NCBI RefSeq assembly: GCF_030546645.1
Contig: NZ_JAUOTO010000002.1
Span: 806,001 to 870,000, forward strand
DNA from: Flavitalea plasmicola
GTDB lineage: Bacteria; Bacteroidota; Bacteroidia; Chitinophagales; Chitinophagaceae
Reading direction: 5' to 3'
Length of the DNA: 64,000 nucleotides
The stretch's first letter is position 1. Each line of letters starts with the position of its first letter. Below, piece after piece: positions 1 through 64,000 of the stretch. A program made the position numbers and the translations under genes. The notes beneath the pieces are model-generated. The model saw only the letters and a program-made list of their open reading frames with translations, was not told the origin of the DNA and did not search any database.

Positions 1-758
1 ATCATGCACCATATGAAGTTGGTGGTGAGCCCACCCCACAACAGCACGATGTAGGTCACATTATTTTGATACAGGAATTTCGTCGTTGCCTCCGGATGAG
101 CCGCCTGCCAGAAGCTATTGGCCATTTCGGACATCGGACCGCCCGCTTCGATGCCATAGTTGAAACAGGCGCTTAGGATACCGGAGATGGTACATACCAC
201 CAGCCCTTTTACCAAATTGAATTCCTTGATACTTTCTTTCTTCTTTTCTTCGGGGAGCTCCTTTTCCTTGAGGACGCCTGCACGGCCGCAGATATAAATG
301 CCCAACAGGCAAAGCACCACGCCGGCCAGCACGATCCGGCCCCATGAGGTCGTGAGCAATTCCGTAAAAGTAGTTTTGCCGGGAGTTTTTGCGAAGTTGT
401 AATAGATGGAAGGAACAAGGGCGCCGAATGCGGAAGTGAAACCGAGGAGCACCGAATTACCCAGGGACATACCGAGATAGCGCATCCCCAGTCCATACAT
501 CAGCCCTCCTATCCCCCAGAGTATCCCCCAGAAAAAAGTCCATCCCAATGTAGCGGCGGAAGTAGCTGAAATGATCTCTGTAAAATGTGGTACGGTGAGC
601 CAGGCTGCCAGTGGAGGGATGATCAGCCAGGAGAACAGTCCGCCGACGATCCAATAGCTTTCCCAGGACCAGCCTTTCACCTTTTTGTACGGAATGTAAA
701 AGCTGCCGGAAGCGAAGCCTCCGATGAAATGAAAAATGATGCCGAAGAGTACTTGCAT
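1..758 (-). CDS. rhaT: L-rhamnose/H+ symporter RhaT, 3' end outside the window
   Basis: This is an inner-membrane permease that imports L-rhamnose with a proton. The 252 visible residues begin MQVLFGIIFHFIGG and contain several hydrophobic segments. They match RhaT in order: a PYKKVKGWSWE stretch near residue 24, a WGIGGLMYGLGMRYLGMS stretch, and RAGVLKEKELPEE followed by EFNLVKGLVV. The family is about 340 residues long, so roughly the last quarter is cut off by the window edge. The ATG at 758 is the only start that keeps the first membrane helix whole. Its promoter must lie in the 168-base gap shared with the divergent nuclease gene. Rhamnose catabolic genes would be expected further left, but none is visible. 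Confidence 0.9.
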   Translation of the reverse strand, partial: MQVLFGIIFHFIGGFASGSFYIPYKKVKGWSWESYWIVGGLFSWLIIPPLAAWLTVPHFTEIISATSAATLGWTFFWGILWGIGGLMYGLGMRYLGMSLGNSVLLGFTSAFGALVPSIYYNFAKTPGKTTFTELLTTSWGRIVLAGVVLCLLGIYICGRAGVLKEKELPEEKKKESIKEFNLVKGLVVCTISGILSACFNYGIEAGGPMSEMANSFWQAAHPEATTKFLYQNNVTYIVLLWGGLTTNFIWCM

Positions 759-826
759 GTGTGAATTTATTTTTCAATATGGTTGCAATATAGATTTTGT
801 AAATGTAAAGCGGAATCGGCTAGGAG

Positions 827-844
827 CTGTCATGCACTGTCATG
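827..844. repeat. Tandem octamer CTGTCATG, 10-base period
   Basis: CTGTCATG occurs at 827-834 and again at 837-844, separated by CA. The two copies lie on the same face of the helix between the divergent rhaT and yhcG-like genes. A direct repeat with one-turn spacing could be a regulator site, but no regulator is assigned. Confidence 0.3.
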
Positions 845-883
845 TGATTTCAGGGTTTATGGATTAAAAAGTTCCGAATTTAT

Positions 884-902
884 TTGCTAATAATATTAGT
901 AA
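884..902 (+). promoter_or_regulatory. Dyad operator-like motif TTGCTAA-N5-TTAGTAA
   Basis: The half-sites TTGCTAA (884-890) and TTAGTAA (896-902) are inverted with one mismatch and a 5-base spacer. They sit 24 bases before the nuclease start at 927. The same motif with the same spacing lies in front of the toxin-antitoxin genes (minus strand, 49226-49208). Bases flanking both half-sites are also shared: TTATTTGCTAA on one side and TTAGTAATTTTA on the other. It could be an operator or part of a promoter. Confidence 0.5.
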
Positions 903-926
903 TTTTATTGCCTTAAAACCTGACTT

Positions 927-1988
927 ATGAATAAGGAATATATGCGGATGATCGTCGATCTCAAACAAAGCATTATACAGAGCCGGTATGCGGCTGCGAG
1001 ACTGGCTAACAAGGAGCAGTTGCTACTGTATTTTAAGACCGGGAAGGTATTGTCGGAGAAGATTGCGGCGGAGAGATGGGGGGTGAAAATAGTGGAGCAG
1101 ATAGCGGATGATCTTCAGAAGCAGCTACCAGGATTACGAGGGTTCTCTTATCGTAACCTCATGAAAATGAAGCAATTTGCTGAAACCTATGCGGTGGTTC
1201 CATTTCTGCCGTCGGTGACGGCAGAAATACGAAAAATTCGTAACAGAAACGTTAAAATGGAGACAGCTGAATACAATGTGCATTTTTTCAGTATAAGTTT
1301 CAGTCACCATATCGTTGTGTTGAATAAATGTAAAAGCCTTGAAGAAAAAATGTTCTATATCTCCCAGGCTGCCTCGCAATGCTGGTCTGTAAGCATACTG
1401 GAACATTACATTGACTCAAATCTTTTCTTCCAGCAAGGAAAGCTACCGAACAATTTCGACAAAACGCTTCCTGAGAAATTAAAGTCCTCTGCATTAATGG
1501 TCTTCCAGGATGAATACCTGATAGATTTTATGACGCCGGGAGAGATAGAAGATGAACGTGTATTGGAAGAGAAAGTAGTTAGTGATATTAAACATTTTAT
1601 CATGAAAATGGGCCAGGGCTTCTCCTTCATCGGCAACCAATACCGCCTGGAACTGGCCGGGGAAGAATTTTTCATAGACTTGCTGTTCTTCAACCGCCAT
1701 CTGCACTGCCTGGTGGCCTTCGAGTTGAAAAGAGGAAAGTTCAAGCCCGAGTATGCCGGTCAACTGAACTTTTACCTGAATGTTCTGGATGAAAAGGTAA
1801 AGCTCACGGAAGAAAATCCTTCCATCGGGATCATCCTCTGTAAAGAGAAAAATAATACAGTGGTCGAGTTTGCGGTAAAGACCATTGACAAAGCGATGGG
1901 CGTCGCCACCTACAGGACATCGAAAGAAGTACCCAAAGAAATGAAAGGTATTATGCCTGATCCGGGAGAATTGGTAAAGCTGCTATAG
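927..1988 (+). CDS. YhcG/DUF1016-family PD-(D/E)xK nuclease
   Basis: This 353-residue protein has the two-part layout of the YhcG family. An N-terminal helical DUF1016 domain (about residues 5-180, with the typical GLRGFSYRNLMKMKQFAE stretch) precedes a C-terminal PD-(D/E)xK nuclease domain. The likely catalytic residues are visible: D251 in FFIDLLFFN, E266 and K268 in FELKRG, and Q279 in AGQLNFYLN. Family members are often found near restriction, toxin-antitoxin or recombination genes; the cellular role is not settled. Here the gene stands alone between rhaT and a small exported protein, with no methylase or specificity subunit nearby. The 5' region carries a dyad shared with the toxin-antitoxin pair at 49 kb. 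The family call is firm and the function is unknown. Confidence 0.85.
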   Translation: MNKEYMRMIVDLKQSIIQSRYAAARLANKEQLLLYFKTGKVLSEKIAAERWGVKIVEQIADDLQKQLPGLRGFSYRNLMKMKQFAETYAVVPFLPSVTAEIRKIRNRNVKMETAEYNVHFFSISFSHHIVVLNKCKSLEEKMFYISQAASQCWSVSILEHYIDSNLFFQQGKLPNNFDKTLPEKLKSSALMVFQDEYLIDFMTPGEIEDERVLEEKVVSDIKHFIMKMGQGFSFIGNQYRLELAGEEFFIDLLFFNRHLHCLVAFELKRGKFKPEYAGQLNFYLNVLDEKVKLTEENPSIGIILCKEKNNTVVEFAVKTIDKAMGVATYRTSKEVPKEMKGIMPDPGELVKLL

Positions 1989-2000
1989 AGCAAAATATGA

Positions 2001-2459
2001 CTAAGGAGCCGGCGCCACTTTCACTGCCTGCCTCGCCAGCAACCGCCACTCTCCTTTCTGCTTCAGCCACACCAGCAGGATGGACAATTTCATCTGACCG
2101 GGTTTCCCTCCATCATTGGTAGTGCCCGACATGATATACCGTACCATGGCTGTCTTATCGATGACCCTGATGCTTTGCTCCGTGATATCGATGGTGACAA
2201 AATCGGATTTACCGCTGGTCAACGCTTCTTCAAACTCCGCCTGGTTTTGGACGACCCCGCTGGAATGGCCATAGCTCAGCTGCGGCATCGTCAATTTGTC
2301 CAGGGTGGCTTTGTCCGGGTCGATCATTGCTTTACGCAATGCTTCCACTGCGACCGATACTTCTTTCTCCTCCTTACCCAGCTCGACGGGCGTATTATTC
2401 TGGGCCGTCAGGCTGGCCTGCAATGTGCAAAACAACAGGATGGTCAATAATGATCTCAT
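2001..2459 (-). CDS. Exported NTF2/SnoaL-like (DUF4440-type) protein
   Basis: This small 152-residue protein starts with a clear signal peptide (MRSLLTILLFCTLQASLTAQ) and is probably periplasmic. The rest resembles the NTF2-like alpha+beta cone fold of DUF4440/SnoaL-like proteins: an early helix (VEALRKAMIDPDKATLDKL), an LSYGHSSG turn, and C-terminal strands (SILLVWLKQKGEWRLLARQA). Such domains bind small ligands or act as simple isomerases; no substrate can be inferred. I chose the ATG at 2459 because it gives the signal peptide and leaves the upstream transporter gene free, whereas a longer reading would run into that gene. It may be co-transcribed with the sugar porter, which ends 28 bases upstream. 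Confidence 0.75.
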   Translation of the reverse strand: MRSLLTILLFCTLQASLTAQNNTPVELGKEEKEVSVAVEALRKAMIDPDKATLDKLTMPQLSYGHSSGVVQNQAEFEEALTSGKSDFVTIDITEQSIRVIDKTAMVRYIMSGTTNDGGKPGQMKLSILLVWLKQKGEWRLLARQAVKVAPAP

Positions 2460-2487
2460 AGAATTATAATTTAAAAGATGATAAATC

Positions 2488-3825
2488 TTATGCAATACCC
2501 AGCTGTTTCTGAATTTCCTCCAATGTCTTTCCTTTAGTCTCCGGCAATACGCGCCAGACAAAGATCAGCTGTATGAACATCATAATGCTGTAAAATACAA
2601 ACGAATGATACCCTCCATCCTTGCTGCCTTCCACGATCACAGGAAAGGTCCAGGAAATAATAGCTGCCATGATCCAGTGGGTGGAGCTGCCCAGCGAACC
2701 GCCCTGGCTGCGCACGGAGTTGGGGAATATCTCCGAGATGAATACCCAGATCACCGCACCCTGTGAGAAAGCGAAAAATGCGATAAACCCGATGAGGTAG
2801 AGCAGCACCATGCTTCCACCTGCCCCCTGGTTAAATGCATAAGCAGTCAACCCCAGGAATATGGTCATCCCGATCGAGCCGATCAACAACAATTTTTTTC
2901 TTCCGAATTTATCTATCACCGTCATGGCCAGTAAAGTAAAAAACAAGTTAGCCGCACCCACATAGACGGATTGCCTGAAGGAATCGTTCTTATCAAAGCC
3001 CGCCATTTCAAAGATGCGGGGAGCATAATAAAGAATGGCATTGATGCCGGACAGCTGGTTGAACATCGCCAGCAGGACTGCATAAAGAATAGGCTTGCTG
3101 TATCGCTGCTGAAACAACGGCTCCTTATGCTGCCCGGTGGTTCCGTCAACCTGTTCATGCAAGGACTTTTGGATCGCAACGATCGCACCCTGCGGGTCAG
3201 GCTCACCTAATCTCTTCATGACCGGCATAGCGCTATCGGCAAATCCATTGATCACCAGCCAGCGCGGGCTCTCGGGGATCGAGCGCAGCAATATCCAGAA
3301 AAGAACGGCCGGCACGAGCATAACACCAAACATCCAACGCCATGCGCTATCTCCCAGGTCTTTCAAAAGGAAATTGGTAAGAAAAGCTATCATGATCCCC
3401 AATACAATATTCACCTGGAAAGAACCGGCCAGGCGTCCCCGAAGCTTTGCCGGGGAGATCTCGGAGATATACATGGGCGCTACCACCGACGAAGCCCCTA
3501 CTGCTATGCCACCGATGATGCGAAAAAAAATGAACAAAGCCCATGCCGAGACAGAGGCGCAGCCTATCGCCGCGATGACGAAAAAGACAGCGATGACCTG
3601 CAGGACCTTTTTCCGTCCATATTTTTTTGCCGGGGCAGCCGCCACCAGGGAACCAAAGATGGTGCCGAGCAGACTGGACGCCACGGTAAATCCCTGTGCA
3701 AAAGAGCTCAATGACCAGATATGTTCAAGTGTTTTCTCCGCGCCCGAGATAACCACCGTCTCGAATCCAAATAAAAAGCCACCCAGAGCGGCGATCAGCG
3801 CAATACGAACGGGATATGGCAGCAT
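2488..3825 (-). CDS. MFS sugar porter (XylE/GLUT-like)
   Basis: This 445-residue inner-membrane transporter has twelve predicted helices and sugar-porter signatures: GGFLFGFETVVISGA in helix 1, YGRKKVL after helix 2, R-G-R in SPAKLRGRLAG, PESPRWLV before the central loop, and PETKGKTLEEI at the C-terminus. Sugar porters usually import monosaccharides with protons. The substrate cannot be read from sequence, but the neighbours ExuT, KduI and KduD suggest a plant or glycosaminoglycan sugar. I used the ATG at 3825; a TTG three codons upstream (3834) is possible. The 5' gap contains the remnant of a lacI gene, suggesting that this porter once had its own regulator. Confidence 0.88.
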   Translation of the reverse strand: MLPYPVRIALIAALGGFLFGFETVVISGAEKTLEHIWSLSSFAQGFTVASSLLGTIFGSLVAAAPAKKYGRKKVLQVIAVFFVIAAIGCASVSAWALFIFFRIIGGIAVGASSVVAPMYISEISPAKLRGRLAGSFQVNIVLGIMIAFLTNFLLKDLGDSAWRWMFGVMLVPAVLFWILLRSIPESPRWLVINGFADSAMPVMKRLGEPDPQGAIVAIQKSLHEQVDGTTGQHKEPLFQQRYSKPILYAVLLAMFNQLSGINAILYYAPRIFEMAGFDKNDSFRQSVYVGAANLFFTLLAMTVIDKFGRKKLLLIGSIGMTIFLGLTAYAFNQGAGGSMVLLYLIGFIAFFAFSQGAVIWVFISEIFPNSVRSQGGSLGSSTHWIMAAIISWTFPVIVEGSKDGGYHSFVFYSIMMFIQLIFVWRVLPETKGKTLEEIQKQLGIA

Positions 3826-3875
3826 GCTAGACAATTTGTTGATTCACCGAAAATAACCTTTATTTTAATTCATCC

Positions 3876-3947
3876 ATGAAGTTTGAAGCTATCACGATAA
3901 AAGACATTGCCATACGGGCCTCTTCGCAGCCTCCCCGGATCAGATGA
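3876..3947 (+). pseudogene. Remnant of a lacI-type regulator (N-terminus only)
   Basis: An ATG at 3876 opens a frame reading MKFEAITIKDIAIRASSQ before a TGA at 3945. The first twelve residues match the start of the intact LacI regulator at 7028 (MKFEALTIKDIAKALGL), which leads into the DNA-binding helix-turn-helix. After IKDIA the similarity stops abruptly, so the recognition helix and sugar-binding domain are missing. In the +2 frame a short tail (LFAASPDQMNFPE then TAA at 3959-3961) could be the end of a gene joined by a deletion; this is a guess. The fragment lies between two MFS genes that both read on the other strand. Confidence 0.6.
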
Positions 3948-3972
3948 ACTTCCCGGAGTAACATACATCGGA

Positions 3973-5259
3973 TCAATCCAGCTGCACCCTTGTCATCTTT
4001 GGCGCGAAGAAATGCATCACCACCCAGGCGACCAGGTAAGCCAATCCGCAGATGAGAAAAATGATATTATACCCCAGTGTTTTATTGCCGGCATGAGAGA
4101 AGTAATCCAGTATCTTGCCCACCAGCGGCTGGAAGATGATGCCTCCTACGGAGCCGGCCATCCCGCCAATACCTGTCACTGAGCTGACGGCTCTTTTGGG
4201 AAACATGTCGGAAGCCGTAGTAAAGATGTTGGCGCTCCAGGCCTGGTGCGCTGCCGCCGCCAGGCTGATCAGTGCGACGATGACCCACATGTCATTGAAA
4301 TAACGGGCCGTGATGACGGGTAGTACACAGATGGCAAAGAACAGCATGGCCCTTTTCCGGGCTTTATAGACAGGATATCCTTTTTTGATCAGGTAGCCGG
4401 AAAGGTAACCGCCGCCGATGCTTCCCACTGTCGTACATGAGTATACGATCACCAACGGCCATCCCGGCTTCGAAAGATTCAGGTTGAAAGTGTCGCTGAA
4501 ATAGCCCGGCAGCCAGAAAAGGAAGAACCACCAGATAGGGTCGGTGAGGAATTTCCCGAATACAAAGGCCCATGTTTGCCGTACTTTGAGCAGCTTGCCC
4601 CAGGAGACGGGTTTTGCACCGGCCACTGCCTGGTCTTCCACATCGCTGTGGATATGTTCGTATTCCTCCCTGGAAAGACCTTTTTTGCGGGATGGTATCT
4701 CGTATTTCCATAGCCAGAAGATCAGCCATATAAAGCCCAGCGAGCCCGTGATAAGAAAAGCCACGCGCCAGCCGTATGCCGCCAGTATCGGCACCAGGAT
4801 GGGTGCGACAACGGCCCCGATGTTAGCGCCTGAATTAAAGATCCCCGTGGCAAAGGCCCTTTCTTTCTTAGGGAACCATTCCGCCACCGACTTAATAGCG
4901 GAGGGGAAGTTGCCGGCCTCTCCTACTCCCAGGCCCGACCGGGCGACGGTAAAACCGAAGGTGGACTTTGCCAGGGCATGGGCCATCGCGAAAAGGCTCC
5001 ATATAATGATCGAGATCGTATAGCCCACTTTGGTCCCTACCCTGTCGACGATGCGGCCAAAAGCCAGCAGACCGAAAGCATAGAAGAACTGAAAGATCCC
5101 ATTGATCGTTCCGAAAGTGGTCTCGTCCCATCCAAACTCTTTCGTGAGCGCGGGTTTTACAAGACCAATGACCTGCCTGTCGATGTAGTTGATACTGGTA
5201 GCGAAAAAAAGCAAGGCAACAACCGTCCAGCGAAACCTGCCGATAGAAGATGTAGGCAT
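3973..5259 (-). CDS. exuT: Hexuronate transporter, MFS anion:cation symporter family (ExuT-like)
   Basis: This 428-residue transporter is predicted to import galacturonate or glucuronate across the inner membrane. It has the ACS-family layout: RFRWTVVALLFFATSINYIDRQVIG in helix 1, FGRIVDRVGTKVGY after helix 2, GVGEAGNFPSAIKSVAEWFPKKER around helices 4-5, and ANIGAVVAPILVP. These match ExuT and related uronate transporters closely. Just upstream on the same strand lie kduI and kduD, so transporter and enzymes probably form one uronate operon controlled by the divergent LacI regulator. It could instead carry an unsaturated uronate or an aldonate. Confidence 0.88.
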   Translation of the reverse strand: MPTSSIGRFRWTVVALLFFATSINYIDRQVIGLVKPALTKEFGWDETTFGTINGIFQFFYAFGLLAFGRIVDRVGTKVGYTISIIIWSLFAMAHALAKSTFGFTVARSGLGVGEAGNFPSAIKSVAEWFPKKERAFATGIFNSGANIGAVVAPILVPILAAYGWRVAFLITGSLGFIWLIFWLWKYEIPSRKKGLSREEYEHIHSDVEDQAVAGAKPVSWGKLLKVRQTWAFVFGKFLTDPIWWFFLFWLPGYFSDTFNLNLSKPGWPLVIVYSCTTVGSIGGGYLSGYLIKKGYPVYKARKRAMLFFAICVLPVITARYFNDMWVIVALISLAAAAHQAWSANIFTTASDMFPKRAVSSVTGIGGMAGSVGGIIFQPLVGKILDYFSHAGNKTLGYNIIFLICGLAYLVAWVVMHFFAPKMTRVQLD

Positions 5260-5303
5260 GTGAAACTGTTAATTAGCATTCAAGTTTGGTCCAAGATAAT
5301 CAT

Positions 5304-6134
5304 TTATCGCAGGTCTGCAATGTCCACCAGGTCCATATCGGTATAAGTATAGTTTTCGCCCGCCATTCCCCAGATGAATGAGTAGTTGGCGGTTCCGCAG
5401 CCGGAATGAATGGACCAGGGAGGAGAGACAGCGCCCTGGTGATTGGCGATCACCAAATGACGTGTCTCAGCGGGCATTCCCATAAAATGGAAAACACGTT
5501 GATTGGCCGGCACATCGAAGTAGAAATATGCTTCCATGCGACGGGTATGCGTATGGGCAGGCATGGTGTTCCATACGCTGCCGGTCTTCAGGATGGTAAG
5601 TCCCATGACGAGCTGGCAACTTTGGATGCCTTCCGCATGAATGTATTTGTAGATGGTCCGGGCATTGGATGACTCCGGCGAACCCATGTCGGTGGGCAAT
5701 GCTTTTTCCTTCGGCAGGTACTGTATGGGGTGAGATGCATGCGCGGGCGCAGATAAGAGATAGAACAAGGCCGGGTCCTGCGTATCGGCGCTTTCAAAGC
5801 TTACTTCCTTCACGCCTTTGCCCAGGTAATAGGCATCCAGCTTGTTCAGCTCCCGGGACTGTCCGTCAGCCCATACTTTGCCTTTGCCTCCCACATTGAT
5901 GATCCCCAGCTCACGCCGCTGAAGAAAATATTCCGCCTTCAGCTCCGGATGAGCGCCCAGGGCAAGTTTTTTTCCAACGGGCTTCGCGCCTCCCATGATC
6001 ACCCGGTCGTAATGCGTATACAACAGCTGTATCGTGTCATCTTTCATAAGATTGTCCGTGAGGAATGCGCCGCGCAATTCTTCCGTATTCATGGCGCTGA
6101 CTTCCTTTGGGCTGTGCTCAAACCTGATTTGCAT
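5304..6134 (-). CDS. kduI: 5-dehydro-4-deoxy-D-glucuronate isomerase KduI
   Basis: KduI converts 5-keto-4-deoxyuronate, formed from unsaturated uronic acids released by pectin or glycosaminoglycan lyases, into 2,5-diketo-3-deoxygluconate. The 276-residue protein is full length for this cytosolic cupin-like isomerase. The metal ligands are visible as H194, H196 and E201 in HTHTRRMEAYFYF and H243 in WSIHSGCG, at nearly the same positions as in the E. coli enzyme. I chose the ATG at 6134 (MQIRFEHSP) because longer readings lack family similarity and run towards kduD. The start is 11 bases after the kduD stop, so the two are probably translated from one message. Confidence 0.94.
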   Translation of the reverse strand: MQIRFEHSPKEVSAMNTEELRGAFLTDNLMKDDTIQLLYTHYDRVIMGGAKPVGKKLALGAHPELKAEYFLQRRELGIINVGGKGKVWADGQSRELNKLDAYYLGKGVKEVSFESADTQDPALFYLLSAPAHASHPIQYLPKEKALPTDMGSPESSNARTIYKYIHAEGIQSCQLVMGLTILKTGSVWNTMPAHTHTRRMEAYFYFDVPANQRVFHFMGMPAETRHLVIANHQGAVSPPWSIHSGCGTANYSFIWGMAGENYTYTDMDLVDIADLR

Positions 6135-6145
6135 ATATAATAATT

Positions 6146-6910
6146 TTATCGGCCCATCCACCCACCATCCACCGTGAGTATGGTGCCATGTACATAGTCT
6201 GCCGCTGACGAAGCTAAAAAAACTGCGGGTCCTTTAAAATCCTCCGGGTTACCCCAACGACCTGCAGGTATCCTGTCCAGTATGGATTTGCTGCGCACAG
6301 GATCATTGCGCAGCGCTTCTGTATTGTCGGTGCTGATATAGCCCGGTGCGATGCCATTGACATTGACGCCCTGTGAAGCCCATTCATTGGCCAGTGCCTT
6401 TACCAGGCTGCCCAATGCGCCTTTGCTGGCTGCATAGCCGGGGACATTGATGCCACCCTGGAATGTCAGGAGGCTGCAGGTGAAGATGACCTTTCCGCTG
6501 CGACGTGCAAGCATATCGCGGCCAAACTCACGCGCAAGGATAAAGGCGGCATCGAGATTTATAGACAGGACTTTGTCCCAATATTCGTCCGAATGGCTGG
6601 CTGCCGGCTGACGAAGGATCATACCGGCGTTGTTCACCAGTATGTCTATCTGCTGGTGTTCCTGTTTCACCTTCCCGATAAATGCATATAAAGATGTACG
6701 GTCAGTGAGGTCGGCCTGGTAAGCCCGGAATGTCCGTCCCAGGGCCTGAATTTCTTTTTCGATGGCGCTGCCCCGGAGCTCCAGGGAGCCGGAGACGCCG
6801 ATGATGTCCGCTCCTGCTTCAGCCAGCCCCAGAGCCATGGCGCGTCCGATACCTTTATTACATCCGGTGACCAGGGCTATTTTTCCTTTTAAATCAAAGA
6901 GATCGCTCAT
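6146..6910 (-). CDS. kduD: 2-dehydro-3-deoxy-D-gluconate 5-dehydrogenase KduD
   Basis: This 254-residue short-chain dehydrogenase reduces 2,5-diketo-3-deoxygluconate to 2-keto-3-deoxygluconate (KDG), the step after KduI. The NAD(P)-binding glycine motif is G16, G20 and G22 in VTGCNKGIG, NNAG follows near residue 93, and the active-site pair is Y159 and K163 in GYAASKG. The start MSDLFDLKGKIALVTG and the end LTVDGGWMGR are typical of KduD. It is the first gene of the leftward uronate operon and is divergent from the LacI gene at 7028. KDG kinase and aldolase, which would complete the path, are not in this window. Confidence 0.93.
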   Translation of the reverse strand: MSDLFDLKGKIALVTGCNKGIGRAMALGLAEAGADIIGVSGSLELRGSAIEKEIQALGRTFRAYQADLTDRTSLYAFIGKVKQEHQQIDILVNNAGMILRQPAASHSDEYWDKVLSINLDAAFILAREFGRDMLARRSGKVIFTCSLLTFQGGINVPGYAASKGALGSLVKALANEWASQGVNVNGIAPGYISTDNTEALRNDPVRSKSILDRIPAGRWGNPEDFKGPAVFLASSAADYVHGTILTVDGGWMGR

Positions 6911-7002
6911 AAATGCTAACTTTATCCCCGCCAGGGGGATGAATCGGGGGCAAGTCTACATTGTTATTGAATAAGATAGGGATAAAGAGAAGTTTTTTTT
7001 TA

Positions 7003-7016
7003 CGAAAACGATTGCG
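7003..7016. promoter_or_regulatory. LacI-type operator candidate, kdu promoter region
   Basis: The site reads CGAAAACGATTGCG and ends 11 bases before the lacI start at 7028. Its reverse complement contains CGCAATCGTTT, which recurs exactly at 34110-34120 and with one change at 47018-47028. LacI-family operators are short pseudo-palindromes with a central CG, which fits. It lies between the divergent kduD and lacI genes, so autoregulation and control of the uronate operon are plausible. Confidence 0.5.
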
Positions 7017-7027
7017 GGCAAAGAAGA

Positions 7028-8065
7028 ATGAAATTCGAAGCTTTAACTATTAAGGATATCGCAAAAGCACTTGGTTTGTCTATCTCCACTGTTTCCAAGG
7101 CGCTCAGAGGCAGCCATGAGATCAGCGAGGAGACGAAGCAGGCGGTGCTCAGGTATGCCCGTGAGCATAATTACAAGCCCAACCCCATCGCACAAAGTCT
7201 TAAAAGAGGGCAAAGCAGGTCCATTGGGGTGATCGTATGTAATATCGACAATAATTTCTTCTCCCAGGTGATCAATGGCATCGAATCCATCGCGCAGAAC
7301 AGGGGTTACAATGTCATCATCACCCAGAGCCAGGAAAGCTATGAAAAAGAGGTTTCCAACAGCGACCACCTTTCCTCGCGAAGCGTGGACGGGCTGATCA
7401 TTTCGCTGTCAGCTGAAACACAGCATATGGACCATCTGGTAAAACTGCATGAGAAAGGGTTGCCGATCGTGTTCTTTGACAGGATTACCGATGAGATACG
7501 CACGCACCGGATCGTCGCCAACAACTATAAAGGAGCATATGAAGCGACAAAGCATCTGTTGCAGCAGGGCTGCAGGCGTATTGCGCATGTCACCAGCTCG
7601 GGCAGCCTTTCCATCACCCGCGAGCGCCTGGAAGGATATAAGCAGGCTTTAGCAGACGCCGGTGTGACGGCTGATGACCGGCTGATAAAATTTTGCCCGC
7701 ATGGGGGTATGATCCGCGAAGAGACGCAACAGGCACTGACGGAGCTGCTGCAGCTGCCGGAAAGGCCCGATGCCATCTTTACGGCATCCGACAGATTGAG
7801 CACCACCACGCTGAGCCTGCTCCAGGCCATGCGAATACCGATTCCCTGCGAAATAGCGCTGGTGGGTTATACCAATTCCATCTCGGCGGAGATCTTCAAT
7901 CCGTCCCTTACCTCGGTGGTACAACCTGCCCTGGAGATGGGAAAGCTGGCCACCGAAATGCTGTTATCGCTGATCGAAAGCCGGCGGCCTGTCACACACT
8001 TTGAAAAGCGCATCCTCGATACAGAGCTGCAGATCCGTGAATCCAGCCAGAAAAGCAGATGCTAA
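7028..8065 (+). CDS. LacI-family transcriptional regulator of the uronate operon
   Basis: This 345-residue regulator has an N-terminal helix-turn-helix (about residues 8-30, IKDIAKALGLSISTVSKAL), the hinge region, and a periplasmic-binding-protein-like effector domain starting at RSIGVIVCNIDNNFFSQVINGIE. It is divergent from kduD, kduI and exuT, so it most likely represses or activates them in response to a uronate catabolite such as KDG; this is inferred from position. An operator-like sequence lies just upstream of its start. Its stop overlaps the convergent NAD(P)-binding protein by four bases. A truncated relative of its N-terminus is found at 3876. Confidence 0.9.
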   Translation: MKFEALTIKDIAKALGLSISTVSKALRGSHEISEETKQAVLRYAREHNYKPNPIAQSLKRGQSRSIGVIVCNIDNNFFSQVINGIESIAQNRGYNVIITQSQESYEKEVSNSDHLSSRSVDGLIISLSAETQHMDHLVKLHEKGLPIVFFDRITDEIRTHRIVANNYKGAYEATKHLLQQGCRRIAHVTSSGSLSITRERLEGYKQALADAGVTADDRLIKFCPHGGMIREETQQALTELLQLPERPDAIFTASDRLSTTTLSLLQAMRIPIPCEIALVGYTNSISAEIFNPSLTSVVQPALEMGKLATEMLLSLIESRRPVTHFEKRILDTELQIRESSQKSRC

Positions 8066-8715
8066 TACGCTGCGGTAAATCGTTGCCGGATATGCCGGGG
8101 ATTTTCCAGTTCATCGACGATGGCCACGGCCTGATCTTCCACGGAGATGATGCTTTTGCCATCCTTGTCAAACACAGGCTGATCGAGACCTGTACGATAG
8201 ACGCCCCTGCGTTTGCCTGAAGTGCCGGCATTCATGAGGATGGCGGGACTAAAGAAAGTCCATTCCAGCTCCTGCTCTTTTTTCAATATGTTGAGGTAAT
8301 CCCTTACTGCGGATGCGGCATCTTTGAATGCTGCGGGAAAATCCGGCTGGTCCACCAGCTGCCGGCCGGGCGCGATCTCCAGGCTGCCGCCGCCGCCGGA
8401 GACGATGAACCTTTTTACCCCGGACTTTTTCACGCCTGCCTGGATAGCCTGTGCGCCTGCAAGATAATCTTGGTAGATGTTGGGATCGGACCATCCCGGG
8501 TTATAGGCGCTGATCACGGCATCCTGCCCTTTTACCAGGGCTGCTATAAAGTTCTCGTCCATTACATCCCCTGCCTTCATCGAAAGACCCGGGTGCCGGA
8601 AACCCAGTTTTTCCGGATGACGTGCGATACCAATCACCATATGATCCCGATCCAATAATTCATGGAGGATGGCCTTGCCTACAAAGCCTGTGGCCCCGAT
8701 TACAGCTACTTTCAT
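8062..8715 (-). CDS. NAD(P)-binding atypical short-chain dehydrogenase (NmrA/YwnB-like)
   Basis: This 217-residue Rossmann protein starts MKVAVIGATGFVGKAIL, the GATGxxG nucleotide motif of the atypical SDR (SDR_a5, NAD(P)H-binding) group. Other landmarks are KGQDAVISAYNPG and RFIVSGGGGSLEIAPG. The group includes NADPH sensors, quinone or flavin reductases and proteins of unknown role. There is no YxxxK pair in the usual place, so classical dehydrogenase activity is doubtful. It stands alone, tail to tail with the LacI gene, with a 4-base overlap of the two 3' ends. Confidence 0.82.
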   Translation of the reverse strand: MKVAVIGATGFVGKAILHELLDRDHMVIGIARHPEKLGFRHPGLSMKAGDVMDENFIAALVKGQDAVISAYNPGWSDPNIYQDYLAGAQAIQAGVKKSGVKRFIVSGGGGSLEIAPGRQLVDQPDFPAAFKDAASAVRDYLNILKKEQELEWTFFSPAILMNAGTSGKRRGVYRTGLDQPVFDKDGKSIISVEDQAVAIVDELENPRHIRQRFTAAY

Positions 8716-8760
8716 AGAAATGTAATATAATGTAATGGTAGTGAAAAGTTATTATCGGCT

Positions 8761-10440
8761 TTACCAATCCCACCTCAATAAAGACACGGCATGGGCAGGC
8801 AGTGAAAAAGAAACGGAGGCCTCTCCCTTCTCCGGCACCCGCACCCGCTGCGGATCTCCCAATGCCGCAAGCGCTCCTGCCTTTTCCAGCCGCCTGCGGG
8901 CAGTCCCGTCAATGGATGAAGGGGACCCCATTTGCCGCCATACCTCATACGCATTGCTATGCGTTCCATCGATGCGAAAATGCCGGAAACGCGCCATTCC
9001 GGACGGCAGGTGAGTGACCAGCACATGCATGCCGACGCTATCGCCGGGTAGATCATCATCCGTATAGTTCCATACCATCACCGTCAATTGCCGCGCGCCC
9101 GCCACCGCAAGGGCATGAATGTCCGTCCGGCCTCCCTGTACGTTGCTTTTCATCATACTGTCCAGGGGGATGACTGAAGGATTGTCTACGGGGATCCGCC
9201 GGCCGGGCATCATCCCATACATGCGGAAAACATTCAACACCGGCTTATCGACCCCATTGGTAGCCAGGTCCCGGAAACCATCAAACCATCTCTGTCCTTC
9301 GAATTCGAACGACCAGCTCATGGCCCCCCTGAGGTTCACATGGTAACGTTCCGCCAGATCATAGATCCGTGCGAAGCTGGCGGCCGTATAGCTGGAGTAC
9401 ATCGTACCGTTGCGATAGGCATTCTCCGGGTTGGTGCTCATCCCGCAGGCTGCGCAACCTTCGGGGTCACATTCTGTAATATAGATAGGCAGTTCCTTAA
9501 AAATGCTGCTGCTGACGATGGAAAATCCCCTGGCGACGTCTCCCAGCTGAGGACTCATGTTCATACGCACGTGTCCGTCCACCAGCCGGGGACTGCCTTT
9601 GGCATGAAAGCTGATGAAATCCAGGGGCGCGCCTTTTTTGCCTGTGGCGTAGTTCGTTCCCCCCGTGCAGTGGGCCAGGAAATCCTGCAGCCAGCCGGCA
9701 GCTTTATCCCAGCCCGGGCCCGTGGTTGCCGGACCGCCGATGCGGGCAGAGGGCAAAGCCCTTTTGACGGCGTCGGCCGCAAAATCGTACAATGAAAAAT
9801 AGTCTTCCCGGCTGCCTTTCCAATAGCCGATGTTGGGCTCGTTCCAAACTTCCCACAGCCAGGAGCCCACTTCCTTTTCTCCGTAACGTCGTACTGAATG
9901 AAGCACCCACTGATATACCAGCTCACCCCATTTCTTGTAGTCATTGGGCGGATAGGCCCAGCCGGTATACACGCTGTCATAAGGTACGCCCGGCTTCCAG
10001 TGATGACGATAGGGCTGCGGATGCGTGGACAAGGCTTCGGGCATAAAGCCTATTTCAGCCAGGGGCCGCATGCCTCGCCGGACATAGGTATCGAAGATGC
10101 TGTCCACGATATGCCAGTCATAGACCGGATGTCCCTGCCCATCTTCGGTGTATGCATTGGTAGAACCCCATTTCAGGGCGGGCGTGCCATCTCCCGTGGT
10201 CAGCAGGTTGTGACACCGTACATAGACAGGAACAGTGCTGAGGGCCGCCAGCTCGGACAGCAGTTTTTTTCCGTCGGGCTGGTACGTGTAGTTCGGCTCA
10301 TCATAACCAAAATACGCCCAGACAGGAAGCAGGGAATCGCCCTGCCTGCGATAGTCGAGGGTAATCTGCCGCGGGGACTGGCCCCGGGCTGGCGACAGTG
10401 AAAGGAGCATCAGGCTCAACCAGTATAATGAGGTCCTCAT
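8761..10440 (-). CDS. Secreted GH39 beta-xylosidase-like glycoside hydrolase
   Basis: This 559-residue enzyme has a signal peptide (MRTSLYWLSLMLLSLSPARG) and a GH39 (beta/alpha)8 barrel. The acid/base glutamate is E201 in WEVWNEPN and the nucleophile is E323 in YITECDPEG. The family includes xylan 1,4-beta-xylosidases and alpha-L-iduronidases. The general fold, ending in a beta-sandwich, fits a retaining xylosidase acting on xylo-oligosaccharides in the periplasm. The ATG at 10440 is preferred because it places the signal peptide at the N-terminus. The gene is single, between the SDR-like gene and the divergent efflux operon. Iduronidase activity cannot be excluded, given the glycosaminoglycan lyase elsewhere in the window. 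Confidence 0.85.
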   Translation of the reverse strand: MRTSLYWLSLMLLSLSPARGQSPRQITLDYRRQGDSLLPVWAYFGYDEPNYTYQPDGKKLLSELAALSTVPVYVRCHNLLTTGDGTPALKWGSTNAYTEDGQGHPVYDWHIVDSIFDTYVRRGMRPLAEIGFMPEALSTHPQPYRHHWKPGVPYDSVYTGWAYPPNDYKKWGELVYQWVLHSVRRYGEKEVGSWLWEVWNEPNIGYWKGSREDYFSLYDFAADAVKRALPSARIGGPATTGPGWDKAAGWLQDFLAHCTGGTNYATGKKGAPLDFISFHAKGSPRLVDGHVRMNMSPQLGDVARGFSIVSSSIFKELPIYITECDPEGCAACGMSTNPENAYRNGTMYSSYTAASFARIYDLAERYHVNLRGAMSWSFEFEGQRWFDGFRDLATNGVDKPVLNVFRMYGMMPGRRIPVDNPSVIPLDSMMKSNVQGGRTDIHALAVAGARQLTVMVWNYTDDDLPGDSVGMHVLVTHLPSGMARFRHFRIDGTHSNAYEVWRQMGSPSSIDGTARRRLEKAGALAALGDPQRVRVPEKGEASVSFSLPAHAVSLLRWDW

Positions 10441-10476
10441 GATCACAAGGTAGTAAGGAGTATTGGGATTTTTTGT

Positions 10477-10484
10477 TAACTTTG
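10477..10484 (+). promoter_or_regulatory. Candidate -7 box TAACTTTG
   Basis: TAACTTTG fits the Bacteroidota -7 consensus TAnnTTTG exactly and lies 10 bases before the ATG at 10495. No good -33 TTTG is seen at the usual distance, and the leader would be only a few bases long. The call is weak. Confidence 0.3.
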
Positions 10485-10494
10485 GCGGAGTATT

Positions 10495-10893
10495 ATGCTG
10501 AAAAAGTGGATCTACATATTCACTGCCATTTGCCTCCTCAACATCATCTTCTGTTTTCACGCAGGCGATCTATTGTCAGGCGGGAATGGAAATCCCTGTC
10601 TGGAAGACGGTTATTCCTACGGAGGATCAGGCACCCTGCTGGGTTTTCTCGTCTCGCAAATCCAGGATGACGACGATCCCGACTCCGGCAACAAGACGCC
10701 GCTGAAGCTGAAATGCCGGCATGGTCATTTCTTTTCCAGGTTTTTCTCTGTCAGCATACAGGCGCCCATGCAGGCAGCCTATAGCGCTTTATTCACTCCC
10801 GGGAAGACAGCGGTCCAGTATGGCAATTACCAGCCCAGGAAAGCATTCCTTCCCTCTTATTATAATTTTCTCTTCCGGCTCAACCCATTCTGA
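10495..10893 (+). CDS. Small exported protein of unknown function upstream of the efflux operon
   Basis: This is a 132-residue frame with a hydrophobic N-terminal segment (LKKWIYIFTAICLLNIIFCF) that looks like a signal peptide or anchor. The body contains a glycine-rich stretch (GNPCLEDGYSYGGSGTLLG), an acidic turn (QDDDDPDSGNK), CRHGHFFSRFF and an aromatic C-terminus. I do not recognise a family. It is on the same strand as the RND genes and 108 bases upstream of the adaptor. Small exported proteins often precede metal-efflux operons in Bacteroidota, but this one lacks the histidine and cysteine clusters of those. It is plausible as a gene, with no function assigned. Confidence 0.5.
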   Translation: MLKKWIYIFTAICLLNIIFCFHAGDLLSGGNGNPCLEDGYSYGGSGTLLGFLVSQIQDDDDPDSGNKTPLKLKCRHGHFFSRFFSVSIQAPMQAAYSALFTPGKTAVQYGNYQPRKAFLPSYYNFLFRLNPF

Positions 10894-11001
10894 TACGTTG
10901 TAAGTTTCTCCCACTCATTAACGATTACACCAGGATTGCTTTGCTATTTTCTTAGTACGCCTCGCTATTTTTCAAATTTCTCATTCAACGTATTGGTTAT
11001 T

Positions 11002-12120
11002 ATGGCAAAACTTTTATTGTTGGGCTGGCTATTGGTCATTGTGACAAGCCTGACCCAGACAGGATGCAGCTCTTATGGAGCACAGGAAGTAAAGCAGGAC
11101 ACGCTACAGCTGCCTGTCGTGACCCTTTCCGGCAAAGACACTGTCCTGCAGACAGCTTACGTCGCCGATATACAGGCTGTAAAAAATATAGAAATAAGGG
11201 CCAGGGTGAAAGGGTTCCTGGAAGCTATCTACATGGACGAAGGCAAGGCAGTGAAGAAAGGCCAGCTGCTGTTCAAGATCAACGATGACGAGTACAAGAC
11301 GGGGCTTTCGAAGGCCCGCGCCGCACTCCAGAATGCCGAAGCGGCGGCCCGCGCTACCCAGCTGGAGGTGGAACGGGTGCAATTACTGGTAGACCGTCAC
11401 GTGGTGGTCCCTTCCGAGCTGGAAGTGGCAAAGGCCCGACTGGCGGCCGATAAAGCGAATATTGAAGAAGCACGCTCCGCCGTCACCAGCGCCGAAAATC
11501 ATCTTTCCTATACTTCCGTCCGGGCTCCTTTCGACGGCATCATCGACCGGATCCCGCTGAAACCGGGCAGCCTCATCGATGAAGGAACGTTGCTCACCAG
11601 CCTCAGCGATATCAGCGCTATGTATGCCTATTTCAGTTTTCCCGAGAACGAATACCTGCAATACCAGCGCACCCGCGGACTGTCGGAACAAAAGAGCAGC
11701 GACGAGGTGAAGCTGGTGCTCTCCGATGGCAGCAACTATCCTTACAGCGGCAGGATCGAAACGGTGGAGGGAGAGATCGAACAGACCACTGGTTCCATCG
11801 ACTTCAGGGCCCGATTCCCTAACCCCCAGCAGCTGCTGCGACATGGCGCCACGGCCAAATTGTATATCTCCACCCGGGCCGACAGCGTACTCCTTGTGCC
11901 ACAGCGTTCGGTGTTCGACATCCAGGACAAAAGCTATGTCTACCTGGTGGGACCCGACAACAGGCTGCGCATGCAAAGCTTCGTGCCACTTACCCGGTTC
12001 TCTCATTATTACATTGTCAAACAAGGACTCCAGCCTTCGGACAAAATACTCTACGAAGGCGCCCAGAATGTGCGGGAAGGCATGATCATCAAGCCCAGGC
12101 CCGCTAATATCAACCTATAA
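11002..12120 (+). CDS. RND efflux periplasmic adaptor (membrane fusion protein)
   Basis: This 372-residue lipoprotein is the periplasmic adaptor of a tripartite multidrug efflux pump. The signal ends in a lipobox with C22 (SLTQTGC). After it come a first lipoyl half (IEIRARVKGFLEAIYMDEGKAVKKGQ), an alpha-helical hairpin (about residues 95-165, rich in A, E and K), the second lipoyl half (SYTSVRAPFDGIIDRI), a beta-barrel, and a membrane-proximal domain. The layout matches AcrA/MexA adaptors of the HAE1 class. The ATG at 11002 is chosen because it begins the lipoprotein signal. The pump gene follows 11 bases later, so the two are one operon. Confidence 0.9.
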   Translation: MAKLLLLGWLLVIVTSLTQTGCSSYGAQEVKQDTLQLPVVTLSGKDTVLQTAYVADIQAVKNIEIRARVKGFLEAIYMDEGKAVKKGQLLFKINDDEYKTGLSKARAALQNAEAAARATQLEVERVQLLVDRHVVVPSELEVAKARLAADKANIEEARSAVTSAENHLSYTSVRAPFDGIIDRIPLKPGSLIDEGTLLTSLSDISAMYAYFSFPENEYLQYQRTRGLSEQKSSDEVKLVLSDGSNYPYSGRIETVEGEIEQTTGSIDFRARFPNPQQLLRHGATAKLYISTRADSVLLVPQRSVFDIQDKSYVYLVGPDNRLRMQSFVPLTRFSHYYIVKQGLQPSDKILYEGAQNVREGMIIKPRPANINL

Positions 12121-12131
12121 CGAAAACTCAC

Positions 12132-15100
12132 ATGTTCAATATATTTATTAAGCGGCCGGTGCTGTCGCTGGTGATCTCTTTGATCATAGTATTGCTGGGG
12201 ATATTGGCGCTGGTGACCTTACCGGTGACACAATTCCCGGATATCGTACCTCCCTCCGTCACTGTGACAGCCAACTATACGGGCGCCAATGCCCAGGTAT
12301 GCGCCAAAGCCGTCGCCATACCACTGGAAAGGGCCATCAACGGGGTGCCGGGCATGACCTATATGTCAACCGTGTGCAGCAATGACGGGCTCACCGTCAT
12401 CAATATCTATTTCAATGTGGACGTGGACCCCGACCGGGCGGCTGTCAGCGTGCAGAACCGTGTCGCCACCGTCATCGACGAGCTGCCGGAAGAAGTGATC
12501 CGGGCCGGCGTAACGACGGAGAAGGAGGTCAACAGCATGCTGATGTACCTGAATATCATGAGCACCGACAGTACACTGGATGAAAAGTTCATTTATAATT
12601 TCACCGACATCAATATTCTCCAGGAGCTGAAAAGGATAGAAGGCGTGGGCCTCGTCGAGATCATGGGAGCCAAGGAATATTCCATGCGCGTGTGGCTGAA
12701 GCCCGACAGGATGGCATCTTATAAAATTTCCACGGATGAGGTGATCGAGGCCATCCGAAATCAGAACGTGGAAGCCGCGCCTGGCAAGACGGGACTGAGC
12801 TCCGACCGGAGTCCCCAGGCCCTCCAATATGTACTGCGCTATACCGGGAAGTTCTACGAGCCGGAGCAATATGAGAATATCGTAGTCAGGGCCGACCACA
12901 ACGGATCGGTGCTCCGGCTGAAGGAGATCGCCGACGTGGAGTTCGGTTCGCTCACCTACAGCATGGTGTCCAATACGGACGGGAGACCTTCCGCATCCAT
13001 CATGATCAAACAAAGGCCGGGATCCAATGCAAGGGAGGTCATCAGCAGCATCAAGGAAAAGATGGCTGAGCTGAAGAAGATCTCCTTTCCGGCCGGGATG
13101 AGCTATAACATCAACTACGACGTATCCCGGTTCCTGGACGCCTCCATCCATGAAGTGCTGCGCACCCTGGTGGAAGCATTCATCCTGGTCTTTATCGTCG
13201 TTTATATATTTCTGCAGGATTTCCGCAGCACACTGATCCCGGCGCTGGCGGTGCCGGTGGCCCTCATTGGGACCTTGTTCTTTATGCAGATGCTGGGGTT
13301 CTCCATCAACCTGCTGACCTTATTCGCGCTGGTGCTGGCCATCGGGATCGTGGTGGACAATGCCATCGTGGTGGTGGAAGCGGTGCATGTGAAGATGCAG
13401 GAAGAGCATATGAATGCAATGGACGCCACCGTCAGTGCTATGAAGGAGATCAGCGGCGCCATCGTAGCCATTACGCTCGTGATGTCGGCCGTTTTCGTAC
13501 CCGTGGCATTCATGTCTGGCCCGGTGGGAGTTTTCTACCGGCAATTTTCCCTGACACTGGCTTTCGCCATCGTCATCTCTGGCATCAACGCCGTCACATT
13601 GACACCCGCGCTTTGCGCCATCCTGTTGAAGCATACGTCCAGCACGGGTAAAAAGAGCCTGCAACAAAGGCTCTTTATGGGATTCAACCGGCGCTATGAA
13701 GCTTTGTCCCGCCGTTATACCGGCCTCATCGGCAGGATTGCCGCCCGGCGCCTGGTAACCATCAGCCTCCTGCTGGCCTTCTTCGTCGCAGCCTGGGGTT
13801 TCAACGCCATTCTGCCTTCCGGATTCATTCCCACCGAGGATCAGGGACAAATACTTGTCAACGTCACGACCCCTCCGGGATCGACGGTGGAGAGGACAGA
13901 AGCCGTCCTCGCCGAAGTGCAGCGTCGCACGAAAAACATTTCCTCCATTGAATCCGTCTCCACTTTGTCAGGTTATTCACTGGTGACGGAGGTCGCAGGC
14001 GCCTCCTATGGCATGGCCATGATCAACCTGAAGGATTGGAGCGAGCGGAAAGAATCCCTGAAGGAGGTGATACACCAGCTTGAACGGAAGACCCATGATA
14101 TCGCCGACGCCTCGATACAGTTCTTTCCACCTCCGACAGTGCCCGGATTCGGGAATGCCAGCGGCTTCGAGATCCAGCTGCTGGATCGCACAGGCGGAGA
14201 GAACCTGGACAGGACCGCCGGGATCGGCAATAAATTCATCAAAGACCTCAACCAATCTCCCGAGATCGAAGGCGCATTCTCCAGCTTCGACCCAACGTTT
14301 CCCCAATACATGATCTCAGTCGACCAGGCTGTCGCGGCACAAAAAGGAATCTCTATCTTCCGTGCGATGGAGACCCTTCAGTCCCTGGTGGGCAGCTACT
14401 ATACTTCCAACTTCATCCGCTTTGGCCAGTTATATAAAGTGATGATCCAGGCATCGCCGGAATACCGGTCCAGGCCGGAAGATGTGCTGCGCATGCAGAT
14501 AAAGAATGACAAGGGCGAGATGGTTCCTTTCGCCACGTTCATCAAAATGGACAGGATACAGGGCCCCGAACAGATCACCCGCTATAATATGTACACCGCG
14601 GCTATGATCACCGGGGATGCAGCCACCGGGTACAGCAGCGGTGACGCCATCAATTCCATCCGCCGCGCAGGTGAACAGCTGCCGAAAGGATATAGTTTCG
14701 CATGGTCGGGCATGACACGCGAACAGATCCTGTCCGGCAACCAGGCGATCTTCATCTTCCTCATCTGCCTGTTGTTCGTCTACCTGCTCCTGGCCGCCCA
14801 GTACGAGAGCTTTTTGCTGCCCATGCCCGTCATCCTTTCTCTCCCCACCGGCATCTTTGGCGCTTTTTTCTTTTTGAAGGTCACGGGTCTGGAGAATAAT
14901 ATCTATGCCCAGGTAGCGCTGGTAATGCTGATCGGGCTATTGGGCAAAAATGCCATTCTGATCGTGGAATTCGCCGTCCAACGCCAGAAACAAGGTATAG
15001 CCATCCTCATGGCCGCGGTGGAAGGGGCCCGGTCCAGGTTGCGCCCCATCCTGATGACCTCTTTCGCCTTCATTGCCGGCCTGATCCCCTTATGTATCGC

Positions 15101-16676
15101 CAGCGGAGCGGGCGCCATGGGCAACCGCAGCATCGGCACGGCAGCGGCAGGCGGCATGTTGTTCGGAACGATCTTTGGCCTCATCCTCATTCCCGGGCTG
15201 TATGTGATCTTCGCGACCATCGGCGCGCGGAAGAAGAAGCCGAAAGTTACCCCCGCGGTAGCATTGGTGTTACTGGCCGTGATGCTGGCGCCGGGATGTA
15301 CGTCCTACAAAGCTGTCACGATCACGCCGAAACAGGACCTGCCGGCAACCTATGCGGGCGGCACGGATTCTACGGATATTGCGGCATTGACGCCGGCGAA
15401 GTTCTTTTCAGATCCCTACCTGCTCGATCTGATCGATACAGCCCTGGCGGCCAATCCAGACCTGCAATCGGCCCTGCAAAAGATAGAGGTGGCGGGGGCC
15501 AACCTGCAGAACAGCCGTTCCAGCCTGCTCCCCGCCCTCAATGCCGAGATCGGCGCCGCCCTGAGAAAATACAGTGACTACACTATGGACGGCGTGGGCA
15601 ACTTCGATACGAATCTCTCCCCTGATATTAATAAGGACCAGCGTATTCCCAACCCTACCCCGGATTATTTCCTGGGATTCAGGAGCGCATGGGAAGTGGA
15701 TCTCTGGGGCAGGCTGCGTAGCCGCAAAGCAGCGGCCCTGTCAAGGTTCCTGGCCAGCAGGGAAGGTTACAGGATGGTAGTCACCGAACTGGTGTCACAG
15801 GTGGCTACTTTATACTACAAGCTTCTGGCGCTGGACAGACAGCAGCGTATAGTCCGTAAGAATATCCAGCTGCAGGAAAATGCGTTGGAGATCGTCAAGG
15901 CCCAAAAGCTGGGAGGAAGGGCTACCGAGCTGGCCGTACAGCAATTCCAGGCGCAGCTGCTGCATACCCGCGGGCTGCTGTACACCACGTCACAGGAGAT
16001 CACGGAGTCGGAGACCGGCCTCAATTTCCTGCTGGGAGGCTATACGCGGAAAATAGACAGGGACACCTCCATCGCCAGTCTACCGTTGCCTGCGACGCTC
16101 CCGGCGGGTATCCCTTCCCAGCTGCTGCTTCATCGCCCTGATGTCCGGGAAGCAGAGGCGCAGCTCCTGGCGGTGAATGCGGATATCCGCGCGGCCAGGG
16201 CAGCTTTCTTCCCTTCATTGAACCTCTCCGCGTATACGGGTTATAACGCTTTTAAAACAGCCCTGCTGTTCAATCCCGGGTCGATAGCCTACGGATTGAC
16301 CGGAGGCCTCACGGCCCCTATATTCAACCGGAGGGCCATCAAGGCTGATTACACCCACAGCATCGCGGAAGGGCGTCAGGCGCTCTATGCTTATCAGAGA
16401 ACGATCCTCACCAGTTTCAGGGAGGTGACCAATAGTTTAAAAGGTATAGAGAATTACAGCAGGTTCTATGAACTAAAACAGGGCGAAGTGGCATCCCTGA
16501 ACAATGCGGTGTCGGTGGCCAATGACCTTTACCTGGTAGGCAGGGCATCCTACCTTGAAGTGATCACTGCCCAGCGAAATGTGCTGGACGCCGAGCTGGA
16601 CATGACCAACGCCAAAGCCAGCGTTTTCCTGCATGCCGTCAATCTGTATCGTAGTGTTGGCGGGGGCTGGCGGTAG
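12132..16676 (+). CDS. RND efflux pump fused to its outer-membrane factor (AcrB-like plus OprM/NodT-like)
   Basis: One frame of 1514 residues encodes two parts of a tripartite pump. Residues 1 to about 1035 are a full HAE1 RND permease with two groups of six membrane helices and two large periplasmic loops. Helix 4 has D409-N410 where AcrB has D407-D408, and K939 in LLGKNAILIVEF matches AcrB K940. From about residue 1034 a positively charged stretch (RKKKPK), a hydrophobic run and a lipobox ending at C1056 (MLAPGC) form a complete lipoprotein signal. Residues 1057-1514 are a NodT-type TolC homologue. In AcrB-type pumps the C-terminus is cytoplasmic, so the buried signal would carry the outer-membrane part into the periplasm, where signal peptidase II could free it. 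The 3' end overlaps the convergent permease gene by 38 bases. Confidence 0.9.
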   Translation: MFNIFIKRPVLSLVISLIIVLLGILALVTLPVTQFPDIVPPSVTVTANYTGANAQVCAKAVAIPLERAINGVPGMTYMSTVCSNDGLTVINIYFNVDVDPDRAAVSVQNRVATVIDELPEEVIRAGVTTEKEVNSMLMYLNIMSTDSTLDEKFIYNFTDINILQELKRIEGVGLVEIMGAKEYSMRVWLKPDRMASYKISTDEVIEAIRNQNVEAAPGKTGLSSDRSPQALQYVLRYTGKFYEPEQYENIVVRADHNGSVLRLKEIADVEFGSLTYSMVSNTDGRPSASIMIKQRPGSNAREVISSIKEKMAELKKISFPAGMSYNINYDVSRFLDASIHEVLRTLVEAFILVFIVVYIFLQDFRSTLIPALAVPVALIGTLFFMQMLGFSINLLTLFALVLAIGIVVDNAIVVVEAVHVKMQEEHMNAMDATVSAMKEISGAIVAITLVMSAVFVPVAFMSGPVGVFYRQFSLTLAFAIVISGINAVTLTPALCAILLKHTSSTGKKSLQQRLFMGFNRRYEALSRRYTGLIGRIAARRLVTISLLLAFFVAAWGFNAILPSGFIPTEDQGQILVNVTTPPGSTVERTEAVLAEVQRRTKNISSIESVSTLSGYSLVTEVAGASYGMAMINLKDWSERKESLKEVIHQLERKTHDIADASIQFFPPPTVPGFGNASGFEIQLLDRTGGENLDRTAGIGNKFIKDLNQSPEIEGAFSSFDPTFPQYMISVDQAVAAQKGISIFRAMETLQSLVGSYYTSNFIRFGQLYKVMIQASPEYRSRPEDVLRMQIKNDKGEMVPFATFIKMDRIQGPEQITRYNMYTAAMITGDAATGYSSGDAINSIRRAGEQLPKGYSFAWSGMTREQILSGNQAIFIFLICLLFVYLLLAAQYESFLLPMPVILSLPTGIFGAFFFLKVTGLENNIYAQVALVMLIGLLGKNAILIVEFAVQRQKQGIAILMAAVEGARSRLRPILMTSFAFIAGLIPLCIASGAGAMGNRSIGTAAAGGMLFGTIFGLILIPGLYVIFATIGARKKKPKVTPAVALVLLAVMLAPGCTSYKAVTITPKQDLPATYAGGTDSTDIAALTPAKFFSDPYLLDLIDTALAANPDLQSALQKIEVAGANLQNSRSSLLPALNAEIGAALRKYSDYTMDGVGNFDTNLSPDINKDQRIPNPTPDYFLGFRSAWEVDLWGRLRSRKAAALSRFLASREGYRMVVTELVSQVATLYYKLLALDRQQRIVRKNIQLQENALEIVKAQKLGGRATELAVQQFQAQLLHTRGLLYTTSQEITESETGLNFLLGGYTRKIDRDTSIASLPLPATLPAGIPSQLLLHRPDVREAEAQLLAVNADIRAARAAFFPSLNLSAYTGYNAFKTALLFNPGSIAYGLTGGLTAPIFNRRAIKADYTHSIAEGRQALYAYQRTILTSFREVTNSLKGIENYSRFYELKQGEVASLNNAVSVANDLYLVGRASYLEVITAQRNVLDAELDMTNAKASVFLHAVNLYRSVGGGWR

Positions 16677-18078
16677 TACGCTGACCACGAAGGAAATAAT
16701 ACAATGGTATGCCCAGCAGCACAATGCCCAGGCCCGGCCAGGTATATTTCGGTTTGTAGATCAGCAACAGCAGGCAAACACAGCTGGCCAGCAGGATATA
16801 GATCATGGGCAGTACGGGATAACCGAATGCCTTGTAAGGTCTGGCCAGGTAGGGCTTGTTCTTCCGCAGCCGGAAAATACCGATGATGGTAAGGATGTAG
16901 AAGATCAGGACGACGAAGATGACATAGTCCAGCAACTCCCCGTATTTTCCGCTGAGACACAGCAGGGATGCCCAGAGACATTGCATCCACAGCGCTTTGG
17001 CGGGGACGGCATTCTTATTCAGCACCCCTGCCTGGCGGAAGAAAAGGCCGTCCTTTGCCATCGTGTAATACACGCGGGCGCCCGACAGGATCAGCCCGTT
17101 GTTGCATCCGAATGTGGAGATCATCAGGAGCACGGCGATCACCTTGGTGCCGCTGTCGCCGAAGATAAGCTGGGAGGCGGCAACGCCGACGCGGTCATTC
17201 TCCGCGGTAGCTATGGCCTGCATGGGCATGACGTAGACATACATCAGGTTCGTCGCCACATAAATAGTGGTGACGATGAGGGTGCCCAGGAACAGGCTGA
17301 GCCCGATGTTGCGTTCGGGCTTTTTGATCTCTCCCGCGATGAAAGTAACGTTGTTCCAGGAGTCGCTGCTGAACAGACTGCCGACCATGCTGCCGGCGAT
17401 CGCCCCCAGGGCGGCCAGGCCGGTGTAAGGCAATATTTGACCCGCATCCAGCCGCCCCAGCTGAAAGCCAGTGCTCCAGTTGGCGGCAGCGATGTCACGA
17501 TGGGCAGCCAGTAAAAAACCGAAGATCACCAATCCTGCCAGGGCGATGATCTTGGCAAGGGTGAACGTCGTCTGGATCCATTTCCCTTCTTTAACACCCC
17601 GGCTGTTGATCCACGTTAGCACGACGATCAGCAGGATAGCGGTCACCTGGGCAGCTGTGATCCTTAACGTCCCGAGCTCCAGCAGGACATGCTTTTCGCC
17701 CAGGGCGGGAAAAATATAAGCGGTGAACTTGGCAAAAGCCACTCCCACTGCCGCGATACTGCCCGCCTGGATGACGGCGAAAAAGCTCCAGCCGTAAAGG
17801 AAGCCGACCAGCGGATTGAAAGCTTCTTTGAGATAGACATACTGTCCGCCGGCCTTTGGATACATGCCGCTGAGCTCTCCATAGCTGAGGGCCGCCGTCA
17901 GGGTGAGCACTCCCGTCAGGATCCAGACGAGAATGAGCCAGCCAGCGGACCCAACGCTACGGGAGATGTCGGCGCTGACGATAAAAATGCCGGAGCCGAT
18001 CATGGAACCCACGACGATCATCGTGGCATCCAGTAATCCCAGTGACCGTTTGAACTCATGTGCAGGAGCAGAAGACAT
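16639..18078 (-). CDS. APC-family amino acid permease
   Basis: This 479-residue inner-membrane transporter has about twelve helices and starts FKRSLGLLDATMIVVGSMIGSGIF, the classical APC-superfamily helix 1 with the unwound GSMIGSGIF substrate site. The middle contains YPKAGGQYVYLKEAF, the family signature after helix 2. It resembles LAT/YfnA-like basic or neutral amino acid permeases. Its start overlaps the stop of the DapA-like gene by one base (TAATG), implying translational coupling. With the deaminase, dipeptidyl peptidase and D-amino-acid dehydrogenase upstream, it may import hydroxyproline or proline; that substrate is an inference. I started at the ATG at 18078 because of this coupling. 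Confidence 0.88.
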   Translation of the reverse strand: MSSAPAHEFKRSLGLLDATMIVVGSMIGSGIFIVSADISRSVGSAGWLILVWILTGVLTLTAALSYGELSGMYPKAGGQYVYLKEAFNPLVGFLYGWSFFAVIQAGSIAAVGVAFAKFTAYIFPALGEKHVLLELGTLRITAAQVTAILLIVVLTWINSRGVKEGKWIQTTFTLAKIIALAGLVIFGFLLAAHRDIAAANWSTGFQLGRLDAGQILPYTGLAALGAIAGSMVGSLFSSDSWNNVTFIAGEIKKPERNIGLSLFLGTLIVTTIYVATNLMYVYVMPMQAIATAENDRVGVAASQLIFGDSGTKVIAVLLMISTFGCNNGLILSGARVYYTMAKDGLFFRQAGVLNKNAVPAKALWMQCLWASLLCLSGKYGELLDYVIFVVLIFYILTIIGIFRLRKNKPYLARPYKAFGYPVLPMIYILLASCVCLLLLIYKPKYTWPGLGIVLLGIPLYYFLRGQRTTASPRQHYDTD

Positions 18079-19013
18079 TATGCAAAATTTTTCTCTGGTG
18101 AAATGGAAAGGTAATCCGGCAAAGCTGGCCGTGTGGCGACGCATTCGCCGATGATGCTGAGCACCCTCTCCCTTTCCTTACCCACCAGCGTCAAACGGGG
18201 CGCCCGTACGTATTCACTGCCGATGCCAGTCTGCACTTCAGCCAGCTTGATATATTGCACCAGTTTGGGGACGATGTCCAGCTCCAGCACGGGCATAAAC
18301 CAGCGGTAGATGGCCAATGCCTCTTCGATCCTGCCTGCTTTCACCAGCCTGTAGATGGCTACCGTCTCGGCGGGGAACGCGCATACGAGCCCGGCTACCC
18401 ACCCATCGGCGCCCAGCAGCATTTCTTCCATAGCCAGCGTGTCCACCCCGCACAGTATTTTCAGGCGGCCTCCGAAGCGATTGATCATCCTCGTGACATT
18501 GGTTACATCCCGGGTGGATTCTTTCACGGCCTGTATATTGCTGCATTCGAGTAGTTCCTCCCACATATCCAGGGTTACCAGCGTCTTATAATCCACGGGG
18601 TTATTATAGATCATGATGGGAAGGTCTGTGGAATCCGCCACCGTCTTAAAGTAAGTGACGGTCTCGCGGTCATCGGCGGCATACCGCATGGGGGGCAGCA
18701 TCATCAGCCCTTCGGCGCCCCAGTTCTTCGCATCGGCCGCCAGCTGCAAGGCGTCCCGGGTAGCGCTTTCCGCAATATTCAGCACGATGGGCACAGCGCC
18801 CTCCACTTTCTCAATAGCGAATTTTACCAGTCTTTCTTTTTCAGCGTACGTAAGCACGCTGGCCTCACCCAGGCTGCCGCCTAATATAACCCCGTCGACA
18901 CCGGACGCTATCTGCAGACGAAGGTTCTTTTCAAACAATGGGAGGTCCAGTTCATCTTTTGCTGTGAATTTCGTTGTGAGTGCGGGAAATACACCTTTCC
19001 AAACAATTGACAT
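18078..19013 (-). CDS. DapA-family lyase, probably 1-pyrroline-4-hydroxy-2-carboxylate deaminase
   Basis: This 311-residue enzyme belongs to the class I aldolase family of dihydrodipicolinate synthase and N-acetylneuraminate lyase. The signature GGSLGE is at residues 45-50, the catalytic tyrosine is Y136 in IYNNP, and the Schiff-base lysine is K164 in AVKEST. A biosynthetic DapA normally has the GTTGE form and sits among lysine genes. Here the neighbours are a DadA-like dehydrogenase, a proline-type dipeptidyl peptidase and an amino acid permease. This is the context of the hydroxyproline pathway, where the enzyme deaminates the pyrroline product to 2-oxoglutarate semialdehyde. The family is certain; the substrate is inferred from neighbours. 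Confidence 0.75.
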   Translation of the reverse strand: MSIVWKGVFPALTTKFTAKDELDLPLFEKNLRLQIASGVDGVILGGSLGEASVLTYAEKERLVKFAIEKVEGAVPIVLNIAESATRDALQLAADAKNWGAEGLMMLPPMRYAADDRETVTYFKTVADSTDLPIMIYNNPVDYKTLVTLDMWEELLECSNIQAVKESTRDVTNVTRMINRFGGRLKILCGVDTLAMEEMLLGADGWVAGLVCAFPAETVAIYRLVKAGRIEEALAIYRWFMPVLELDIVPKLVQYIKLAEVQTGIGSEYVRAPRLTLVGKERERVLSIIGECVATRPALPDYLSISPEKNFA

Positions 19014-19031
19014 AATTTAAATTTTATAGAC

Positions 19032-21146
19032 TTATAATTCATTGCTATTACGTAGGGGCGGATCGACACCCAGCAGGTGCTTCACAAAAAAGTCCCTCCT
19101 TTTCACCCGGCCATAAGGTCCCCCGTCCGTGTGATCGCTGCCGGGCAAAGGCAGGAAATCGAAGGTCTTGCCCGCTTTTATCAAGGCATCCGCCACCCTG
19201 TAGGTGGATTCCGGCGGCACATTGGTATCGGCCTCTCCCACCATGAGGAGCAGATCTCCTCTCAGTTTGGCAGCATTCGTCACATTCGACTGTTCATCGT
19301 AGTGTTTGCCTGCAGGATAGCCCATCCATTGCTCATTCCACCACTGCTTATCCACACGATTGTCGTGGCATCCGCAGGAGGAGACGGCGGCCTTGTAAAA
19401 CTCACCATGGAATAACAGACCTCCCAGGGAGTTCTGCCCGCCTGCGGACGTTCCGTACAGTCCCACGCGGCCAGTGTCGACATACGGATATTTTGCCGCC
19501 AGGGCCTTGATCCATAGGATCCTGTCGGGGAAACCCGCATCGGCGAGGTTCTTCCAGCATACATCGTGAAATGCCTTGCTCCTGTTGGCAGTACCCATAC
19601 CGTCGATCTGGACCACGATAAAACCCAGCTGTGCGATGCTCTGCATCTCTCCATAGCGGCTGGTGAAATCCTTTGGAACAAAGGAAGCCTGGGGACCTGC
19701 ATAAATATTTTCCACCACCGGGTATTTTTTCGCCGGATCGAAGTCGGCAGGCCTGCATACGACACCCCAGATATCCGTGACACCATCCCGGCCTTTCGCA
19801 TGAAAGGGCTCGGGGAACCGCATACCCGTTGCCAGGTAGGCCGATGCATCCGCCGACTCCAGGTCCATGACCTTTTTAGCATCCGCCGTACGGTGCAAGG
19901 TTATTTCCGTAGGTACGTTGATCTCGGAAGCAGCGTCGATGTAATATTTCTTATCGGGCGAGAAGCTGACGATATGATTGGCTTTGGATGGCGTCAGGCT
20001 TACCAGCCGCCGTCCGTCAAAACCGATGCGGTAATAGTGGATATAGTAAGGGTCTTCCTCCGGGTTCATGCCACTGGCGGAAAACCAGATCTCTCTTTTT
20101 TTGACATCGATGCTATCGATGTCCCGTACGATCCATGCGCCGCGGGTCACCTGTTGCTTTGTCAGCCCCGTCATGGCATCCAGCAGATAAAGATGCCGCC
20201 AGCCGTCCTTTTCGGAGGTCATCAGCATCTCGCCCGTTTCCGGAAGATAATGGGTGTAGAGCCGGGACTCATAAATAAAGGTAGGGGTCTGCTCGTCATA
20301 CAGCGTCCGGGTAGCCGCCGTCTGCGCATCCACTTCGATGACCCGGAAACGCTGGTGCCCCCTGTCCACCTTTTCATACGTAAAATAGCGGCTGTCCTTT
20401 TGCCGCCAGTGCAGCTGGGGTGATCCGAAAAAATCTATCAGGGGCGTATTGACCTTTAGGGCTTTGCCGCCGGCAACGGGAAAAAGATACATTTCGTAGG
20501 TGGTAAAAGGATCGCCGGGTTGTTTGTAGGGATGCTGACGCAGCTGCCCCCTTGTTCCCCCCGCGGAAGACAGGACGTAGTATACGGCTGAATCCTTTAC
20601 CGGGTGGATATGATACCCTACTACATATTTGCTGTCGGGAGACCATGCCAGCTCCCCGTAAGGTTTTTTCTCATCGCCGTCCGTGGTATAGGGGACAGGG
20701 TCGCCGCCTGCCGTGGGCCGGATGAATACATTACCGTCCTTTATATAAGCCACGAATTGTTTGTCCGGGGAAGTGCTGTCAGTGTGAAAATCCGCCCACC
20801 GGGACCAGTCCCGGTCGTAAAAGGGGCGCCGCCGGGCGCTATCCCTGCCCAGGCTGTCAGTAAATGCGCGGGTAACCTTGGTTTTCGTGCCTTTTTCGGC
20901 GTCTACGAAGAAATATTCCTGGACGGAATCCTTTAAGATATTACGGTACCAGAAACTTTTCCCTCCTGCCTGCCAATGGGCCTGGACGGATGCCTTGAAG
21001 ATCGTGCGGGTAGCCAGGCTATCCAGCACTTTGGCCTTGCGGTATCGATCCATGATCTCAGCCCTGGACGGCTGGTAAGGCTGTTGCGCATCCGATGCAA
21101 TAAATAAGGTCAGTACCTGAAAATATAACAGGCAGAATTTTCTCAT
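19032..21146 (-). CDS. Secreted S9B dipeptidyl peptidase IV-like serine peptidase
   Basis: This 704-residue exported protein has a signal peptide (MRKFCLLYFQVLTLFIASDA), an N-terminal beta-propeller (about residues 60-450) and a C-terminal alpha/beta-hydrolase domain. The catalytic triad is visible: S567 in YGTSAGGQ, D640 in VGEADTN and H672 in GSDHTDGG. The DPP-IV family removes X-Pro (and often X-Hyp or X-Ala) dipeptides from peptide N-termini. It lies in the operon between the D-amino-acid dehydrogenase (47-base gap) and the DapA-like gene (18-base gap). This points to proline- or hydroxyproline-rich peptides as food. It probably acts in the periplasm. Confidence 0.88.
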   Translation of the reverse strand: MRKFCLLYFQVLTLFIASDAQQPYQPSRAEIMDRYRKAKVLDSLATRTIFKASVQAHWQAGGKSFWYRNILKDSVQEYFFVDAEKGTKTKVTRAFTDSLGRDSARRRPFYDRDWSRWADFHTDSTSPDKQFVAYIKDGNVFIRPTAGGDPVPYTTDGDEKKPYGELAWSPDSKYVVGYHIHPVKDSAVYYVLSSAGGTRGQLRQHPYKQPGDPFTTYEMYLFPVAGGKALKVNTPLIDFFGSPQLHWRQKDSRYFTYEKVDRGHQRFRVIEVDAQTAATRTLYDEQTPTFIYESRLYTHYLPETGEMLMTSEKDGWRHLYLLDAMTGLTKQQVTRGAWIVRDIDSIDVKKREIWFSASGMNPEEDPYYIHYYRIGFDGRRLVSLTPSKANHIVSFSPDKKYYIDAASEINVPTEITLHRTADAKKVMDLESADASAYLATGMRFPEPFHAKGRDGVTDIWGVVCRPADFDPAKKYPVVENIYAGPQASFVPKDFTSRYGEMQSIAQLGFIVVQIDGMGTANRSKAFHDVCWKNLADAGFPDRILWIKALAAKYPYVDTGRVGLYGTSAGGQNSLGGLLFHGEFYKAAVSSCGCHDNRVDKQWWNEQWMGYPAGKHYDEQSNVTNAAKLRGDLLLMVGEADTNVPPESTYRVADALIKAGKTFDFLPLPGSDHTDGGPYGRVKRRDFFVKHLLGVDPPLRNSNEL

Positions 21147-21193
21147 GTTGGCTGTTTTATTATTTGGGTCGCTCCATTCTTTACCCGGATCTT

Positions 21194-22447
21194 TTACCCG
21201 AACCGTTCGACTGCAAAAGGCCGCAGGTCGATGCTTGTCGCCTGTTCACCGATCAGCTCGCTCACCAGCTTCCCCGTGCCGGCGCCCAGACTCAATCCCA
21301 GCATGGAATGGCCGGTGGCAATGACCACATTATCATAACTTTTTATCCGCCCGATATACGGCAGGCCGTCCGCCGAACAGGGACGATACCCATACCATAT
21401 TTTCTCCTTCGGCGGCATCGGAACATCGAACTCCGGAAAGAACTGCCTCACTGCATTGAGGATGCCCTGCACGCGGCTATACCGTGGAGGGGTATCCGTA
21501 GACGTCACCTCCATCGTTCCTCCAAACCTTATCTTATTACCATCCATCGGCGTAATAGCAGCCCTTCCTTCCACCAGGATCGCCGGATAGTTGACATGGT
21601 AGGGCGAATCCTCCAGTGTGACGGAATAACCACGTCCCGGCATCAGCGGAAGACGCGTATCCAGCTGCGCCGCCAATTCCCTGCTCCAGGAACCAGTTGC
21701 CAGCACGACGGCGGAAGCCGTATATGCCTGCCGGGTGGTGATGACCCTCTTTACGGCCCCATTGGCCGTCTCGAAGCGAATGACTTCTTCGTCAGGCACC
21801 AGGGTCACGCCCCGCTCCCGCAGCACGGCGATCAGCGAATGCATCAGCCGGTCGGGATAAAGGTGCGCATCGCACTTAAAGAAAATAGCTCCCAATCCAT
21901 TTATCCTGGTATGCGGCTCTTTTGCCTGCAGCGCTTCATAGGACAGCATCGTGGCATCCAATCCTATTTGCTGTGCCTTCTCCACCGTGTGGTGCGCATG
22001 CTCCGCGGCGGCCCGGGTCTGGAAAATTTCCAGCAGTCCCTTATGCTCGTACGCCACGTCAAATGCAGGAGTGGAAAACCAGTTCTTCTCATACTCCTGC
22101 TGGCTCAGCAGCGCTATGTCCCTAAGAGGAATAGCAGATCTTTCCACATGCTGTTTTGTGGCGCTTTTCATGAATTTCAGTCCCCATTCTATCAGTGATC
22201 TGCTGAGGCGGGGCTGCACATAAAAAGGGCTTTGAGCGTTCAGCATCCATTTCAGACCCTGTCGCACTATCCCGGGAGTAGCCAATGGGATAAAATGACT
22301 GGGACATACATACCCACAATTGCCGTATGAGCAGTTGTCAAGGAAATCGGATCTTTCCAATACAGTGACACTATATCCTGCCTGTTGTAAATAATACGCG
22401 GAGCTTAGTCCAATGATCCCGCCTCCGACGACGATGACATTTTCCAT
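21194..22447 (-). CDS. FAD-dependent D-amino-acid dehydrogenase (DadA-like), possible D-hydroxyproline dehydrogenase
   Basis: This 417-residue flavoprotein of the DAO family starts MENVIVVGGGIIGLSSAYYL, with the FAD-binding GGGIIG close to the N-terminus. Further landmarks are the RSDFLDNCSYGNCGYVCPSHF stretch and the C-terminal GHSMLGLSLGAGTGKLVSELI. It oxidises a D-amino acid and passes electrons to the respiratory chain or oxygen. The combination with a DapA-like deaminase is the arrangement of cis-4-hydroxy-D-proline dehydrogenase in hydroxyproline catabolism. It is the first gene of a leftward four-gene operon and is divergent from the AraC regulator. The ATG at 22447 is preferred to a codon five residues upstream because the Rossmann strand then starts at residue 3. 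Confidence 0.8.
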   Translation of the reverse strand: MENVIVVGGGIIGLSSAYYLQQAGYSVTVLERSDFLDNCSYGNCGYVCPSHFIPLATPGIVRQGLKWMLNAQSPFYVQPRLSRSLIEWGLKFMKSATKQHVERSAIPLRDIALLSQQEYEKNWFSTPAFDVAYEHKGLLEIFQTRAAAEHAHHTVEKAQQIGLDATMLSYEALQAKEPHTRINGLGAIFFKCDAHLYPDRLMHSLIAVLRERGVTLVPDEEVIRFETANGAVKRVITTRQAYTASAVVLATGSWSRELAAQLDTRLPLMPGRGYSVTLEDSPYHVNYPAILVEGRAAITPMDGNKIRFGGTMEVTSTDTPPRYSRVQGILNAVRQFFPEFDVPMPPKEKIWYGYRPCSADGLPYIGRIKSYDNVVIATGHSMLGLSLGAGTGKLVSELIGEQATSIDLRPFAVERFG

Positions 22448-22576
22448 TCTCAAAATTACCACTCCCCGTCAAGGTTGGCTGCATAGGATTTGACCTCATG
22501 TAGCAGTATTTTAACCACTTTTTTCCTCATTTTGACCCATGGGTGATAATATCCGCAAAATTCGTATATTCGGAAC

Positions 22577-23455
22577 ATGAAAGTATTGCAATTCACCATT
22601 CCTGTTCCCCACGATAAGACTGTCATCGTGCAGAAGGATGTTTTGCCGCATTTCTATCCGCATCTTCACCGTCACCAGGAGATCCAGCTTACCTGGATCC
22701 AGCAGGGCGAGGGCACGCTGGTTGCAGAAAACAACATGCATGCTTTCCGGCCGAACGAGATCTATTGGCTGGGGGCCAACCTTCCCCATATCTTCAAAAG
22801 CGACCCCTCTTATTTTGCACCCAAGAGCCGCAAAAAAGTGCAGACCCTGAACATTTTCTTCAACACCAAGGGGCATCTCGATTCCTTTTTCGATCTTCCC
22901 GAAGTGAAGAATGTAAAAAATTTCCTGCAGAACCAACAGTCCGGATTTAAAGTACCCGCGGAGCATGTCGCGGAAATATCCAATAAGATGCTGGTGATCC
23001 AGAACAGCACCGGCGTCGACCAGCTGATCCATTTTATCGAACTACTGAAGGTTCTCAGCAATTTCCATGAGCTGCCGCCCCTCTCTTCCTGCTCCCAGCC
23101 GGCTGCATACAGTGAACATGAAGGAATCCGCATCGGCGCTATCTATAATTTTATTATGCAGCAATATGACAAGCCCATTACGCTGGAAGATGCTGCCAAG
23201 CAGGCCCATATGACGCCCCAGGCCTTCTGCCGTTATTTCAAAAAGCATACGATGCATACTTTTGTCTCTTTTCTCAATGAAGTACGCATCAATGAGGCCT
23301 GCAAGAAGCTCACGGACGGGAATTATGACAGCATCGCCACCGTGGCTTACAATTGCGGGTTCAACAGTATCACTAACTTCAACCGGGTATTTAAGAGCGT
23401 TACACGCAAATCGCCGAGTAATTATGTGGAGAGCTTCTTTCAGAATGTGGAGTGA
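22577..23455 (+). CDS. AraC-family transcriptional regulator with cupin sensor
   Basis: This 292-residue regulator has an N-terminal cupin-like sensor domain (FYPHLHRHQEIQLTWIQQGEGTLVAENNMHAFRPNEIYWLGANLPH) and a C-terminal pair of helix-turn-helices. The HTH region runs from about residue 185 (GAIYNFIMQQYDKPITLEDAAKQAHMTPQAFCRYFKKHT) to the AraC signature near the end (YDSIATVAYNCGFNSITNFNRVFKSVTRKSPSNY). It is divergent from the DadA-like, peptidase, deaminase and permease operon, with 129 bases between the starts. It therefore probably controls that operon in response to an amino acid or sugar ligand. The other possible target is the GH127 gene 460 bases downstream on the other strand. Confidence 0.9.
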   Translation: MKVLQFTIPVPHDKTVIVQKDVLPHFYPHLHRHQEIQLTWIQQGEGTLVAENNMHAFRPNEIYWLGANLPHIFKSDPSYFAPKSRKKVQTLNIFFNTKGHLDSFFDLPEVKNVKNFLQNQQSGFKVPAEHVAEISNKMLVIQNSTGVDQLIHFIELLKVLSNFHELPPLSSCSQPAAYSEHEGIRIGAIYNFIMQQYDKPITLEDAAKQAHMTPQAFCRYFKKHTMHTFVSFLNEVRINEACKKLTDGNYDSIATVAYNCGFNSITNFNRVFKSVTRKSPSNYVESFFQNVE

Positions 23456-23492
23456 GTTTTTGGATTCTCCGCCTGGTCGCCAGCCCTGACCG

Positions 23493-23821
23493 TTCCGTCG
23501 CTGTACTTTCCATCTCCGATCATTATTATTACTACTGTAAGCGACAACTATGGCCGGGCATCAACATATATCCCCTACCGTATGAAAGTAAGGCTCCTTC
23601 ACGGTAGGGCATGGCTTAGTCCCCGTCTCCGCGCATTTGCCTATCATCTAAATGATCATACATAATTTTGTCCCGCGGCTCGCCCCCTCCGCGGGCCAGT
23701 CGGTCAGCCATAGCCTGGAGAAGCCTTACTTTCGGCTAGTGCATTCAGGCACTATCGCTAAATTGAAGAACCGCCCAGCCACGATCAAATGCCCAGTGGT
23801 GCCGAAAGTACAGCGCCGGAA
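23493..23821. repeat. Nested palindromic element in a 460-base gene-free gap
   Basis: The gap 23456-23915 has no credible gene. Bases 23493-23510 pair with 23804-23821 as an inverted repeat of 17 out of 18 (core CGCTGTACTTTC and GAAAGTACAGCG). Inside, GAAAGTAAGGCT (23584-23595) is inverted at 23722-23733. At the centre is ATGATCAT (23652-23659). All three share nearly the same centre of symmetry near 23656-23658. Smaller hairpins lie within: a 9-base stem at 23573-23581 with 23601-23609, and TAGTGC/GCACTA at 23737-23754. TACTTTC/GAAAGTA thus occurs four times in alternating orientation. It may be a mobile palindromic element or a structured RNA. Bases 23822-23915 hold only short GC-rich hairpins. 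Confidence 0.6.
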
Positions 23822-23915
23822 GGGAACTTCGTCGGAGCTGCTTCGACACGCTCCTCCTCGCTCGTAACCTTCGCTTCGTTCGGTTATAGCTGCCGACAAC
23901 GCAAAAAAGTGCAGC

Positions 23916-26279
23916 TCACTCCCTCACCATCCTGATCGTCCCGAACACCGGGCCCACAGCATTGCGCGGCGAAGAAGCCGCAAACTTCACTGTCACGGCC
24001 GTCTTGCCTTTCAGCAGCTCCTGTGGCACAGGATATTTTATCTCATAGAACTTACTCTCTTTAAAACCGTTGAGGTCCTGCGTAGCAATGGTCTGACCGT
24101 CCACCTGGATATTGAATATGCGGCCGCGGTGGTCGGAGCCCCAGTACGAGCAGATCAGGGTATTGCCTGCGGACGGGTCGACTTTCATGGTAAAGGAAAA
24201 GCTGCCCCCGTTCTCCGAGGAGCGCCATTTTTGTCCATGCTCTTCTCCAGTCTGCAATTCTTCCCCTGTAAAATTGTGGTCCCGCTCCGGCTGCATCTCT
24301 CCCAGGCGCAGCCTGTCGATGGTCCGGTCTTCCAGTTCCTGCCGCTTCCTTCTTTCCTCCTGGTATTGGTCCTGCCGCGCCGTCCAGCCATCAGGAGTAA
24401 AGCGGTCCCAGTAGACACTATAATATTCGTTCTTCGTCCTGTTGAATGGAATGAGCTCCACGTCACCGGGCTGCCCCACGTTGGCGGTCCGGAATACCAG
24501 GCCTTCCCTTTTTATCCATTTGTTGGGGTCCTTTTCGCCAGTGACGAGGACAGGAACGCCTTTCAGCGGATCGGGTTCTGTATTTCCAAACAGGCCGGCC
24601 AGCAGTACGGGACCATAGAACAAGGCAATACGGTCGGCATTGTCTGGCATCGACTCCGTGTAAAATGATTCCGGCAAGTGGATCGTGACCTTGTCATTAT
24701 TGCTCCACTTACGATCGATGGCTATGTATCCGTCCGGTCCGGGTCGTATATTTTTGAAAGGGCTGCCATTAATGGTAACGCTGATGCCTTGTGTCGCCCA
24801 TGCGGGCTTGCGGATGCGCAGGGTGAAAGGAGCAGCCTTCTTCGAGGTCGTAAAGATCAGCTGCACGCTGTCTCCGGCGGGCAGCTGGGTCCGCTGTTCG
24901 ATGGTGAAGCCCTTTTCTTTCCAGCTGAGACGGGACGGAATGAAAAGATTGACATACAAGCTGCCATCCTTACCCCGGAAATAAATGCTTTCCCCATATT
25001 TGACATGGTTTTCCATTCCGGAGCCCACACAGCAGGTGAAAGTGTTGAAAGAGTCGCTGTACTCCTTGCGGGTGCCCATGCGCAGCGGAACAAAATAGCA
25101 CATCATGCCCGTCTCATGGTTCTGGGAAGAAAGGATATGATTGTACAGCCCTTTTTCATAATAGTCCATCAGGGACGCATCCGGATGCCAGGAGAACAAA
25201 TGCCGCGTCAGCTTCAGCATATTGTACGTATTGCAGGTCTCGGTCGTATTGTCCGTCAAATAATCGTTGAGCTTGCGGGCAGCGCCGAGGTATTCGTAGT
25301 TGCTGTTGCCGCCCGTGGCATAGGAATGGTCGTTCACCACCGTCCGCCAGAAAAATGCGGCAATGGTGCTGTCCTTATCATCTCCTGTCAGCTCATAACG
25401 CCGGGCGCAGCCGATGGCTTTGGGGATCTGTGTGTTGGAGTGCTTGCCGGGAAGATCGTCCAGCCCTTTGGAAAGGGAGTCCAATATGCGGCGGTCGTGG
25501 AATTTATAGGAAAGGTCAAGATATTTCTTTTCCCCGGTGATAGCGTAGGTATTGACGAGCACCTCATTCATGCCGCCATACTCGCAGGCCAGCATCTTCT
25601 GCACCAGCGAGTCGTTTAAATGACCGACAACGGACGCCGTCCAGTCGGCCATGCTTTTTTCCACCTGGAGAGCTTTGGCATTATCGCAATAGAGGAAGGC
25701 GTCCAGCAGGCCTGCCATAACTTTATGCACCGTGTACCAGGGAGACCAGGCGCCGTTGAGGTCGAAGCCCCTGCTGCGGATCTTACCCGCGGCCACTTCC
25801 ATCCAGAGACTGTCTTCCCTGGGAATGGCGCCCACATAGCCCGACTTACGCGCCGTCTGGCAGATGGCCAGCTCGTCTACGATATAGTTCACCCGCTGCA
25901 GGTATTTTTCATCGCCGGTGGAAGCATATTCCATGGCACAGGCCGAGATATAATGACCGAGCGTATGGCCGGCCAGCCCGGAGGACTCCCATCCCCCATA
26001 TTTCGTTCCCTTTGGCGCCAGCCCGGAATGTACCCTGAAATCCGACAGCAGCCTGTCAGGTTCCACCTGCAGCAGATAACGGGCGTCGGCCTCCATCGCT
26101 TCTTTAAAGGGGCCATCCAGCAATCGTACATCTCTGATATCAAACGGATAAGCTGCCATGGGCGTCACCGGCGTGACCTTCATGGCCTTTCCGCCATACT
26201 CCGGCACGTAGGATTGTGCGTAAGTACCCGAGGCAGAAAGGATCGCGAGGAAAAAGAGCGGTAAATAGTATTTGTTCAT
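23916..26279 (-). CDS. Secreted GH127 beta-L-arabinofuranosidase
   Basis: This 787-residue enzyme has a signal peptide (MNKYYLPLFFLAILSASGTYA) and a GH127 (alpha/alpha)6 barrel beginning at PFDIRDVRLLDGPFKEAMEAD. The zinc-thiolate centre of the family is visible: E347 and C349 in TETCNTYN, and C416-C417 in TFTCCVGSGME, with the second pair holding the cysteine nucleophile. The C-terminus has beta domains and an added jelly-roll ending in GTIRMVRE. The founding enzyme HypBA1 removes beta-L-arabinofuranose from hydroxyproline-linked oligosaccharides of extensin; other members act on pectin side chains. It starts one base before the M1 peptidase stop region, so both are probably co-transcribed. 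The neighbouring hydroxyproline-type operon makes the extensin role attractive. Confidence 0.88.
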   Translation of the reverse strand: MNKYYLPLFFLAILSASGTYAQSYVPEYGGKAMKVTPVTPMAAYPFDIRDVRLLDGPFKEAMEADARYLLQVEPDRLLSDFRVHSGLAPKGTKYGGWESSGLAGHTLGHYISACAMEYASTGDEKYLQRVNYIVDELAICQTARKSGYVGAIPREDSLWMEVAAGKIRSRGFDLNGAWSPWYTVHKVMAGLLDAFLYCDNAKALQVEKSMADWTASVVGHLNDSLVQKMLACEYGGMNEVLVNTYAITGEKKYLDLSYKFHDRRILDSLSKGLDDLPGKHSNTQIPKAIGCARRYELTGDDKDSTIAAFFWRTVVNDHSYATGGNSNYEYLGAARKLNDYLTDNTTETCNTYNMLKLTRHLFSWHPDASLMDYYEKGLYNHILSSQNHETGMMCYFVPLRMGTRKEYSDSFNTFTCCVGSGMENHVKYGESIYFRGKDGSLYVNLFIPSRLSWKEKGFTIEQRTQLPAGDSVQLIFTTSKKAAPFTLRIRKPAWATQGISVTINGSPFKNIRPGPDGYIAIDRKWSNNDKVTIHLPESFYTESMPDNADRIALFYGPVLLAGLFGNTEPDPLKGVPVLVTGEKDPNKWIKREGLVFRTANVGQPGDVELIPFNRTKNEYYSVYWDRFTPDGWTARQDQYQEERRKRQELEDRTIDRLRLGEMQPERDHNFTGEELQTGEEHGQKWRSSENGGSFSFTMKVDPSAGNTLICSYWGSDHRGRIFNIQVDGQTIATQDLNGFKESKFYEIKYPVPQELLKGKTAVTVKFAASSPRNAVGPVFGTIRMVRE

Positions 26280-26280
26280 T

Positions 26281-27933
26281 TTACTTTATAGCTATGTAGT
26301 ACATTTTGAGAATCGCTGTCTTGTCGAATAATGCGGCCTGTCCTTCCCTGAGCGCGCTGGTCTTCCATGTTTCGGAAGGGAAGATCTTTATATGGGCGTC
26401 GCCGTTGCGGAGGGCCAGGGGAAGGTCAAAGCCGGGCACACAGCCGACCCATCTGTAAGTTACTTGTTTTGCATCATCGCTGATGCGATATTCCAGCTCG
26501 GGCACCTGTGTGGTACGAAGGTATTGATCAAAGACCTTTCCATAATCGAACCCAGCCTGCTGTGAAAAGTAATGTTCTATCTGCCGGGTGGTGACCGTCT
26601 GATGATAAAAGGTACGGTTCATGCCCCGCAGGATCTGTCTGAACAGGGAGTCATTGTCCATGCTATGCCGGATGGCGTGCAGCATATTGCCGCCTTTGGG
26701 ATACATATCTCCGCTGCCCTGGTCGTTGACATTGTATTGGGCGATGATGGGACGGTCATTACGTATACCTTTACGGATGCCTGCATTATACTCATTGGCG
26801 GCATCTTTCCCCCACATATAGTCGATGAACAGTGTTTCGCTGTAATTCGTATAGCCCTCGTGCACGTACATGTCGGCCAGGTCTTTCGTGGTGATGTTGT
26901 TACCGAACCATTCATGACCGCTCTCGTGGATGATGATGAAGTCCCATTTCAGTCCCCAGCCCGTGCCGGAGCCATCCCTGCCCCTGTACCCGAAGGCATA
27001 ATGGTTCCCGTATGCCACGGCGCTCTGGTGTTCCATGCCCGTATGCTGAACGTCTATCAGCTTATATCCATCTTCGTAAAAAGGATAGGGGCCAAACCAG
27101 TGTTCCATGCTGTGCAGCATATTATGCACTTGTTCCGGCATATAAGCTTTTGCCTTCCCCAGGTTGTAATCCAACACCCAATAGTCAAGGTCAAGGTGCC
27201 CTTTCTCGCCCTGGAAGTCTTCGTGGAAGCTGACATATTTCCCGATGTAAGGTATGATGCAGTAGTTGCTGATGGGATTAATGACAGCCCATTTCCAGGA
27301 AGTGGTGCCGTCGCCGTTGCTCTTTGAAAACTGAAGCCTGCCATTGGCGACAGCCACCAGGCTATCCGGCGCTATCATGGTCAGGGAGGCGCCTTTATCC
27401 GGCTCGTCGCTCTGGTGATCCTTGCAGGGATACCACAATGAAGCGCCCAATCCCTGACATGTCACTGTCATCCAGGGACGCCCCAGAGAATCTTTGGCGA
27501 AGGTCCATCCCCCACTCCATGGCGGGCGGGTGCTTTCATGCGGCGTGCCTGAAAAAAACACTTCGACAACAGCAGTAGTTCCTTTTTTTTGATGCAGGGC
27601 CTGCACATGCCAGACATTCCCTTCCCTGGTAAAGCTCAGTCGCCGCCGGCCATTATAGATGACACTGTCGACATGCAACGGCTCCTGCAGGTCCAGCTGC
27701 ATGGCCGGCTGTCGATCGCCCACCACTTTATAAGTGATGCAGTTGGTCCCCTGCGTGGATTTTGTAATAAAGTCCGGCCGGACGGTGATATCATATCGCA
27801 GCACATCCCACCAGGTCCGTTCGGCGTTGAGAGAGCCTCTCAGCGTATCTGCATGCGTAAAGACCTTTGTCTGCGGCAGACCTGCGAGAGGTACCCAGAT
27901 GAAAAGTAACCATATACCGATCCTGTGCGTCAA
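26281..27933 (-). CDS. Secreted M1-family zinc aminopeptidase
   Basis: This is a roughly 550-residue gluzincin peptidase. The zinc motif HESGH is at residues 336-340 with the third ligand E359 in YVHEGYTNY, and the exopeptidase motif is GMEHQ, in place of GAMEN. An N-terminal beta-saddle (residues 30-260) precedes the catalytic domain. The start is unclear: the signal-like segment THRIGIWLLFIWVPLAGLPQ is preceded by TTG at 27933 but no ATG. The only ATG in frame, at 28053, would add 40 residues in front of the signal. I used the TTG. It lies directly upstream of the GH127 gene on the same strand, which suggests joint use of glycopeptides. It trims amino acids from peptide N-termini in the periplasm. 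Confidence 0.82.
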   Translation of the reverse strand: MTHRIGIWLLFIWVPLAGLPQTKVFTHADTLRGSLNAERTWWDVLRYDITVRPDFITKSTQGTNCITYKVVGDRQPAMQLDLQEPLHVDSVIYNGRRRLSFTREGNVWHVQALHQKKGTTAVVEVFFSGTPHESTRPPWSGGWTFAKDSLGRPWMTVTCQGLGASLWYPCKDHQSDEPDKGASLTMIAPDSLVAVANGRLQFSKSNGDGTTSWKWAVINPISNYCIIPYIGKYVSFHEDFQGEKGHLDLDYWVLDYNLGKAKAYMPEQVHNMLHSMEHWFGPYPFYEDGYKLIDVQHTGMEHQSAVAYGNHYAFGYRGRDGSGTGWGLKWDFIIIHESGHEWFGNNITTKDLADMYVHEGYTNYSETLFIDYMWGKDAANEYNAGIRKGIRNDRPIIAQYNVNDQGSGDMYPKGGNMLHAIRHSMDNDSLFRQILRGMNRTFYHQTVTTRQIEHYFSQQAGFDYGKVFDQYLRTTQVPELEYRISDDAKQVTYRWVGCVPGFDLPLALRNGDAHIKIFPSETWKTSALREGQAALFDKTAILKMYYIAIK

Positions 27934-28121
27934 AATGTAATTTCTTTCAAATGTAGAAGAACAGGCATTCCTGTCCTTCCTGATTATTGATCTGTTCTCA
28001 CCGAAAATTATCAAAAAATAAGTAGAACCCTTAGTCCATGTCAGCGCATTCATTCAAAACGCGGAAAGTGATTTGGAACGGCTTCTACAACATGGTACCT
28101 TGCGTTTACAATCCGATCCCG

Positions 28122-29720
28122 ATGAAAATTAAAGTACCCCTGGCCGTGTTGGTCCTGCTTGTTTGTGGCGGGGCAGCGACAGCGCAGTCCCCTGTCACCC
28201 AATTCTCGGGCAGCTACAGTTCAGTTGCCAGCAGCCTGGGCAGCTATACGGCCTTCCCTTCCGGCATTGGCACCTTCAGTGGCTGCTCCTCCACCCTCTA
28301 TACCTACACATTCAGCAATGGCAGCTCCAATCAATATAAGCTATATAGTTTTAATGCCAATGGCAGCACCTATTTTGTAGCGCCCGGAGCGGCGGCGGCT
28401 GTAAAATTGCGGAGAGTGAATAATGCCAGGGTAACAGGTACGCGCAATATTGTATACATGGAATCCACTGCGTCGTCGGCAACAGCCTGCCCTTCTCCCG
28501 GTGTGCTGAATTTCAAACCACCTTATGTCGACGTAATGGAAAATGTGCTGACGGCCGGGATCCTGAATGAGGGAACGGATAATCTCTTTACCAATGCCTC
28601 CAATGGAGATGACAACAACAACAACATCGAAAGAGTGGACGTGATCTTCTCTTCGGGATTGAATACCGCATACCCGGAAAAAGCCGGCTTCACCATCCTG
28701 GACAGGGGCGCTAATTATAATCATGATCCTTTCCGGATCGCAGCCATCACCAGCCTGGATGCTTCCGGAAACCCGGCGAGTTTCGGCGCCGTCAGGATCT
28801 GCACCGGGGGAAATGGATCCACCAATGGCAGCTGGGGGCATCCGACCACGGCGAATGGCAACAAACAATTTGCCGCATATGTTTTGCGTAAGGATGCCAG
28901 CGATGCGCATTTGCGCGTTTCTTCCGTTGTCAACCAGGAGATAGGAGGCGTCTTCTTTTCCTTTGCCGACCTGGGTATTACGGCAGGGCAGACCCTGTAT
29001 GGATATGCACTGCTGGGACCAGATGGGATCACTTCTCCCACTTCGGCGCAGCTCTTAAACCTCACCGATGCGACCGTCTATCCCACCAATACCACTGAGT
29101 CTGCAGGCGGCGGCCTGGATCTGGTGGCCGTCAACACTGTGTTCGCTACAGGATCGTTTGTAGTGCTGGCGCTCTCTGTCGACGACTTCACCGGCGCCAT
29201 TCAGGACAATAAAGGATTGCTGCAATGGCGCCTGGGCAATGCTGACGAATTTTTTCAGCTGGTGGTACAACGGGGGGCAGATGGTACGAATTTTTACGAC
29301 CTGCCTGCCGTCAGTCCCGGGATAAGGAGCGCCGATAATACTTTAGAAGGTAGTTACACAGATGTCACGCTGACTGGCGCCGGCGTCTATTATTACCGGC
29401 TGAAGATGGTCCTGTCCGGACAGCAGGTGCGATATAGCCGTGTGCTGGCGCTCCGCGGGGAAGATCCGGCGTCCACAGCCGGCTGGCGTATCTTTCCTAC
29501 CCAGCCCGGGCAGGGACAGTCTTTGAAGCTGCAGGGATTGCGTGACGGCAACTACACGTTGTACTTTTACAGTGCGGGCGGCGCCTGCCGGAATATGCCA
29601 GTACAAGTGAACGGGGGCCAGGCGTCCGTACAGCCGCCCTCTGTTCCCGGTGTATACTGGGTACGTCTCAGCGCCGGGGATAAATATGTTGCCGGGAATG
29701 CGAAGATCCTGGTGGAATGA
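28122..29720 (+). CDS. Secreted T9SS cargo protein of unknown function
   Basis: This 532-residue protein has a signal peptide (MKIKVPLAVLVLLVCGGAATA) and low-complexity, Ser/Gly/Asn-rich beta-type sequence. It contains repeated LGSYTAF, TGTRNIVYME and DNNNNIERVD stretches, typical of cell-surface proteins of Bacteroidota. The last 80 residues (WRIFPTQPGQGQSLKLQ to VAGNAKILVE) look like a type A T9SS sorting domain, although the usual PNP motif is replaced by PTQPG. No enzymatic motif is seen. I started at the ATG at 28122 because it is followed directly by the signal peptide. It is tail to tail with the GH3 gene, with two bases between the stops. Confidence 0.72.
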   Translation: MKIKVPLAVLVLLVCGGAATAQSPVTQFSGSYSSVASSLGSYTAFPSGIGTFSGCSSTLYTYTFSNGSSNQYKLYSFNANGSTYFVAPGAAAAVKLRRVNNARVTGTRNIVYMESTASSATACPSPGVLNFKPPYVDVMENVLTAGILNEGTDNLFTNASNGDDNNNNIERVDVIFSSGLNTAYPEKAGFTILDRGANYNHDPFRIAAITSLDASGNPASFGAVRICTGGNGSTNGSWGHPTTANGNKQFAAYVLRKDASDAHLRVSSVVNQEIGGVFFSFADLGITAGQTLYGYALLGPDGITSPTSAQLLNLTDATVYPTNTTESAGGGLDLVAVNTVFATGSFVVLALSVDDFTGAIQDNKGLLQWRLGNADEFFQLVVQRGADGTNFYDLPAVSPGIRSADNTLEGSYTDVTLTGAGVYYYRLKMVLSGQQVRYSRVLALRGEDPASTAGWRIFPTQPGQGQSLKLQGLRDGNYTLYFYSAGGACRNMPVQVNGGQASVQPPSVPGVYWVRLSAGDKYVAGNAKILVE

Positions 29721-29722
29721 TC

Positions 29723-32119
29723 TTACGGCAAGATCTCAAACTCTTTTTTCAGGCGTATGTCCGTTGAGCTGGCTCCTATCCGTACCTCAAATTTCCCCGG
29801 CTCTACCGTCCAGTTCATATTCTTATCCAGGATGGAAAGGTCTTCCGGGTGCAGGATGAAATGCAGTGTCTTTTTCTCACCCGGCGCCAGGGTTACGCGT
29901 TGGAACCCCCGCAGCTGCGACTCGTAGGTAGTCACGCTGCTTACCTCATCCTTCAGGTAAAGCTGTACCACTTCGTCGCCTTTTCGGTTACCTGTGTTCG
30001 TGATATCCACCGATACTTCGATATCGCCCTGCGGCGGCTGCTGTTCCGGCGTGACCAGGAGGTTGCTGTAGCTGAAAGTAGTGTAGCTCAAGCCATATCC
30101 AAAAGGATAAAGGGGGCCAAAGACACTCGTCTTTCCTACGCCGTCCTTTCCCTCCATCGGTTGTGAGCCGGGCTTATAAGGGAAGTTCAATTCAATCTGA
30201 CCGGTGGTCTTCGGGAAAGTGACGGACAGCTTGCCTCCCGGATCATAATCGCCGAAAAGCGTTTCAGCGATAGCTTGTCCTCCCTGGGAGTTCGGGAACC
30301 AGGCTTCCAGGATGGAAGGGATATAGCGATTGGCCCAGTTGATCGTCAGGGGCTGGCCATTGATCAGCACCAGCACCACCGGCTTACCGGTAGCCCGGAG
30401 CGCTTCCAGCAGCTGTTCCTGTCGTCCGGGCAGGCCGAGACCCGTACGCGAAAGGCTTTCCCCTACCCTTTTCTCATCCTCCCCCAGCACGGCAATAATC
30501 AGATCTGAGGCGCCGGCTTTTGCCGTGGCCTCTTCCATCCCGCTTTTTTCTTCTGCGCTCAGCGGAGTGGGGATGATCTCGCTTTCAGGCCAGGCGCTGT
30601 CCGCCATCCCGCATCCTTTGGCATAGTCGATCCTGACCTTGTCACCCAAATAGGAACGCAGACCTTGCAATACGGAGATAGGGGAAATATGGGAGGGGCC
30701 ATAGCGGCTGATGGCATAGGAGGTCTCCGCGGCCAGGGGGCCCGTCACCAGGATGTGCCGGAGCTTATTTTTATCCAGGGGCAGCAGGTTCCCGTCGTTC
30801 TTCAGGAGCACCAGCGATTCACGGGCCATTCGCAACATGAGGTCATGAGATTCGCTGCTTTTCATCAACGCATCCGATTGTTTGGGGTCTTTCACATAAG
30901 GCTGGTCGAACAGTCCCAAGCGGAATTTAACCCGCAGCACATCAGCCACCCGCTGATCCAATGTGTGCATGGATACACGGCCTTCCTTCACCAGCTCACG
31001 CAGCGGCTGGATAAAGATATGGGGAGGGGTAAAATTCGTCCTGACATTCAGGCCTGCCTCGATCGCCTGCCGAACGGCTTCCTTATAGGTATCGGCAACA
31101 TGGTGTTTGGAGAAGAGGTATTCCACCGCCTCGCTGTCGGAGACCACATAGCCGTCGAAACCGAATTGCTGCCGCAGCAGCTGGGTAAGAAAATAGTAAC
31201 TACCGGTGATAGGTACGCCGTCCCAATCGTTGTAGCTGCTCATTACGCCCATGACATGGGCCTCCCGGATCACGCGCCGGAAAGCGTACAGGTACATCTG
31301 GAAAAGCTCGCGGGGCGCCACATGCGGGTCCGTCCGGGCTGCTCCGTCACGCCCACCTTTCGGCATGCTGTAAACGGCATAATGTTTCAGGGTGGCGGCG
31401 ACTCCCGCTCCCTGTATGCCCAGCGCCATTTCTTTACCCATTTCCGCCACCAAAAAGGGGTCTTCGCCATAACATTCCACCGTGCGTCCCCAGCGCGGGT
31501 CCCGTGCAAGGTCCAGGATGGGGGCATAGACGTTCGTGTATCCCAGGGCTTTGGCCTCCTTTCCCACGATGGCTCCGGCCTGGCGGACCAGCTCCTTATC
31601 CCAGGTGCTGCCGATGCCGATGGGGGCGGGCAGCGACGTCGCCCTGTCATGGTTGAGGCCATGGATACCTTCATTGGTAAAATCGACGGGGATGCCCAGG
31701 CGGGTCTGCTCTATGAACCAACGCTGCACTGTATTGATCGCTTCGGCATGCCGGCTGAAGGGATAGGACAGAGATGAAGCGGCTTTAGGGTTATATGCCA
31801 GGCTGTTCAGGTGCTCATCGATATTGGCAATGCCGTCCTTCCATATCTCATTTTGCCATCCGGGTGTGGGGAGGGAATCTTTTAACACACGGCCGTAACC
31901 GTATAAGGTAGCCGTTTGGCAGGTCTTTTCTTCCAACGTCATCCGGGACAGCAGATCGGTCACACGAAGATCCACCGGCTGAGCGGGGTCTTCGAAGATA
32001 TCTTTGATACCATTCTTGTTGAAGTCTATCCACCCCTCATGATAGATGGATGTCCGCTGGGCGAAAGCGGTGGCGGTGATAAGGGCCAGTCCGGCAAGTA
32101 GAGCAGCATTTTTGAACAT
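29723..32119 (-). CDS. Secreted GH3 beta-glucosidase/xylosidase
   Basis: This 798-residue exported enzyme has a signal peptide (MFKNAALLAGLALITATAFA), the GH3 N-terminal barrel, the alpha/beta sandwich (from about residue 430) and a C-terminal fibronectin-III-like domain. The nucleophile is D328 in GYVVSDSEAVE. Just after the signal, DFNKNGIKDIFED (residues 32-44) is an EF-hand-like calcium loop that leads into the GH3 domain. The family hydrolyses beta-linked glucose, xylose or N-acetylglucosamine from non-reducing ends. The overall length and the KHYAVYSMPKGGRD stretch fit the beta-glucosidase/xylosidase branch. The exact sugar is unclear. It is a single gene with its own upstream region. 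Confidence 0.88.
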   Translation of the reverse strand: MFKNAALLAGLALITATAFAQRTSIYHEGWIDFNKNGIKDIFEDPAQPVDLRVTDLLSRMTLEEKTCQTATLYGYGRVLKDSLPTPGWQNEIWKDGIANIDEHLNSLAYNPKAASSLSYPFSRHAEAINTVQRWFIEQTRLGIPVDFTNEGIHGLNHDRATSLPAPIGIGSTWDKELVRQAGAIVGKEAKALGYTNVYAPILDLARDPRWGRTVECYGEDPFLVAEMGKEMALGIQGAGVAATLKHYAVYSMPKGGRDGAARTDPHVAPRELFQMYLYAFRRVIREAHVMGVMSSYNDWDGVPITGSYYFLTQLLRQQFGFDGYVVSDSEAVEYLFSKHHVADTYKEAVRQAIEAGLNVRTNFTPPHIFIQPLRELVKEGRVSMHTLDQRVADVLRVKFRLGLFDQPYVKDPKQSDALMKSSESHDLMLRMARESLVLLKNDGNLLPLDKNKLRHILVTGPLAAETSYAISRYGPSHISPISVLQGLRSYLGDKVRIDYAKGCGMADSAWPESEIIPTPLSAEEKSGMEEATAKAGASDLIIAVLGEDEKRVGESLSRTGLGLPGRQEQLLEALRATGKPVVLVLINGQPLTINWANRYIPSILEAWFPNSQGGQAIAETLFGDYDPGGKLSVTFPKTTGQIELNFPYKPGSQPMEGKDGVGKTSVFGPLYPFGYGLSYTTFSYSNLLVTPEQQPPQGDIEVSVDITNTGNRKGDEVVQLYLKDEVSSVTTYESQLRGFQRVTLAPGEKKTLHFILHPEDLSILDKNMNWTVEPGKFEVRIGASSTDIRLKKEFEILP

Positions 32120-32138
32120 ACCGGCAATATACGGCCTA

Positions 32139-32375
32139 TCATCTTTCGCTCCTCTGAAAGGCCAGGATTAAAATTATACCGCTCAATATGCCTGAAAGAA
32201 AAATGAACTCCTGGCCGCCCATTTCCAGCACGCTGTTCATAAAGAGCAGCTGTGTCAGGATGAGAAAAATAGAGAAAGCCAGTAATACGATCTTACGGAG
32301 GGCCGTTTTCGTTTTGCATTTAAAGAGGCCGAAGATCGAGATGGAGGAAAAGAAAATTCCTACTAAGGTAGCCAT
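32139..32375 (-). CDS. Small membrane protein of unknown function
   Basis: This 78-residue frame is made of three hydrophobic stretches: ATLVGIFFSSISIFGLF, IVLLAFSIFLILTQLLF and EFIFLSGILSGIILILAF. Short charged turns (KCKTKTALRK and QRSER) separate or close them. It is likely an integral inner-membrane protein. I do not recognise a family. It lies 19 bases upstream of the GH3 gene on the same strand and downstream of two XRE regulators, so it may share a transcript with them. Confidence 0.5.
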   Translation of the reverse strand: MATLVGIFFSSISIFGLFKCKTKTALRKIVLLAFSIFLILTQLLFMNSVLEMGGQEFIFLSGILSGIILILAFQRSER

Positions 32376-32448
32376 AGGTTTAGTTTTTCATAGAATTGGA
32401 TCAATCCCAAGATACAACGCGTCCTTTGTCCCTCCAATAGGAAAACTA

Positions 32449-32679
32449 CTAGCCCGGATCCAGTGGTTGCATCAGCAGATCGGGGGATATTTTCAGTCCT
32501 CTCGACAAAGATACGACGGTGGTGAACAGGATATTTACCTCTCCTGCCTCTATACGTCGCAGTTGGGCAGGGGTCAGGCCCGAGGCGGCTGCCAGTTCCG
32601 GGATCGTCAGCATTCTTTCTTCCCGCAGGGCAGTCAGGTGGCTGCCGAATTTTTTTAATACTTCGTCCTTACGGTCCAT
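32449..32679 (-). CDS. Small XRE-type helix-turn-helix regulator
   Basis: This 76-residue protein is little more than an XRE (Cro/C1) DNA-binding domain: KKFGSHLTALREERMLTIPELAAASGLTPAQLRRIEAGEVN then a helical tail ending LLMQPLDPG. It starts at the ATG at 32679 (MDRKDEVLKK); earlier starts add nothing recognisable. The closest relative in the window is the neighbouring regulator at 32743-32976, with which it aligns along its whole length. It may dimerise with it or regulate the small membrane protein downstream. No effector domain is present. Confidence 0.72.
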   Translation of the reverse strand: MDRKDEVLKKFGSHLTALREERMLTIPELAAASGLTPAQLRRIEAGEVNILFTTVVSLSRGLKISPDLLMQPLDPG

Positions 32680-32742
32680 GCAGATCATAGCTTTTGGGTA
32701 ATTAAAAAGCATTGCAGACCGATGGCAGGTGGTCAGCAACAT

Positions 32743-32976
32743 TTACTCCGATGGATAGTCCAGCAAGGATGAAGGATGTACTTCAAGGGCTACGGCAAGT
32801 TGTAAAAGCGTGGTCAGCGTAATATTGATCTGACCCTTTTCGATCTTTGCGATCTTACTGTTATCTATACTGCAAGCATACGACATTTCGCGGAGACTGA
32901 AGTCTTTCTCGTTCCGGAGCTTTCTCAGGTTTTCACCGAATTTCTTTAACGCTTTTTTGTCGCTGGGGGTAATCAT
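32743..32976 (-). CDS. Small XRE-type helix-turn-helix regulator, paralogue of the next gene
   Basis: This 77-residue XRE protein (MITPSDKKALKKFGENLRKLRNEKDFSLREMSYACSID...) carries an HTH centred on residues 27-50 and ends LLDYPSE. It shares with the gene at 32449 the pattern KKFG-L-LR-E, KIE-G--NI--TT and LL-(Y/Q)P, so the two probably come from a tandem duplication. It is divergent from the LacI gene at 33101, with 124 bases between the starts. A longer frame to 33123 exists but overlaps the LacI start and has no similarity, so the ATG at 32976 is used. Confidence 0.7.
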   Translation of the reverse strand: MITPSDKKALKKFGENLRKLRNEKDFSLREMSYACSIDNSKIAKIEKGQINITLTTLLQLAVALEVHPSSLLDYPSE

Positions 32977-33100
32977 TACATTTTTTTCTAAAGAACCCGT
33001 AAGGTGAAAGATTTTTTCAAAATTTTTGAGGCCTAAAAAGACCGCAAAATTAAATACCCTTTTGCTTGGAGGTTTTCCCCTAATTTTATCAAAAAGCTCC

Positions 33101-34105
33101 ATGCCCGCGCCTCCTACTATCAAAGAAATTGCCAGGCGGCTGAATATCTCAGCCTCGACTGTATCGAGGGCGCTTCACGATCATCCCAGCATTGGTCTGC
33201 GAACGAAGATGCGGGTGCAGCAGCTGGCCGCGGAGCTGAATTATGAGCCCAACCAGACTGCCATCTTTTTCCAGCAGCGTAAGACCTTCACCATCGGGGT
33301 CATCCTGCCGGAGCTTTCCGAAGCTTTCTTTTCCGCCGCCATCAGCGGCATCGAGGACATGGCCGGCCGCCACCAATATTCCGTGCTGATGGGACAGTCG
33401 CATGACGAAGAGGAAAGGGAAAAACAGATCGTGAACACGATGAAAAAACATCGGGTGGATGGGTTGATCATATCTATTGCCAAGAATACGAAGGATTATA
33501 CTCATTTCGTGTCGCTGCAGCAAGCCGGCATACCTGTGGTGTTCTTCGACAGGATACCCAATTTGGCTGATATTCACTATGTGGCCTGCGACATGGTGGC
33601 GGGTACCGTCCAAGCCGTGAAATACCTGTTAGGCAAGGGCCATCGCGTCATCGGCATGATCAATGGCCCGGACAAGCTGCTGGCCAGCCGGCAGCGGGAG
33701 GAAGGCTATATCAAGGCTATGCAGAAACACCGGTTGAAATACGATCCCACGCTGGTGGTGTCGTCCGACCTCACCCGGGAGGGGACGGACAAAGCTATGA
33801 GCAAGCTGTTATCCCTTAAAAGACACCCTACTGCCATCGTCGCCTTCAATGATTATGTCGCGATGGATGCCGTCCAGTATGCCGTAAAAAAGAAATACAA
33901 GATCAATGAGGACCTGACCTTTGTCAGCTATGCCAATCTGCCCATCAGCCATTATACCGCCTTTCCGCCCGTGGCGTCCGTTGAGCAATTTCCCTATGTA
34001 CAGGGGCAGCGTGCTACGGAAGCGCTCCTGGAAATTCTTGCCGATCCCACCTCGCCATGGAAAAAGGTCACGTTGGAATCGAAGCTGGTGATCCATACTC
34101 CGTAA
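33101..34105 (+). CDS. LacI-family transcriptional regulator
   Basis: This 334-residue regulator begins MPAPPTIKEIARRLNISASTVSRALHDHPSIG, a complete LacI helix-turn-helix, followed by the effector domain from FTIGVILPELSEAFFSAAISGIEDMAG. It is a different subgroup from the regulator at 7028. The ATG at 33101 is used because the frame upstream has no family similarity. Directly after its stop lies a CGCAATCGTTT site and then an aminohexose-kinase-like gene. A near copy of that site is found in the promoter region of GH109 and the sigma factor of locus 1. Hence it may control the 34-47 kb glycan genes; this is an inference. Confidence 0.88.
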   Translation: MPAPPTIKEIARRLNISASTVSRALHDHPSIGLRTKMRVQQLAAELNYEPNQTAIFFQQRKTFTIGVILPELSEAFFSAAISGIEDMAGRHQYSVLMGQSHDEEEREKQIVNTMKKHRVDGLIISIAKNTKDYTHFVSLQQAGIPVVFFDRIPNLADIHYVACDMVAGTVQAVKYLLGKGHRVIGMINGPDKLLASRQREEGYIKAMQKHRLKYDPTLVVSSDLTREGTDKAMSKLLSLKRHPTAIVAFNDYVAMDAVQYAVKKKYKINEDLTFVSYANLPISHYTAFPPVASVEQFPYVQGQRATEALLEILADPTSPWKKVTLESKLVIHTP

Positions 34106-34109
34106 AATA

Positions 34110-34120
34110 CGCAATCGTTT
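34110..34120. promoter_or_regulatory. LacI-type operator candidate before the kinase gene
   Basis: CGCAATCGTTT lies 40 bases before the kinase start at 34160 and five bases after the lacI stop. It is identical over 11 bases to the reverse complement of the site before the kdu regulator (7006-7016). With the preceding A and following G it matches the site at 47017 with one difference. Confidence 0.5.
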
Positions 34121-34159
34121 GACCTCCAAAATCAAAGAATATCTGATTATGTTTGGCCT

Positions 34160-35221
34160 ATGTTCCCCAGCATCCTGGAGGCCTATGGCCTTCCCGAAGA
34201 TCAATGTTCTGTCCGGCCCTTTGGCACCGGCCTTATCAACCATACGTGGAAAGTCAGCTGCGGCCCCGATGAGTATATCCTTCAGCGTATCAATGACGCC
34301 GTCTTCCATCGTCCACACCTGATCGCGGAAAATATGGATGCCCTGGCAGGCTATCTCCGGACCCATCATCCGGAATATCTTTTTGTCCAGCCTATCCGCA
34401 CCCGCGATGGCAGGAGCCTCGTTCAGACGTCCGAAGGTTATTTCCGGCTGGCCCCCTTCATTGCAGGCTCCTATACTTATGACGTGGTGGCCGCCGCCGA
34501 TCAGGCTTACCAGGCCGCGCGTCAGTTCGGGAAGTTCACCCGGCTGCTGTCAGGCTTTCCCATTGCGCGTCTGCATCTCACCCTGCCTGATTTCCATAAT
34601 TTGTCGCTGCGCTACCGGCAGTTTGAAGAAGCCCTGCAGCAAGGCAATCCCACCCGCATTGCCGCGACGGGCGACTATATTGCAGCCATCCGGTCTTTCG
34701 GGGACATTCTCCACACCTTCGAGGACATCAGGCAACATTCGGGATTCCGGCTGCGCGTGACACACCATGATACGAAGATCAGCAATGTCCTGTTCGACGA
34801 GGCAGGCAAGGGCCTCTGCGTCATCGACCTGGACACCGTCATGCCGGGCTATTTCATCAGCGACCTCGGAGACATGATGCGCACCTATCTGTCTCCTGTC
34901 AGCGAAGAGGAAAAGGATACGGACCTCATCATCATCAGGGAAGAGTACTTTCGCGCCATTGTCCGGGGATATCTCTCCGAGATGAAGGAGGAGCTCAGCA
35001 CGGCCGAGATGGAACATATCGTATATGCCGGCAAGTTCATGATCTATATGCAGGCCATCCGCTTCCTAACGGACCATCTTAACGACGACCGGTATTACGG
35101 GGCCAAATACGAAGGGCACAACCTTGTCAGGGCTGTCAACCAGCTGACCCTGCTACAACGTTTGACGGAGAAAGAGAAGACATTGAACGGGATGGTAGCC
35201 GAATTTTCGGAGCTGATCTGA
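34160..35221 (+). CDS. Aminoglycoside-phosphotransferase-fold sugar kinase, NahK-like
   Basis: This 353-residue kinase of the APH/choline-kinase fold has a glycine-containing nucleotide loop (RPFGTGLINHTWKVSC), the catalytic loop HHDTKISNVLFD and the metal-binding segment VIDLDTVMPGYFISDLGD. The pattern is close to N-acetylhexosamine 1-kinase (NahK), which phosphorylates GlcNAc or GalNAc released by glycosidases. This suits a position next to GH29, GH89 and GH109. The substrate is an inference. It follows the LacI gene on the same strand and is tail to tail with the GH29 gene (10 bases). It should be cytosolic, as no signal peptide is present. Confidence 0.78.
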   Translation: MFPSILEAYGLPEDQCSVRPFGTGLINHTWKVSCGPDEYILQRINDAVFHRPHLIAENMDALAGYLRTHHPEYLFVQPIRTRDGRSLVQTSEGYFRLAPFIAGSYTYDVVAAADQAYQAARQFGKFTRLLSGFPIARLHLTLPDFHNLSLRYRQFEEALQQGNPTRIAATGDYIAAIRSFGDILHTFEDIRQHSGFRLRVTHHDTKISNVLFDEAGKGLCVIDLDTVMPGYFISDLGDMMRTYLSPVSEEEKDTDLIIIREEYFRAIVRGYLSEMKEELSTAEMEHIVYAGKFMIYMQAIRFLTDHLNDDRYYGAKYEGHNLVRAVNQLTLLQRLTEKEKTLNGMVAEFSELI

Positions 35222-35231
35222 TCGTCATATA

Positions 35232-37052
35232 CTATTTTTTCTCCACCGGGATAAGGCGGACATATTTAAGATTCATTACTCCCATGCCGGGCTTGGGTGC
35301 GCCGGCGACCAGCAGCCTGTTCACACCTTTAGACAAGTTGAGGATACCCGGGCTCCATTCCCTGAACGCATCCCACCCTCCCGTAGTGAGCACAGCGCCT
35401 GCTATGGCAGATGTCCGGCCATTGATGGGACCGGCAATGATACGTATAGTGGATCCGGCGGATTGATCGGTGCAGGCATAATTCAACACCAGCTTATACT
35501 TTCCATCAGCAGGAACATTGATCGTCCATTCTGCCGAGTCAGCGCCCATCCAGGTATTGATATAAGGTTCTTCCGTCAGTGACAGGACAAGCCGGTCGCC
35601 TTTCAAGGCGGCATCTCCTGCTACTAACCGGAAGGCACCATCCTTTTCCGGGAATGTGCCGAGGGCGGCGAGCGACCTGCCTTCAGCCTCCAGGACGATG
35701 ACGGTGTTGTCATTGTCTTTGAATGCCTTATTGCTGATGTCGATATCGATGCCTTTTTCGCTGATCTCCAGCGGCAATTCCCTGCGGGAGCTGTCTGCCA
35801 GGAACCAGGCACGGGGGGAGCTGCCGCCGGCCGGCGCCAGGGGCACATGCAGGCGTCCGTCCGCCGGCCAGTTGAAAACATGCAGGTAGTACCGACCGGG
35901 CCGGGTGGTGATCCGTCCCCAGGCTACCCTTCCGATGGTATTGGAGCGGGTGCCATAAATAGACTCCCCGTTGATCCTCATCCACTGCCCGATGCTGTGC
36001 ATCAGTTCCACGCTCCTGGCGGGTACCGTGCCGTCTCCTATTGGTCCTACATTCAGCAGGTAATTACCTCCTTTCGACACGATATCGGCCATATTGCGGA
36101 TCAATTCCCTGGGCGTGCGCCAATTCTGGTTATTCCTGCTATATCCCCAGGTGCCATTCATCGTCATGCAGGATTCCCAGTCCATGCCTTTAAAGCCCGT
36201 CTCGGGGATATGCTGCTCGGGTGTGACAAGGTCGCCATTAGCGCGCGTAAACTGGCTGTTCTTTTCGAAAGCATACAGACGGTTGTTCATGATAATATTG
36301 GGTTGATGTGTCTTTACCATGGCCACGAGCTTGCGGGCGCCCCATTTCTCACCCTGGATCTCCTCCGAGCTGTAATCCCACCAGACCACATCGACAGGTC
36401 CGTAATTGGAGAACAGCTCTTCCGCCTGTTTATACATATATTCCACATACTTGCTATTGTCCCGGCCTTCATTCTTTACATTACCCGGAGCAGGCAGTCC
36501 ATGTTCCACATAGGCATCGGGATGATGCCAGTCCAGCAGGGAAAAATAGATGCCCACGCGCAGCCCCTGTTCATGCAGGGCGTTGATGATCTCCCTGGCC
36601 AGGTCTCTACCGGTGACATCCATACCGTCGAAAGTAGTCGTCTTGCTGTCATGCAACGCAAAGCCTTCATGGTGACGGCTGGTAAAAATAACATACCGGC
36701 ATCCGGCGTCTTTTGCCATGCGGGCCCATTCCCGTGCAAAATCTTTTTTCGGCCTGAACAGCGGGGTGAGGGTTTTGGCATACACATCCGCGGGTATATT
36801 GGCGGCATTTTGCAGCCATTCAGCGGCGCCGCCGTTGGTGGCGTAATCTTTCCCATTCCAGATGCCTTCGGCTACGCTGTAAAGCCCCCAATGGACGAAC
36901 ATGCCGAAATGAGCGTCCCGGAACCATTCCATCCGCGCATTCCGCAGATATTCCGGCTCCTGCGCATTAAACGTCAGGCCCGTGGTGTCCTGGGCGCAAA
37001 CAGGGGAAAGACTCACCAAAGCTAATCCTATAAATATTCCTAATTTTTTCAT
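35232..37052 (-). CDS. Secreted GH29 alpha-L-fucosidase
   Basis: This 606-residue exported enzyme has a signal peptide (MKKLGIFIGLALVSLSPVCA) and a GH29 barrel. It shows FGMFVHWGLYSVAEG and the FTSRHHEGFALHDSKTT core, and the nucleophile is D226 in DVVWWDYSSE. A C-terminal galactose-binding-like domain follows (about residues 480-606). It cleaves terminal alpha-L-fucose from glycan chains. As the last gene of the leftward locus 1 run, only six bases after GH89, it is probably made with the SusC/SusD pair and released in the periplasm. Confidence 0.9.
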   Translation of the reverse strand: MKKLGIFIGLALVSLSPVCAQDTTGLTFNAQEPEYLRNARMEWFRDAHFGMFVHWGLYSVAEGIWNGKDYATNGGAAEWLQNAANIPADVYAKTLTPLFRPKKDFAREWARMAKDAGCRYVIFTSRHHEGFALHDSKTTTFDGMDVTGRDLAREIINALHEQGLRVGIYFSLLDWHHPDAYVEHGLPAPGNVKNEGRDNSKYVEYMYKQAEELFSNYGPVDVVWWDYSSEEIQGEKWGARKLVAMVKTHQPNIIMNNRLYAFEKNSQFTRANGDLVTPEQHIPETGFKGMDWESCMTMNGTWGYSRNNQNWRTPRELIRNMADIVSKGGNYLLNVGPIGDGTVPARSVELMHSIGQWMRINGESIYGTRSNTIGRVAWGRITTRPGRYYLHVFNWPADGRLHVPLAPAGGSSPRAWFLADSSRRELPLEISEKGIDIDISNKAFKDNDNTVIVLEAEGRSLAALGTFPEKDGAFRLVAGDAALKGDRLVLSLTEEPYINTWMGADSAEWTINVPADGKYKLVLNYACTDQSAGSTIRIIAGPINGRTSAIAGAVLTTGGWDAFREWSPGILNLSKGVNRLLVAGAPKPGMGVMNLKYVRLIPVEKK

Positions 37053-37058
37053 CCTTGA

Positions 37059-39242
37059 TTATTTAATGTTGCTGATGATCTCAGGTAAAATTTTAATGCA
37101 ATCTTCTCCAGGCTTGCGGGAGCCGTTCATCGCCGCAGGCATGCCATGCCGTCGTGCCCAGGCCTTTTCCAGGCTGAAGAAATCCGGCCAGGCAACGGTC
37201 TCGCCTTTCAGGCGCTTTTCCGCATAGTCAAAAAACAGCAGCCACCGGGGCAGGTAAAAGTCATTTAAAAGGCCGCTCCATTCCTTGTTGGCATAGTCAT
37301 GCACCAGGGAAGCGGGATTGCTGTCGGGTCCCCAGTAAGTGATCTGCGCTTTCGCGTTCCACTCCGCCAGGTCTTTATCCTTATCATCCGGCAGCATGCC
37401 GCGCGCCTGCTCCAGCCAGGTATCCAGCCGGAAAGCGCTATTCGTTGCCGTCCACCTGTCCTGCAACTTTAGCAGGCTTATGAACTGTTGTCCGGCGATC
37501 TTGAATGAAGGCAAGTCATGTGCGATCCACGCTTTCATTATCCCGGCATACAGCAGCCTTGCTTTCAGGGCTATCACCTGCCGGACGATGTCGACCAGGT
37601 CGTAACGATAGGTTTCGGAGGAGGTAAATCGCCCGGCAGCCCGGACAAAACGATCCGCAGCCCTTGAAAAGATCGCGGGGTCATAAGGCAGCTTTTTGGA
37701 TCCCCAGGTTGAAACGCTGGTAATGAAATTGGTGTCGGGCCTCGCACAGAAGATAGACTCGTAGGCATCCGTCAACTCATTCGTATGCGATATATAAGCC
37801 GATTGCAGCAACAGCTGCCAGGCTTCATAAATATCCGCATCGTATTTCCCATAGCGTGAAATGATATATTTCTTCAGGAAGCTGTCTATGGCAGGCGGTT
37901 CTTTGGCCCAGGCTGATCTTAACAGGGAAGCATACATGATATCATTATTCGCGATGCCTTCAGGTACTATACCGACCCCTTTCATGGAGGAGCCGGCTGT
38001 TGTAGCCTTTGCCCGTCCCGGCTCCAGGAGTATGCGCAGCAGGCGACCTTCCATACCCACGGTACCACCTCCGTTCACCATCGAGCACCAGAGCCAGGGG
38101 TAGCCTGAATAGCCGCCTGTGCGTTCCCAGTTATTGTCTGCATCGCCCCGCAGATCGAGGATCAGCGTATGCTGCTTGTCAAGCCCCTTTAAAAAATCTT
38201 TTTTCGGGTTGTCCTGCCATGCCTGCAGTACCCAGGTGCTTCCCGGATGGTATTGCTGCATATTCGTCTGTATCAAAGCCGCCGTAGACGGGAGGTCTAT
38301 ACCGCCGGTGGCGCCACCTTCATGAAACAGGTCCCCTCCGAGGAATTTTACATCCCCGTACAATGTACGGTCGCCATAGGATTGATCCATGTAGTGGTAG
38401 TAGAGCGCCGCGATCCTCGGGAACAGCGTATCTCCCGGCAATAAGAAAACGGGACGGATGAGGCCTTCCCCCCAATTGCCCTGGTCCACCACGGCCGCAT
38501 GGGGAAAATACTTTTTAATGGTAGAAGGGACCATGCCGCAAAAACCCTGTATCACCGGCTGAATGCCCAGCTCATGCATGCGTTCCAGCAGCTGTTGCTG
38601 GAGGAGGGTCCAACGGTGGATCATCGCATCGCTTACCGGGCCTCCCCATCCCTGTATATTCCCCATCAGCCACCACGCGTTGAAAGCGGGTCCGGGAATA
38701 TATTTCCGGATGTCCTCGTCCGAATAACCTATATCCTGCAATACATGCTGCCATATTTCTTCCGTCCCCATCGGAGCCAGCATGAGGTTGACCCCATTGA
38801 AAGCCATCCAGTCCAGCTCATGCTCCCATTCTTTCCAGCCCCAGAAGCTCATGGTATAATTATAAGTGCAATAGTTCAGCGCATACCTGTACGTATGTTG
38901 GGCCGACACCGGTATCACGCCATTCGTTGCGGGCAGGGAGGAAGGAGGCGCCGATTGGTCTCCCGTGTGCGATAAGCTGATGCCGCAGTAAGTTCTCAAA
39001 TAGTCGCCCAGCGCGTAAGTGGCGGAAATTGTCGACGATGCGTTGATGTATAGCCGTTGGTTGCGGGTAAAATAGGAGGCTGTATCCCCTGGTGTTGGCC
39101 CGATTGCATGAATAATGACCTTTTTGTGGAGGAATGGGACCCTTCTATCGACGAGCGCTTGTATTGCCTGGACATTTTGCCCATATGAAACAACGGCTGT
39201 GGACAACCATCCCAATAGCAGCATTGATAGTCTTTTTGTCAT
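37059..39242 (-). CDS. Secreted GH89 alpha-N-acetylglucosaminidase
   Basis: This 727-residue exported enzyme (signal MTKRLSMLLLGWLSTAVVSYG) has the three-part NAGLU layout: an N-terminal alpha/beta domain, a central barrel beginning TYRYALNYCTYNYTMSFWGWKEWEHELDWM, and a helical C-terminus. Conserved family stretches include MGNIQGWGGP, QGFCGMVPSTIKKYFP and GGGTVGMEGRL. The family removes terminal alpha-GlcNAc, from heparan sulfate in animals and from mucin-type or other glycans in bacteria. It is 13 bases after the NHL lipoprotein gene and 6 before GH29, so it belongs to the locus 1 operon. Confidence 0.92.
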   Translation of the reverse strand: MTKRLSMLLLGWLSTAVVSYGQNVQAIQALVDRRVPFLHKKVIIHAIGPTPGDTASYFTRNQRLYINASSTISATYALGDYLRTYCGISLSHTGDQSAPPSSLPATNGVIPVSAQHTYRYALNYCTYNYTMSFWGWKEWEHELDWMAFNGVNLMLAPMGTEEIWQHVLQDIGYSDEDIRKYIPGPAFNAWWLMGNIQGWGGPVSDAMIHRWTLLQQQLLERMHELGIQPVIQGFCGMVPSTIKKYFPHAAVVDQGNWGEGLIRPVFLLPGDTLFPRIAALYYHYMDQSYGDRTLYGDVKFLGGDLFHEGGATGGIDLPSTAALIQTNMQQYHPGSTWVLQAWQDNPKKDFLKGLDKQHTLILDLRGDADNNWERTGGYSGYPWLWCSMVNGGGTVGMEGRLLRILLEPGRAKATTAGSSMKGVGIVPEGIANNDIMYASLLRSAWAKEPPAIDSFLKKYIISRYGKYDADIYEAWQLLLQSAYISHTNELTDAYESIFCARPDTNFITSVSTWGSKKLPYDPAIFSRAADRFVRAAGRFTSSETYRYDLVDIVRQVIALKARLLYAGIMKAWIAHDLPSFKIAGQQFISLLKLQDRWTATNSAFRLDTWLEQARGMLPDDKDKDLAEWNAKAQITYWGPDSNPASLVHDYANKEWSGLLNDFYLPRWLLFFDYAEKRLKGETVAWPDFFSLEKAWARRHGMPAAMNGSRKPGEDCIKILPEIISNIK

Positions 39243-39255
39243 ATTTCTCCTGTTA

Positions 39256-40524
39256 TTATTGTATAGTAACCTTCCTTATATACCCGTTGCCCCGATCCAG
39301 CACATACATATTCCCGTCCTTGTCGAATACCACGCTGCTCGGCGTAGAGAATTGTGCCTCAGAAGCATCCCCATCCTTATAGCCGGCCGATCCAGTGCCG
39401 ATGAAGGTAGTGGTGGTTCCGGCGGCATCGATCATCCGGATGTTATTGTTAAAATAATCTGAGATGTAGATGTTGTTCTGCTTATCGATGGTGATGCCTA
39501 CCGGATTGTTGAAAGTCGCAGTGCCCGGGCCTCCATTGGCAGATCCGGTGGTGCCGGGGATACCGGCAATGGTCGTTGCCGTCCAGGCGCCTCCTGTAGG
39601 ATCGAGCTTAACGATCGTGGACAGTCCCTGGTCGACGACCCACACATAGCCGGCTGTGTCTACTGCCACGTCGGAGGGATAGTTGAAACTCACGGGCAAT
39701 GTATTGACGGTGCCATCGGGCAGTACCTGGTATACTTCGCCGTTGGAAGGACTGGCGACATAAATATTACCGGTGGCTTTATCCACGCCGATGCCGGCAG
39801 GATCTGCGATGGCGGCAAAGCTGGAGGCCGTGCCATCCGGGGCGATCTTTCTTACAAACCAGTTCCACCTGTCGGCTACATAGAGATTACCGTCCTTACC
39901 CATCTCCACATCAGTAGGAAGATTGAGCATCGCCGTGGAAGGCGGTCCGTCCGCATAACCTTCACCGTTGATATGACCGGCAAAGGTCGTTACAAAGCGG
40001 GACGTATTTATTTTTCGGACGATATGGTTGCCACAATCGGCTATATATAGATTTCCAGTGCCGTCGATGGTCAGGCCTGTCCGGTCGTAAAAGTAAAAAG
40101 AAGCTGCAGTTCCGGCGACCTGGTCGATGAAGCCCTGTGAGCCATTACCTGCCACTGTAGTCACTTTCTTCGCATAGATATAGCTGAATGCCGCGTCGCT
40201 GGACTTCGTTTCGCCGTCTATCGTGACAGCAAATTTGCCCGTACCCGCTTTCAACGGCACTTTTACCAGGACTTGCCCCTGGTTGACCCCTACGACCTCA
40301 CAGGCCATTCCATTCAATGTAATGGAGATCTTGTCCCTGGCCGTCGTAAAATTATTCCCGTAGATCAGTACCTCCGTACCATAGCCGCCTTTGGAAGGGA
40401 GGAAGCTGTCCACTAAAATGGGCGCTGAAGGATTGTGCACAAACCCGTCATTCTTTTTACAGGCGGAGAGCGCCATCAGCAGGAGGATGGATACTCCTAT
40501 GTTTTTATATATCAGGTTCATCAT
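39256..40524 (-). CDS. Surface lipoprotein with IPT/TIG domain and NHL repeats (SusE/F position)
   Basis: This 422-residue lipoprotein (C22 in MALSACKK) has one IPT/TIG immunoglobulin-like domain (about residues 35-115, ILVDSFLPSKGGYGTEVLIYGNNF) and then about five NHL-type beta-propeller repeats, each with a (L/I)YxAD or (V/I)DxxGNxY core such as LTIDGTGNLYIADCGNHIVRK. It sits where SusE or SusF glycan-binding lipoproteins are usually found, directly after SusD (51-base gap). It probably binds glycans or protein at the cell surface. The fold is clear and the ligand unknown. Confidence 0.82.
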   Translation of the reverse strand: MMNLIYKNIGVSILLLMALSACKKNDGFVHNPSAPILVDSFLPSKGGYGTEVLIYGNNFTTARDKISITLNGMACEVVGVNQGQVLVKVPLKAGTGKFAVTIDGETKSSDAAFSYIYAKKVTTVAGNGSQGFIDQVAGTAASFYFYDRTGLTIDGTGNLYIADCGNHIVRKINTSRFVTTFAGHINGEGYADGPPSTAMLNLPTDVEMGKDGNLYVADRWNWFVRKIAPDGTASSFAAIADPAGIGVDKATGNIYVASPSNGEVYQVLPDGTVNTLPVSFNYPSDVAVDTAGYVWVVDQGLSTIVKLDPTGGAWTATTIAGIPGTTGSANGGPGTATFNNPVGITIDKQNNIYISDYFNNNIRMIDAAGTTTTFIGTGSAGYKDGDASEAQFSTPSSVVFDKDGNMYVLDRGNGYIRKVTIQ

Positions 40525-40575
40525 GCTGTTGTTTTTGTTAATGACATATTTTTTTCCGGGAGTACCTGGTGGCTA

Positions 40576-42168
40576 TCACCATCCCGGGTTTTGTTCCATG
40601 GCCCGGTTGGAAGTCATTTCTGTCAGCGGGATCGGCCAGCGATTGTCCCTGGCGGGGTTAAACACCCTTTGTTCCACCACTATGTTCTTGCCTGTAGCCG
40701 GGTCTACGGCGCCCAGCGTGGGGCCACTTAAAACCTGGCTGCCTATGTTCCACCGGCGGATGTCGTAGAGGCGGGGCCCTTCAAAGGACAGCTCCACCAT
40801 CCGTTCGCGGCGGACCAGCTCACGCAGCTTTTCCGGGGTGTTGTAGACGGTCTCATCCACGGAAGGCATGCCGGCCCGGTTACGGATGGCATTGAGGTAT
40901 TTGACTACATCCGGGTCCTGGTATTGGCCCGTCTCGATCAGGGCCTCCACGTAGTCGAGAAGTATCTCCGCATAGCGGATGATCATAAAGTTCATAGAGC
41001 CCCCGTAAGTATTGCTCCGGTCCAGCGGGTCTACATATTTTTTTATCCAGTAGCCGGTGAAAGTGGACTGGGCCACCCCTATCTGGTCGGGGCTATTGAC
41101 GGTGAAGGGGTCCAGGCGCGTGCCCATCCATACCTCACCGGGGATGGCGATGGAAGCCTTCAGGCGGGGGTCCCGGTTATTATTATACTCCGGGTTGGCA
41201 TTGTAAATGGCAAAACTATCCGGCCCCAGCTCCTGGATGGTCTTTCCCTGGAGTGTCTCGTAAGTGTTGACCAGCGACTGGGTGGGGCTGTTGCATGCCT
41301 GACAGCCGAAACTCTTGGGCGCATTGCGAAAAAAGGCTTCCCGCTGTCCCCCCGGCTTATACAGGATCTCTTCCCCATTGCCGCCCCCTGCATATTGGAA
41401 CAATTGGGTGTAATAGGGATGAAGGCTGTTGGCTCCCAGGCCGATGACCTTTCTGGCAGCCGCCACGGCGCTGGTATAATCACCGATGAACATATAGAGC
41501 TGGGTCTGCATCGAATAACAGGCGCCCTTGCTGATACGAAAAGTATTGGAGAGATCGTATATAGCGGGGAGGCCTGCGGCAGCGGAATCACATTCTGAGG
41601 AAATGAACTGCACTACTTCCTCCTGCGTACTCCGTTTTACGAATTGCTCATTGGCATTCAAAGAATGGGATACGATGGGTATGGGACCGTACAGCATGAA
41701 GAGCTGGAGATGATACCAGGCCCTTAACGCACGGGCCTCGGCGCCATAACGGCTTTTCTTGTCCGCATCCGCCACATAAGCCTTCTGGTAATGCTCTATA
41801 AAGCGGCAGGCGTTGCGTATATATCCGTAATATTTCATGTACGTCTGGTAGGCGGAGTATTCCTGCGTGGTGACGGCTCCTACGGGATAGTCCTGCCAAT
41901 CGTCGAAATTGCCCCTGAAAACGCTCTCGTCAGTAGCTCCGCTGCGGTGCATCCAGACATTGTTGAGGAAATTATAATCATACACAGTTCCTGAAGGCAG
42001 TCCTTCATATACCGTGGCCAGCGCTGCCGTAAGATCCGTCTCTGTATTCCACCATTTCTCATCCGTGGTGGCGGTGGGATTATTGCGGCTTAAAAAATCT
42101 TTTTTGCAAGCTGCCAGGCAGAGCAGGACTCCTATCACTGGTAAACATATTTGTCGCTTCATATTCAT
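40576..42168 (-). CDS. susD: SusD/RagB-type glycan-binding lipoprotein (locus 1)
   Basis: This 530-residue outer-surface lipoprotein (C21 in LCLAACKK) is built of TPR-like helices and caps the SusC pore of the same locus. SusD landmarks include YNFLNNVWMHRSGATDESVF, RNACRFIEHYQKAY near residue 115, EARALRAWYHLQLFMLYG, and the C-terminal RRERMVELSFEGPRLYDIRRWN. It binds the imported glycan and closes the barrel. It starts 14 bases after the SusC stop, which fits the usual tandem order. The substrate specificity cannot be read from the sequence. Confidence 0.92.
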   Translation of the reverse strand: MNMKRQICLPVIGVLLCLAACKKDFLSRNNPTATTDEKWWNTETDLTAALATVYEGLPSGTVYDYNFLNNVWMHRSGATDESVFRGNFDDWQDYPVGAVTTQEYSAYQTYMKYYGYIRNACRFIEHYQKAYVADADKKSRYGAEARALRAWYHLQLFMLYGPIPIVSHSLNANEQFVKRSTQEEVVQFISSECDSAAAGLPAIYDLSNTFRISKGACYSMQTQLYMFIGDYTSAVAAARKVIGLGANSLHPYYTQLFQYAGGGNGEEILYKPGGQREAFFRNAPKSFGCQACNSPTQSLVNTYETLQGKTIQELGPDSFAIYNANPEYNNNRDPRLKASIAIPGEVWMGTRLDPFTVNSPDQIGVAQSTFTGYWIKKYVDPLDRSNTYGGSMNFMIIRYAEILLDYVEALIETGQYQDPDVVKYLNAIRNRAGMPSVDETVYNTPEKLRELVRRERMVELSFEGPRLYDIRRWNIGSQVLSGPTLGAVDPATGKNIVVEQRVFNPARDNRWPIPLTEMTSNRAMEQNPGW

Positions 42169-42182
42169 TTGTATTGCAGAGA

Positions 42183-45100
42183 TTAAAGGGAAAGGTTGAC
42201 GCCGAATGTATACACACGCATGATAGGATAAGTGCCTTCGGCGCCCCGGCTTTCCGGGTCGATGGCTTTTACCCCAGAAAAGGTGAAGGGGTTTTGGGCG
42301 TTTACATACACGCGCAGCTTTTTGAGGGAAGAAGTGGGTCTCAGCTTAAAGGTGTAGCCCAGGGCCAGGTAGCGGATCCTGGCAAAAGCGCCATTCTTGA
42401 TCCAAAAGCTGGAAGTGAGCCCGTTGTTGCCGGGGGTAGGCGTAAGCCGCGGCCGGCTGGCGCCCGTATGTTCCGGCGTCCAGTAGTCCAGCTGAAATTG
42501 CTGGGGCGTACCGCCATTGCCTGCCGTATTCAGCGGATTGGCTAAGCGGCTGGTATATTGCAACCCTACTCTGCCGACGCCGTTCACCAGTGTGGAGAGA
42601 TCGAAATTGCCCAGGAAGATCGTCAGGTTCGTATAATAGTTCAGACGGGGGATACTGTTGCCCAGCGAGACCCTGTCCGAATCGGAGATCCTGGTATCTC
42701 CATTCCTGTCTGCATACCCGATGTCGCCCGCTACCTGACCTGCCAGCATGGGCACGCCCGCCGCAATATCTTTTTGCTGCAGCAATCCCGTGCTCCGGTA
42801 GCCGTAGAACTCTGCCATTTCCCCTCCTTCCCGGTAGATATAATCGCCGGAGACGAGCGGGTTGGCGGCGAGTTTCAGGATACGGGTCTTGTTATAGGAG
42901 ACGCCACCACTTATATTGAACATGAAATGCTTTGTGATCGTGCCGCCATAGGAGGCGGCCATTTCCGCACCGCGGTTCTGCATGCTGCCCACGTTGGCTG
43001 GTCCGGAGATCAGGGCGGATTCCAGGCTGGGCTGGGGATAGAGGATCATCCGGGTGGTCTTCTTGTCATAATAGTCCAGTGTGATATCCAGCTTGCGGAA
43101 AAGGGTGATATTGGCGCCGATGTCCAGGATACCGACCCGTTCCCAGGTGATATCCGGGTTGGCGTTGGTAGCTTCCCTTCCATCGGCCGTGTTGATCGTG
43201 GATTGATAGAGATAAGGGCTGATGTTATTATTCCCCAGCATTCCGTAGGAGGCTCTCAGCTTCAGCTGGTTCAGAAAGGAAATATCCCTCATAAAGTCCT
43301 CTCCGGCGAGGTTCCATCCAATGGCGGCCGAGGGAAAGGTCCCCCATCTTTTCCCGGGTGCGAAGAGGGAAGAGCCGTCCCCGCGTATGCCCAATTCCAT
43401 GAGGTATTTATTGCGGTAGCTGTAATATACTTTCCCAAAGACCGAACGCAGGGCTATCTCGGTCCAGGCGTCGGAGTTGGTCAGCTCCTGGGAATAGCCG
43501 GCCAGGGCATTGATGCGGTGCATGCCAAAGCTCCGGGTATAGTCCATGTTGGCCCCCAGGTAGTAATATCCTGCCCGGTTGGTGGGGCCCGCCGACTTGA
43601 CATCCGAATAGGCCCGCCCGGTAGGCTGATCAGTGAAATAATCGTAAAAAATATAGGCATCCCTGTTCTGCTTGCTGACACCTGAAGTTACCTGGTAGCT
43701 GAACTGTCCTTTCAGATCCAGCCCCGGGATGATCGTCCATTTCGGGCGCAGGTTCAGCGCGGACTGGTCGTTGATAGACTGTGCAGTTCCGCCTCTTTCC
43801 AGCTGGGCGACGGGATTCCAGCTTTCCCCGTAGGTGCCGTAATAGGTATATCCGGGGCGGGCAGCTTTGTTGGGGTATTTTTTGATGACGGTGGGAGGGG
43901 CTGTATAGATCCAGCCCAACACCTGGCTTACTCCCGAGACGGCGCCGGAAGAGCCGGTGAGACCGGCCGAATAAGGAACTGTCTGCTGGGTACGGGTCAC
44001 CAGCATGTCCATGAACACCACAATATTCTTACGCAGGTCTATACTCGTATTGGCCCTGATAGAAGCCCTGTTGAATTTGGTGTTCGTAAGCATGCCGTCC
44101 TGGGACGTGTAGTTGGCGGTCAATGCAAAGCGGGCCGCGCTGTTGCCTCCGGACACCGACAGGGACTGCTGGTGAATGGGCACTGTAGAGCGAAGGACAT
44201 CGCTCCAGCGGGTATCGGGATAATTGATGGGGTCCAGGTGCGAGGCGGTGATGGCAATAGCGCTGGGGCTGTAAAGGGGATCTCCGCCTACATTCTGCTG
44301 CGCCTCGTTCAGCAAACGCATATAGGTCGGGGCATTTACGAAATGGGGCCGGTAGGTAGGCACCTGCTCGCCAACCCAGGAGTTGTACTGCACCACCGGC
44401 TTGCCGGCCACCCCTCTCTTGGTCGTAATAAGGATCACCCCATTACCTGCACGGGCGCCGTATATAGAGGCGGCTGCCGCATCTTTCAGGACAGTGATAT
44501 TTTCCACGGTGGAATAGTCTATGAGGTTCATGTCCATGGGCATCCCATCCACGAGGACCAGCGGGTTGGTGCCCTGGAAGGACCCTATGCCGCGAATGGT
44601 TATGGAGGCCACATCGCTGCCCGGCAGGCCCGAGCTTTGATTGACATATACGCCCGTAGCGCCCCCCTGCAGCGCCTGGGAGAGTTGGGTCACGGGCTTG
44701 TTATTGGCATTATCGGTGCTGATCGTGCTGACCGAACTGGCAAGGTATTTGGCCTTTTGCTGGGAATAACCGGTGACAACGACCGTGTTCATGGCATTCG
44801 CGCTTTCTTCCAGCGAAATGATCATGCTGGCCTGGTTGGCCGTCACCACATATTCTTTCGTCTTATAGCCCACGGAGGAGAAAACCAGCTGATCACCTTC
44901 GCCCACGTTCATTTCAAAGTAGCCTTCCGCATCCGTGGTAGCACCCGAAGCAATGCCTTTTGTCGCCACGGATACACCGGCGATCGGCCCTGAAGGTTCT
45001 TTTGTGTCCAGTACCCTGCCTCTTAACAGGCGCTTGTCCCGGCCGCTGCTTTTTTGGGGCGCTTTAACCGGCGCGGCTGGAATGGTTTTGAGGTAATAGA

Positions 45101-45404
45101 CGCTTTCTCCTGTCTTCTGCAGCTGCAGGTTGTATTTTTTCAGGAAGGCGGACAGCTTTGCAATATCCCAGTCACGGGTGGGGCCCGCCGAAGAAAGATC
45201 CACATATTTATTGTCAACATCGTCGGGATTATACAGCAGTTTCCAGCTCTTTTCCTTTGACAATTTGTCGATGAACTTTGACAATTCGATACTGTTCTTC
45301 CCGTTGTTGCCTGCCTGGGCTCCTGCGTAATGAGCGAGCCCTGTCAGGATCAGCAGCAATAGAATGCCCTTGCCCCATCGGGGGATGGAATGCATTGTAC
45401 ACAT
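42183..45404 (-). CDS. susC: SusC/RagA-type TonB-dependent transporter with STN domain (locus 1)
   Basis: This 1073-residue outer-membrane importer has a signal peptide, then an STN (secretin and TonB N-terminal) signalling domain (about residues 32-105, SIELSKFIDKLSKEKSWKLLY). A carboxypeptidase-like beta-sandwich (LLRGRVLDTKEPSGPIAG), the plug (TVVVTGYSQQKAK, IRGIGSFQGTNPLVLVDG) and a 22-strand barrel follow. The STN domain is what lets the substrate signal through FecR to the sigma factor encoded just upstream. The ATG at 45404 is used; the frame extends two codons further to a TTG. FecR ends 16 bases upstream. Confidence 0.93.
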   Translation of the reverse strand: MCTMHSIPRWGKGILLLLILTGLAHYAGAQAGNNGKNSIELSKFIDKLSKEKSWKLLYNPDDVDNKYVDLSSAGPTRDWDIAKLSAFLKKYNLQLQKTGESVYYLKTIPAAPVKAPQKSSGRDKRLLRGRVLDTKEPSGPIAGVSVATKGIASGATTDAEGYFEMNVGEGDQLVFSSVGYKTKEYVVTANQASMIISLEESANAMNTVVVTGYSQQKAKYLASSVSTISTDNANNKPVTQLSQALQGGATGVYVNQSSGLPGSDVASITIRGIGSFQGTNPLVLVDGMPMDMNLIDYSTVENITVLKDAAAASIYGARAGNGVILITTKRGVAGKPVVQYNSWVGEQVPTYRPHFVNAPTYMRLLNEAQQNVGGDPLYSPSAIAITASHLDPINYPDTRWSDVLRSTVPIHQQSLSVSGGNSAARFALTANYTSQDGMLTNTKFNRASIRANTSIDLRKNIVVFMDMLVTRTQQTVPYSAGLTGSSGAVSGVSQVLGWIYTAPPTVIKKYPNKAARPGYTYYGTYGESWNPVAQLERGGTAQSINDQSALNLRPKWTIIPGLDLKGQFSYQVTSGVSKQNRDAYIFYDYFTDQPTGRAYSDVKSAGPTNRAGYYYLGANMDYTRSFGMHRINALAGYSQELTNSDAWTEIALRSVFGKVYYSYRNKYLMELGIRGDGSSLFAPGKRWGTFPSAAIGWNLAGEDFMRDISFLNQLKLRASYGMLGNNNISPYLYQSTINTADGREATNANPDITWERVGILDIGANITLFRKLDITLDYYDKKTTRMILYPQPSLESALISGPANVGSMQNRGAEMAASYGGTITKHFMFNISGGVSYNKTRILKLAANPLVSGDYIYREGGEMAEFYGYRSTGLLQQKDIAAGVPMLAGQVAGDIGYADRNGDTRISDSDRVSLGNSIPRLNYYTNLTIFLGNFDLSTLVNGVGRVGLQYTSRLANPLNTAGNGGTPQQFQLDYWTPEHTGASRPRLTPTPGNNGLTSSFWIKNGAFARIRYLALGYTFKLRPTSSLKKLRVYVNAQNPFTFSGVKAIDPESRGAEGTYPIMRVYTFGVNLSL

Positions 45405-45420
45405 AAGCAATTGATTTGGT

Positions 45421-46302
45421 CTATTTATGAATGATCAGCGAATCCCCTGTCTGCCTTACATGCAGTCCCATGACCACCTGTAAAGACCTGATCAGCTCGC
45501 CGGAATCTGCGACATCGATGTTACCGGAAATCTTTTTGGATTGCAGCAGGGCATCGGCCCCTACCCTCACTTTCAGGTGATAATACCGTTGGATAAGGTC
45601 TACTATATCGATAAGGCTGGTGTGATCAAAATGGAACTTCCCTTCTTTCCAGGCACTGTACAGCTGCACATTCATTTCCTTCTTCGAGATCCCCTCATGG
45701 CTCACCCGGAGCACCTGGCCCGGGGCCAGGGCCACTCTTTCTTCCTTGCCGATGTGGGCAAGGATCTTACCACTGTTCAAGCTGGCGGTAAATCCGGAGC
45801 TGTCTGTCATTACATCGAAAGCGGTTGCCAGTACTTCGATATCGCCCCGGGGCGTATGCACGATGAAATTCGAAAAACCATTCCCGGCCGAATGATGCTT
45901 CCTGATCTCGAAAAAGGCTTCTCCCTTCAACCAGACCTCTCTTTTCGAGTCGGACCAGTTCCGGATATCGGTCTTTATTTCCGAGAACCTGTTCAGGAAG
46001 ATCTCGGAGCTATCCGGCAACAGGAACTTTTTTTGCCCATTGCCCGTTGTAATGGTCTCCCACTCAACAGGCTTTGTTCCGAAAAATCCTCCTTTCGAAA
46101 AAAGGACGACCAGCAGAACAAGACCGCCCCCACCCAGCAGCACCGGCCAAAACCTCACCCGCAGCCCCCTTTTTACAGGTGGGTCCGGAGGCCTGTTCTG
46201 CAACAGGTCATTCCAGCTTTTTTCCTTCAGGCGTTCATCCCTTTCGGGTTTAATGAATTCAAAAGGAACGTCTTCCGGGAAGTGCTCGTTATCTTCGCTC
46301 AT
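45421..46302 (-). CDS. FecR-type anti-sigma factor (locus 1)
   Basis: This 293-residue inner-membrane protein holds the partner sigma factor until SusC binds substrate. The N-terminal cytosolic part (about residues 1-48) is followed by one membrane helix (FWPVLLGGGGLVLLVVLFS, about residues 51-70) and the periplasmic FecR domain (TITTGNGQKKFLLPDSSEIFLNR...). The C-terminus is a small STN-like domain (SGNIDVADSGELIRSLQVVMGLH). The gene lies between the sigma factor and SusC on the same strand. Confidence 0.9.
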   Translation of the reverse strand: MSEDNEHFPEDVPFEFIKPERDERLKEKSWNDLLQNRPPDPPVKRGLRVRFWPVLLGGGGLVLLVVLFSKGGFFGTKPVEWETITTGNGQKKFLLPDSSEIFLNRFSEIKTDIRNWSDSKREVWLKGEAFFEIRKHHSAGNGFSNFIVHTPRGDIEVLATAFDVMTDSSGFTASLNSGKILAHIGKEERVALAPGQVLRVSHEGISKKEMNVQLYSAWKEGKFHFDHTSLIDIVDLIQRYYHLKVRVGADALLQSKKISGNIDVADSGELIRSLQVVMGLHVRQTGDSLIIHK

Positions 46303-46383
46303 GGTTTAAAGGTTATCCTGTATATACAGTAGACACGCGAAAACTTAGTTTCAACTCATTTTTGGGGAAATATTTTTTCCTTG

Positions 46384-46980
46384 CTATGCAAGATGCGGCA
46401 GGAACAGGAAGAGGAGCAGGAATTCGGGATGATTTTTTAAGGCGGCCTTGACCCTGTTGAGGATCCTGTGGATAGTATTGATCAGAGATTGATAATTCAT
46501 ATCTACGACCTCGCTAATTTCCCTGTAGGAGAGACCTTCATAAAACCGGAGATATATAATATGCTTATGGACAGGAGGCAGCTGGTTGATCATTTTGGTC
46601 AAATTCCGGGCATTCAGCAATTCGGATTCTTCTTTTATCTTTATTTCTTCGGGAGAGAACTCGATATCCGGGACGGAAGATTGCAAGGAGATGTTCAGCT
46701 CATATAATTTCAGTGAGCGGAGCTTGTTCAGAATGGTTGTCCGGAGACTTCGGAGCAAATAAGCTTTTACAAATTGCACTTCCGGAAGCGAACTCCGCCG
46801 GATCCATAATTTCATGAAAAGATCCTGGATGGCATCATAAGCCAGGTCATGGTCCTGCAGGAGGCGCAATGCATAGTCATGCAGGAGATGGAAAAATCCA
46901 TCATGCAGCAGGCGGAACTTCTCCTCATCCCCTTTTCTAAAGGCATTCCAGCAGTCAGACCAATATCGGTTGTCTTCCAT
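46384..46980 (-). CDS. ECF sigma factor (locus 1)
   Basis: This 198-residue ECF sigma factor has region 2 with LAYDAIQDLFMKLWIRR and region 4 with GLSYREISEVVDMNYQSLINTIHRILNRVKAAL. It most likely drives SusC/SusD transcription when released by FecR. It is the first gene of locus 1. Its upstream gap (46981-47102) is shared with the divergent GH109 gene. That gap carries a CAAACGTTTG palindrome overlapping a possible -7 box (AACGTTTG), with TTTTG about 17 bases upstream of it. The promoter is thus a candidate for LacI control. Confidence 0.9.
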   Translation of the reverse strand: MEDNRYWSDCWNAFRKGDEEKFRLLHDGFFHLLHDYALRLLQDHDLAYDAIQDLFMKLWIRRSSLPEVQFVKAYLLRSLRTTILNKLRSLKLYELNISLQSSVPDIEFSPEEIKIKEESELLNARNLTKMINQLPPVHKHIIYLRFYEGLSYREISEVVDMNYQSLINTIHRILNRVKAALKNHPEFLLLFLFLPHLA

Positions 46981-47016
46981 TCAGATTGAAAATAATCAAT
47001 ATCCCGACATAAAATT

Positions 47017-47030
47017 ACGCAAACGTTTGT
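47017..47030. promoter_or_regulatory. LacI-type operator candidate between the sigma factor and GH109
   Basis: ACGCAAACGTTTGT contains the perfect palindrome CAAACGTTTG. It matches the kinase-gene site ACGCAATCGTTTG with one base changed. It lies 73 bases before the GH109 start and 36 bases from the divergent sigma start, so one bound regulator could affect both genes. Confidence 0.5.
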
Positions 47031-47102
47031 TGTACTTATATTTACAAAAGAGTATGAAATTCATTCCCAGAACAATATTCACGGATTAATATATTAAACA
47101 CC

Positions 47103-48464
47103 ATGACTGCTTCAAGGAGAGAATTCGTTAAGAACATGACACTTGCCACTGCGGGCCTGGCTATGCTCCGCCCCGATCAACTGTTTGCCGCCGTCCCCGC
47201 CGACCGCAAGGTCCGCCTGGGCTTCATCGGAACGGGATTCAGAGGGACAGGCCACGTAGCCCTGGCATTGAGGCGGCCCGATACGGAGATAGTGGCCATC
47301 TGTGACGTGGATGAACGCATGTTGCAACGGACGGCAAACGTCTTCAAACAGGCTGGCAAGCCCATGCCGAAGGTTTTCACGGGCGACAACTATGCTTACC
47401 GCAAGCTGCTGGAGCTAAAAGACCTCGACGGGGTCATCATCGCCACCCCCTGGGAATGGCATGCTCCCATGATCCTGGATGCGCTGGCGGCCGGCATTAA
47501 ATATATAGGTACTGAAGTGATCCTGGGCATTACCCTCCAGGACCACTGGCAGGTGGTAAAGGCAGCAGAGCAGGCAAAGGCGCATGTTATGATGCTGGAG
47601 AATGTGTGTTACCGGCGGGATGTGATGGCAGTACTGAACATGGTCCGGCAAAATGTCTTCGGAGAGATCATCCATGTGCAGGGAGGTTATCAGCATGACC
47701 TTCGCGGCATCAAATTCAATGATGGCAAGAACCCTCCTGGCGTAGGCGCGGAATTCGGGGAAAAAGGTTTTTCCGAAGCCCACTGGCGGACGGAACATTC
47801 CGTACATCGCAATGGCGACCTTTACCCCACACATGGCATTGGCCCCGTCGCCATGATGATCGATATCAATAGAGGCAACCGCTTCGTATCGCTGTGCTCA
47901 TTTGCCAGCAAGAGCCGCGGACTGCATGAATATGCGCTTGCGAAAGGCGGTCCGGCCCATTCCAGCACAAAGGTCAATTTTGCCCTGGGCGATGTGGTGA
48001 CCACCAATATCAAATGTGCCAACGGCGTGACCATCCTGCTGCAGCACGACACCAACCTTCCCCGTCCTTACTCCCTGGGCTTCCGGGTGCAGGGTACGAA
48101 AGGACTCTGGATGGATGTCAGCAGCACGATCTATGTGGAAGGCGTCAGCAAGGACGACGAATGGGATCAGGCGCAGACATGGTATGACAAATACGATCAT
48201 CCGCTGTGGAAACGCTGGAGCAAGGATACACAGGGTGCGGGGCATGGAGGCATGGACTTTTTTGTATTGCATGGGTTCATCGAGGCGATCAAGCGGAATA
48301 CGGCTACGCCGATGGATGTATATGATGCGGCGGCCTGGAGCGCTATTACTCCTTTGAGTGAAAGTTCTATCGAAATGGGGAATGAAAGAGTGGATTTTCC
48401 GGATTTCACCAGCGGGCAATGGATGTACAGGAAGAGTGATTTTGCCCGGGGGGATGAGTTTTAA
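47103..48464 (+). CDS. GH109-like alpha-N-acetylgalactosaminidase, Gfo/Idh/MocA fold, Tat-exported
   Basis: This 453-residue protein starts with a twin-arginine signal (SRREFVK near residue 4 and a hydrophobic stretch), so it is exported folded. An NAD-binding Rossmann domain follows (GFIGTGFRGTGH from residue 40). The central and C-terminal parts contain WEWHAPMILDAL, RRDVMAVLNMVRQNVFGEIIHV and YPTHGIGPVAMMIDINRGNR, matching GH109 enzymes that remove alpha-GalNAc by an NAD+-dependent mechanism. Tat export fits a bound cofactor. It is divergent from the sigma factor of locus 1. General Gfo/Idh/MocA oxidoreductases are the alternative. Confidence 0.82.
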   Translation: MTASRREFVKNMTLATAGLAMLRPDQLFAAVPADRKVRLGFIGTGFRGTGHVALALRRPDTEIVAICDVDERMLQRTANVFKQAGKPMPKVFTGDNYAYRKLLELKDLDGVIIATPWEWHAPMILDALAAGIKYIGTEVILGITLQDHWQVVKAAEQAKAHVMMLENVCYRRDVMAVLNMVRQNVFGEIIHVQGGYQHDLRGIKFNDGKNPPGVGAEFGEKGFSEAHWRTEHSVHRNGDLYPTHGIGPVAMMIDINRGNRFVSLCSFASKSRGLHEYALAKGGPAHSSTKVNFALGDVVTTNIKCANGVTILLQHDTNLPRPYSLGFRVQGTKGLWMDVSSTIYVEGVSKDDEWDQAQTWYDKYDHPLWKRWSKDTQGAGHGGMDFFVLHGFIEAIKRNTATPMDVYDAAAWSAITPLSESSIEMGNERVDFPDFTSGQWMYRKSDFARGDEF

Positions 48465-48498
48465 TATAACCGGGGTCGGGAGGAGAAGTGCGGGGAAT

Positions 48499-48801
48499 TC
48501 AAAGTCTGATGGATAAATGCAATTTTCCTCCCAGCCCTGTTTCTACGATCTTTTGTAAAGTTGATATGCGAACGTCTTTCACGTCGTTTTCCACCCTGGA
48601 TATATAGGCTTTGTTTGTCCCGCATTTTTCGGCGAGCTCTTCCTGGGTCATACCTTTTTCCAGACGGGCTTCCTGGATCAGGGCGCCAAGTTTGAATTCC
48701 TTGTAGTCCTTCTCCAATTTATCTCTTTTGGGTGTGCCCTTTCTTCCGTACTGCTCGTCGACGAATTGATCAAGACTTTTTAGGTTGTTTTTTTTCTTCA
48801 T
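48499..48801 (-). CDS. XRE-type antitoxin (HigA-like)
   Basis: This 100-residue protein has a charged N-terminal half (KKKNNLKSLDQFVDEQYGRKG) and an XRE HTH in the second half (FKLGALIQEARLEKGMTQEELAEKCGTNKAYISRVENDVKDVRISTLQKIVETGL). Its ATG overlaps the toxin stop by four bases (ATGA), so the two are coupled. Placement after the toxin is the reversed, higBA-like order. It should neutralise the RelE-like partner and repress the shared promoter, which carries a perfect 11-base inverted repeat. Confidence 0.82.
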   Translation of the reverse strand: MKKKNNLKSLDQFVDEQYGRKGTPKRDKLEKDYKEFKLGALIQEARLEKGMTQEELAEKCGTNKAYISRVENDVKDVRISTLQKIVETGLGGKLHLSIRL

Positions 48802-49142
48802 AATATTCTTTTTTTTTGGATCGCCCGGACTATTTCATTCCCGGGTGTCTTCTGCGTTTTTTTCTGAAATCCATTGATGAGAATGATCAACTTATCCTGG
48901 TCAAAAAAACAGAACACCCTGAAAATATCACTGCCGGACTGAATCCTTATCTCATAGAGGCCGTCTGTCCCTGACAAATGTTTAAGATAGGATTCAGGTA
49001 TTTGGGGTAACTCTTCGATCAAGCGAAAGGTCCAGATTATTTTATCCTTTACTTTCTGCTTTTGTTGTACAAAGAAGTCCTCAAAGTATTTCTTATAGAA
49101 AGTAATAACCCCGATATTTATTAGTTTCCATCGGATGTACAA
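48798..49142 (-). CDS. RelE/HigB-type toxin (Gp49-like), start uncertain
   Basis: The family core is clear in the last about 100 residues: TFYKKYFEDFFVQQKQKVKDKIIWTFRL, GLYEIRIQSGSDIFRVFCFFD and LINGFQKKTQKTPGNEI, which is the ending typical of Gp49/HigB toxins that cut translated mRNA. I give the frame from TTG at 49142, but no ATG or GTG lies close to the family start. The -7 box TAAATTTG at 49147-49140 would even place the transcript start downstream of that TTG. The ATG at 49286 would cross the promoter region and overlap the divergent MocR gene. A rare start (for example ATT) just before ITFYKK is possible. Confidence 0.7.
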   Translation of the reverse strand: MYIRWKLINIGVITFYKKYFEDFFVQQKQKVKDKIIWTFRLIEELPQIPESYLKHLSGTDGLYEIRIQSGSDIFRVFCFFDQDKLIILINGFQKKTQKTPGNEIVRAIQKKRIL

Positions 49143-49171
49143 ATTTATGAAAAGTTGTCCTATCGGACAAC
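49140..49171 (-). promoter_or_regulatory. Toxin-antitoxin promoter: TTG and TAAATTTG
   Basis: On the minus strand GTTG (49171-49168) and TAAATTTG (49147-49140) are 20 bases apart, matching the Bacteroidota -33 and -7 consensus (TTTG, TAnnTTTG). The -33 element and the spacer lie inside the palindrome at 49150-49175, so a protein bound there would block this promoter. Confidence 0.55.
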
Positions 49172-49175
49172 TTTT
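49150..49175. promoter_or_regulatory. Perfect inverted repeat, probable antitoxin operator
   Basis: AAAAGTTGTCC (49150-49160) and GGACAACTTTT (49165-49175) form an 11-base perfect inverted repeat with a 4-base spacer. It lies directly upstream of the toxin gene and across its promoter. An autoregulatory operator is the simplest reading, since HigA-like antitoxins bind such dyads. An RNA hairpin is the alternative. Confidence 0.65.
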
Positions 49176-49207
49176 TCTTTTATAGAAATAGGTTATCAGG
49201 CGTAAAA

Positions 49208-49226
49208 TTACTAATTTATTTAGCAA
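49208..49226 (-). promoter_or_regulatory. Second copy of dyad TTGCTAA-N5-TTAGTAA
   Basis: Read on the minus strand the half-sites are TTGCTAA (49226-49220) and TTAGTAA (49214-49208). Both are identical to those at 884-902, with the same 5-base spacer and matching flanks. It lies between the toxin-antitoxin promoter and the divergent MocR start at 49268. Confidence 0.5.
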
Positions 49227-49267
49227 ATAATTTTTACAATTGTTTTCATGTTCTACCTTTAGGCCCC

Positions 49268-50764
49268 ATGTTGCCTTTCCAGACACTCATCATTATCAAT
49301 CGGGCAGCGGCGATCCCCGTCTACCAGCAGATTGCCAACGGACTAATCCGGCTCATCAGGGACGGGATCATCCAGCCGGGGGCTGGCCTGCCCGGCAGCC
49401 GGCAAATGGCATCCCTGCTGGGTGTCCATCGCAAGACGGTGGAGTCGGCGTATCAGGAGCTGTTCATTCAGGATTGGATAGAAGTGATCCCCCGCAGAGG
49501 TCCGCAGGTGTCGCAACGTTTGCCGGAGATCAAACCCCAGGATTTTAAGGAGTTCGGGACGGCCGGAGCCTATAGCAATAATGCCTCCTTCCCTTTTTAT
49601 GATTTTGGGCCGATGGTTCCGCTGCCGGCCAAAGGGGAAAAATTACGGCCCGTGATCAATGACGGCTTTCCCGATCCCAGGATCGCTCCTATCGATCAGT
49701 TGTTGCGGGAGTACAGGCGCCTGTTCAACCAGTCGTCTTATAAGCGATTTATCATGATGGGCGACCAGGCCGGATCTGTCAACCTGCGTACCGCCATTAC
49801 ACAATTCCTGTCGGAAACGAGAGGGCTAACCCTCACCACGGACAATATCCTGATCACCCGGGGGGCACAGATGGCCATTTTTATGGCAGCCAGGATGATC
49901 ATCCGGCCCGGGTCGATGGTCCTGGTGGGACAACCCAATTATTTTATGGCGGACGCCATATTCCGGCAGTTCGGCGCCAGGCTGGTGCGGGTGCCGATGG
50001 ATGAAAATGGCATGGACGTCGACTTCATCGAAACATTTTGCAGCCGGCAAAAGCCTGACCTGCTATATATCATCCCCCATCACCATCATCCCACCACGGT
50101 GACCCTCAGCGGAGAGAGAAGGATGCGGCTGCTGCGGCTGATCGAACAACATCGTTTTCCCGTCATAGAGGATGATTACGATTATGATTTCCATTATGCC
50201 GGCGGTCCTATCCTTCCGTTGGCCAGTGCTGCGCACAGGGGCAATGTCATCTACATCGGCTCGCTGACAAAATCGATAGCTCCACCCATCCGCATCGGCT
50301 ATATGATCGCTCCCGCCAACTTCATCGAACAGGCGGCGCAATTGAGGAGAATGATCGATGTCCGTGGCGACAGCCTCCTGGAGGAAGCGCTGGCGTCCCT
50401 TTTCAAAGGCGGAGAGATGCAAAAGCACCTGAAGCGCTCCGTTAAATTATATCATCAGCGCAGGGACATCCTGTGCAGCCTGCTGGAACACGAGCTGGGC
50501 GACGTCGTCTCTTTTCAGAAACCACAGGGCGGGCTGGCACTATGGGCAAGGTTCCGGGAAGACTATCCCCTGCCGGCGATTGCTGCGGCCGCCGCCCGCA
50601 ACGGCCTCATGATAAGCGATGGCCGCATGTATGATGCCGATGACCAACGTTACAACGCGCTGCGAATCGGGTTTGCCTCCATGAATGAAAAAGAATTAGA
50701 AGAAGCCGTAATTCTTCTTCGACAATCAATTCGTATATTGCCTCATAGGAACCTAAAACCATAA
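49268..50764 (+). CDS. MocR/PdxR-type regulator: GntR HTH fused to aminotransferase-like domain
   Basis: This 498-residue protein has an N-terminal GntR winged helix (residues 1-80, AAIPVYQQIANGLIRLIRDGIIQPG) and a fold-type I PLP domain. The PLP lysine is K335 in GSLTKSIAPP, preceded by VIEDDYDYDF. Such regulators sense PLP or amino-compounds and control vitamin B6 or amino acid genes. The neighbours do not clarify the target: the toxin-antitoxin pair on one side and a PL8 lyase 28 bases downstream on the other. Since the lyase follows on the same strand, joint transcription or direct control is possible. A -7-like TACCTTTA ends seven bases before the ATG. Confidence 0.88.
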   Translation: MLPFQTLIIINRAAAIPVYQQIANGLIRLIRDGIIQPGAGLPGSRQMASLLGVHRKTVESAYQELFIQDWIEVIPRRGPQVSQRLPEIKPQDFKEFGTAGAYSNNASFPFYDFGPMVPLPAKGEKLRPVINDGFPDPRIAPIDQLLREYRRLFNQSSYKRFIMMGDQAGSVNLRTAITQFLSETRGLTLTTDNILITRGAQMAIFMAARMIIRPGSMVLVGQPNYFMADAIFRQFGARLVRVPMDENGMDVDFIETFCSRQKPDLLYIIPHHHHPTTVTLSGERRMRLLRLIEQHRFPVIEDDYDYDFHYAGGPILPLASAAHRGNVIYIGSLTKSIAPPIRIGYMIAPANFIEQAAQLRRMIDVRGDSLLEEALASLFKGGEMQKHLKRSVKLYHQRRDILCSLLEHELGDVVSFQKPQGGLALWARFREDYPLPAIAAAAARNGLMISDGRMYDADDQRYNALRIGFASMNEKELEEAVILLRQSIRILPHRNLKP

Positions 50765-50792
50765 AGACCTTAAACCACTACAAACCTTAGCT

Positions 50793-53700
50793 ATGAAGCA
50801 GACCTTCCTGGCGGCCCTTTGCGTCGCCTTGTCCTGGCTCACTGTGCGAGCACAGTCCGATGTCGTACATTTCGATGACAGCATTCCCGTCAACTGGACC
50901 GCCACCACCACTTCTGTTCTTTCGCTCAGCACGGATCACCTGAAAGGGGGTACGCATTCCCTGAAATGGACCGCAGCTGCCGGAGACACGTTGCGGGCTT
51001 CCAGCCTGGGCATCGGCACAGATATTGGCTCATCCTCGCATTTTTATATCTACAGCCCGTCGGCAGGACAGGATACGCTGATCGTCCAGTTCCTGGACAA
51101 TACCAATACGGTGCAAAGGGAAGGGCATGTGCTCCTCAACTTCAGCGGATGGAGGGAATATCATCGCAATCTGCTGACCGATTATAACTATGGCGGAACC
51201 TTGTCGAGATTCAACCTGCAGGGAGCCAGGATCATCTACCGGCCGGGAACGCCCAATGCCTCCGGGAGCATTTGGCTGGATGAAGTGATGTTCGCCGGCT
51301 ACGGTGAAGCAAGGACCCCTGGTCCGCATATGCTGCTGGACCACCAGCATTTCGCTATCAACCCGGAAGACGGTCCTGCCGGCAATCCGTTGGAAAGCTG
51401 GCTCATCCATCCGGATATCGTTGCGACATCGGCTACACCGACCGAACTGTCCGGACTGGATACGGTGCGGTCCGCCTGGCACCGTAACCCCAGTACAAAC
51501 CTCAGCCTGCTCAGTGCTGCAAAGAGCTACGTCACAGGCTGCAATATCACCCGTAATGCCGACGGCAGCATCAACGGCAGGCCACAGACCAATATTACCA
51601 TCTACCATCTCGATACGCTGACGCTCCTCGCCCGTTACTGCGGGGTCCTTGCCAATGCCTGGCTGATCAATAGCGACGCCGTGGCTAAATCGCAGCTGCT
51701 GTTGTTCACAGAATACCTGCTGGATCAGGGGCTGGCGGAAGGAGGAAGAAATGTGATCATGATGAGCGACTACCCGGAAATCGACAGTTTCGCCACCGGT
51801 TTCCTGCAAGCGCTGCCTGTATATGCAACCGCTATGCGCAGGGATGTCATCCGTATGCTGCGGTGGTCGCATGAATACAATAAGATCTATCAACCCACCG
51901 TGACGCCCGGCCTCAACGAGGATTATCTTTATAAGAAAACGCCTTACCTCTATGAGCTGGCCGCCGCGGATGACGCCGCCGACAGCGCCGTCCGGGACCT
52001 GAAATGCCTCAGCCGGTGGCTGGAGGAAAATACGCTTGCCGGACAAGGCGGCAGGGACGGTGTGAAGCCCGATGGTACGGCCTTCCATCACAACGCCCAC
52101 CAGGTGACTTATCTGCATGCGTTCGCAAGCTGGATCAACTGCGCCTACAATGTGAGGAATACACCCTTCCACATCAGCCAGACGGCCTATGCGAATATCA
52201 GCAAGGTGGTCAAAAGCCTCTATCTCGAGACCTCAAAAGGTACCATCTTCGGCAACTCGGACTGCGGGCGCAATCCCTTCCCCACTTCTATCCCTCTCGC
52301 TGACAGCAATCTTCGCAAGCTGGTTGCTGCCGGAGGAGCGCTTTCGGGTGTTCCGGCGGATACTGCCATGGCAGCCTTCTACAACTATATCTACAATACC
52401 AGCTATTATACCGCGCCCGCCACCGACTTTGACGGCTATTACGCTTTCAACTATGCGCAGCTGGGGGTCTTCCGGAAGAATGGATGGACCGTTGCCATGC
52501 GGGGATTTACCGACAGGCTGTTCGGGGCGGAGATCTTCCCCACCGAGAACCGTTATGGCCGCTATCAAAGCTATGGCGCAGTAGAGCCGCTGTATCTTGG
52601 GCAGCTGACGAATACGGGCTACACCAATGACGGAGCGGGCTGGGATTGGAATGCGCCTCCGGGGGCCACCACCGTACGCCTGCCCTATCCCAGTCTTCAG
52701 GCGGTGCCTTCGAAGATGGAAGAGCATCAGCTGGGAAGCTTTGCCGGTGCATTATCGCTGGGGAAGAATGGCATCTTCGGCATGGACTTCAGACAGGATA
52801 CTGTATCAGGGAATTACTCAACCAACAACCTTCGCTTCTACAAGTCGGTGTTTGCTTTCGATACGATCCTCGTTTGCCTGGGCACGGGTATCAATGCCTC
52901 ATCGGGCGGCAACGAGGTCGTCACCAACCTTTATCAGAGCCTCATCAATGATTCGATCAACCTTGACAATATCACCACAAAAACCGCCGGCAGCAGCAGG
53001 CTAAAAGTCGACAGTCCTGGCCATTGGATCGTCAACACACCCGGAACGGGCTATTATATACCGAAAGGCAATGACAGCCTTGTCATCGTCCAGGGCTCGC
53101 AGACAACGCCCAGACAGTCAGATCTCACGGGCGACAGCACGTCTACCGCCAAAGCCAGCAAGGCCTGGCTTACGCATGGCAGCAGTCCCGTGAATGCCAA
53201 ATATCAATTTGTCGTCGTGCCCGGCATAACGGCTACAAAAATGAAGGACCTTTCAGCCATCCTGGCACAGAACAACGTATACAAGGTGCTCAGTCAGACG
53301 GACACGGTGCATGCGGTACGTTATTTTTCCGCTAACCTGAATGCGTATGTATTTTTCAAGGCCAAAAGCAATGTCAATATCGGCTTTGTCAAAAGCATCT
53401 CGGGTAAGGCCTTGCTGGGCGCGAAGGAGAATGGCGACACGCTGACCCTGACCATCGCCAACCCCGACCTGACCGCAGTCAGCGACAGTATCAGCTACTG
53501 GCGGTCCACAGCCAACACCATTTCACTGACGGTGAAAGGTAGCTGGAATGTGCTGGAGAATGCCTCGAATGCGACGGTGGTTTCTGCCGGGGACAGCCTG
53601 ACAGCAACTTTTACCTTGCAGGATGGATTTCCGGCAGCGTTGAAGCTGGTCAACCCCGCAGCCAACCCGTCGGCCCCGGGCGTATGGACCAACCAGTATC

Positions 53701-54842
53701 CTGTGGATTCGAGCTGGGTGTATAACATCGATACAGGGAGGCTGGGAAGCTATTCACAAATAGGGACCAATAAGATCAGCGCCTCTCCGGGCGCAGGAAG
53801 TAACGATGGGTTCTTAGCCGTACCGCCCACCGGCACCGTCCGGACAAGCTCCGGCGCCGGCAGTCCCCGCTTTGACCTCACCGGCACGCCCAAGAAACTG
53901 CAGATCACCGCCTCCAACGGTACCACCGCACAAAAATTCGCCGCATTTGGCATCGCACACGCCACTTCCGTAGCCAGCGCTTTCTTCACTTTTACCTTGA
54001 ACGATGATCCATCCACCGATACGGTGGAATGGTCCTTTGCGATGGGCAAGAACAGCGCCTCCTCACCGTTCTTCAGCGGCAACACGGGTCTGCAAACGAA
54101 CAATACCGCCTTCCCTGATATTTTCGGAGCTTTCAAATGGGCCGTCTCCTCATCGGTCGTAAATTTCTTCTGCAGGGAAAGGTTATCCAATAATACGATT
54201 ACCAGCTTTACGCCGATCACTTCCTCCTTTTTCCATCGGGACAGCACGTATGCGATGGAAGTATATGCCAATGCCAGCACCAGGCAACAGACCTATGTCC
54301 GGGGTATCACTACCTATATGGTGCTGCCTCGCACCTATCATCTCTGGGCCAACAATACACAGCTGAACTATAAAGGCAGTGCTGGCTTCCCGGCTGACGA
54401 GATGCTGGGTGATACTACCATCTATGCCTTTATGATGGAAGGTAAGAATTGTGGTTCCATATCAGGAGGCGTAGTTTCTCCCAACAACACGGCCACGCTG
54501 ACCATCGGCCACACGCTGCAGCTGAACTATGCCCAGGCGAATGGTCCCGCCGGATTGAAAGCCATGACTAATACCCTGACGGCAACCTCCCTGGCATTGG
54601 CGCCGGCCGCGGTGACGCCAGGTCTCCGGCTGATGCCCAACCCGGCGCACGACTATATCCAGCTGCTGTTTACCGCGCCCAGGGCAGGTAAGACCATGAT
54701 CACTATTGTTTCAGTAAGTGGGAAGGTAGTTATGCGAAAAGAAGTGGCACTGGCCGCCGGAGAGAATTATATACCCGTGAATATATCGTCGCTGGCATCG
54801 GGCCTGTATTCGGTGAATGGCATATTACTCTTAAAAAAATAG
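50793..54842 (+). CDS. Giant secreted PL8 chondroitinase-like lyase with T9SS sorting domain
   Basis: This 1349-residue protein is longer than the about 1000 residues usual for chondroitin ABC lyases. After the signal peptide (MKQTFLAALCVALSWLTVRA), residues 22-170 form the lyase N-terminal sandwich (VHFDDSIPVNWTATTTS). An (alpha/alpha) toroid follows, with likely catalytic H433 and Y440 in HHNAHQVTY and a further conserved FPTENRYGRYQ at about 582-592. Then comes the PL8 super-sandwich. Residues about 960-1250 are an added beta-rich module, and the last 80 residues (LRLMPNPAHDYIQLL to the end) are a type A T9SS sorting domain. It should cleave chondroitin, dermatan sulfate or hyaluronan to unsaturated disaccharides at the cell surface. 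Confidence 0.88.
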   Translation: MKQTFLAALCVALSWLTVRAQSDVVHFDDSIPVNWTATTTSVLSLSTDHLKGGTHSLKWTAAAGDTLRASSLGIGTDIGSSSHFYIYSPSAGQDTLIVQFLDNTNTVQREGHVLLNFSGWREYHRNLLTDYNYGGTLSRFNLQGARIIYRPGTPNASGSIWLDEVMFAGYGEARTPGPHMLLDHQHFAINPEDGPAGNPLESWLIHPDIVATSATPTELSGLDTVRSAWHRNPSTNLSLLSAAKSYVTGCNITRNADGSINGRPQTNITIYHLDTLTLLARYCGVLANAWLINSDAVAKSQLLLFTEYLLDQGLAEGGRNVIMMSDYPEIDSFATGFLQALPVYATAMRRDVIRMLRWSHEYNKIYQPTVTPGLNEDYLYKKTPYLYELAAADDAADSAVRDLKCLSRWLEENTLAGQGGRDGVKPDGTAFHHNAHQVTYLHAFASWINCAYNVRNTPFHISQTAYANISKVVKSLYLETSKGTIFGNSDCGRNPFPTSIPLADSNLRKLVAAGGALSGVPADTAMAAFYNYIYNTSYYTAPATDFDGYYAFNYAQLGVFRKNGWTVAMRGFTDRLFGAEIFPTENRYGRYQSYGAVEPLYLGQLTNTGYTNDGAGWDWNAPPGATTVRLPYPSLQAVPSKMEEHQLGSFAGALSLGKNGIFGMDFRQDTVSGNYSTNNLRFYKSVFAFDTILVCLGTGINASSGGNEVVTNLYQSLINDSINLDNITTKTAGSSRLKVDSPGHWIVNTPGTGYYIPKGNDSLVIVQGSQTTPRQSDLTGDSTSTAKASKAWLTHGSSPVNAKYQFVVVPGITATKMKDLSAILAQNNVYKVLSQTDTVHAVRYFSANLNAYVFFKAKSNVNIGFVKSISGKALLGAKENGDTLTLTIANPDLTAVSDSISYWRSTANTISLTVKGSWNVLENASNATVVSAGDSLTATFTLQDGFPAALKLVNPAANPSAPGVWTNQYPVDSSWVYNIDTGRLGSYSQIGTNKISASPGAGSNDGFLAVPPTGTVRTSSGAGSPRFDLTGTPKKLQITASNGTTAQKFAAFGIAHATSVASAFFTFTLNDDPSTDTVEWSFAMGKNSASSPFFSGNTGLQTNNTAFPDIFGAFKWAVSSSVVNFFCRERLSNNTITSFTPITSSFFHRDSTYAMEVYANASTRQQTYVRGITTYMVLPRTYHLWANNTQLNYKGSAGFPADEMLGDTTIYAFMMEGKNCGSISGGVVSPNNTATLTIGHTLQLNYAQANGPAGLKAMTNTLTATSLALAPAAVTPGLRLMPNPAHDYIQLLFTAPRAGKTMITIVSVSGKVVMRKEVALAAGENYIPVNISSLASGLYSVNGILLLKK

Positions 54843-54865
54843 GTCCCGTACGGGACCTATTTTTT
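54834..54865. terminator. Bidirectional terminator, perfect 32-base palindrome
   Basis: The sequence 54834-54865 equals its reverse complement. It has a GC-rich core (AGGTCCC and GGGACCT around GTAC), six A residues before it and six T residues after it. It therefore gives a hairpin plus T-run in both directions. It lies between the stop codons of PL8 (54842) and GH130 (54865), which converge, and includes the PL8 stop. Confidence 0.9.
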
Positions 54866-56040
54866 CATTTTATTGCGACTGCGATCTTCGAGTCCGCCGT
54901 CCCATAATATAAGAACCATTTGCCTTTGAAGCGAGCCAGCCCTTCCAGGAAACAGACCTCATTCACCTGACCTGTGACCTCATAAGGCTTGTCCGGCTTC
55001 ATGAAATAATTTTCCAGCCGTCGAACGATGCGGGTCGGCTCGTCCTTGTCCAGCAGCACCTGCGAAGCCGCGTACGTACCTTCAGGCAGCGCCGTATCTC
55101 CGATGGAGGGAATATTCCGGCTATTGAATATGAGCAGTATCCCCCGATCGGTCAGCATGGCGGGCGGGCCTGATTCCACCAGGTCGCAATCGAACTTCTT
55201 CTGCCGTGTGGGAACCACTATCTTCAGGTCGGGCATGGCCAGGGCCTGTCCCCGCAGCGCAATGGGGTCGGCTTCGCCGGAGGCTTTTTCCACGGGTGTC
55301 CAGTTGATCAGGTCGTCAGAAGTGGCGGCCCAGATGTTCTGGTCGCCCCAATACATCCAGTACCTGCCTTTTATGCGGGTGGCGATGATCCTGCCATTAT
55401 CATCATACTTTGACACGATGGAACCTGACTTGGACCATTTGTCCAGGTATTTTCCATTGCAAGCCCTTGCAAATGCCGGCCCTTGTTTGGTCCAGTGATG
55501 CAGATCGTGTGAGACCGCCACCAGCAGCCGGGCTTTGTCGCCGTCATAGGAAGTATAAGTCATATAGTATTGTCCCTGATCGTCCTCCACGATGCGGGGA
55601 TCTTCACAGCCGCCTTCCCATTCATATTTTTTGTATGCGTCATTATCCGGGTACAGCACGGGCGCGGGGCTGCGGGTGAAATGAAATCCATCTACGCTTT
55701 CGGCCAGACCTATACGGGAGGTACCGCCCGGCTTACCGATCTTATCCTGCGCGCGGTACAGCATATATATTTTGCCGTCCTTCACCACGATGGCGGGATT
55801 GAAGACATCTTTTTCCTCCCAGGCTATTTTCTTCTTTGAGATGGGGTCCGTAAATGTATTGGCGCCGGGCGTCAGCACCGGGTTTACGCTGTCCACTTTT
55901 ACGAATGGCAGGAGCGCCCAGCTGGTGGAGTCGGGTGCAACAGTCCCTTTGGGTGCGGCGGCTGCCGGCTGATCAGGCGTGGAATTACAACCCCACGCGG
56001 CGCACATCGCCACAATATAGAACAATAGATATCTTTTCAT
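54865..56040 (-). CDS. GH130-like mannoside phosphorylase/mannosidase lipoprotein
   Basis: This 391-residue lipoprotein (C18 in CAAWGCNS) has the five-bladed propeller of GH130. Typical stretches are WEEKDVFNPAIVVKDGKIYMLYRAQD, SRIGLAESVDGFHF, WEGGCEDPRIV and YYMTYTSYDGDKARLLVAVSHDL. GH130 members phosphorolyse or hydrolyse beta-mannosides, among them the mannosyl-GlcNAc core of N-glycans. The lipid anchor places this one in the periplasm or on the surface, where phosphorolysis is less likely, so a beta-mannosidase role is possible. It is the last gene of locus 2 and starts directly after the LamG gene stop. Confidence 0.85.
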   Translation of the reverse strand: MKRYLLFYIVAMCAAWGCNSTPDQPAAAAPKGTVAPDSTSWALLPFVKVDSVNPVLTPGANTFTDPISKKKIAWEEKDVFNPAIVVKDGKIYMLYRAQDKIGKPGGTSRIGLAESVDGFHFTRSPAPVLYPDNDAYKKYEWEGGCEDPRIVEDDQGQYYMTYTSYDGDKARLLVAVSHDLHHWTKQGPAFARACNGKYLDKWSKSGSIVSKYDDNGRIIATRIKGRYWMYWGDQNIWAATSDDLINWTPVEKASGEADPIALRGQALAMPDLKIVVPTRQKKFDCDLVESGPPAMLTDRGILLIFNSRNIPSIGDTALPEGTYAASQVLLDKDEPTRIVRRLENYFMKPDKPYEVTGQVNEVCFLEGLARFKGKWFLYYGTADSKIAVAIK

Positions 56041-57075
56041 CTACAGTGTTTTTTCATTGATATAGATAGAATGTACTTCCGCGTCTGTCAAGGTAGTCTT
56101 ATAAAACCGTATATCGTCCATCGACCCTATGAAATAACTGGCGCCCCAGAAATAGTTGGGATTGGAATTGTCCGTGAGATTATAATACTGCTTCGGCATT
56201 TCATTGCCTATGGCCAGGTCTACCGGAGAAGCGAGGGTCAGCGCAGCTCCCGGCGTATTGGTCCAGGTCTTCAGCAGATCGCCGTTGACATAGAATTTCA
56301 TAGTGCCGTCGGTATAGGAGACTGCCAGATGGGTCCAGGTATTAGCCGACACATTTCCCCCGCCGGCATCCCGGTCGTATATGGTATTGGAAACCGAGAC
56401 AGTGAGAAAAGGCACCGCTGTCCCATTGAGGTTGAACTTAAACCCATTCCAGCGATCCAAAGAGAACATATAGCTATTGGCCGTATTGGCAGTCATATTC
56501 ACCCACAAGCTGATGCTGAAGGACGGTGGGTTCAGCTCAGTTGCATAGGGCACCTGGATCATGGCGCCATTGTTGAAGCTATAGGCCATATCAGCCCTTC
56601 CAAACCTGTCGGTGGTCAATTGCGGCAATACGCCGCCATCCGCAGCCGTTGCGGCGCTGCTGCCTACATAACCGGTCTTCAGCATCCCGTCATGACCATG
56701 GCCGCTGGAATCCGCCGCATTCCCATTGAATTTCCAGTACGCTACCAGGTACTCCGCCGAGACCTCCTGGATCAGCTTAGTATTGAACTGCTGCGCAGCC
56801 AGGAGCAAATTATTATAGGCATTGTTCACTGACTCCTGGGTAAAGGGCTTGCTCTCCACCTGCGCAGCAAGGTCCAATGCAGCTTTAAGGGCTTCCCTGG
56901 CACCTTCGCTATAATTACCCGGCTTGTTTCCTTCCACGGCGTTGTCGTATACTTGTGTAAGCGAATCGGTGAGGTGTGTCAGCCTGCTTTTATCTGAATT
57001 ATAATCGGGGGCCTGCTCATTCTTTTTGCAGGAAAAGAGCACCAGTAAAAAGAAGATATATCTTATAGTACGCAT
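56041..57075 (-). CDS. LamG-domain surface lipoprotein (SusE/F position, locus 2)
   Basis: This 344-residue lipoprotein (C16 in VLFSCKK) has an N-terminal helical segment resembling a FIVAR domain (about residues 30-100, ending NNAYNNLLLAAQQFNTKL). A LamG/concanavalin-A-like beta-sandwich follows: YLVAYWKFNGNAADSSGHGHDG, PSFSISLWVNMTANT, THLAVSYTDGTMKFYVNGDLL and the closing YFIGSMDDIRFYKTTLTDAEV. It probably binds the locus 2 glycan at the cell surface next to SusD. It is 13 bases after the SusD stop. Confidence 0.85.
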   Translation of the reverse strand: MRTIRYIFFLLVLFSCKKNEQAPDYNSDKSRLTHLTDSLTQVYDNAVEGNKPGNYSEGAREALKAALDLAAQVESKPFTQESVNNAYNNLLLAAQQFNTKLIQEVSAEYLVAYWKFNGNAADSSGHGHDGMLKTGYVGSSAATAADGGVLPQLTTDRFGRADMAYSFNNGAMIQVPYATELNPPSFSISLWVNMTANTANSYMFSLDRWNGFKFNLNGTAVPFLTVSVSNTIYDRDAGGGNVSANTWTHLAVSYTDGTMKFYVNGDLLKTWTNTPGAALTLASPVDLAIGNEMPKQYYNLTDNSNPNYFWGASYFIGSMDDIRFYKTTLTDAEVHSIYINEKTL

Positions 57076-57088
57076 TGCAGTAAGATTT

Positions 57089-58594
57089 TTATTTACCTAA
57101 TTTCTTGTTTGCATCCCTTTCACTTTGCGGAATGGGGAACCATTTATTTTTCTCGTAGTTGAAGTTGGCGGAATTCTTAGACAGCGCGCTGGTGGCGTAG
57201 GCGCTGCCATACCGGATGACGTCGAAGAACCGGTGGAACTCCAATGCCAGCTCCGCCCTTCTTTCATTCCGGATCGCAGTCCTCAGCTGTCCCTGGTCGG
57301 TGGTGGTGATCTCCGGCAGCAGGCCGGCCGGAATTGTTCCATAACCAGGCAGGGATGGATCATTGAGGTAGGATTCACGGGCTCTTTTCCTTACTTTCTC
57401 AAGAGGAGCCAATGCGGCCAGGCTGTTACCACTCTCGTTCAGCGCCTCTGCTTCCACCAGCAGGATATCCGCCAGGCGGATGGCTTCATAATTTACACTG
57501 CCATCATTTTTCCGGGAGGTGGGCACTTCCGATAATGGCTGCACCATTTTTTTGGTGATATAGCCGGTGGTGGTCCAGGAAGGATCGAAAGGTTTGTCAA
57601 AATAGGGATGTCCCTGCCTGGCCATCGTATAGTCCAGCCTGGGATCACCTGGCTCGTAATTATCCACCAGGTCCTGCGTGGGATAGAAAAACCCATAGCC
57701 ACCCAGCGACCGGGGGGCAAACCATGCATTCAGCTCGTTCCCTAAGACGGGGCTGGACCCTGTGAGGTGATTGACGGAGAAAATAGCTTCTGAATTGATC
57801 TTTGTGCCGGCGCTGAAATTGTCCGTATAATTTTTGGTCAGTTCATAACCGGGTGTATTCTCCACCTGCTGGGCATATTGGGCTGCCAGCTGATAGTGAT
57901 TGGCCAGCGTGGAATGAAAAAGATAGGTCTTGGCCAATAAGGCCAGGGCTGCACCTTTCGTTACCCTTCCCAGGTCATCGCCGGATACACTGGCAGGAAG
58001 GTCCGGCGCCGCCGCCAGGCAATCCTGCTCCACCTGTCTGTAGATGCTGTCCTGGGCAATCGCGGGACTTTGCAGCTCTTCCGGCGTCTCTACTTTCAGG
58101 TGCAGGGGTATGTCACCGTAGCAGTTGGCAAGATTGAAATAATAGTAGGCGCGAAGGAACCGCGCCTGGGCAATGACGGACTTTTTAACGGCATCCGAGA
58201 CAGCTGTATTGGACGCCGGCAGTCCATCCAACACTACGTTACATTTGAACACCCCGTCATAGTATCTTTGCCACACGGCCTCTACGGCCGAGTTCGTGGG
58301 CAGGATATTAAATTGGTGAATGGCATCGAAATCGGCCTGATCTCCCGCCTGTCCGCCTTTCTCCGCATCGTCCGACGCCACATCTCCCAATACCCATATG
58401 GCATTGGAAGCCCCCGAAGTGAAGGACAGGGGAGCATAGGCAGCATTAACGGCCAATACGGCATTCGCGTCGGAGGTGAAATAATTGGTCGTAGTATAGT
58501 CGCCCAGCAGCTTCTTATCCAGGAATTTCCTGCAACCGCCACCAGCCAAAGCCGTGAGGATGAATAAGCAGATAAAAATATTTTTAGATCGCAT
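57089..58594 (-). CDS. susD: SusD/RagB-type glycan-binding lipoprotein (locus 2)
   Basis: This 501-residue lipoprotein starts at the ATG at 58594 (MRSKNIFICLFILTALAGGGC, lipid on C21). SusD features are DYTTTNYFTSDANAVLAVNAAY, VWQRYYDGVFKCNVVLDGLP, ARFLRAYYYFNLANCYGDIPL and RNERRAELALEFHRFFDVIRYG near the end. Upstream readings run into the SusC gene and carry no signal peptide. It is 16 bases after SusC and pairs with it as the locus 2 importer. Confidence 0.92.
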   Translation of the reverse strand: MRSKNIFICLFILTALAGGGCRKFLDKKLLGDYTTTNYFTSDANAVLAVNAAYAPLSFTSGASNAIWVLGDVASDDAEKGGQAGDQADFDAIHQFNILPTNSAVEAVWQRYYDGVFKCNVVLDGLPASNTAVSDAVKKSVIAQARFLRAYYYFNLANCYGDIPLHLKVETPEELQSPAIAQDSIYRQVEQDCLAAAPDLPASVSGDDLGRVTKGAALALLAKTYLFHSTLANHYQLAAQYAQQVENTPGYELTKNYTDNFSAGTKINSEAIFSVNHLTGSSPVLGNELNAWFAPRSLGGYGFFYPTQDLVDNYEPGDPRLDYTMARQGHPYFDKPFDPSWTTTGYITKKMVQPLSEVPTSRKNDGSVNYEAIRLADILLVEAEALNESGNSLAALAPLEKVRKRARESYLNDPSLPGYGTIPAGLLPEITTTDQGQLRTAIRNERRAELALEFHRFFDVIRYGSAYATSALSKNSANFNYEKNKWFPIPQSERDANKKLGK

Positions 58595-58610
58595 ATGATT
58601 AGTTTGAATA

Positions 58611-61600
58611 TTAGAAGTTAAGGTTGACGCCCGCAGTGAAAGTGCGCGCTGAAGGATAGGTGCCCCAGTCGATGCCCACCGCCTTATCCCCATCGCCTGA
58701 CGTCGCCGCATTGGCGCTGGTAGCCATTTCCGGATCAAGCCCTGTGTATTTGGTAATGGTGAATACATTCTGGACACTGACAAAAAACCGGACGGAGGAT
58801 ATCTTCCATCGTGATAATGTCTCCGACCCGAGGCGGTAACCCAGCTGCAGGTTCTTCAGCCGGAGATAGGACCCGTCTTCCAGGAACCTGGTAGATGCCT
58901 GCTTATTGTTCTGCGCCCCTGTCCAGCTCAGGCGTGGGAAAGTATTGGTAGAACCTTCTCCCGTCCAGCTTTTCGTAGCGACCCTTTCCGTGATGTTGAA
59001 GCTCCGGTAAAAGCCTTCTATGTCCGTGAGCACCTGGTTGTAGATCTTATTACCATTGACACCCTGAAAGAAGAGGGTCAGGTCGAAATTCCTATATCCA
59101 ACATTTCCCGTGAACCCATAGGAGAATTTTGGAATAGGGCTGCCTGCATACACCCGGTCCTTCTGATCGACAACCCCATCGTGGTTGATATCCCTGAATT
59201 TCACATCGCCCGGCTTGATACCTGCCCCCTGGTAGGCATGCGTGAACACCTCCAGCGCATTTTGGAAGATGCCATCCATTTTTAATAAATAGAACTCACC
59301 GATGGGCTGACCCACGGTAGTAATAGTTCCATTGAGGTTATTGTCGATGCGTCCTGCCGTCAGCGGTTTGCCACCCGCCAGAGAAGTCACTTCATTATGG
59401 ACGGTAGCCAGATTGGTGCTGAGCTCAAACCGCCAGTCCTTATTGATGGTCTTCCGGTAGTTGGCTTCGAACTCAAAGCCACTGTTGGTGATATTTGCCG
59501 CATTTTCGGTGGCGCTGGCAGCGCTGCCTGCGCTGCTGGGCTGCGGGGGAGACAGCAGCACATTCGATGTTTTTTTATTGTAATAGTCCACTGTAAAAAG
59601 CAGGGCATTATTGAAAAAACCCATGTCCAGCCCTATGTCCGTCTGGTTGCTCGTTTCCCACCGGACATTTGGGTTGCCTTTGGCGACGATCGTATAGGCG
59701 GGCGTTGCAGTCGTTCCGAAAGGATAATAGATGCTGCCGCCCCTGATGATGGTGGTATAAGGATGATTGCCGATCTCCTGGTTGCCGAGTTGTCCCCAAC
59801 CGGCCCTCAGCTTCATCAGCGAGACGGCGCGGACATTCTCCATGAATTTTTCCTTATCCATGCGCCAGCCCACTGACCCCGAGAAAAAGTTTCCATACCG
59901 GTCGCTGGGATCCAGCCGGCTGCTGCCATCTCTTCTCACGCTGAAGGTGGCCAGGTATTTATCGTTGTAGGCGTAGCTCAGCCTGCTGAAAACCGAGAAC
60001 AAGGCCCATTGGTCTTCGAGGCCGCCATTCAGCGGATTCTTAGTCCCGTTGTTCAGATATTGAAAAGAAGCGCCCTGGTCAATGAAGTCCTGTCTTGATG
60101 CAGAGAGCTGACGAATGTCGTTTGAGACGGCTTCCGCACCTGCAAGGACTTCCAGGGAATGATCGCCCATTTTCAAATTATAGGTGGCAGTATTCGTCCA
60201 GTTGTAGGTAAAATCATTCATGTAGGATTGCGCCAGCGAGTTGGGCGAATTCTGCAGACGCGCCGGGCTGCCCCAGGTGGGAAAGAATTGCTTGTATTCC
60301 GTCAGGATCAGGTTGGTGCCGATGTCGCTCCGGATACGCAGGTTCTTCACCGGCGTGACCTCCAGGTAGACGTCCCCCAAAATGGAGTAGTTATAGAAAT
60401 TCCTGTCTGTATTGGCAGCAAGGCCGACGGGATTCAGTCCATCCCCGAAAAACTCCCTGGGGTCCGGAATATCCACAAAATTGCCGGCCTTATCATAAAC
60501 GGGCGTAGCCGGCGTCCGGAATAAGGCATACCGGACCACACTGGGGCCAGGGTTCCCACTGCCATATCCATCACCAGAGCTGCCTACTTCCCGGTTCTTA
60601 TTATATCCCAGGTTGAGATTCATTCCAAACTTAAATACCCTGGACAAGGTGGTCGTCAATGCGCTCCGGAGGCTCAGGCGGTCGAATGCCGAATTCTTTA
60701 TCAGGCCCTGCTGGCCGAAATAATTGGCAGAGACAAAATATTGCGTATTGTCGCTGCCGCCACTGACCGACATCTGTACATTGGTCATATTAGCGGGCCG
60801 CAGCACTTCTTTCTGCCAGTTGACATCAGGCAGGGTATCCAGCATCGTGGCAGGGATCAATCCTCTTCCGTCATTGGTTGCGGCAACGTTGAAAGCATTT
60901 ACATACTGGCGGGTATTGGCCATTTTGATATAGTGTCCGGGGGTTTGCACGCCCGTGTAGCCTGAAAAGCCGAACCGCGGCCGCCCCTGTCGTCCTTTTT
61001 TGGTCGTCACCAGCACAACGCCGCTGGCCGCCCTGGCGCCATAAATGGAGGCGGAAGCAGCATCTTTCAGGATGCTGATATCCTCGATATCATTGGGAGA
61101 AATGGCGGCGATACCGTCCTTGGTAGGGACGCCATCAATGATGTACAGCGGGTTATTGTCGTTGATCGTGCCGATGCCGCGGATGCGGACATTGATAGGG
61201 CTTCCCGGCGCGCCTGTGCCTTGTGTCACCGTGACGCCGGCCGCCTTGCCCTGCATGATCTGGTCGATGCCGCCTACGGGAAGATTGCTGATATCGGCCG
61301 ATTTGATGGTGGATACTGCGCCGGTGTTGCTTTTCTTCCGGGTAGTGCCGTAGCCTATTACCACCACTTCATTGATATTGCCAGGCACGGTTTGCAGCAC
61401 GATGGAGAATTGTGTCCGGCCCGACACCGGTACTTCCTGCTGCTGGTAACCTATGTACGAAACCACCAGCGTGGCTTCCTCGGGGACCGTCAGTGTGAAA
61501 TTCCCGTTTGCGTCCGTGGATGTTCCGGCGGAGGTCCCTTTTACCTTCACGCTGGCCCCTGCCAGCGCGTCTCCGGCGGAGGAAGATACTTTACCCGTGA

Positions 61601-61955
61601 TGCGGACATCACCGGCCTCCGCGATGCGGGCTGTGACAACCACGAGGTTGCCCGTCAGCACCTGGTAAGTCAGCGGCGAATTACGGAGGACATTCTCCAG
61701 GATCTGGGGGACGGTGCGATCGACAGCCGAAACATCGATCTTGTCCTGGCGAGGTAATACGTCGTCCTTGTAAACAAAAGTATAGCTGCTTTTCTTCTGC
61801 AACAGGTCGAAGAACTGGGCCCAGCTAATGCCCTTTTCAGTAAGCGTAATCTTGTCCTGGGAATGAACTTTTGCCGAAACATGGAGGAATGTCAGCAGCA
61901 GAAAAGCAATCGAGAGTTTCATACGCAGAAGGATTTCACTAACATTTTTTTTCAT
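58611..61955 (-). CDS. susC: SusC/RagA-type TonB-dependent transporter with STN domain (locus 2)
   Basis: This 1114-residue outer-membrane importer has a signal region (MKLSIAFLLLTFLHVSAKVHS) and an STN domain (ITLTEKGISWAQFFDLLQKKSSYTFVY). The carboxypeptidase-like domain (VRITGKVSSSAGDALAGASVK), the plug (NEVVVIGYGTTRKKSNTGAV) and the barrel, ending YPSARTFTAGVNLNF, follow. It resembles the locus 1 SusC only in family terms. The STN domain implies control through the FecR and sigma factor at 62-64 kb. The ATG at 61955 is used; M12 (61922) could be the true start. Confidence 0.93.
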   Translation of the reverse strand: MKKNVSEILLRMKLSIAFLLLTFLHVSAKVHSQDKITLTEKGISWAQFFDLLQKKSSYTFVYKDDVLPRQDKIDVSAVDRTVPQILENVLRNSPLTYQVLTGNLVVVTARIAEAGDVRITGKVSSSAGDALAGASVKVKGTSAGTSTDANGNFTLTVPEEATLVVSYIGYQQQEVPVSGRTQFSIVLQTVPGNINEVVVIGYGTTRKKSNTGAVSTIKSADISNLPVGGIDQIMQGKAAGVTVTQGTGAPGSPINVRIRGIGTINDNNPLYIIDGVPTKDGIAAISPNDIEDISILKDAASASIYGARAASGVVLVTTKKGRQGRPRFGFSGYTGVQTPGHYIKMANTRQYVNAFNVAATNDGRGLIPATMLDTLPDVNWQKEVLRPANMTNVQMSVSGGSDNTQYFVSANYFGQQGLIKNSAFDRLSLRSALTTTLSRVFKFGMNLNLGYNKNREVGSSGDGYGSGNPGPSVVRYALFRTPATPVYDKAGNFVDIPDPREFFGDGLNPVGLAANTDRNFYNYSILGDVYLEVTPVKNLRIRSDIGTNLILTEYKQFFPTWGSPARLQNSPNSLAQSYMNDFTYNWTNTATYNLKMGDHSLEVLAGAEAVSNDIRQLSASRQDFIDQGASFQYLNNGTKNPLNGGLEDQWALFSVFSRLSYAYNDKYLATFSVRRDGSSRLDPSDRYGNFFSGSVGWRMDKEKFMENVRAVSLMKLRAGWGQLGNQEIGNHPYTTIIRGGSIYYPFGTTATPAYTIVAKGNPNVRWETSNQTDIGLDMGFFNNALLFTVDYYNKKTSNVLLSPPQPSSAGSAASATENAANITNSGFEFEANYRKTINKDWRFELSTNLATVHNEVTSLAGGKPLTAGRIDNNLNGTITTVGQPIGEFYLLKMDGIFQNALEVFTHAYQGAGIKPGDVKFRDINHDGVVDQKDRVYAGSPIPKFSYGFTGNVGYRNFDLTLFFQGVNGNKIYNQVLTDIEGFYRSFNITERVATKSWTGEGSTNTFPRLSWTGAQNNKQASTRFLEDGSYLRLKNLQLGYRLGSETLSRWKISSVRFFVSVQNVFTITKYTGLDPEMATSANAATSGDGDKAVGIDWGTYPSARTFTAGVNLNF

Positions 61956-62129
61956 ACATTTGAAATGTTGAGGTTAAATAATCAGAGACCTGAAATCCGG
62001 GCGGAGATTAGGTATCAGTACATGATTATACCCAACGCAGGGAGTGTGACAGCACTTCCTGTTTTTTTGGGCAAGCTTTTTATCGTTAGGAATATCTTAC
62101 ATATCCTTCGTTTTCAGTTTTGATATCTT

Positions 62130-63200
62130 TCACCAGATCCTTATGGTGTCTTTGTCGATGCGATAGTGAAAGCCCAGCGAGATCTGCAACGCATCCATCA
62201 CATTCTTTATGGGCTGATCTTTAAAATAGCCGGTGAGCTTGTCCTGCATAAAGCGTTGATCCTCGAAGCTGAAATGGATATTATACCACCGTTCCAGCCG
62301 CATGGTGACGTCGGAAAAAGATTCATTCCGGAACACCAGCTTATCCTCTACCCAGGAGGTCTCGATCAGGGTGCGGTAGGTGGGATCGGGTGTTACCGTA
62401 TGGCGAAGCACTTCGCTCTCCATGGTATGAACAGCCAGGGGTCTTTTCACCGGGATAACCACTTTTTCATTGGGTTGCAGCACGATGTTCGATTGCCGAT
62501 CGTCCTTAAGATCGATCTCCACCTTGCCATTGATCAGGGTGGTCTCAATGGTGGAGTCGTTGGGATAGGCTTTTACATTGAAAGAGGTGCCCAGCACCTT
62601 TACATCGAGCTTGCCCGTGTGAATGATAAAAGGATGTTCCGGATCATGTTTTACATCGAAGAAGGCTTCGCCCGTGAGCGTCAGCTCCCGCCGGCCATTG
62701 GTAAAACCATCGGCGTATCTTACTTTGGAGCCTGCATTCAGCCATAGCTTTGAACCGTCGGGCAATTCCAGGAAGCTGCGGGTGCCGTATCGCGTTGTTA
62801 TTTCTTTATCCTGTATGGGTGCGGGGGTGGTGGCCACACCGTGTTTATTGCGGGGATACAGCATGGCTCCGGCAACCCCCAGGACCAACACGGCTGCCGC
62901 AGCCATCCACCGGCGGGAAGACAGGCGTTTAACCTTTGTTTGTTCCTGGTACAGTGCATCGGGCATCAGGTCATTTTCACCGACGGGCTCTTTTGTGATA
63001 CGCTGCAGGCCTCTTTCCATCGCTTCCTGCTCTTCTTTTGCGCTTCCGGCCGGAAGCTGCCGCATCCGCTGCAGCACCTGTAAAGTGACGCGCAGCGCGG
63101 GATTGGCGAGCATTGCCCACTCCAACTCCTCATTCTCCTCGGGCGACAATTCCCCTGCCAGGTATTTGGCCAATAAGACATCTGTTCTGTCCTGATCCAT
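62130..63200 (-). CDS. FecR-type anti-sigma factor (locus 2)
   Basis: This 356-residue protein has a zinc-free anti-sigma N-terminus (VLLAKYLAGELSPEENEELEWAM), one membrane helix (WMAAAAVLVLGVAGAMLYP), the FecR domain (ITTRYGTRSFLELPDGSKLWLNAGSKVRY, GEAFFDVKHDPEHPFIIHT) and a C-terminal STN-like domain (YFKDQPIKNVMDALQISLGF). The ATG at 63200 (MDQDRTDVLLAK) is the likely start. Its sigma factor lies on the opposite strand 123 bases away, an arrangement different from locus 1. A 174-base gap separates it from SusC, so SusC has its own promoter there. Confidence 0.9.
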   Translation of the reverse strand: MDQDRTDVLLAKYLAGELSPEENEELEWAMLANPALRVTLQVLQRMRQLPAGSAKEEQEAMERGLQRITKEPVGENDLMPDALYQEQTKVKRLSSRRWMAAAAVLVLGVAGAMLYPRNKHGVATTPAPIQDKEITTRYGTRSFLELPDGSKLWLNAGSKVRYADGFTNGRRELTLTGEAFFDVKHDPEHPFIIHTGKLDVKVLGTSFNVKAYPNDSTIETTLINGKVEIDLKDDRQSNIVLQPNEKVVIPVKRPLAVHTMESEVLRHTVTPDPTYRTLIETSWVEDKLVFRNESFSDVTMRLERWYNIHFSFEDQRFMQDKLTGYFKDQPIKNVMDALQISLGFHYRIDKDTIRIW

Positions 63201-63275
63201 GGTATAAACGACTAGGTTATAGGAGAAGGACACGGCATCCTGAAAAAACCCTTAAGGGAGGATTAAAAAAAATTC

Positions 63276-63283
63276 TACCTTTA
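63276..63283 (+). promoter_or_regulatory. Candidate -7 box TACCTTTA before the sigma factor
   Basis: TACCTTTA matches TAnnTTTG in seven of eight positions. It lies 40 bases before the ATG at 63324, which gives a leader of about 33 bases. No clear -33 element is visible. The same octamer precedes the MocR gene. Confidence 0.3.
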
Positions 63284-63323
63284 TCCATAATGTCCGAAAA
63301 ACGGGCGTCCGTCAGGTGTTGCC

Positions 63324-63866
63324 ATGGATATTACCATAAACATACTGCATGATAAGGTGACTGAATTAAACGATGAGCAAGCCTTCGAAGAATGCTATAG
63401 ACAGTATTTTGTGCGCTTGTATCGTTTTAGTTTATCCATCGTTCATCAAAAACAGCCGGCTGAAGAGATCGTCCATGATGTCTTTATGAACCTCTGGAAA
63501 AAGAGATCGGCATCCCCCACTATTCGCAACCTGGAAGTCTATCTGTATGTGTCGGTGAAAAATCTTTCCCTGAATTACCTGCGCGATAATTTTTCGTCCC
63601 GGACGGTGGACATTGCTGAGCGCAGCCATGAATATATCGAGTTCAACGCTGACCCCGAGACGCTGCTGGTACATTCCGAGACAGCGAAAAAGCTGGCTAT
63701 CGCGATCGGGGAGCTGCCCCCGCGCTGCAAGCTGATATTTAAGCTCATCAAGGAAGACGGCTTAAAATATAAAGATGTTGCAACCCTGCTGGACCTGTCC
63801 ATTAAGACAGTGGAAGCACAGCTGGCGATCGCTATGAAAAAAATACTTCGGGTAATGGAGGATTAA
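63324..63866 (+). CDS. ECF sigma factor (locus 2)
   Basis: This 180-residue ECF sigma factor has region 2 (QKQPAEEIVHDVFMNLWKKR, YLYVSVKNLSLNYLRD) and region 4 (LPPRCKLIFKLIKEDGLKYKDVATLLDLSIKTVEAQLAIAMKKILR). It should activate the SusC promoter of locus 2 when freed by the FecR encoded divergently. The two face away from each other, and the gap between them (63201-63323) holds both promoters. Its 3' end is seven bases from the convergent partial gene at the window edge. Confidence 0.9.
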   Translation: MDITINILHDKVTELNDEQAFEECYRQYFVRLYRFSLSIVHQKQPAEEIVHDVFMNLWKKRSASPTIRNLEVYLYVSVKNLSLNYLRDNFSSRTVDIAERSHEYIEFNADPETLLVHSETAKKLAIAIGELPPRCKLIFKLIKEDGLKYKDVATLLDLSIKTVEAQLAIAMKKILRVMED

Positions 63867-63873
63867 CTTTTTG

Positions 63874-64000
63874 TTACTCGTACCAATCCTCTATCTGGCG
63901 CCTGAGCGGCTTGACGAGGATCGCACATTTTGGGGAATCAGTTTCCCATTCCTCACCTCTTTTTTTAATCAATCCACAATAAACATGGTCCAGGAAGACC
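63874..64000 (-). CDS. C-terminal end of an unknown gene cut by the window edge
   Basis: On the minus strand an uninterrupted frame of 41 residues enters from the right edge and stops at TAA (63876-63874). It contains HVYCGLIKKRGEEWETD and ends KCAILVKPLRRQIEDWYE. The composition (charged, with Trp, Tyr and Cys) looks like true coding sequence. I do not recognise the family. It is convergent with the sigma factor. Confidence 0.55.
   Translation of the reverse strand, partial: VFLDHVYCGLIKKRGEEWETDSPKCAILVKPLRRQIEDWYE

Follow-up and report, generated by a model that had tools for sequence, protein, structure and literature searches.

The window analysed here is a 64,000-nt stretch of Flavitalea plasmicola DNA (NZ_JAUOTO010000002.1), and coordinates are window positions unless a contig is named. 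A sequence-only reading had described seven open reading frames in it; each lies where it was placed and each functional label has backing from Pfam. Together with a predicted operator, the features are:

16639-18144, minus strand: amino acid permease, predicted importer of hydroxyproline (Hyp) or Hyp-peptides; PF13520, 202 bits
18078-19013, minus strand: DapA-like protein, predicted 1-pyrroline-4-hydroxy-2-carboxylate deaminase (HypD); PF00701
19032-21146, minus strand: S9 peptidase with an N-terminal signal-like stretch (by eye); PF00326 and PF00930
21194-22462, minus strand: DadA-like FAD dehydrogenase, predicted cis-4-hydroxy-D-proline oxidase/dehydrogenase; PF01266, 233 bits
22487-22537, minus strand: predicted AraC operator with three GGTTAAWAT-type half-sites at 21-bp spacing; profile score 28.6 bits
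22577-23455, plus strand: AraC-family regulator, divergent to DadA; PF12833
23916-26279, minus strand: GH146-like enzyme with a signal-like stretch (by eye) and a C-terminal DUF6805; PF07944/PF20736/PF20620
26281-28053, minus strand: M1 metallopeptidase, one unit with the GH146 gene; PF01433

Four of these genes, DadA-S9-DapA-permease, had been proposed to form a leftward operon, and the intergenic gaps of 47 and 18 bp together with one overlap agree with this. The glycosidase and M1 genes are neighbours of the operon as described, but they constitute a separate unit that is convergent with AraC. A Pfam search between positions 16639 and 28053 found no SusC/SusD pair. GH39, LacI, KduI and MFS genes lie near the cluster.

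Identity of the window enzymes

The DapA-like protein contains the K164 and GGSLGE (residues 45-50) noted previously. Its phylogenetic placement had been set as a test of the original proposal. In the tree it shares one clade with HypE-adjacent proteins, apart from lysine enzymes (E. coli DapA among them) and sialic acid enzymes, which excludes lysine DapA or NanA as its identity. Thr-Thr and Arg are active-site residues of lysine-biosynthetic DapA; here they are replaced by GGSLGE and YNNPVDYK, and the genome encodes another DapA, at locus L006, that does have TT and R. The window protein is of the hydroxyproline-cluster type. A second copy, DapA2 (L013), is 72% identical to it; it adjoins Gfo/Idh and is followed by SusC-/SusD-like genes, with HypE located elsewhere. 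The DadA-like protein is without a close paralogue in the genome and is 43% identical to the FAD oxidoreductase adjoining HypE on a Spirosoma plasmid.

The S9 protein had been called a DPP-IV-type peptidase. DPP-IV binds the substrate N-terminus with a double-Glu motif, D-W-x-Y-E-E. The window protein has the DPPIV_N and Peptidase_S9 domains and a GTSAGG serine motif, but D-W-x-Y-E-E is missing from it and from its L015 ortholog, so that canonical DPP-IV is rejected and the specificity label is withdrawn. L015 and L016 each have a further S9 gene, and that one contains DWAYEEE. In both loci, whose records are named Puia dinghuensis, orthologs of the window S9 gene (74-75% identity) lie between DadA and DapA. 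The substrates of the window enzyme may be Pro/Hyp peptides outside the cytoplasm. The M1 label holds, as PF01433 and HEXXH-18-E are both present, and partial orthologs (67-70%) are located near GH146 in L015 and L016. Aminopeptidase P genes were found in L110 and L123.

The PF07944 glycosidase, earlier labelled GH127, is GH146-like, scoring 522 bits to 5OPJ and 36 to HypBA1 (3WKW). GH127 proper was rejected from the latter score and from the lack of the GH127 C-terminal domain PF20737, which is present in a GH127 enzyme of the same genome (at C14) that is unlinked to the window. The nearest solved structure, 5OPJ, is presumably the entry of BT0349. According to PMC10850190, BT0349 is the GH146 founder and an arabinan-directed enzyme encoded in a rhamnogalacturonan-I locus, and the E-x-C and CC pattern supplies zinc ligands of both GH127 and GH146. 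The window enzyme keeps E-x-C (347) and CC (416), aligned with 5OPJ, and is predicted to be a GH146-like beta-L-arabinofuranosidase. A Xanthomonas enzyme, today in GH146, frees arabinose from Ara-Hyp (PMC6085000 and PMC10850190).

In a tree of the linked proteins longer than 440 aa (which leaves out partial genes such as those of L069, L092 and part of L114), the best 60 of 123 unlinked places by score and the genome's own 6 others, the window enzyme's clade (support 1.00) comprises every Hyp-linked GH146-type protein plus seven unlinked members. Three of the seven (L136, L144 and L145) are from HypE-less genomes (G063, G070 and G007), so membership of the clade does not imply use of Hyp.

Hydroxyproline genes in the genome and its relatives

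The epimerase and semialdehyde dehydrogenase had been noted as outside the window, and both are adjacent on another contig (C18:86563-89067). HypE, on this contig 18, is single copy (one PF05544 protein in the genome) and scores 595 bits against the NCBI 4-hydroxyproline epimerase model PRK13971, for which the cut-off is 376. The adjoining aldehyde dehydrogenase is 45% identical to the enzyme of the S. meliloti pSymB Hyp cluster. The trans-4-hydroxy-L-proline pathway is assigned to the DAAO, DHDPS and aldehyde dehydrogenase superfamilies in PMC4113996. A DAAO-superfamily oxidase, a DHDPS-superfamily deaminase and an aldehyde dehydrogenase are all present here, linked to or co-occurring with HypE. 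DapA and HypE occur in the identical 39 of 79 Chitinophagaceae genomes, at a distance of 10 kb or less in 33 of the 39, and DadA has a match in 38 of these HypE genomes and in three without HypE. At least one of ALDH, HypE and DadA is found in 73 of 80 DapA loci, though contig ends cut many loci; other Hyp genes are absent from the remaining 7. The same 80 loci include the permease family (PF13520) in 13 and an AraC-family member in 31. Hydroxyproline catabolism is well supported for this genome. Three pairs of loci hold the same DNA, taken from two collections (L017/L111, L055/L126 and L075/L114), and were left out of counts where it matters.

The expectation that GH127/GH146 genes lie beside Hyp genes in relatives was borne out in a good share of them, far more often than chance would give. 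A PF07944 gene is located within 5 kb of HypE in at least 14 of the 39 genomes, compared with 0.28 expected from uniform placement with contig breaks ignored; the linkage counts are lower bounds drawn from 150 PF07944 places. As a control, proline dehydrogenase lies within 15 kb of a listed PF07944 gene in none of the 47 genomes with both. In 20 of the 39 HypE genomes, every listed PF07944 match lies more than 20 kb from the Hyp genes or is absent. PF07944 is present in 33/39 genomes with HypE and 14/40 without it (Fisher p 9e-6), a comparison for which genome size is a confounder and which is given no weight here. GH146 lies within the Hyp operon in L047, L110, L117, L121 and L125; in L121 and L125 the order AraC|DapA-ALDH-HypE-permease-GH146-DadA forms a single operon, and the permease is inside the Hyp operons of L047, L121 and L125. 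The Spirosoma plasmid carries together SusCD, AraC, DapA, HypE, an FAD oxidoreductase, two GH127 genes, a permease and DUF885. Judged by DapA identity (92%), the closest relative is L014; it retains DadA-DapA-permease, and no S9, M1 or GH146 genes are found at this place in it.

A shared repeat upstream of dispersed genes

A direct repeat with a 21-bp period lies upstream of DadA. Spacing of 21 was found in 20 of 38 distinct AraC-upstream regions, compared with five or fewer at each of the other spacings between 12 and 33; the loci are not independent, since clustering at 80% identity leaves 7 of the 20 non-window sites. With three duplicates still included the count stood at 21/41, set against a single simple shuffle for each locus and spacing. 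A plain k-mer search run ahead of the spacing test had given unclear lists.

An operator profile was built from the 7 sites of other genomes; the window was not used. Within the F. plasmicola genome it scores 28.6 bits at the DadA promoter (the top score in the DNA scanned), 26.0 at ALDH-HypE, 24.5 at GH127-ASD1 and 21.7 at DapA2. The ASD1 neighbour of this GH127 gene encodes a predicted alpha-L-arabinofuranosidase of ASD1/GH51-like type. Another match, of 22.9 bits in L006, precedes no gene on its strand, and no score of 20 or more was obtained in 14 arbitrarily placed stretches of the genome. An operator before M1-GH146 was rejected, the best score there being 0.9. The 21-bp repeat is probably an AraC operator, and the window regulator is the candidate protein that would bind it.

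A probable regulon for arabinosylated hydroxyproline

The earlier suggestion of hydroxyproline glycoprotein utilization gains support from the shared occurrence of DapA and HypE, the GH127/GH146 linkage and the presence of epimerase and dehydrogenase in the genome. The locus is likely to be part of a dispersed, AraC-controlled regulon for trans-4-hydroxyproline. The likeliest source of this amino acid would be arabinose-bearing hydroxyproline-rich glycoproteins of plants (or algae); that the substrate is arabinosylated we infer. Here, SusCD proteins would import glycopeptides, and arabinose would be removed from hydroxyproline by beta- and alpha-L-arabinofuranosidases, namely the window GH146 and the GH127 and ASD1/GH51-like enzymes encoded elsewhere. 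Peptides would be trimmed by the S9 and M1 peptidases and hydroxyproline taken up via the permease. HypE may then form cis-4-hydroxy-D-proline, which the DadA-like enzyme would oxidize. The DapA-like enzyme would convert this product to 2-oxoglutarate semialdehyde, and the dehydrogenase beside HypE would yield 2-oxoglutarate. We give even chances to a more specific model, in which one AraC regulator senses Hyp status via the 21-bp-repeat operator and co-induces scattered loci for amino acid catabolism, SusCD glycopeptide importers and alpha/beta-L-arabinofuranosidases. Such a PUL-like system would feed on the Hyp aglycone as well as on its arabinose, an arrangement that would recur in Chitinophagaceae and on the Spirosoma plasmid.

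Three other explanations were weighed. The genome might catabolize Hyp only, free or from collagen/gelatin peptides, with GH146-M1 as an unrelated pectic arabinan neighbour. Consistent with this are the lack of an own operator at M1-GH146, the missing GH146-M1 in L014, the arabinan-type BT0349 as nearest structure, the three clade members from HypE-less genomes and the nearby GH39, LacI, KduI and MFS genes, which suggest pectin-like sugars. However, the excess of PF07944 genes beside HypE, the five operons with an internal GH146 and the operator on the unlinked GH127-ASD1 operon argue against it, and we consider it unlikely. Somewhat less improbable, and a rival to be taken seriously, is the use of arabinogalactan-proteins (AGP), where Hyp bears type II arabinogalactan and the glycan is dismantled by GH39, KduI/SDR and further glycosidases. 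GH30, GH43 and GH2 genes follow DadA in L125, and these families include galactan- and glucuronide-acting enzymes. In addition, a GH39 gene and a KduI/SDR/MFS cassette immediately follow DapA in Puia dinghuensis and are found close to it in the window, and a Bifidobacterium GH39 enzyme acts on gum arabic AGP (PMC8939339). The recurrent partners, however, are beta-L-arabinofuranosidase-family and alpha-L-arabinofuranosidase-like proteins and peptidases. The AGP and extensin readings are compatible.

It is very improbable that the substrate of DapA and DadA is a different imino acid or a sugar acid and that their link to HypE is incidental. DapA-family specificities are diverse, the window protein is only distantly similar to its S. 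meliloti cluster counterpart (28% identity), and DapA2 lies away from HypE; against this stand the common distribution and proximity of DapA and HypE and the shared operator at the HypE-ALDH promoter.

In the favoured regulon a pathway already known is joined to new partners, and the operator repeat was newly found here. To our knowledge, bacterial recycling of extensins and other Hyp-rich wall proteins has been little studied. The papers considered here treat arabinose-removing enzymes without Hyp utilization. That beta-L-arabinofuranosidase families and Hyp catabolism recur together, with one predicted operator in common, makes this a testable question. The pairing also points to roles for GH146/GH127 subclades, DUF885 and S9/M1/M24 peptidases, and it could serve as a genomic marker of glycoprotein turnover.

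The trans-4-hydroxyproline cluster of S. meliloti pSymB (L127), known as the hyp locus, encodes HypE, an FAD oxidoreductase, a DapA-like protein and an aldehyde dehydrogenase. All four classes are represented in F. plasmicola, with HypE 66% and the dehydrogenase 45% identical, whereas DapA and DadA (compared with the cluster oxidoreductase) are 28% identical each. In this genome they are divided between two or more loci, AraC takes the place of GntR, a PF13520 permease that of an ABC importer, and glycosidases and peptidases are attached. The HypBA1/HypBA2/HypAA system of Bifidobacterium longum and Xanthomonas similarly combines beta-L-arabinofuranosidases for Hyp-linked arabinose with an alpha-arabinofuranosidase, but PMC6085000 and PMC7263609, as far as considered here, describe no Hyp catabolic enzymes with it, while sugar-removal and Hyp-breakdown genes adjoin here. 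BT0349 of Bacteroides thetaiotaomicron resembles the window enzyme in overall score, the aligned E-x-C and CC, and a C-terminal extension; it derives from a rhamnogalacturonan-I locus (PMC10850190), whereas the window enzyme is in a clade enriched beside Hyp genes. As in SusCD polysaccharide utilization loci, several relatives and the Spirosoma plasmid have SusC-/SusD-like proteins next to the cluster; unlike those loci, the catabolic core here is for an amino acid and the window unit is without SusCD.

Hydroxyproline enzymes and the window locus

Hydroxyproline (Hyp) catabolism is well supported in this 8.73 Mb genome, in which the window spans G000:C12:806001-870000. The genome encodes one PF05544 protein, which scores 595 bits against the NCBI 4-hydroxyproline epimerase equivalog (cut-off 376); its identity to the epimerase of the S. 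meliloti pSymB cluster is 66%. The gene for this epimerase (HypE) adjoins an aldehyde dehydrogenase gene on contig 18, whose product is 45% identical to its counterpart in that cluster. The sequence-only reading had placed the epimerase and semialdehyde dehydrogenase outside the window, and as both classes were found on contig 18, all four Hyp enzyme classes are in the genome, at split loci.

ORF and Pfam analysis bore out the ORFs and families read at the window locus. Genes for DadA-like, S9 peptidase, DapA-like and permease proteins run leftward in that order, with small intergenic gaps and one overlap, and an AraC gene is divergent from this DadA-led unit. An M1 peptidase gene followed by a PF07944 glycosidase gene forms one unit, convergent with AraC.

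The DapA-like protein was placed using FastTree with 45 relatives and 11 other proteins, the root being our choice. It clusters with HypE-adjacent proteins of Spirosoma (63%) and Sphingomonas (46%), in a group that includes a 46% Rhizobium protein with no HypE within its examined stretch. E. coli DapA, NanA and YagE sit elsewhere in the tree, as do this genome's lysine DapA and NanA-like proteins; the S. meliloti cluster protein (28%) falls on the window protein's side of the chosen root. This grouping speaks against a lysine DapA or NanA identity, so that the phylogenetic check proposed earlier came out with HypE-adjacent proteins and not with lysine or sialic acid enzymes. The Thr-Thr and Arg that serve as active-site residues in lysine DapA are missing from the protein. 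Among the best 80 DapA loci of a longer match list, many cut by contig ends, the dehydrogenase was present in 64, HypE in 44, DadA in 34, AraC in 31 and the permease in 13; at least one of the first three was found in 73. A fatty-acid-hydroxylase-like gene lies on the opposite strand in or near the Hyp cluster in 28 of these 80 loci (for example L031 10925-12199).

Among named records, DapA similarity is highest in a Chitinophagaceae MAG (L014, 92%), followed by two records called Puia dinghuensis (L015, 82%; L016, 79%), which suggests a Puia-like member of the Chitinophagaceae. L015 is largely syntenic with window 2488-28053; it has one more S9 peptidase, lacks the RND unit and permease at this place, and carries GH39, LacI, SDR, KduI and MFS genes downstream of DapA. 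Other features are as follows.

Window 3973-10560: the GH39, LacI, SDR, KduI and MFS cassette, directly downstream of DapA in Puia dinghuensis and here separated from it by the RND pump unit and permease
Window 12132-16676, + strand: 1514-aa ORF in which an AcrB-type RND transporter and an outer membrane efflux (OEP) domain are fused and which has an internal lipobox-like stretch (by eye); identical in length and 86% identical in L014
Window 28038-29720, + strand: orphan of 560 aa that looks secreted and matches no Pfam family, conserved partly in L014 and weakly in L074
Window 33026-62000: SusC/SusD-like stretches with NAGLU, fucosidase, PL8-like lyase and GH130
L134 9001-13016 (Rhizobium leguminosarum plasmid): gene for a DapA-like protein (46% identity to that of the window), close to a gene with a beta-L-arabinofuranosidase domain amid sugar ABC transporter genes

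The glycosidase and its linkage to Hyp genes

The window glycosidase retains E-x-C and CC. It had been labeled GH127; the scores (522 bits against 5OPJ, 36 against HypBA1) favor GH146, and by sequence it is GH146-like. In a tree of 110 proteins (107 distinct), it falls in a clade of 28 tips with support of 1.00, comprising the window enzyme, 20 Hyp-linked proteins (19 distinct) and 7 unlinked ones, 3 of which come from genomes without HypE. Within the family sample, Hyp-linked tips made up 12/19 inside this clade versus 14/67 outside (p 0.0012). The genome has six further PF07944 proteins.

Linkage was assessed in an even sample of 79 family genomes (thresholds: HypE 1e-50, DapA 1e-70, DadA 1e-60). 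HypE and DapA occur in the same 39 genomes, within 10 kb of each other in 33, and DadA occurs in 38 of these and in 3 others; PF07944 was found in 47 of the 79, among the matches listed. In at least 14 of the 39, a PF07944 gene lies no more than 5 kb from HypE, where uniform placement, ignoring contig breaks, expects 0.28 (P ~4e-21); in at least 16 the distance is no more than 15 kb, versus 0.73 expected on uniform placement. As a control, among 47 genomes that carry the two, none had proline dehydrogenase within 15 kb of PF07944, the nearest distance being 45 kb (among the matches listed). The linkage proposed for relatives was found in part of them: in at least 19 of the 39 genomes, this one included, PF07944 lies no more than 10 kb from HypE, DapA or DadA, but 20 show no link among the matches listed.

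Neighborhoods were surveyed in 20 stretches from 18 family genomes and in the 80 DapA loci. Glycosidase partners are GH146-type, GH127-type, ASD1/GH51-like alpha-L-arabinofuranosidase domains and a GH5/GH2-like protein; other partners are DUF885, aminopeptidase P, further S9 peptidases and SusC/SusD-like proteins. GH30, GH43, GH2, a glutaminase-like protein and others were each seen at single loci. One stretch (L121) holds a compact operon with AraC, then DapA-dehydrogenase-HypE-permease-GH146-DadA, another (L125) repeats that order, and a 240-kb plasmid of Spirosoma oryzicola carries SusCD, AraC, DapA, HypE, an FAD oxidoreductase, two GH127, a permease and DUF885.

A candidate AraC operator

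For AraC regulators, direct repeats spaced by about 21 bp are frequent binding sites. Upstream of the AraC orthologs is a direct repeat, GGTTAAWAT-N12-G(A/G)TTAnnAT; at spacing 21, a score of 15/18 or higher is reached in 20 of 38 distinct regions, and no other spacing between 12 and 33 gives more than 5. An initial count, three duplicates included, gave 21 of 41, and a shuffled control (one per region) gave 0 at 21. Seven sites that differ from one another, taken from other genomes and with the window excluded, served to build a profile, which was scanned across the available stretches of this genome.

28.6 bits: 46 bp before DadA, with a third half-site
26.0 bits: 57 bp before the dehydrogenase-HypE operon
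24.5 bits: 41 bp before a GH127 gene (C14:859k), which is followed by an ASD1/GH51-like gene
21.7 bits: 50 bp before a second DapA gene, 72% identical to the window's, with its own operator-like repeat (L013 2675-10068; G000:C12:1046675-1054068)

These are the top scores in the stretches scanned, aside from a match of 22.9 bits in L006 with no same-strand gene after it. Fourteen arbitrarily placed stretches of the genome (556,388 positions, both strands) gave no match of at least 20 bits and 3 of at least 17. Across multiple loci, 53 matches reached 20 bits, some being training-set sites or resembling them; 43 precede a labeled Hyp, SusC, GH127, DUF885 or AraC gene and 10 have none downstream. 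The profile scan found no operator-like site upstream of the M1-GH146 unit. The second DapA gene is followed by genes whose products resemble Gfo/Idh/MocA, SusC and SusD proteins, and no HypE was seen near it in L013.

Substrate and known systems

Because of the neighboring genes and the GH127-ASD1 operon with the common predicted operator, we infer that the Hyp would be arabinosylated. A role of the putative peptidases in the use of Hyp glycopeptides is plausible. Extensin-type arabinosides fit best as the source of Hyp; arabinogalactan proteins (AGP) are a possible source, as are collagen peptides.

The locus had been thought undescribed, and the literature searched, with partial coverage, yielded no paper pairing Hyp catabolic genes with GH127 or GH146 in Bacteroidota. 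Hyp gene neighborhoods have been defined in general, and the part of that paper available mentions peptidases near one proline-racemase-superfamily cluster (PMC4113996). In Latescibacteria, extensin use was inferred from GH127, and the available part of that account describes no Hyp operon (PMC4454575). Among characterized enzymes, XeHypBA1 acts on Ara-Hyp and was called GH127 (PMC6085000, in the part available), its family being GH146 according to the available part of PMC10850190, which also gives Bll4HypBA1 as a GH146 enzyme acting on Ara-Hyp. BT0349 is likewise a GH146 enzyme, but serves arabinan.
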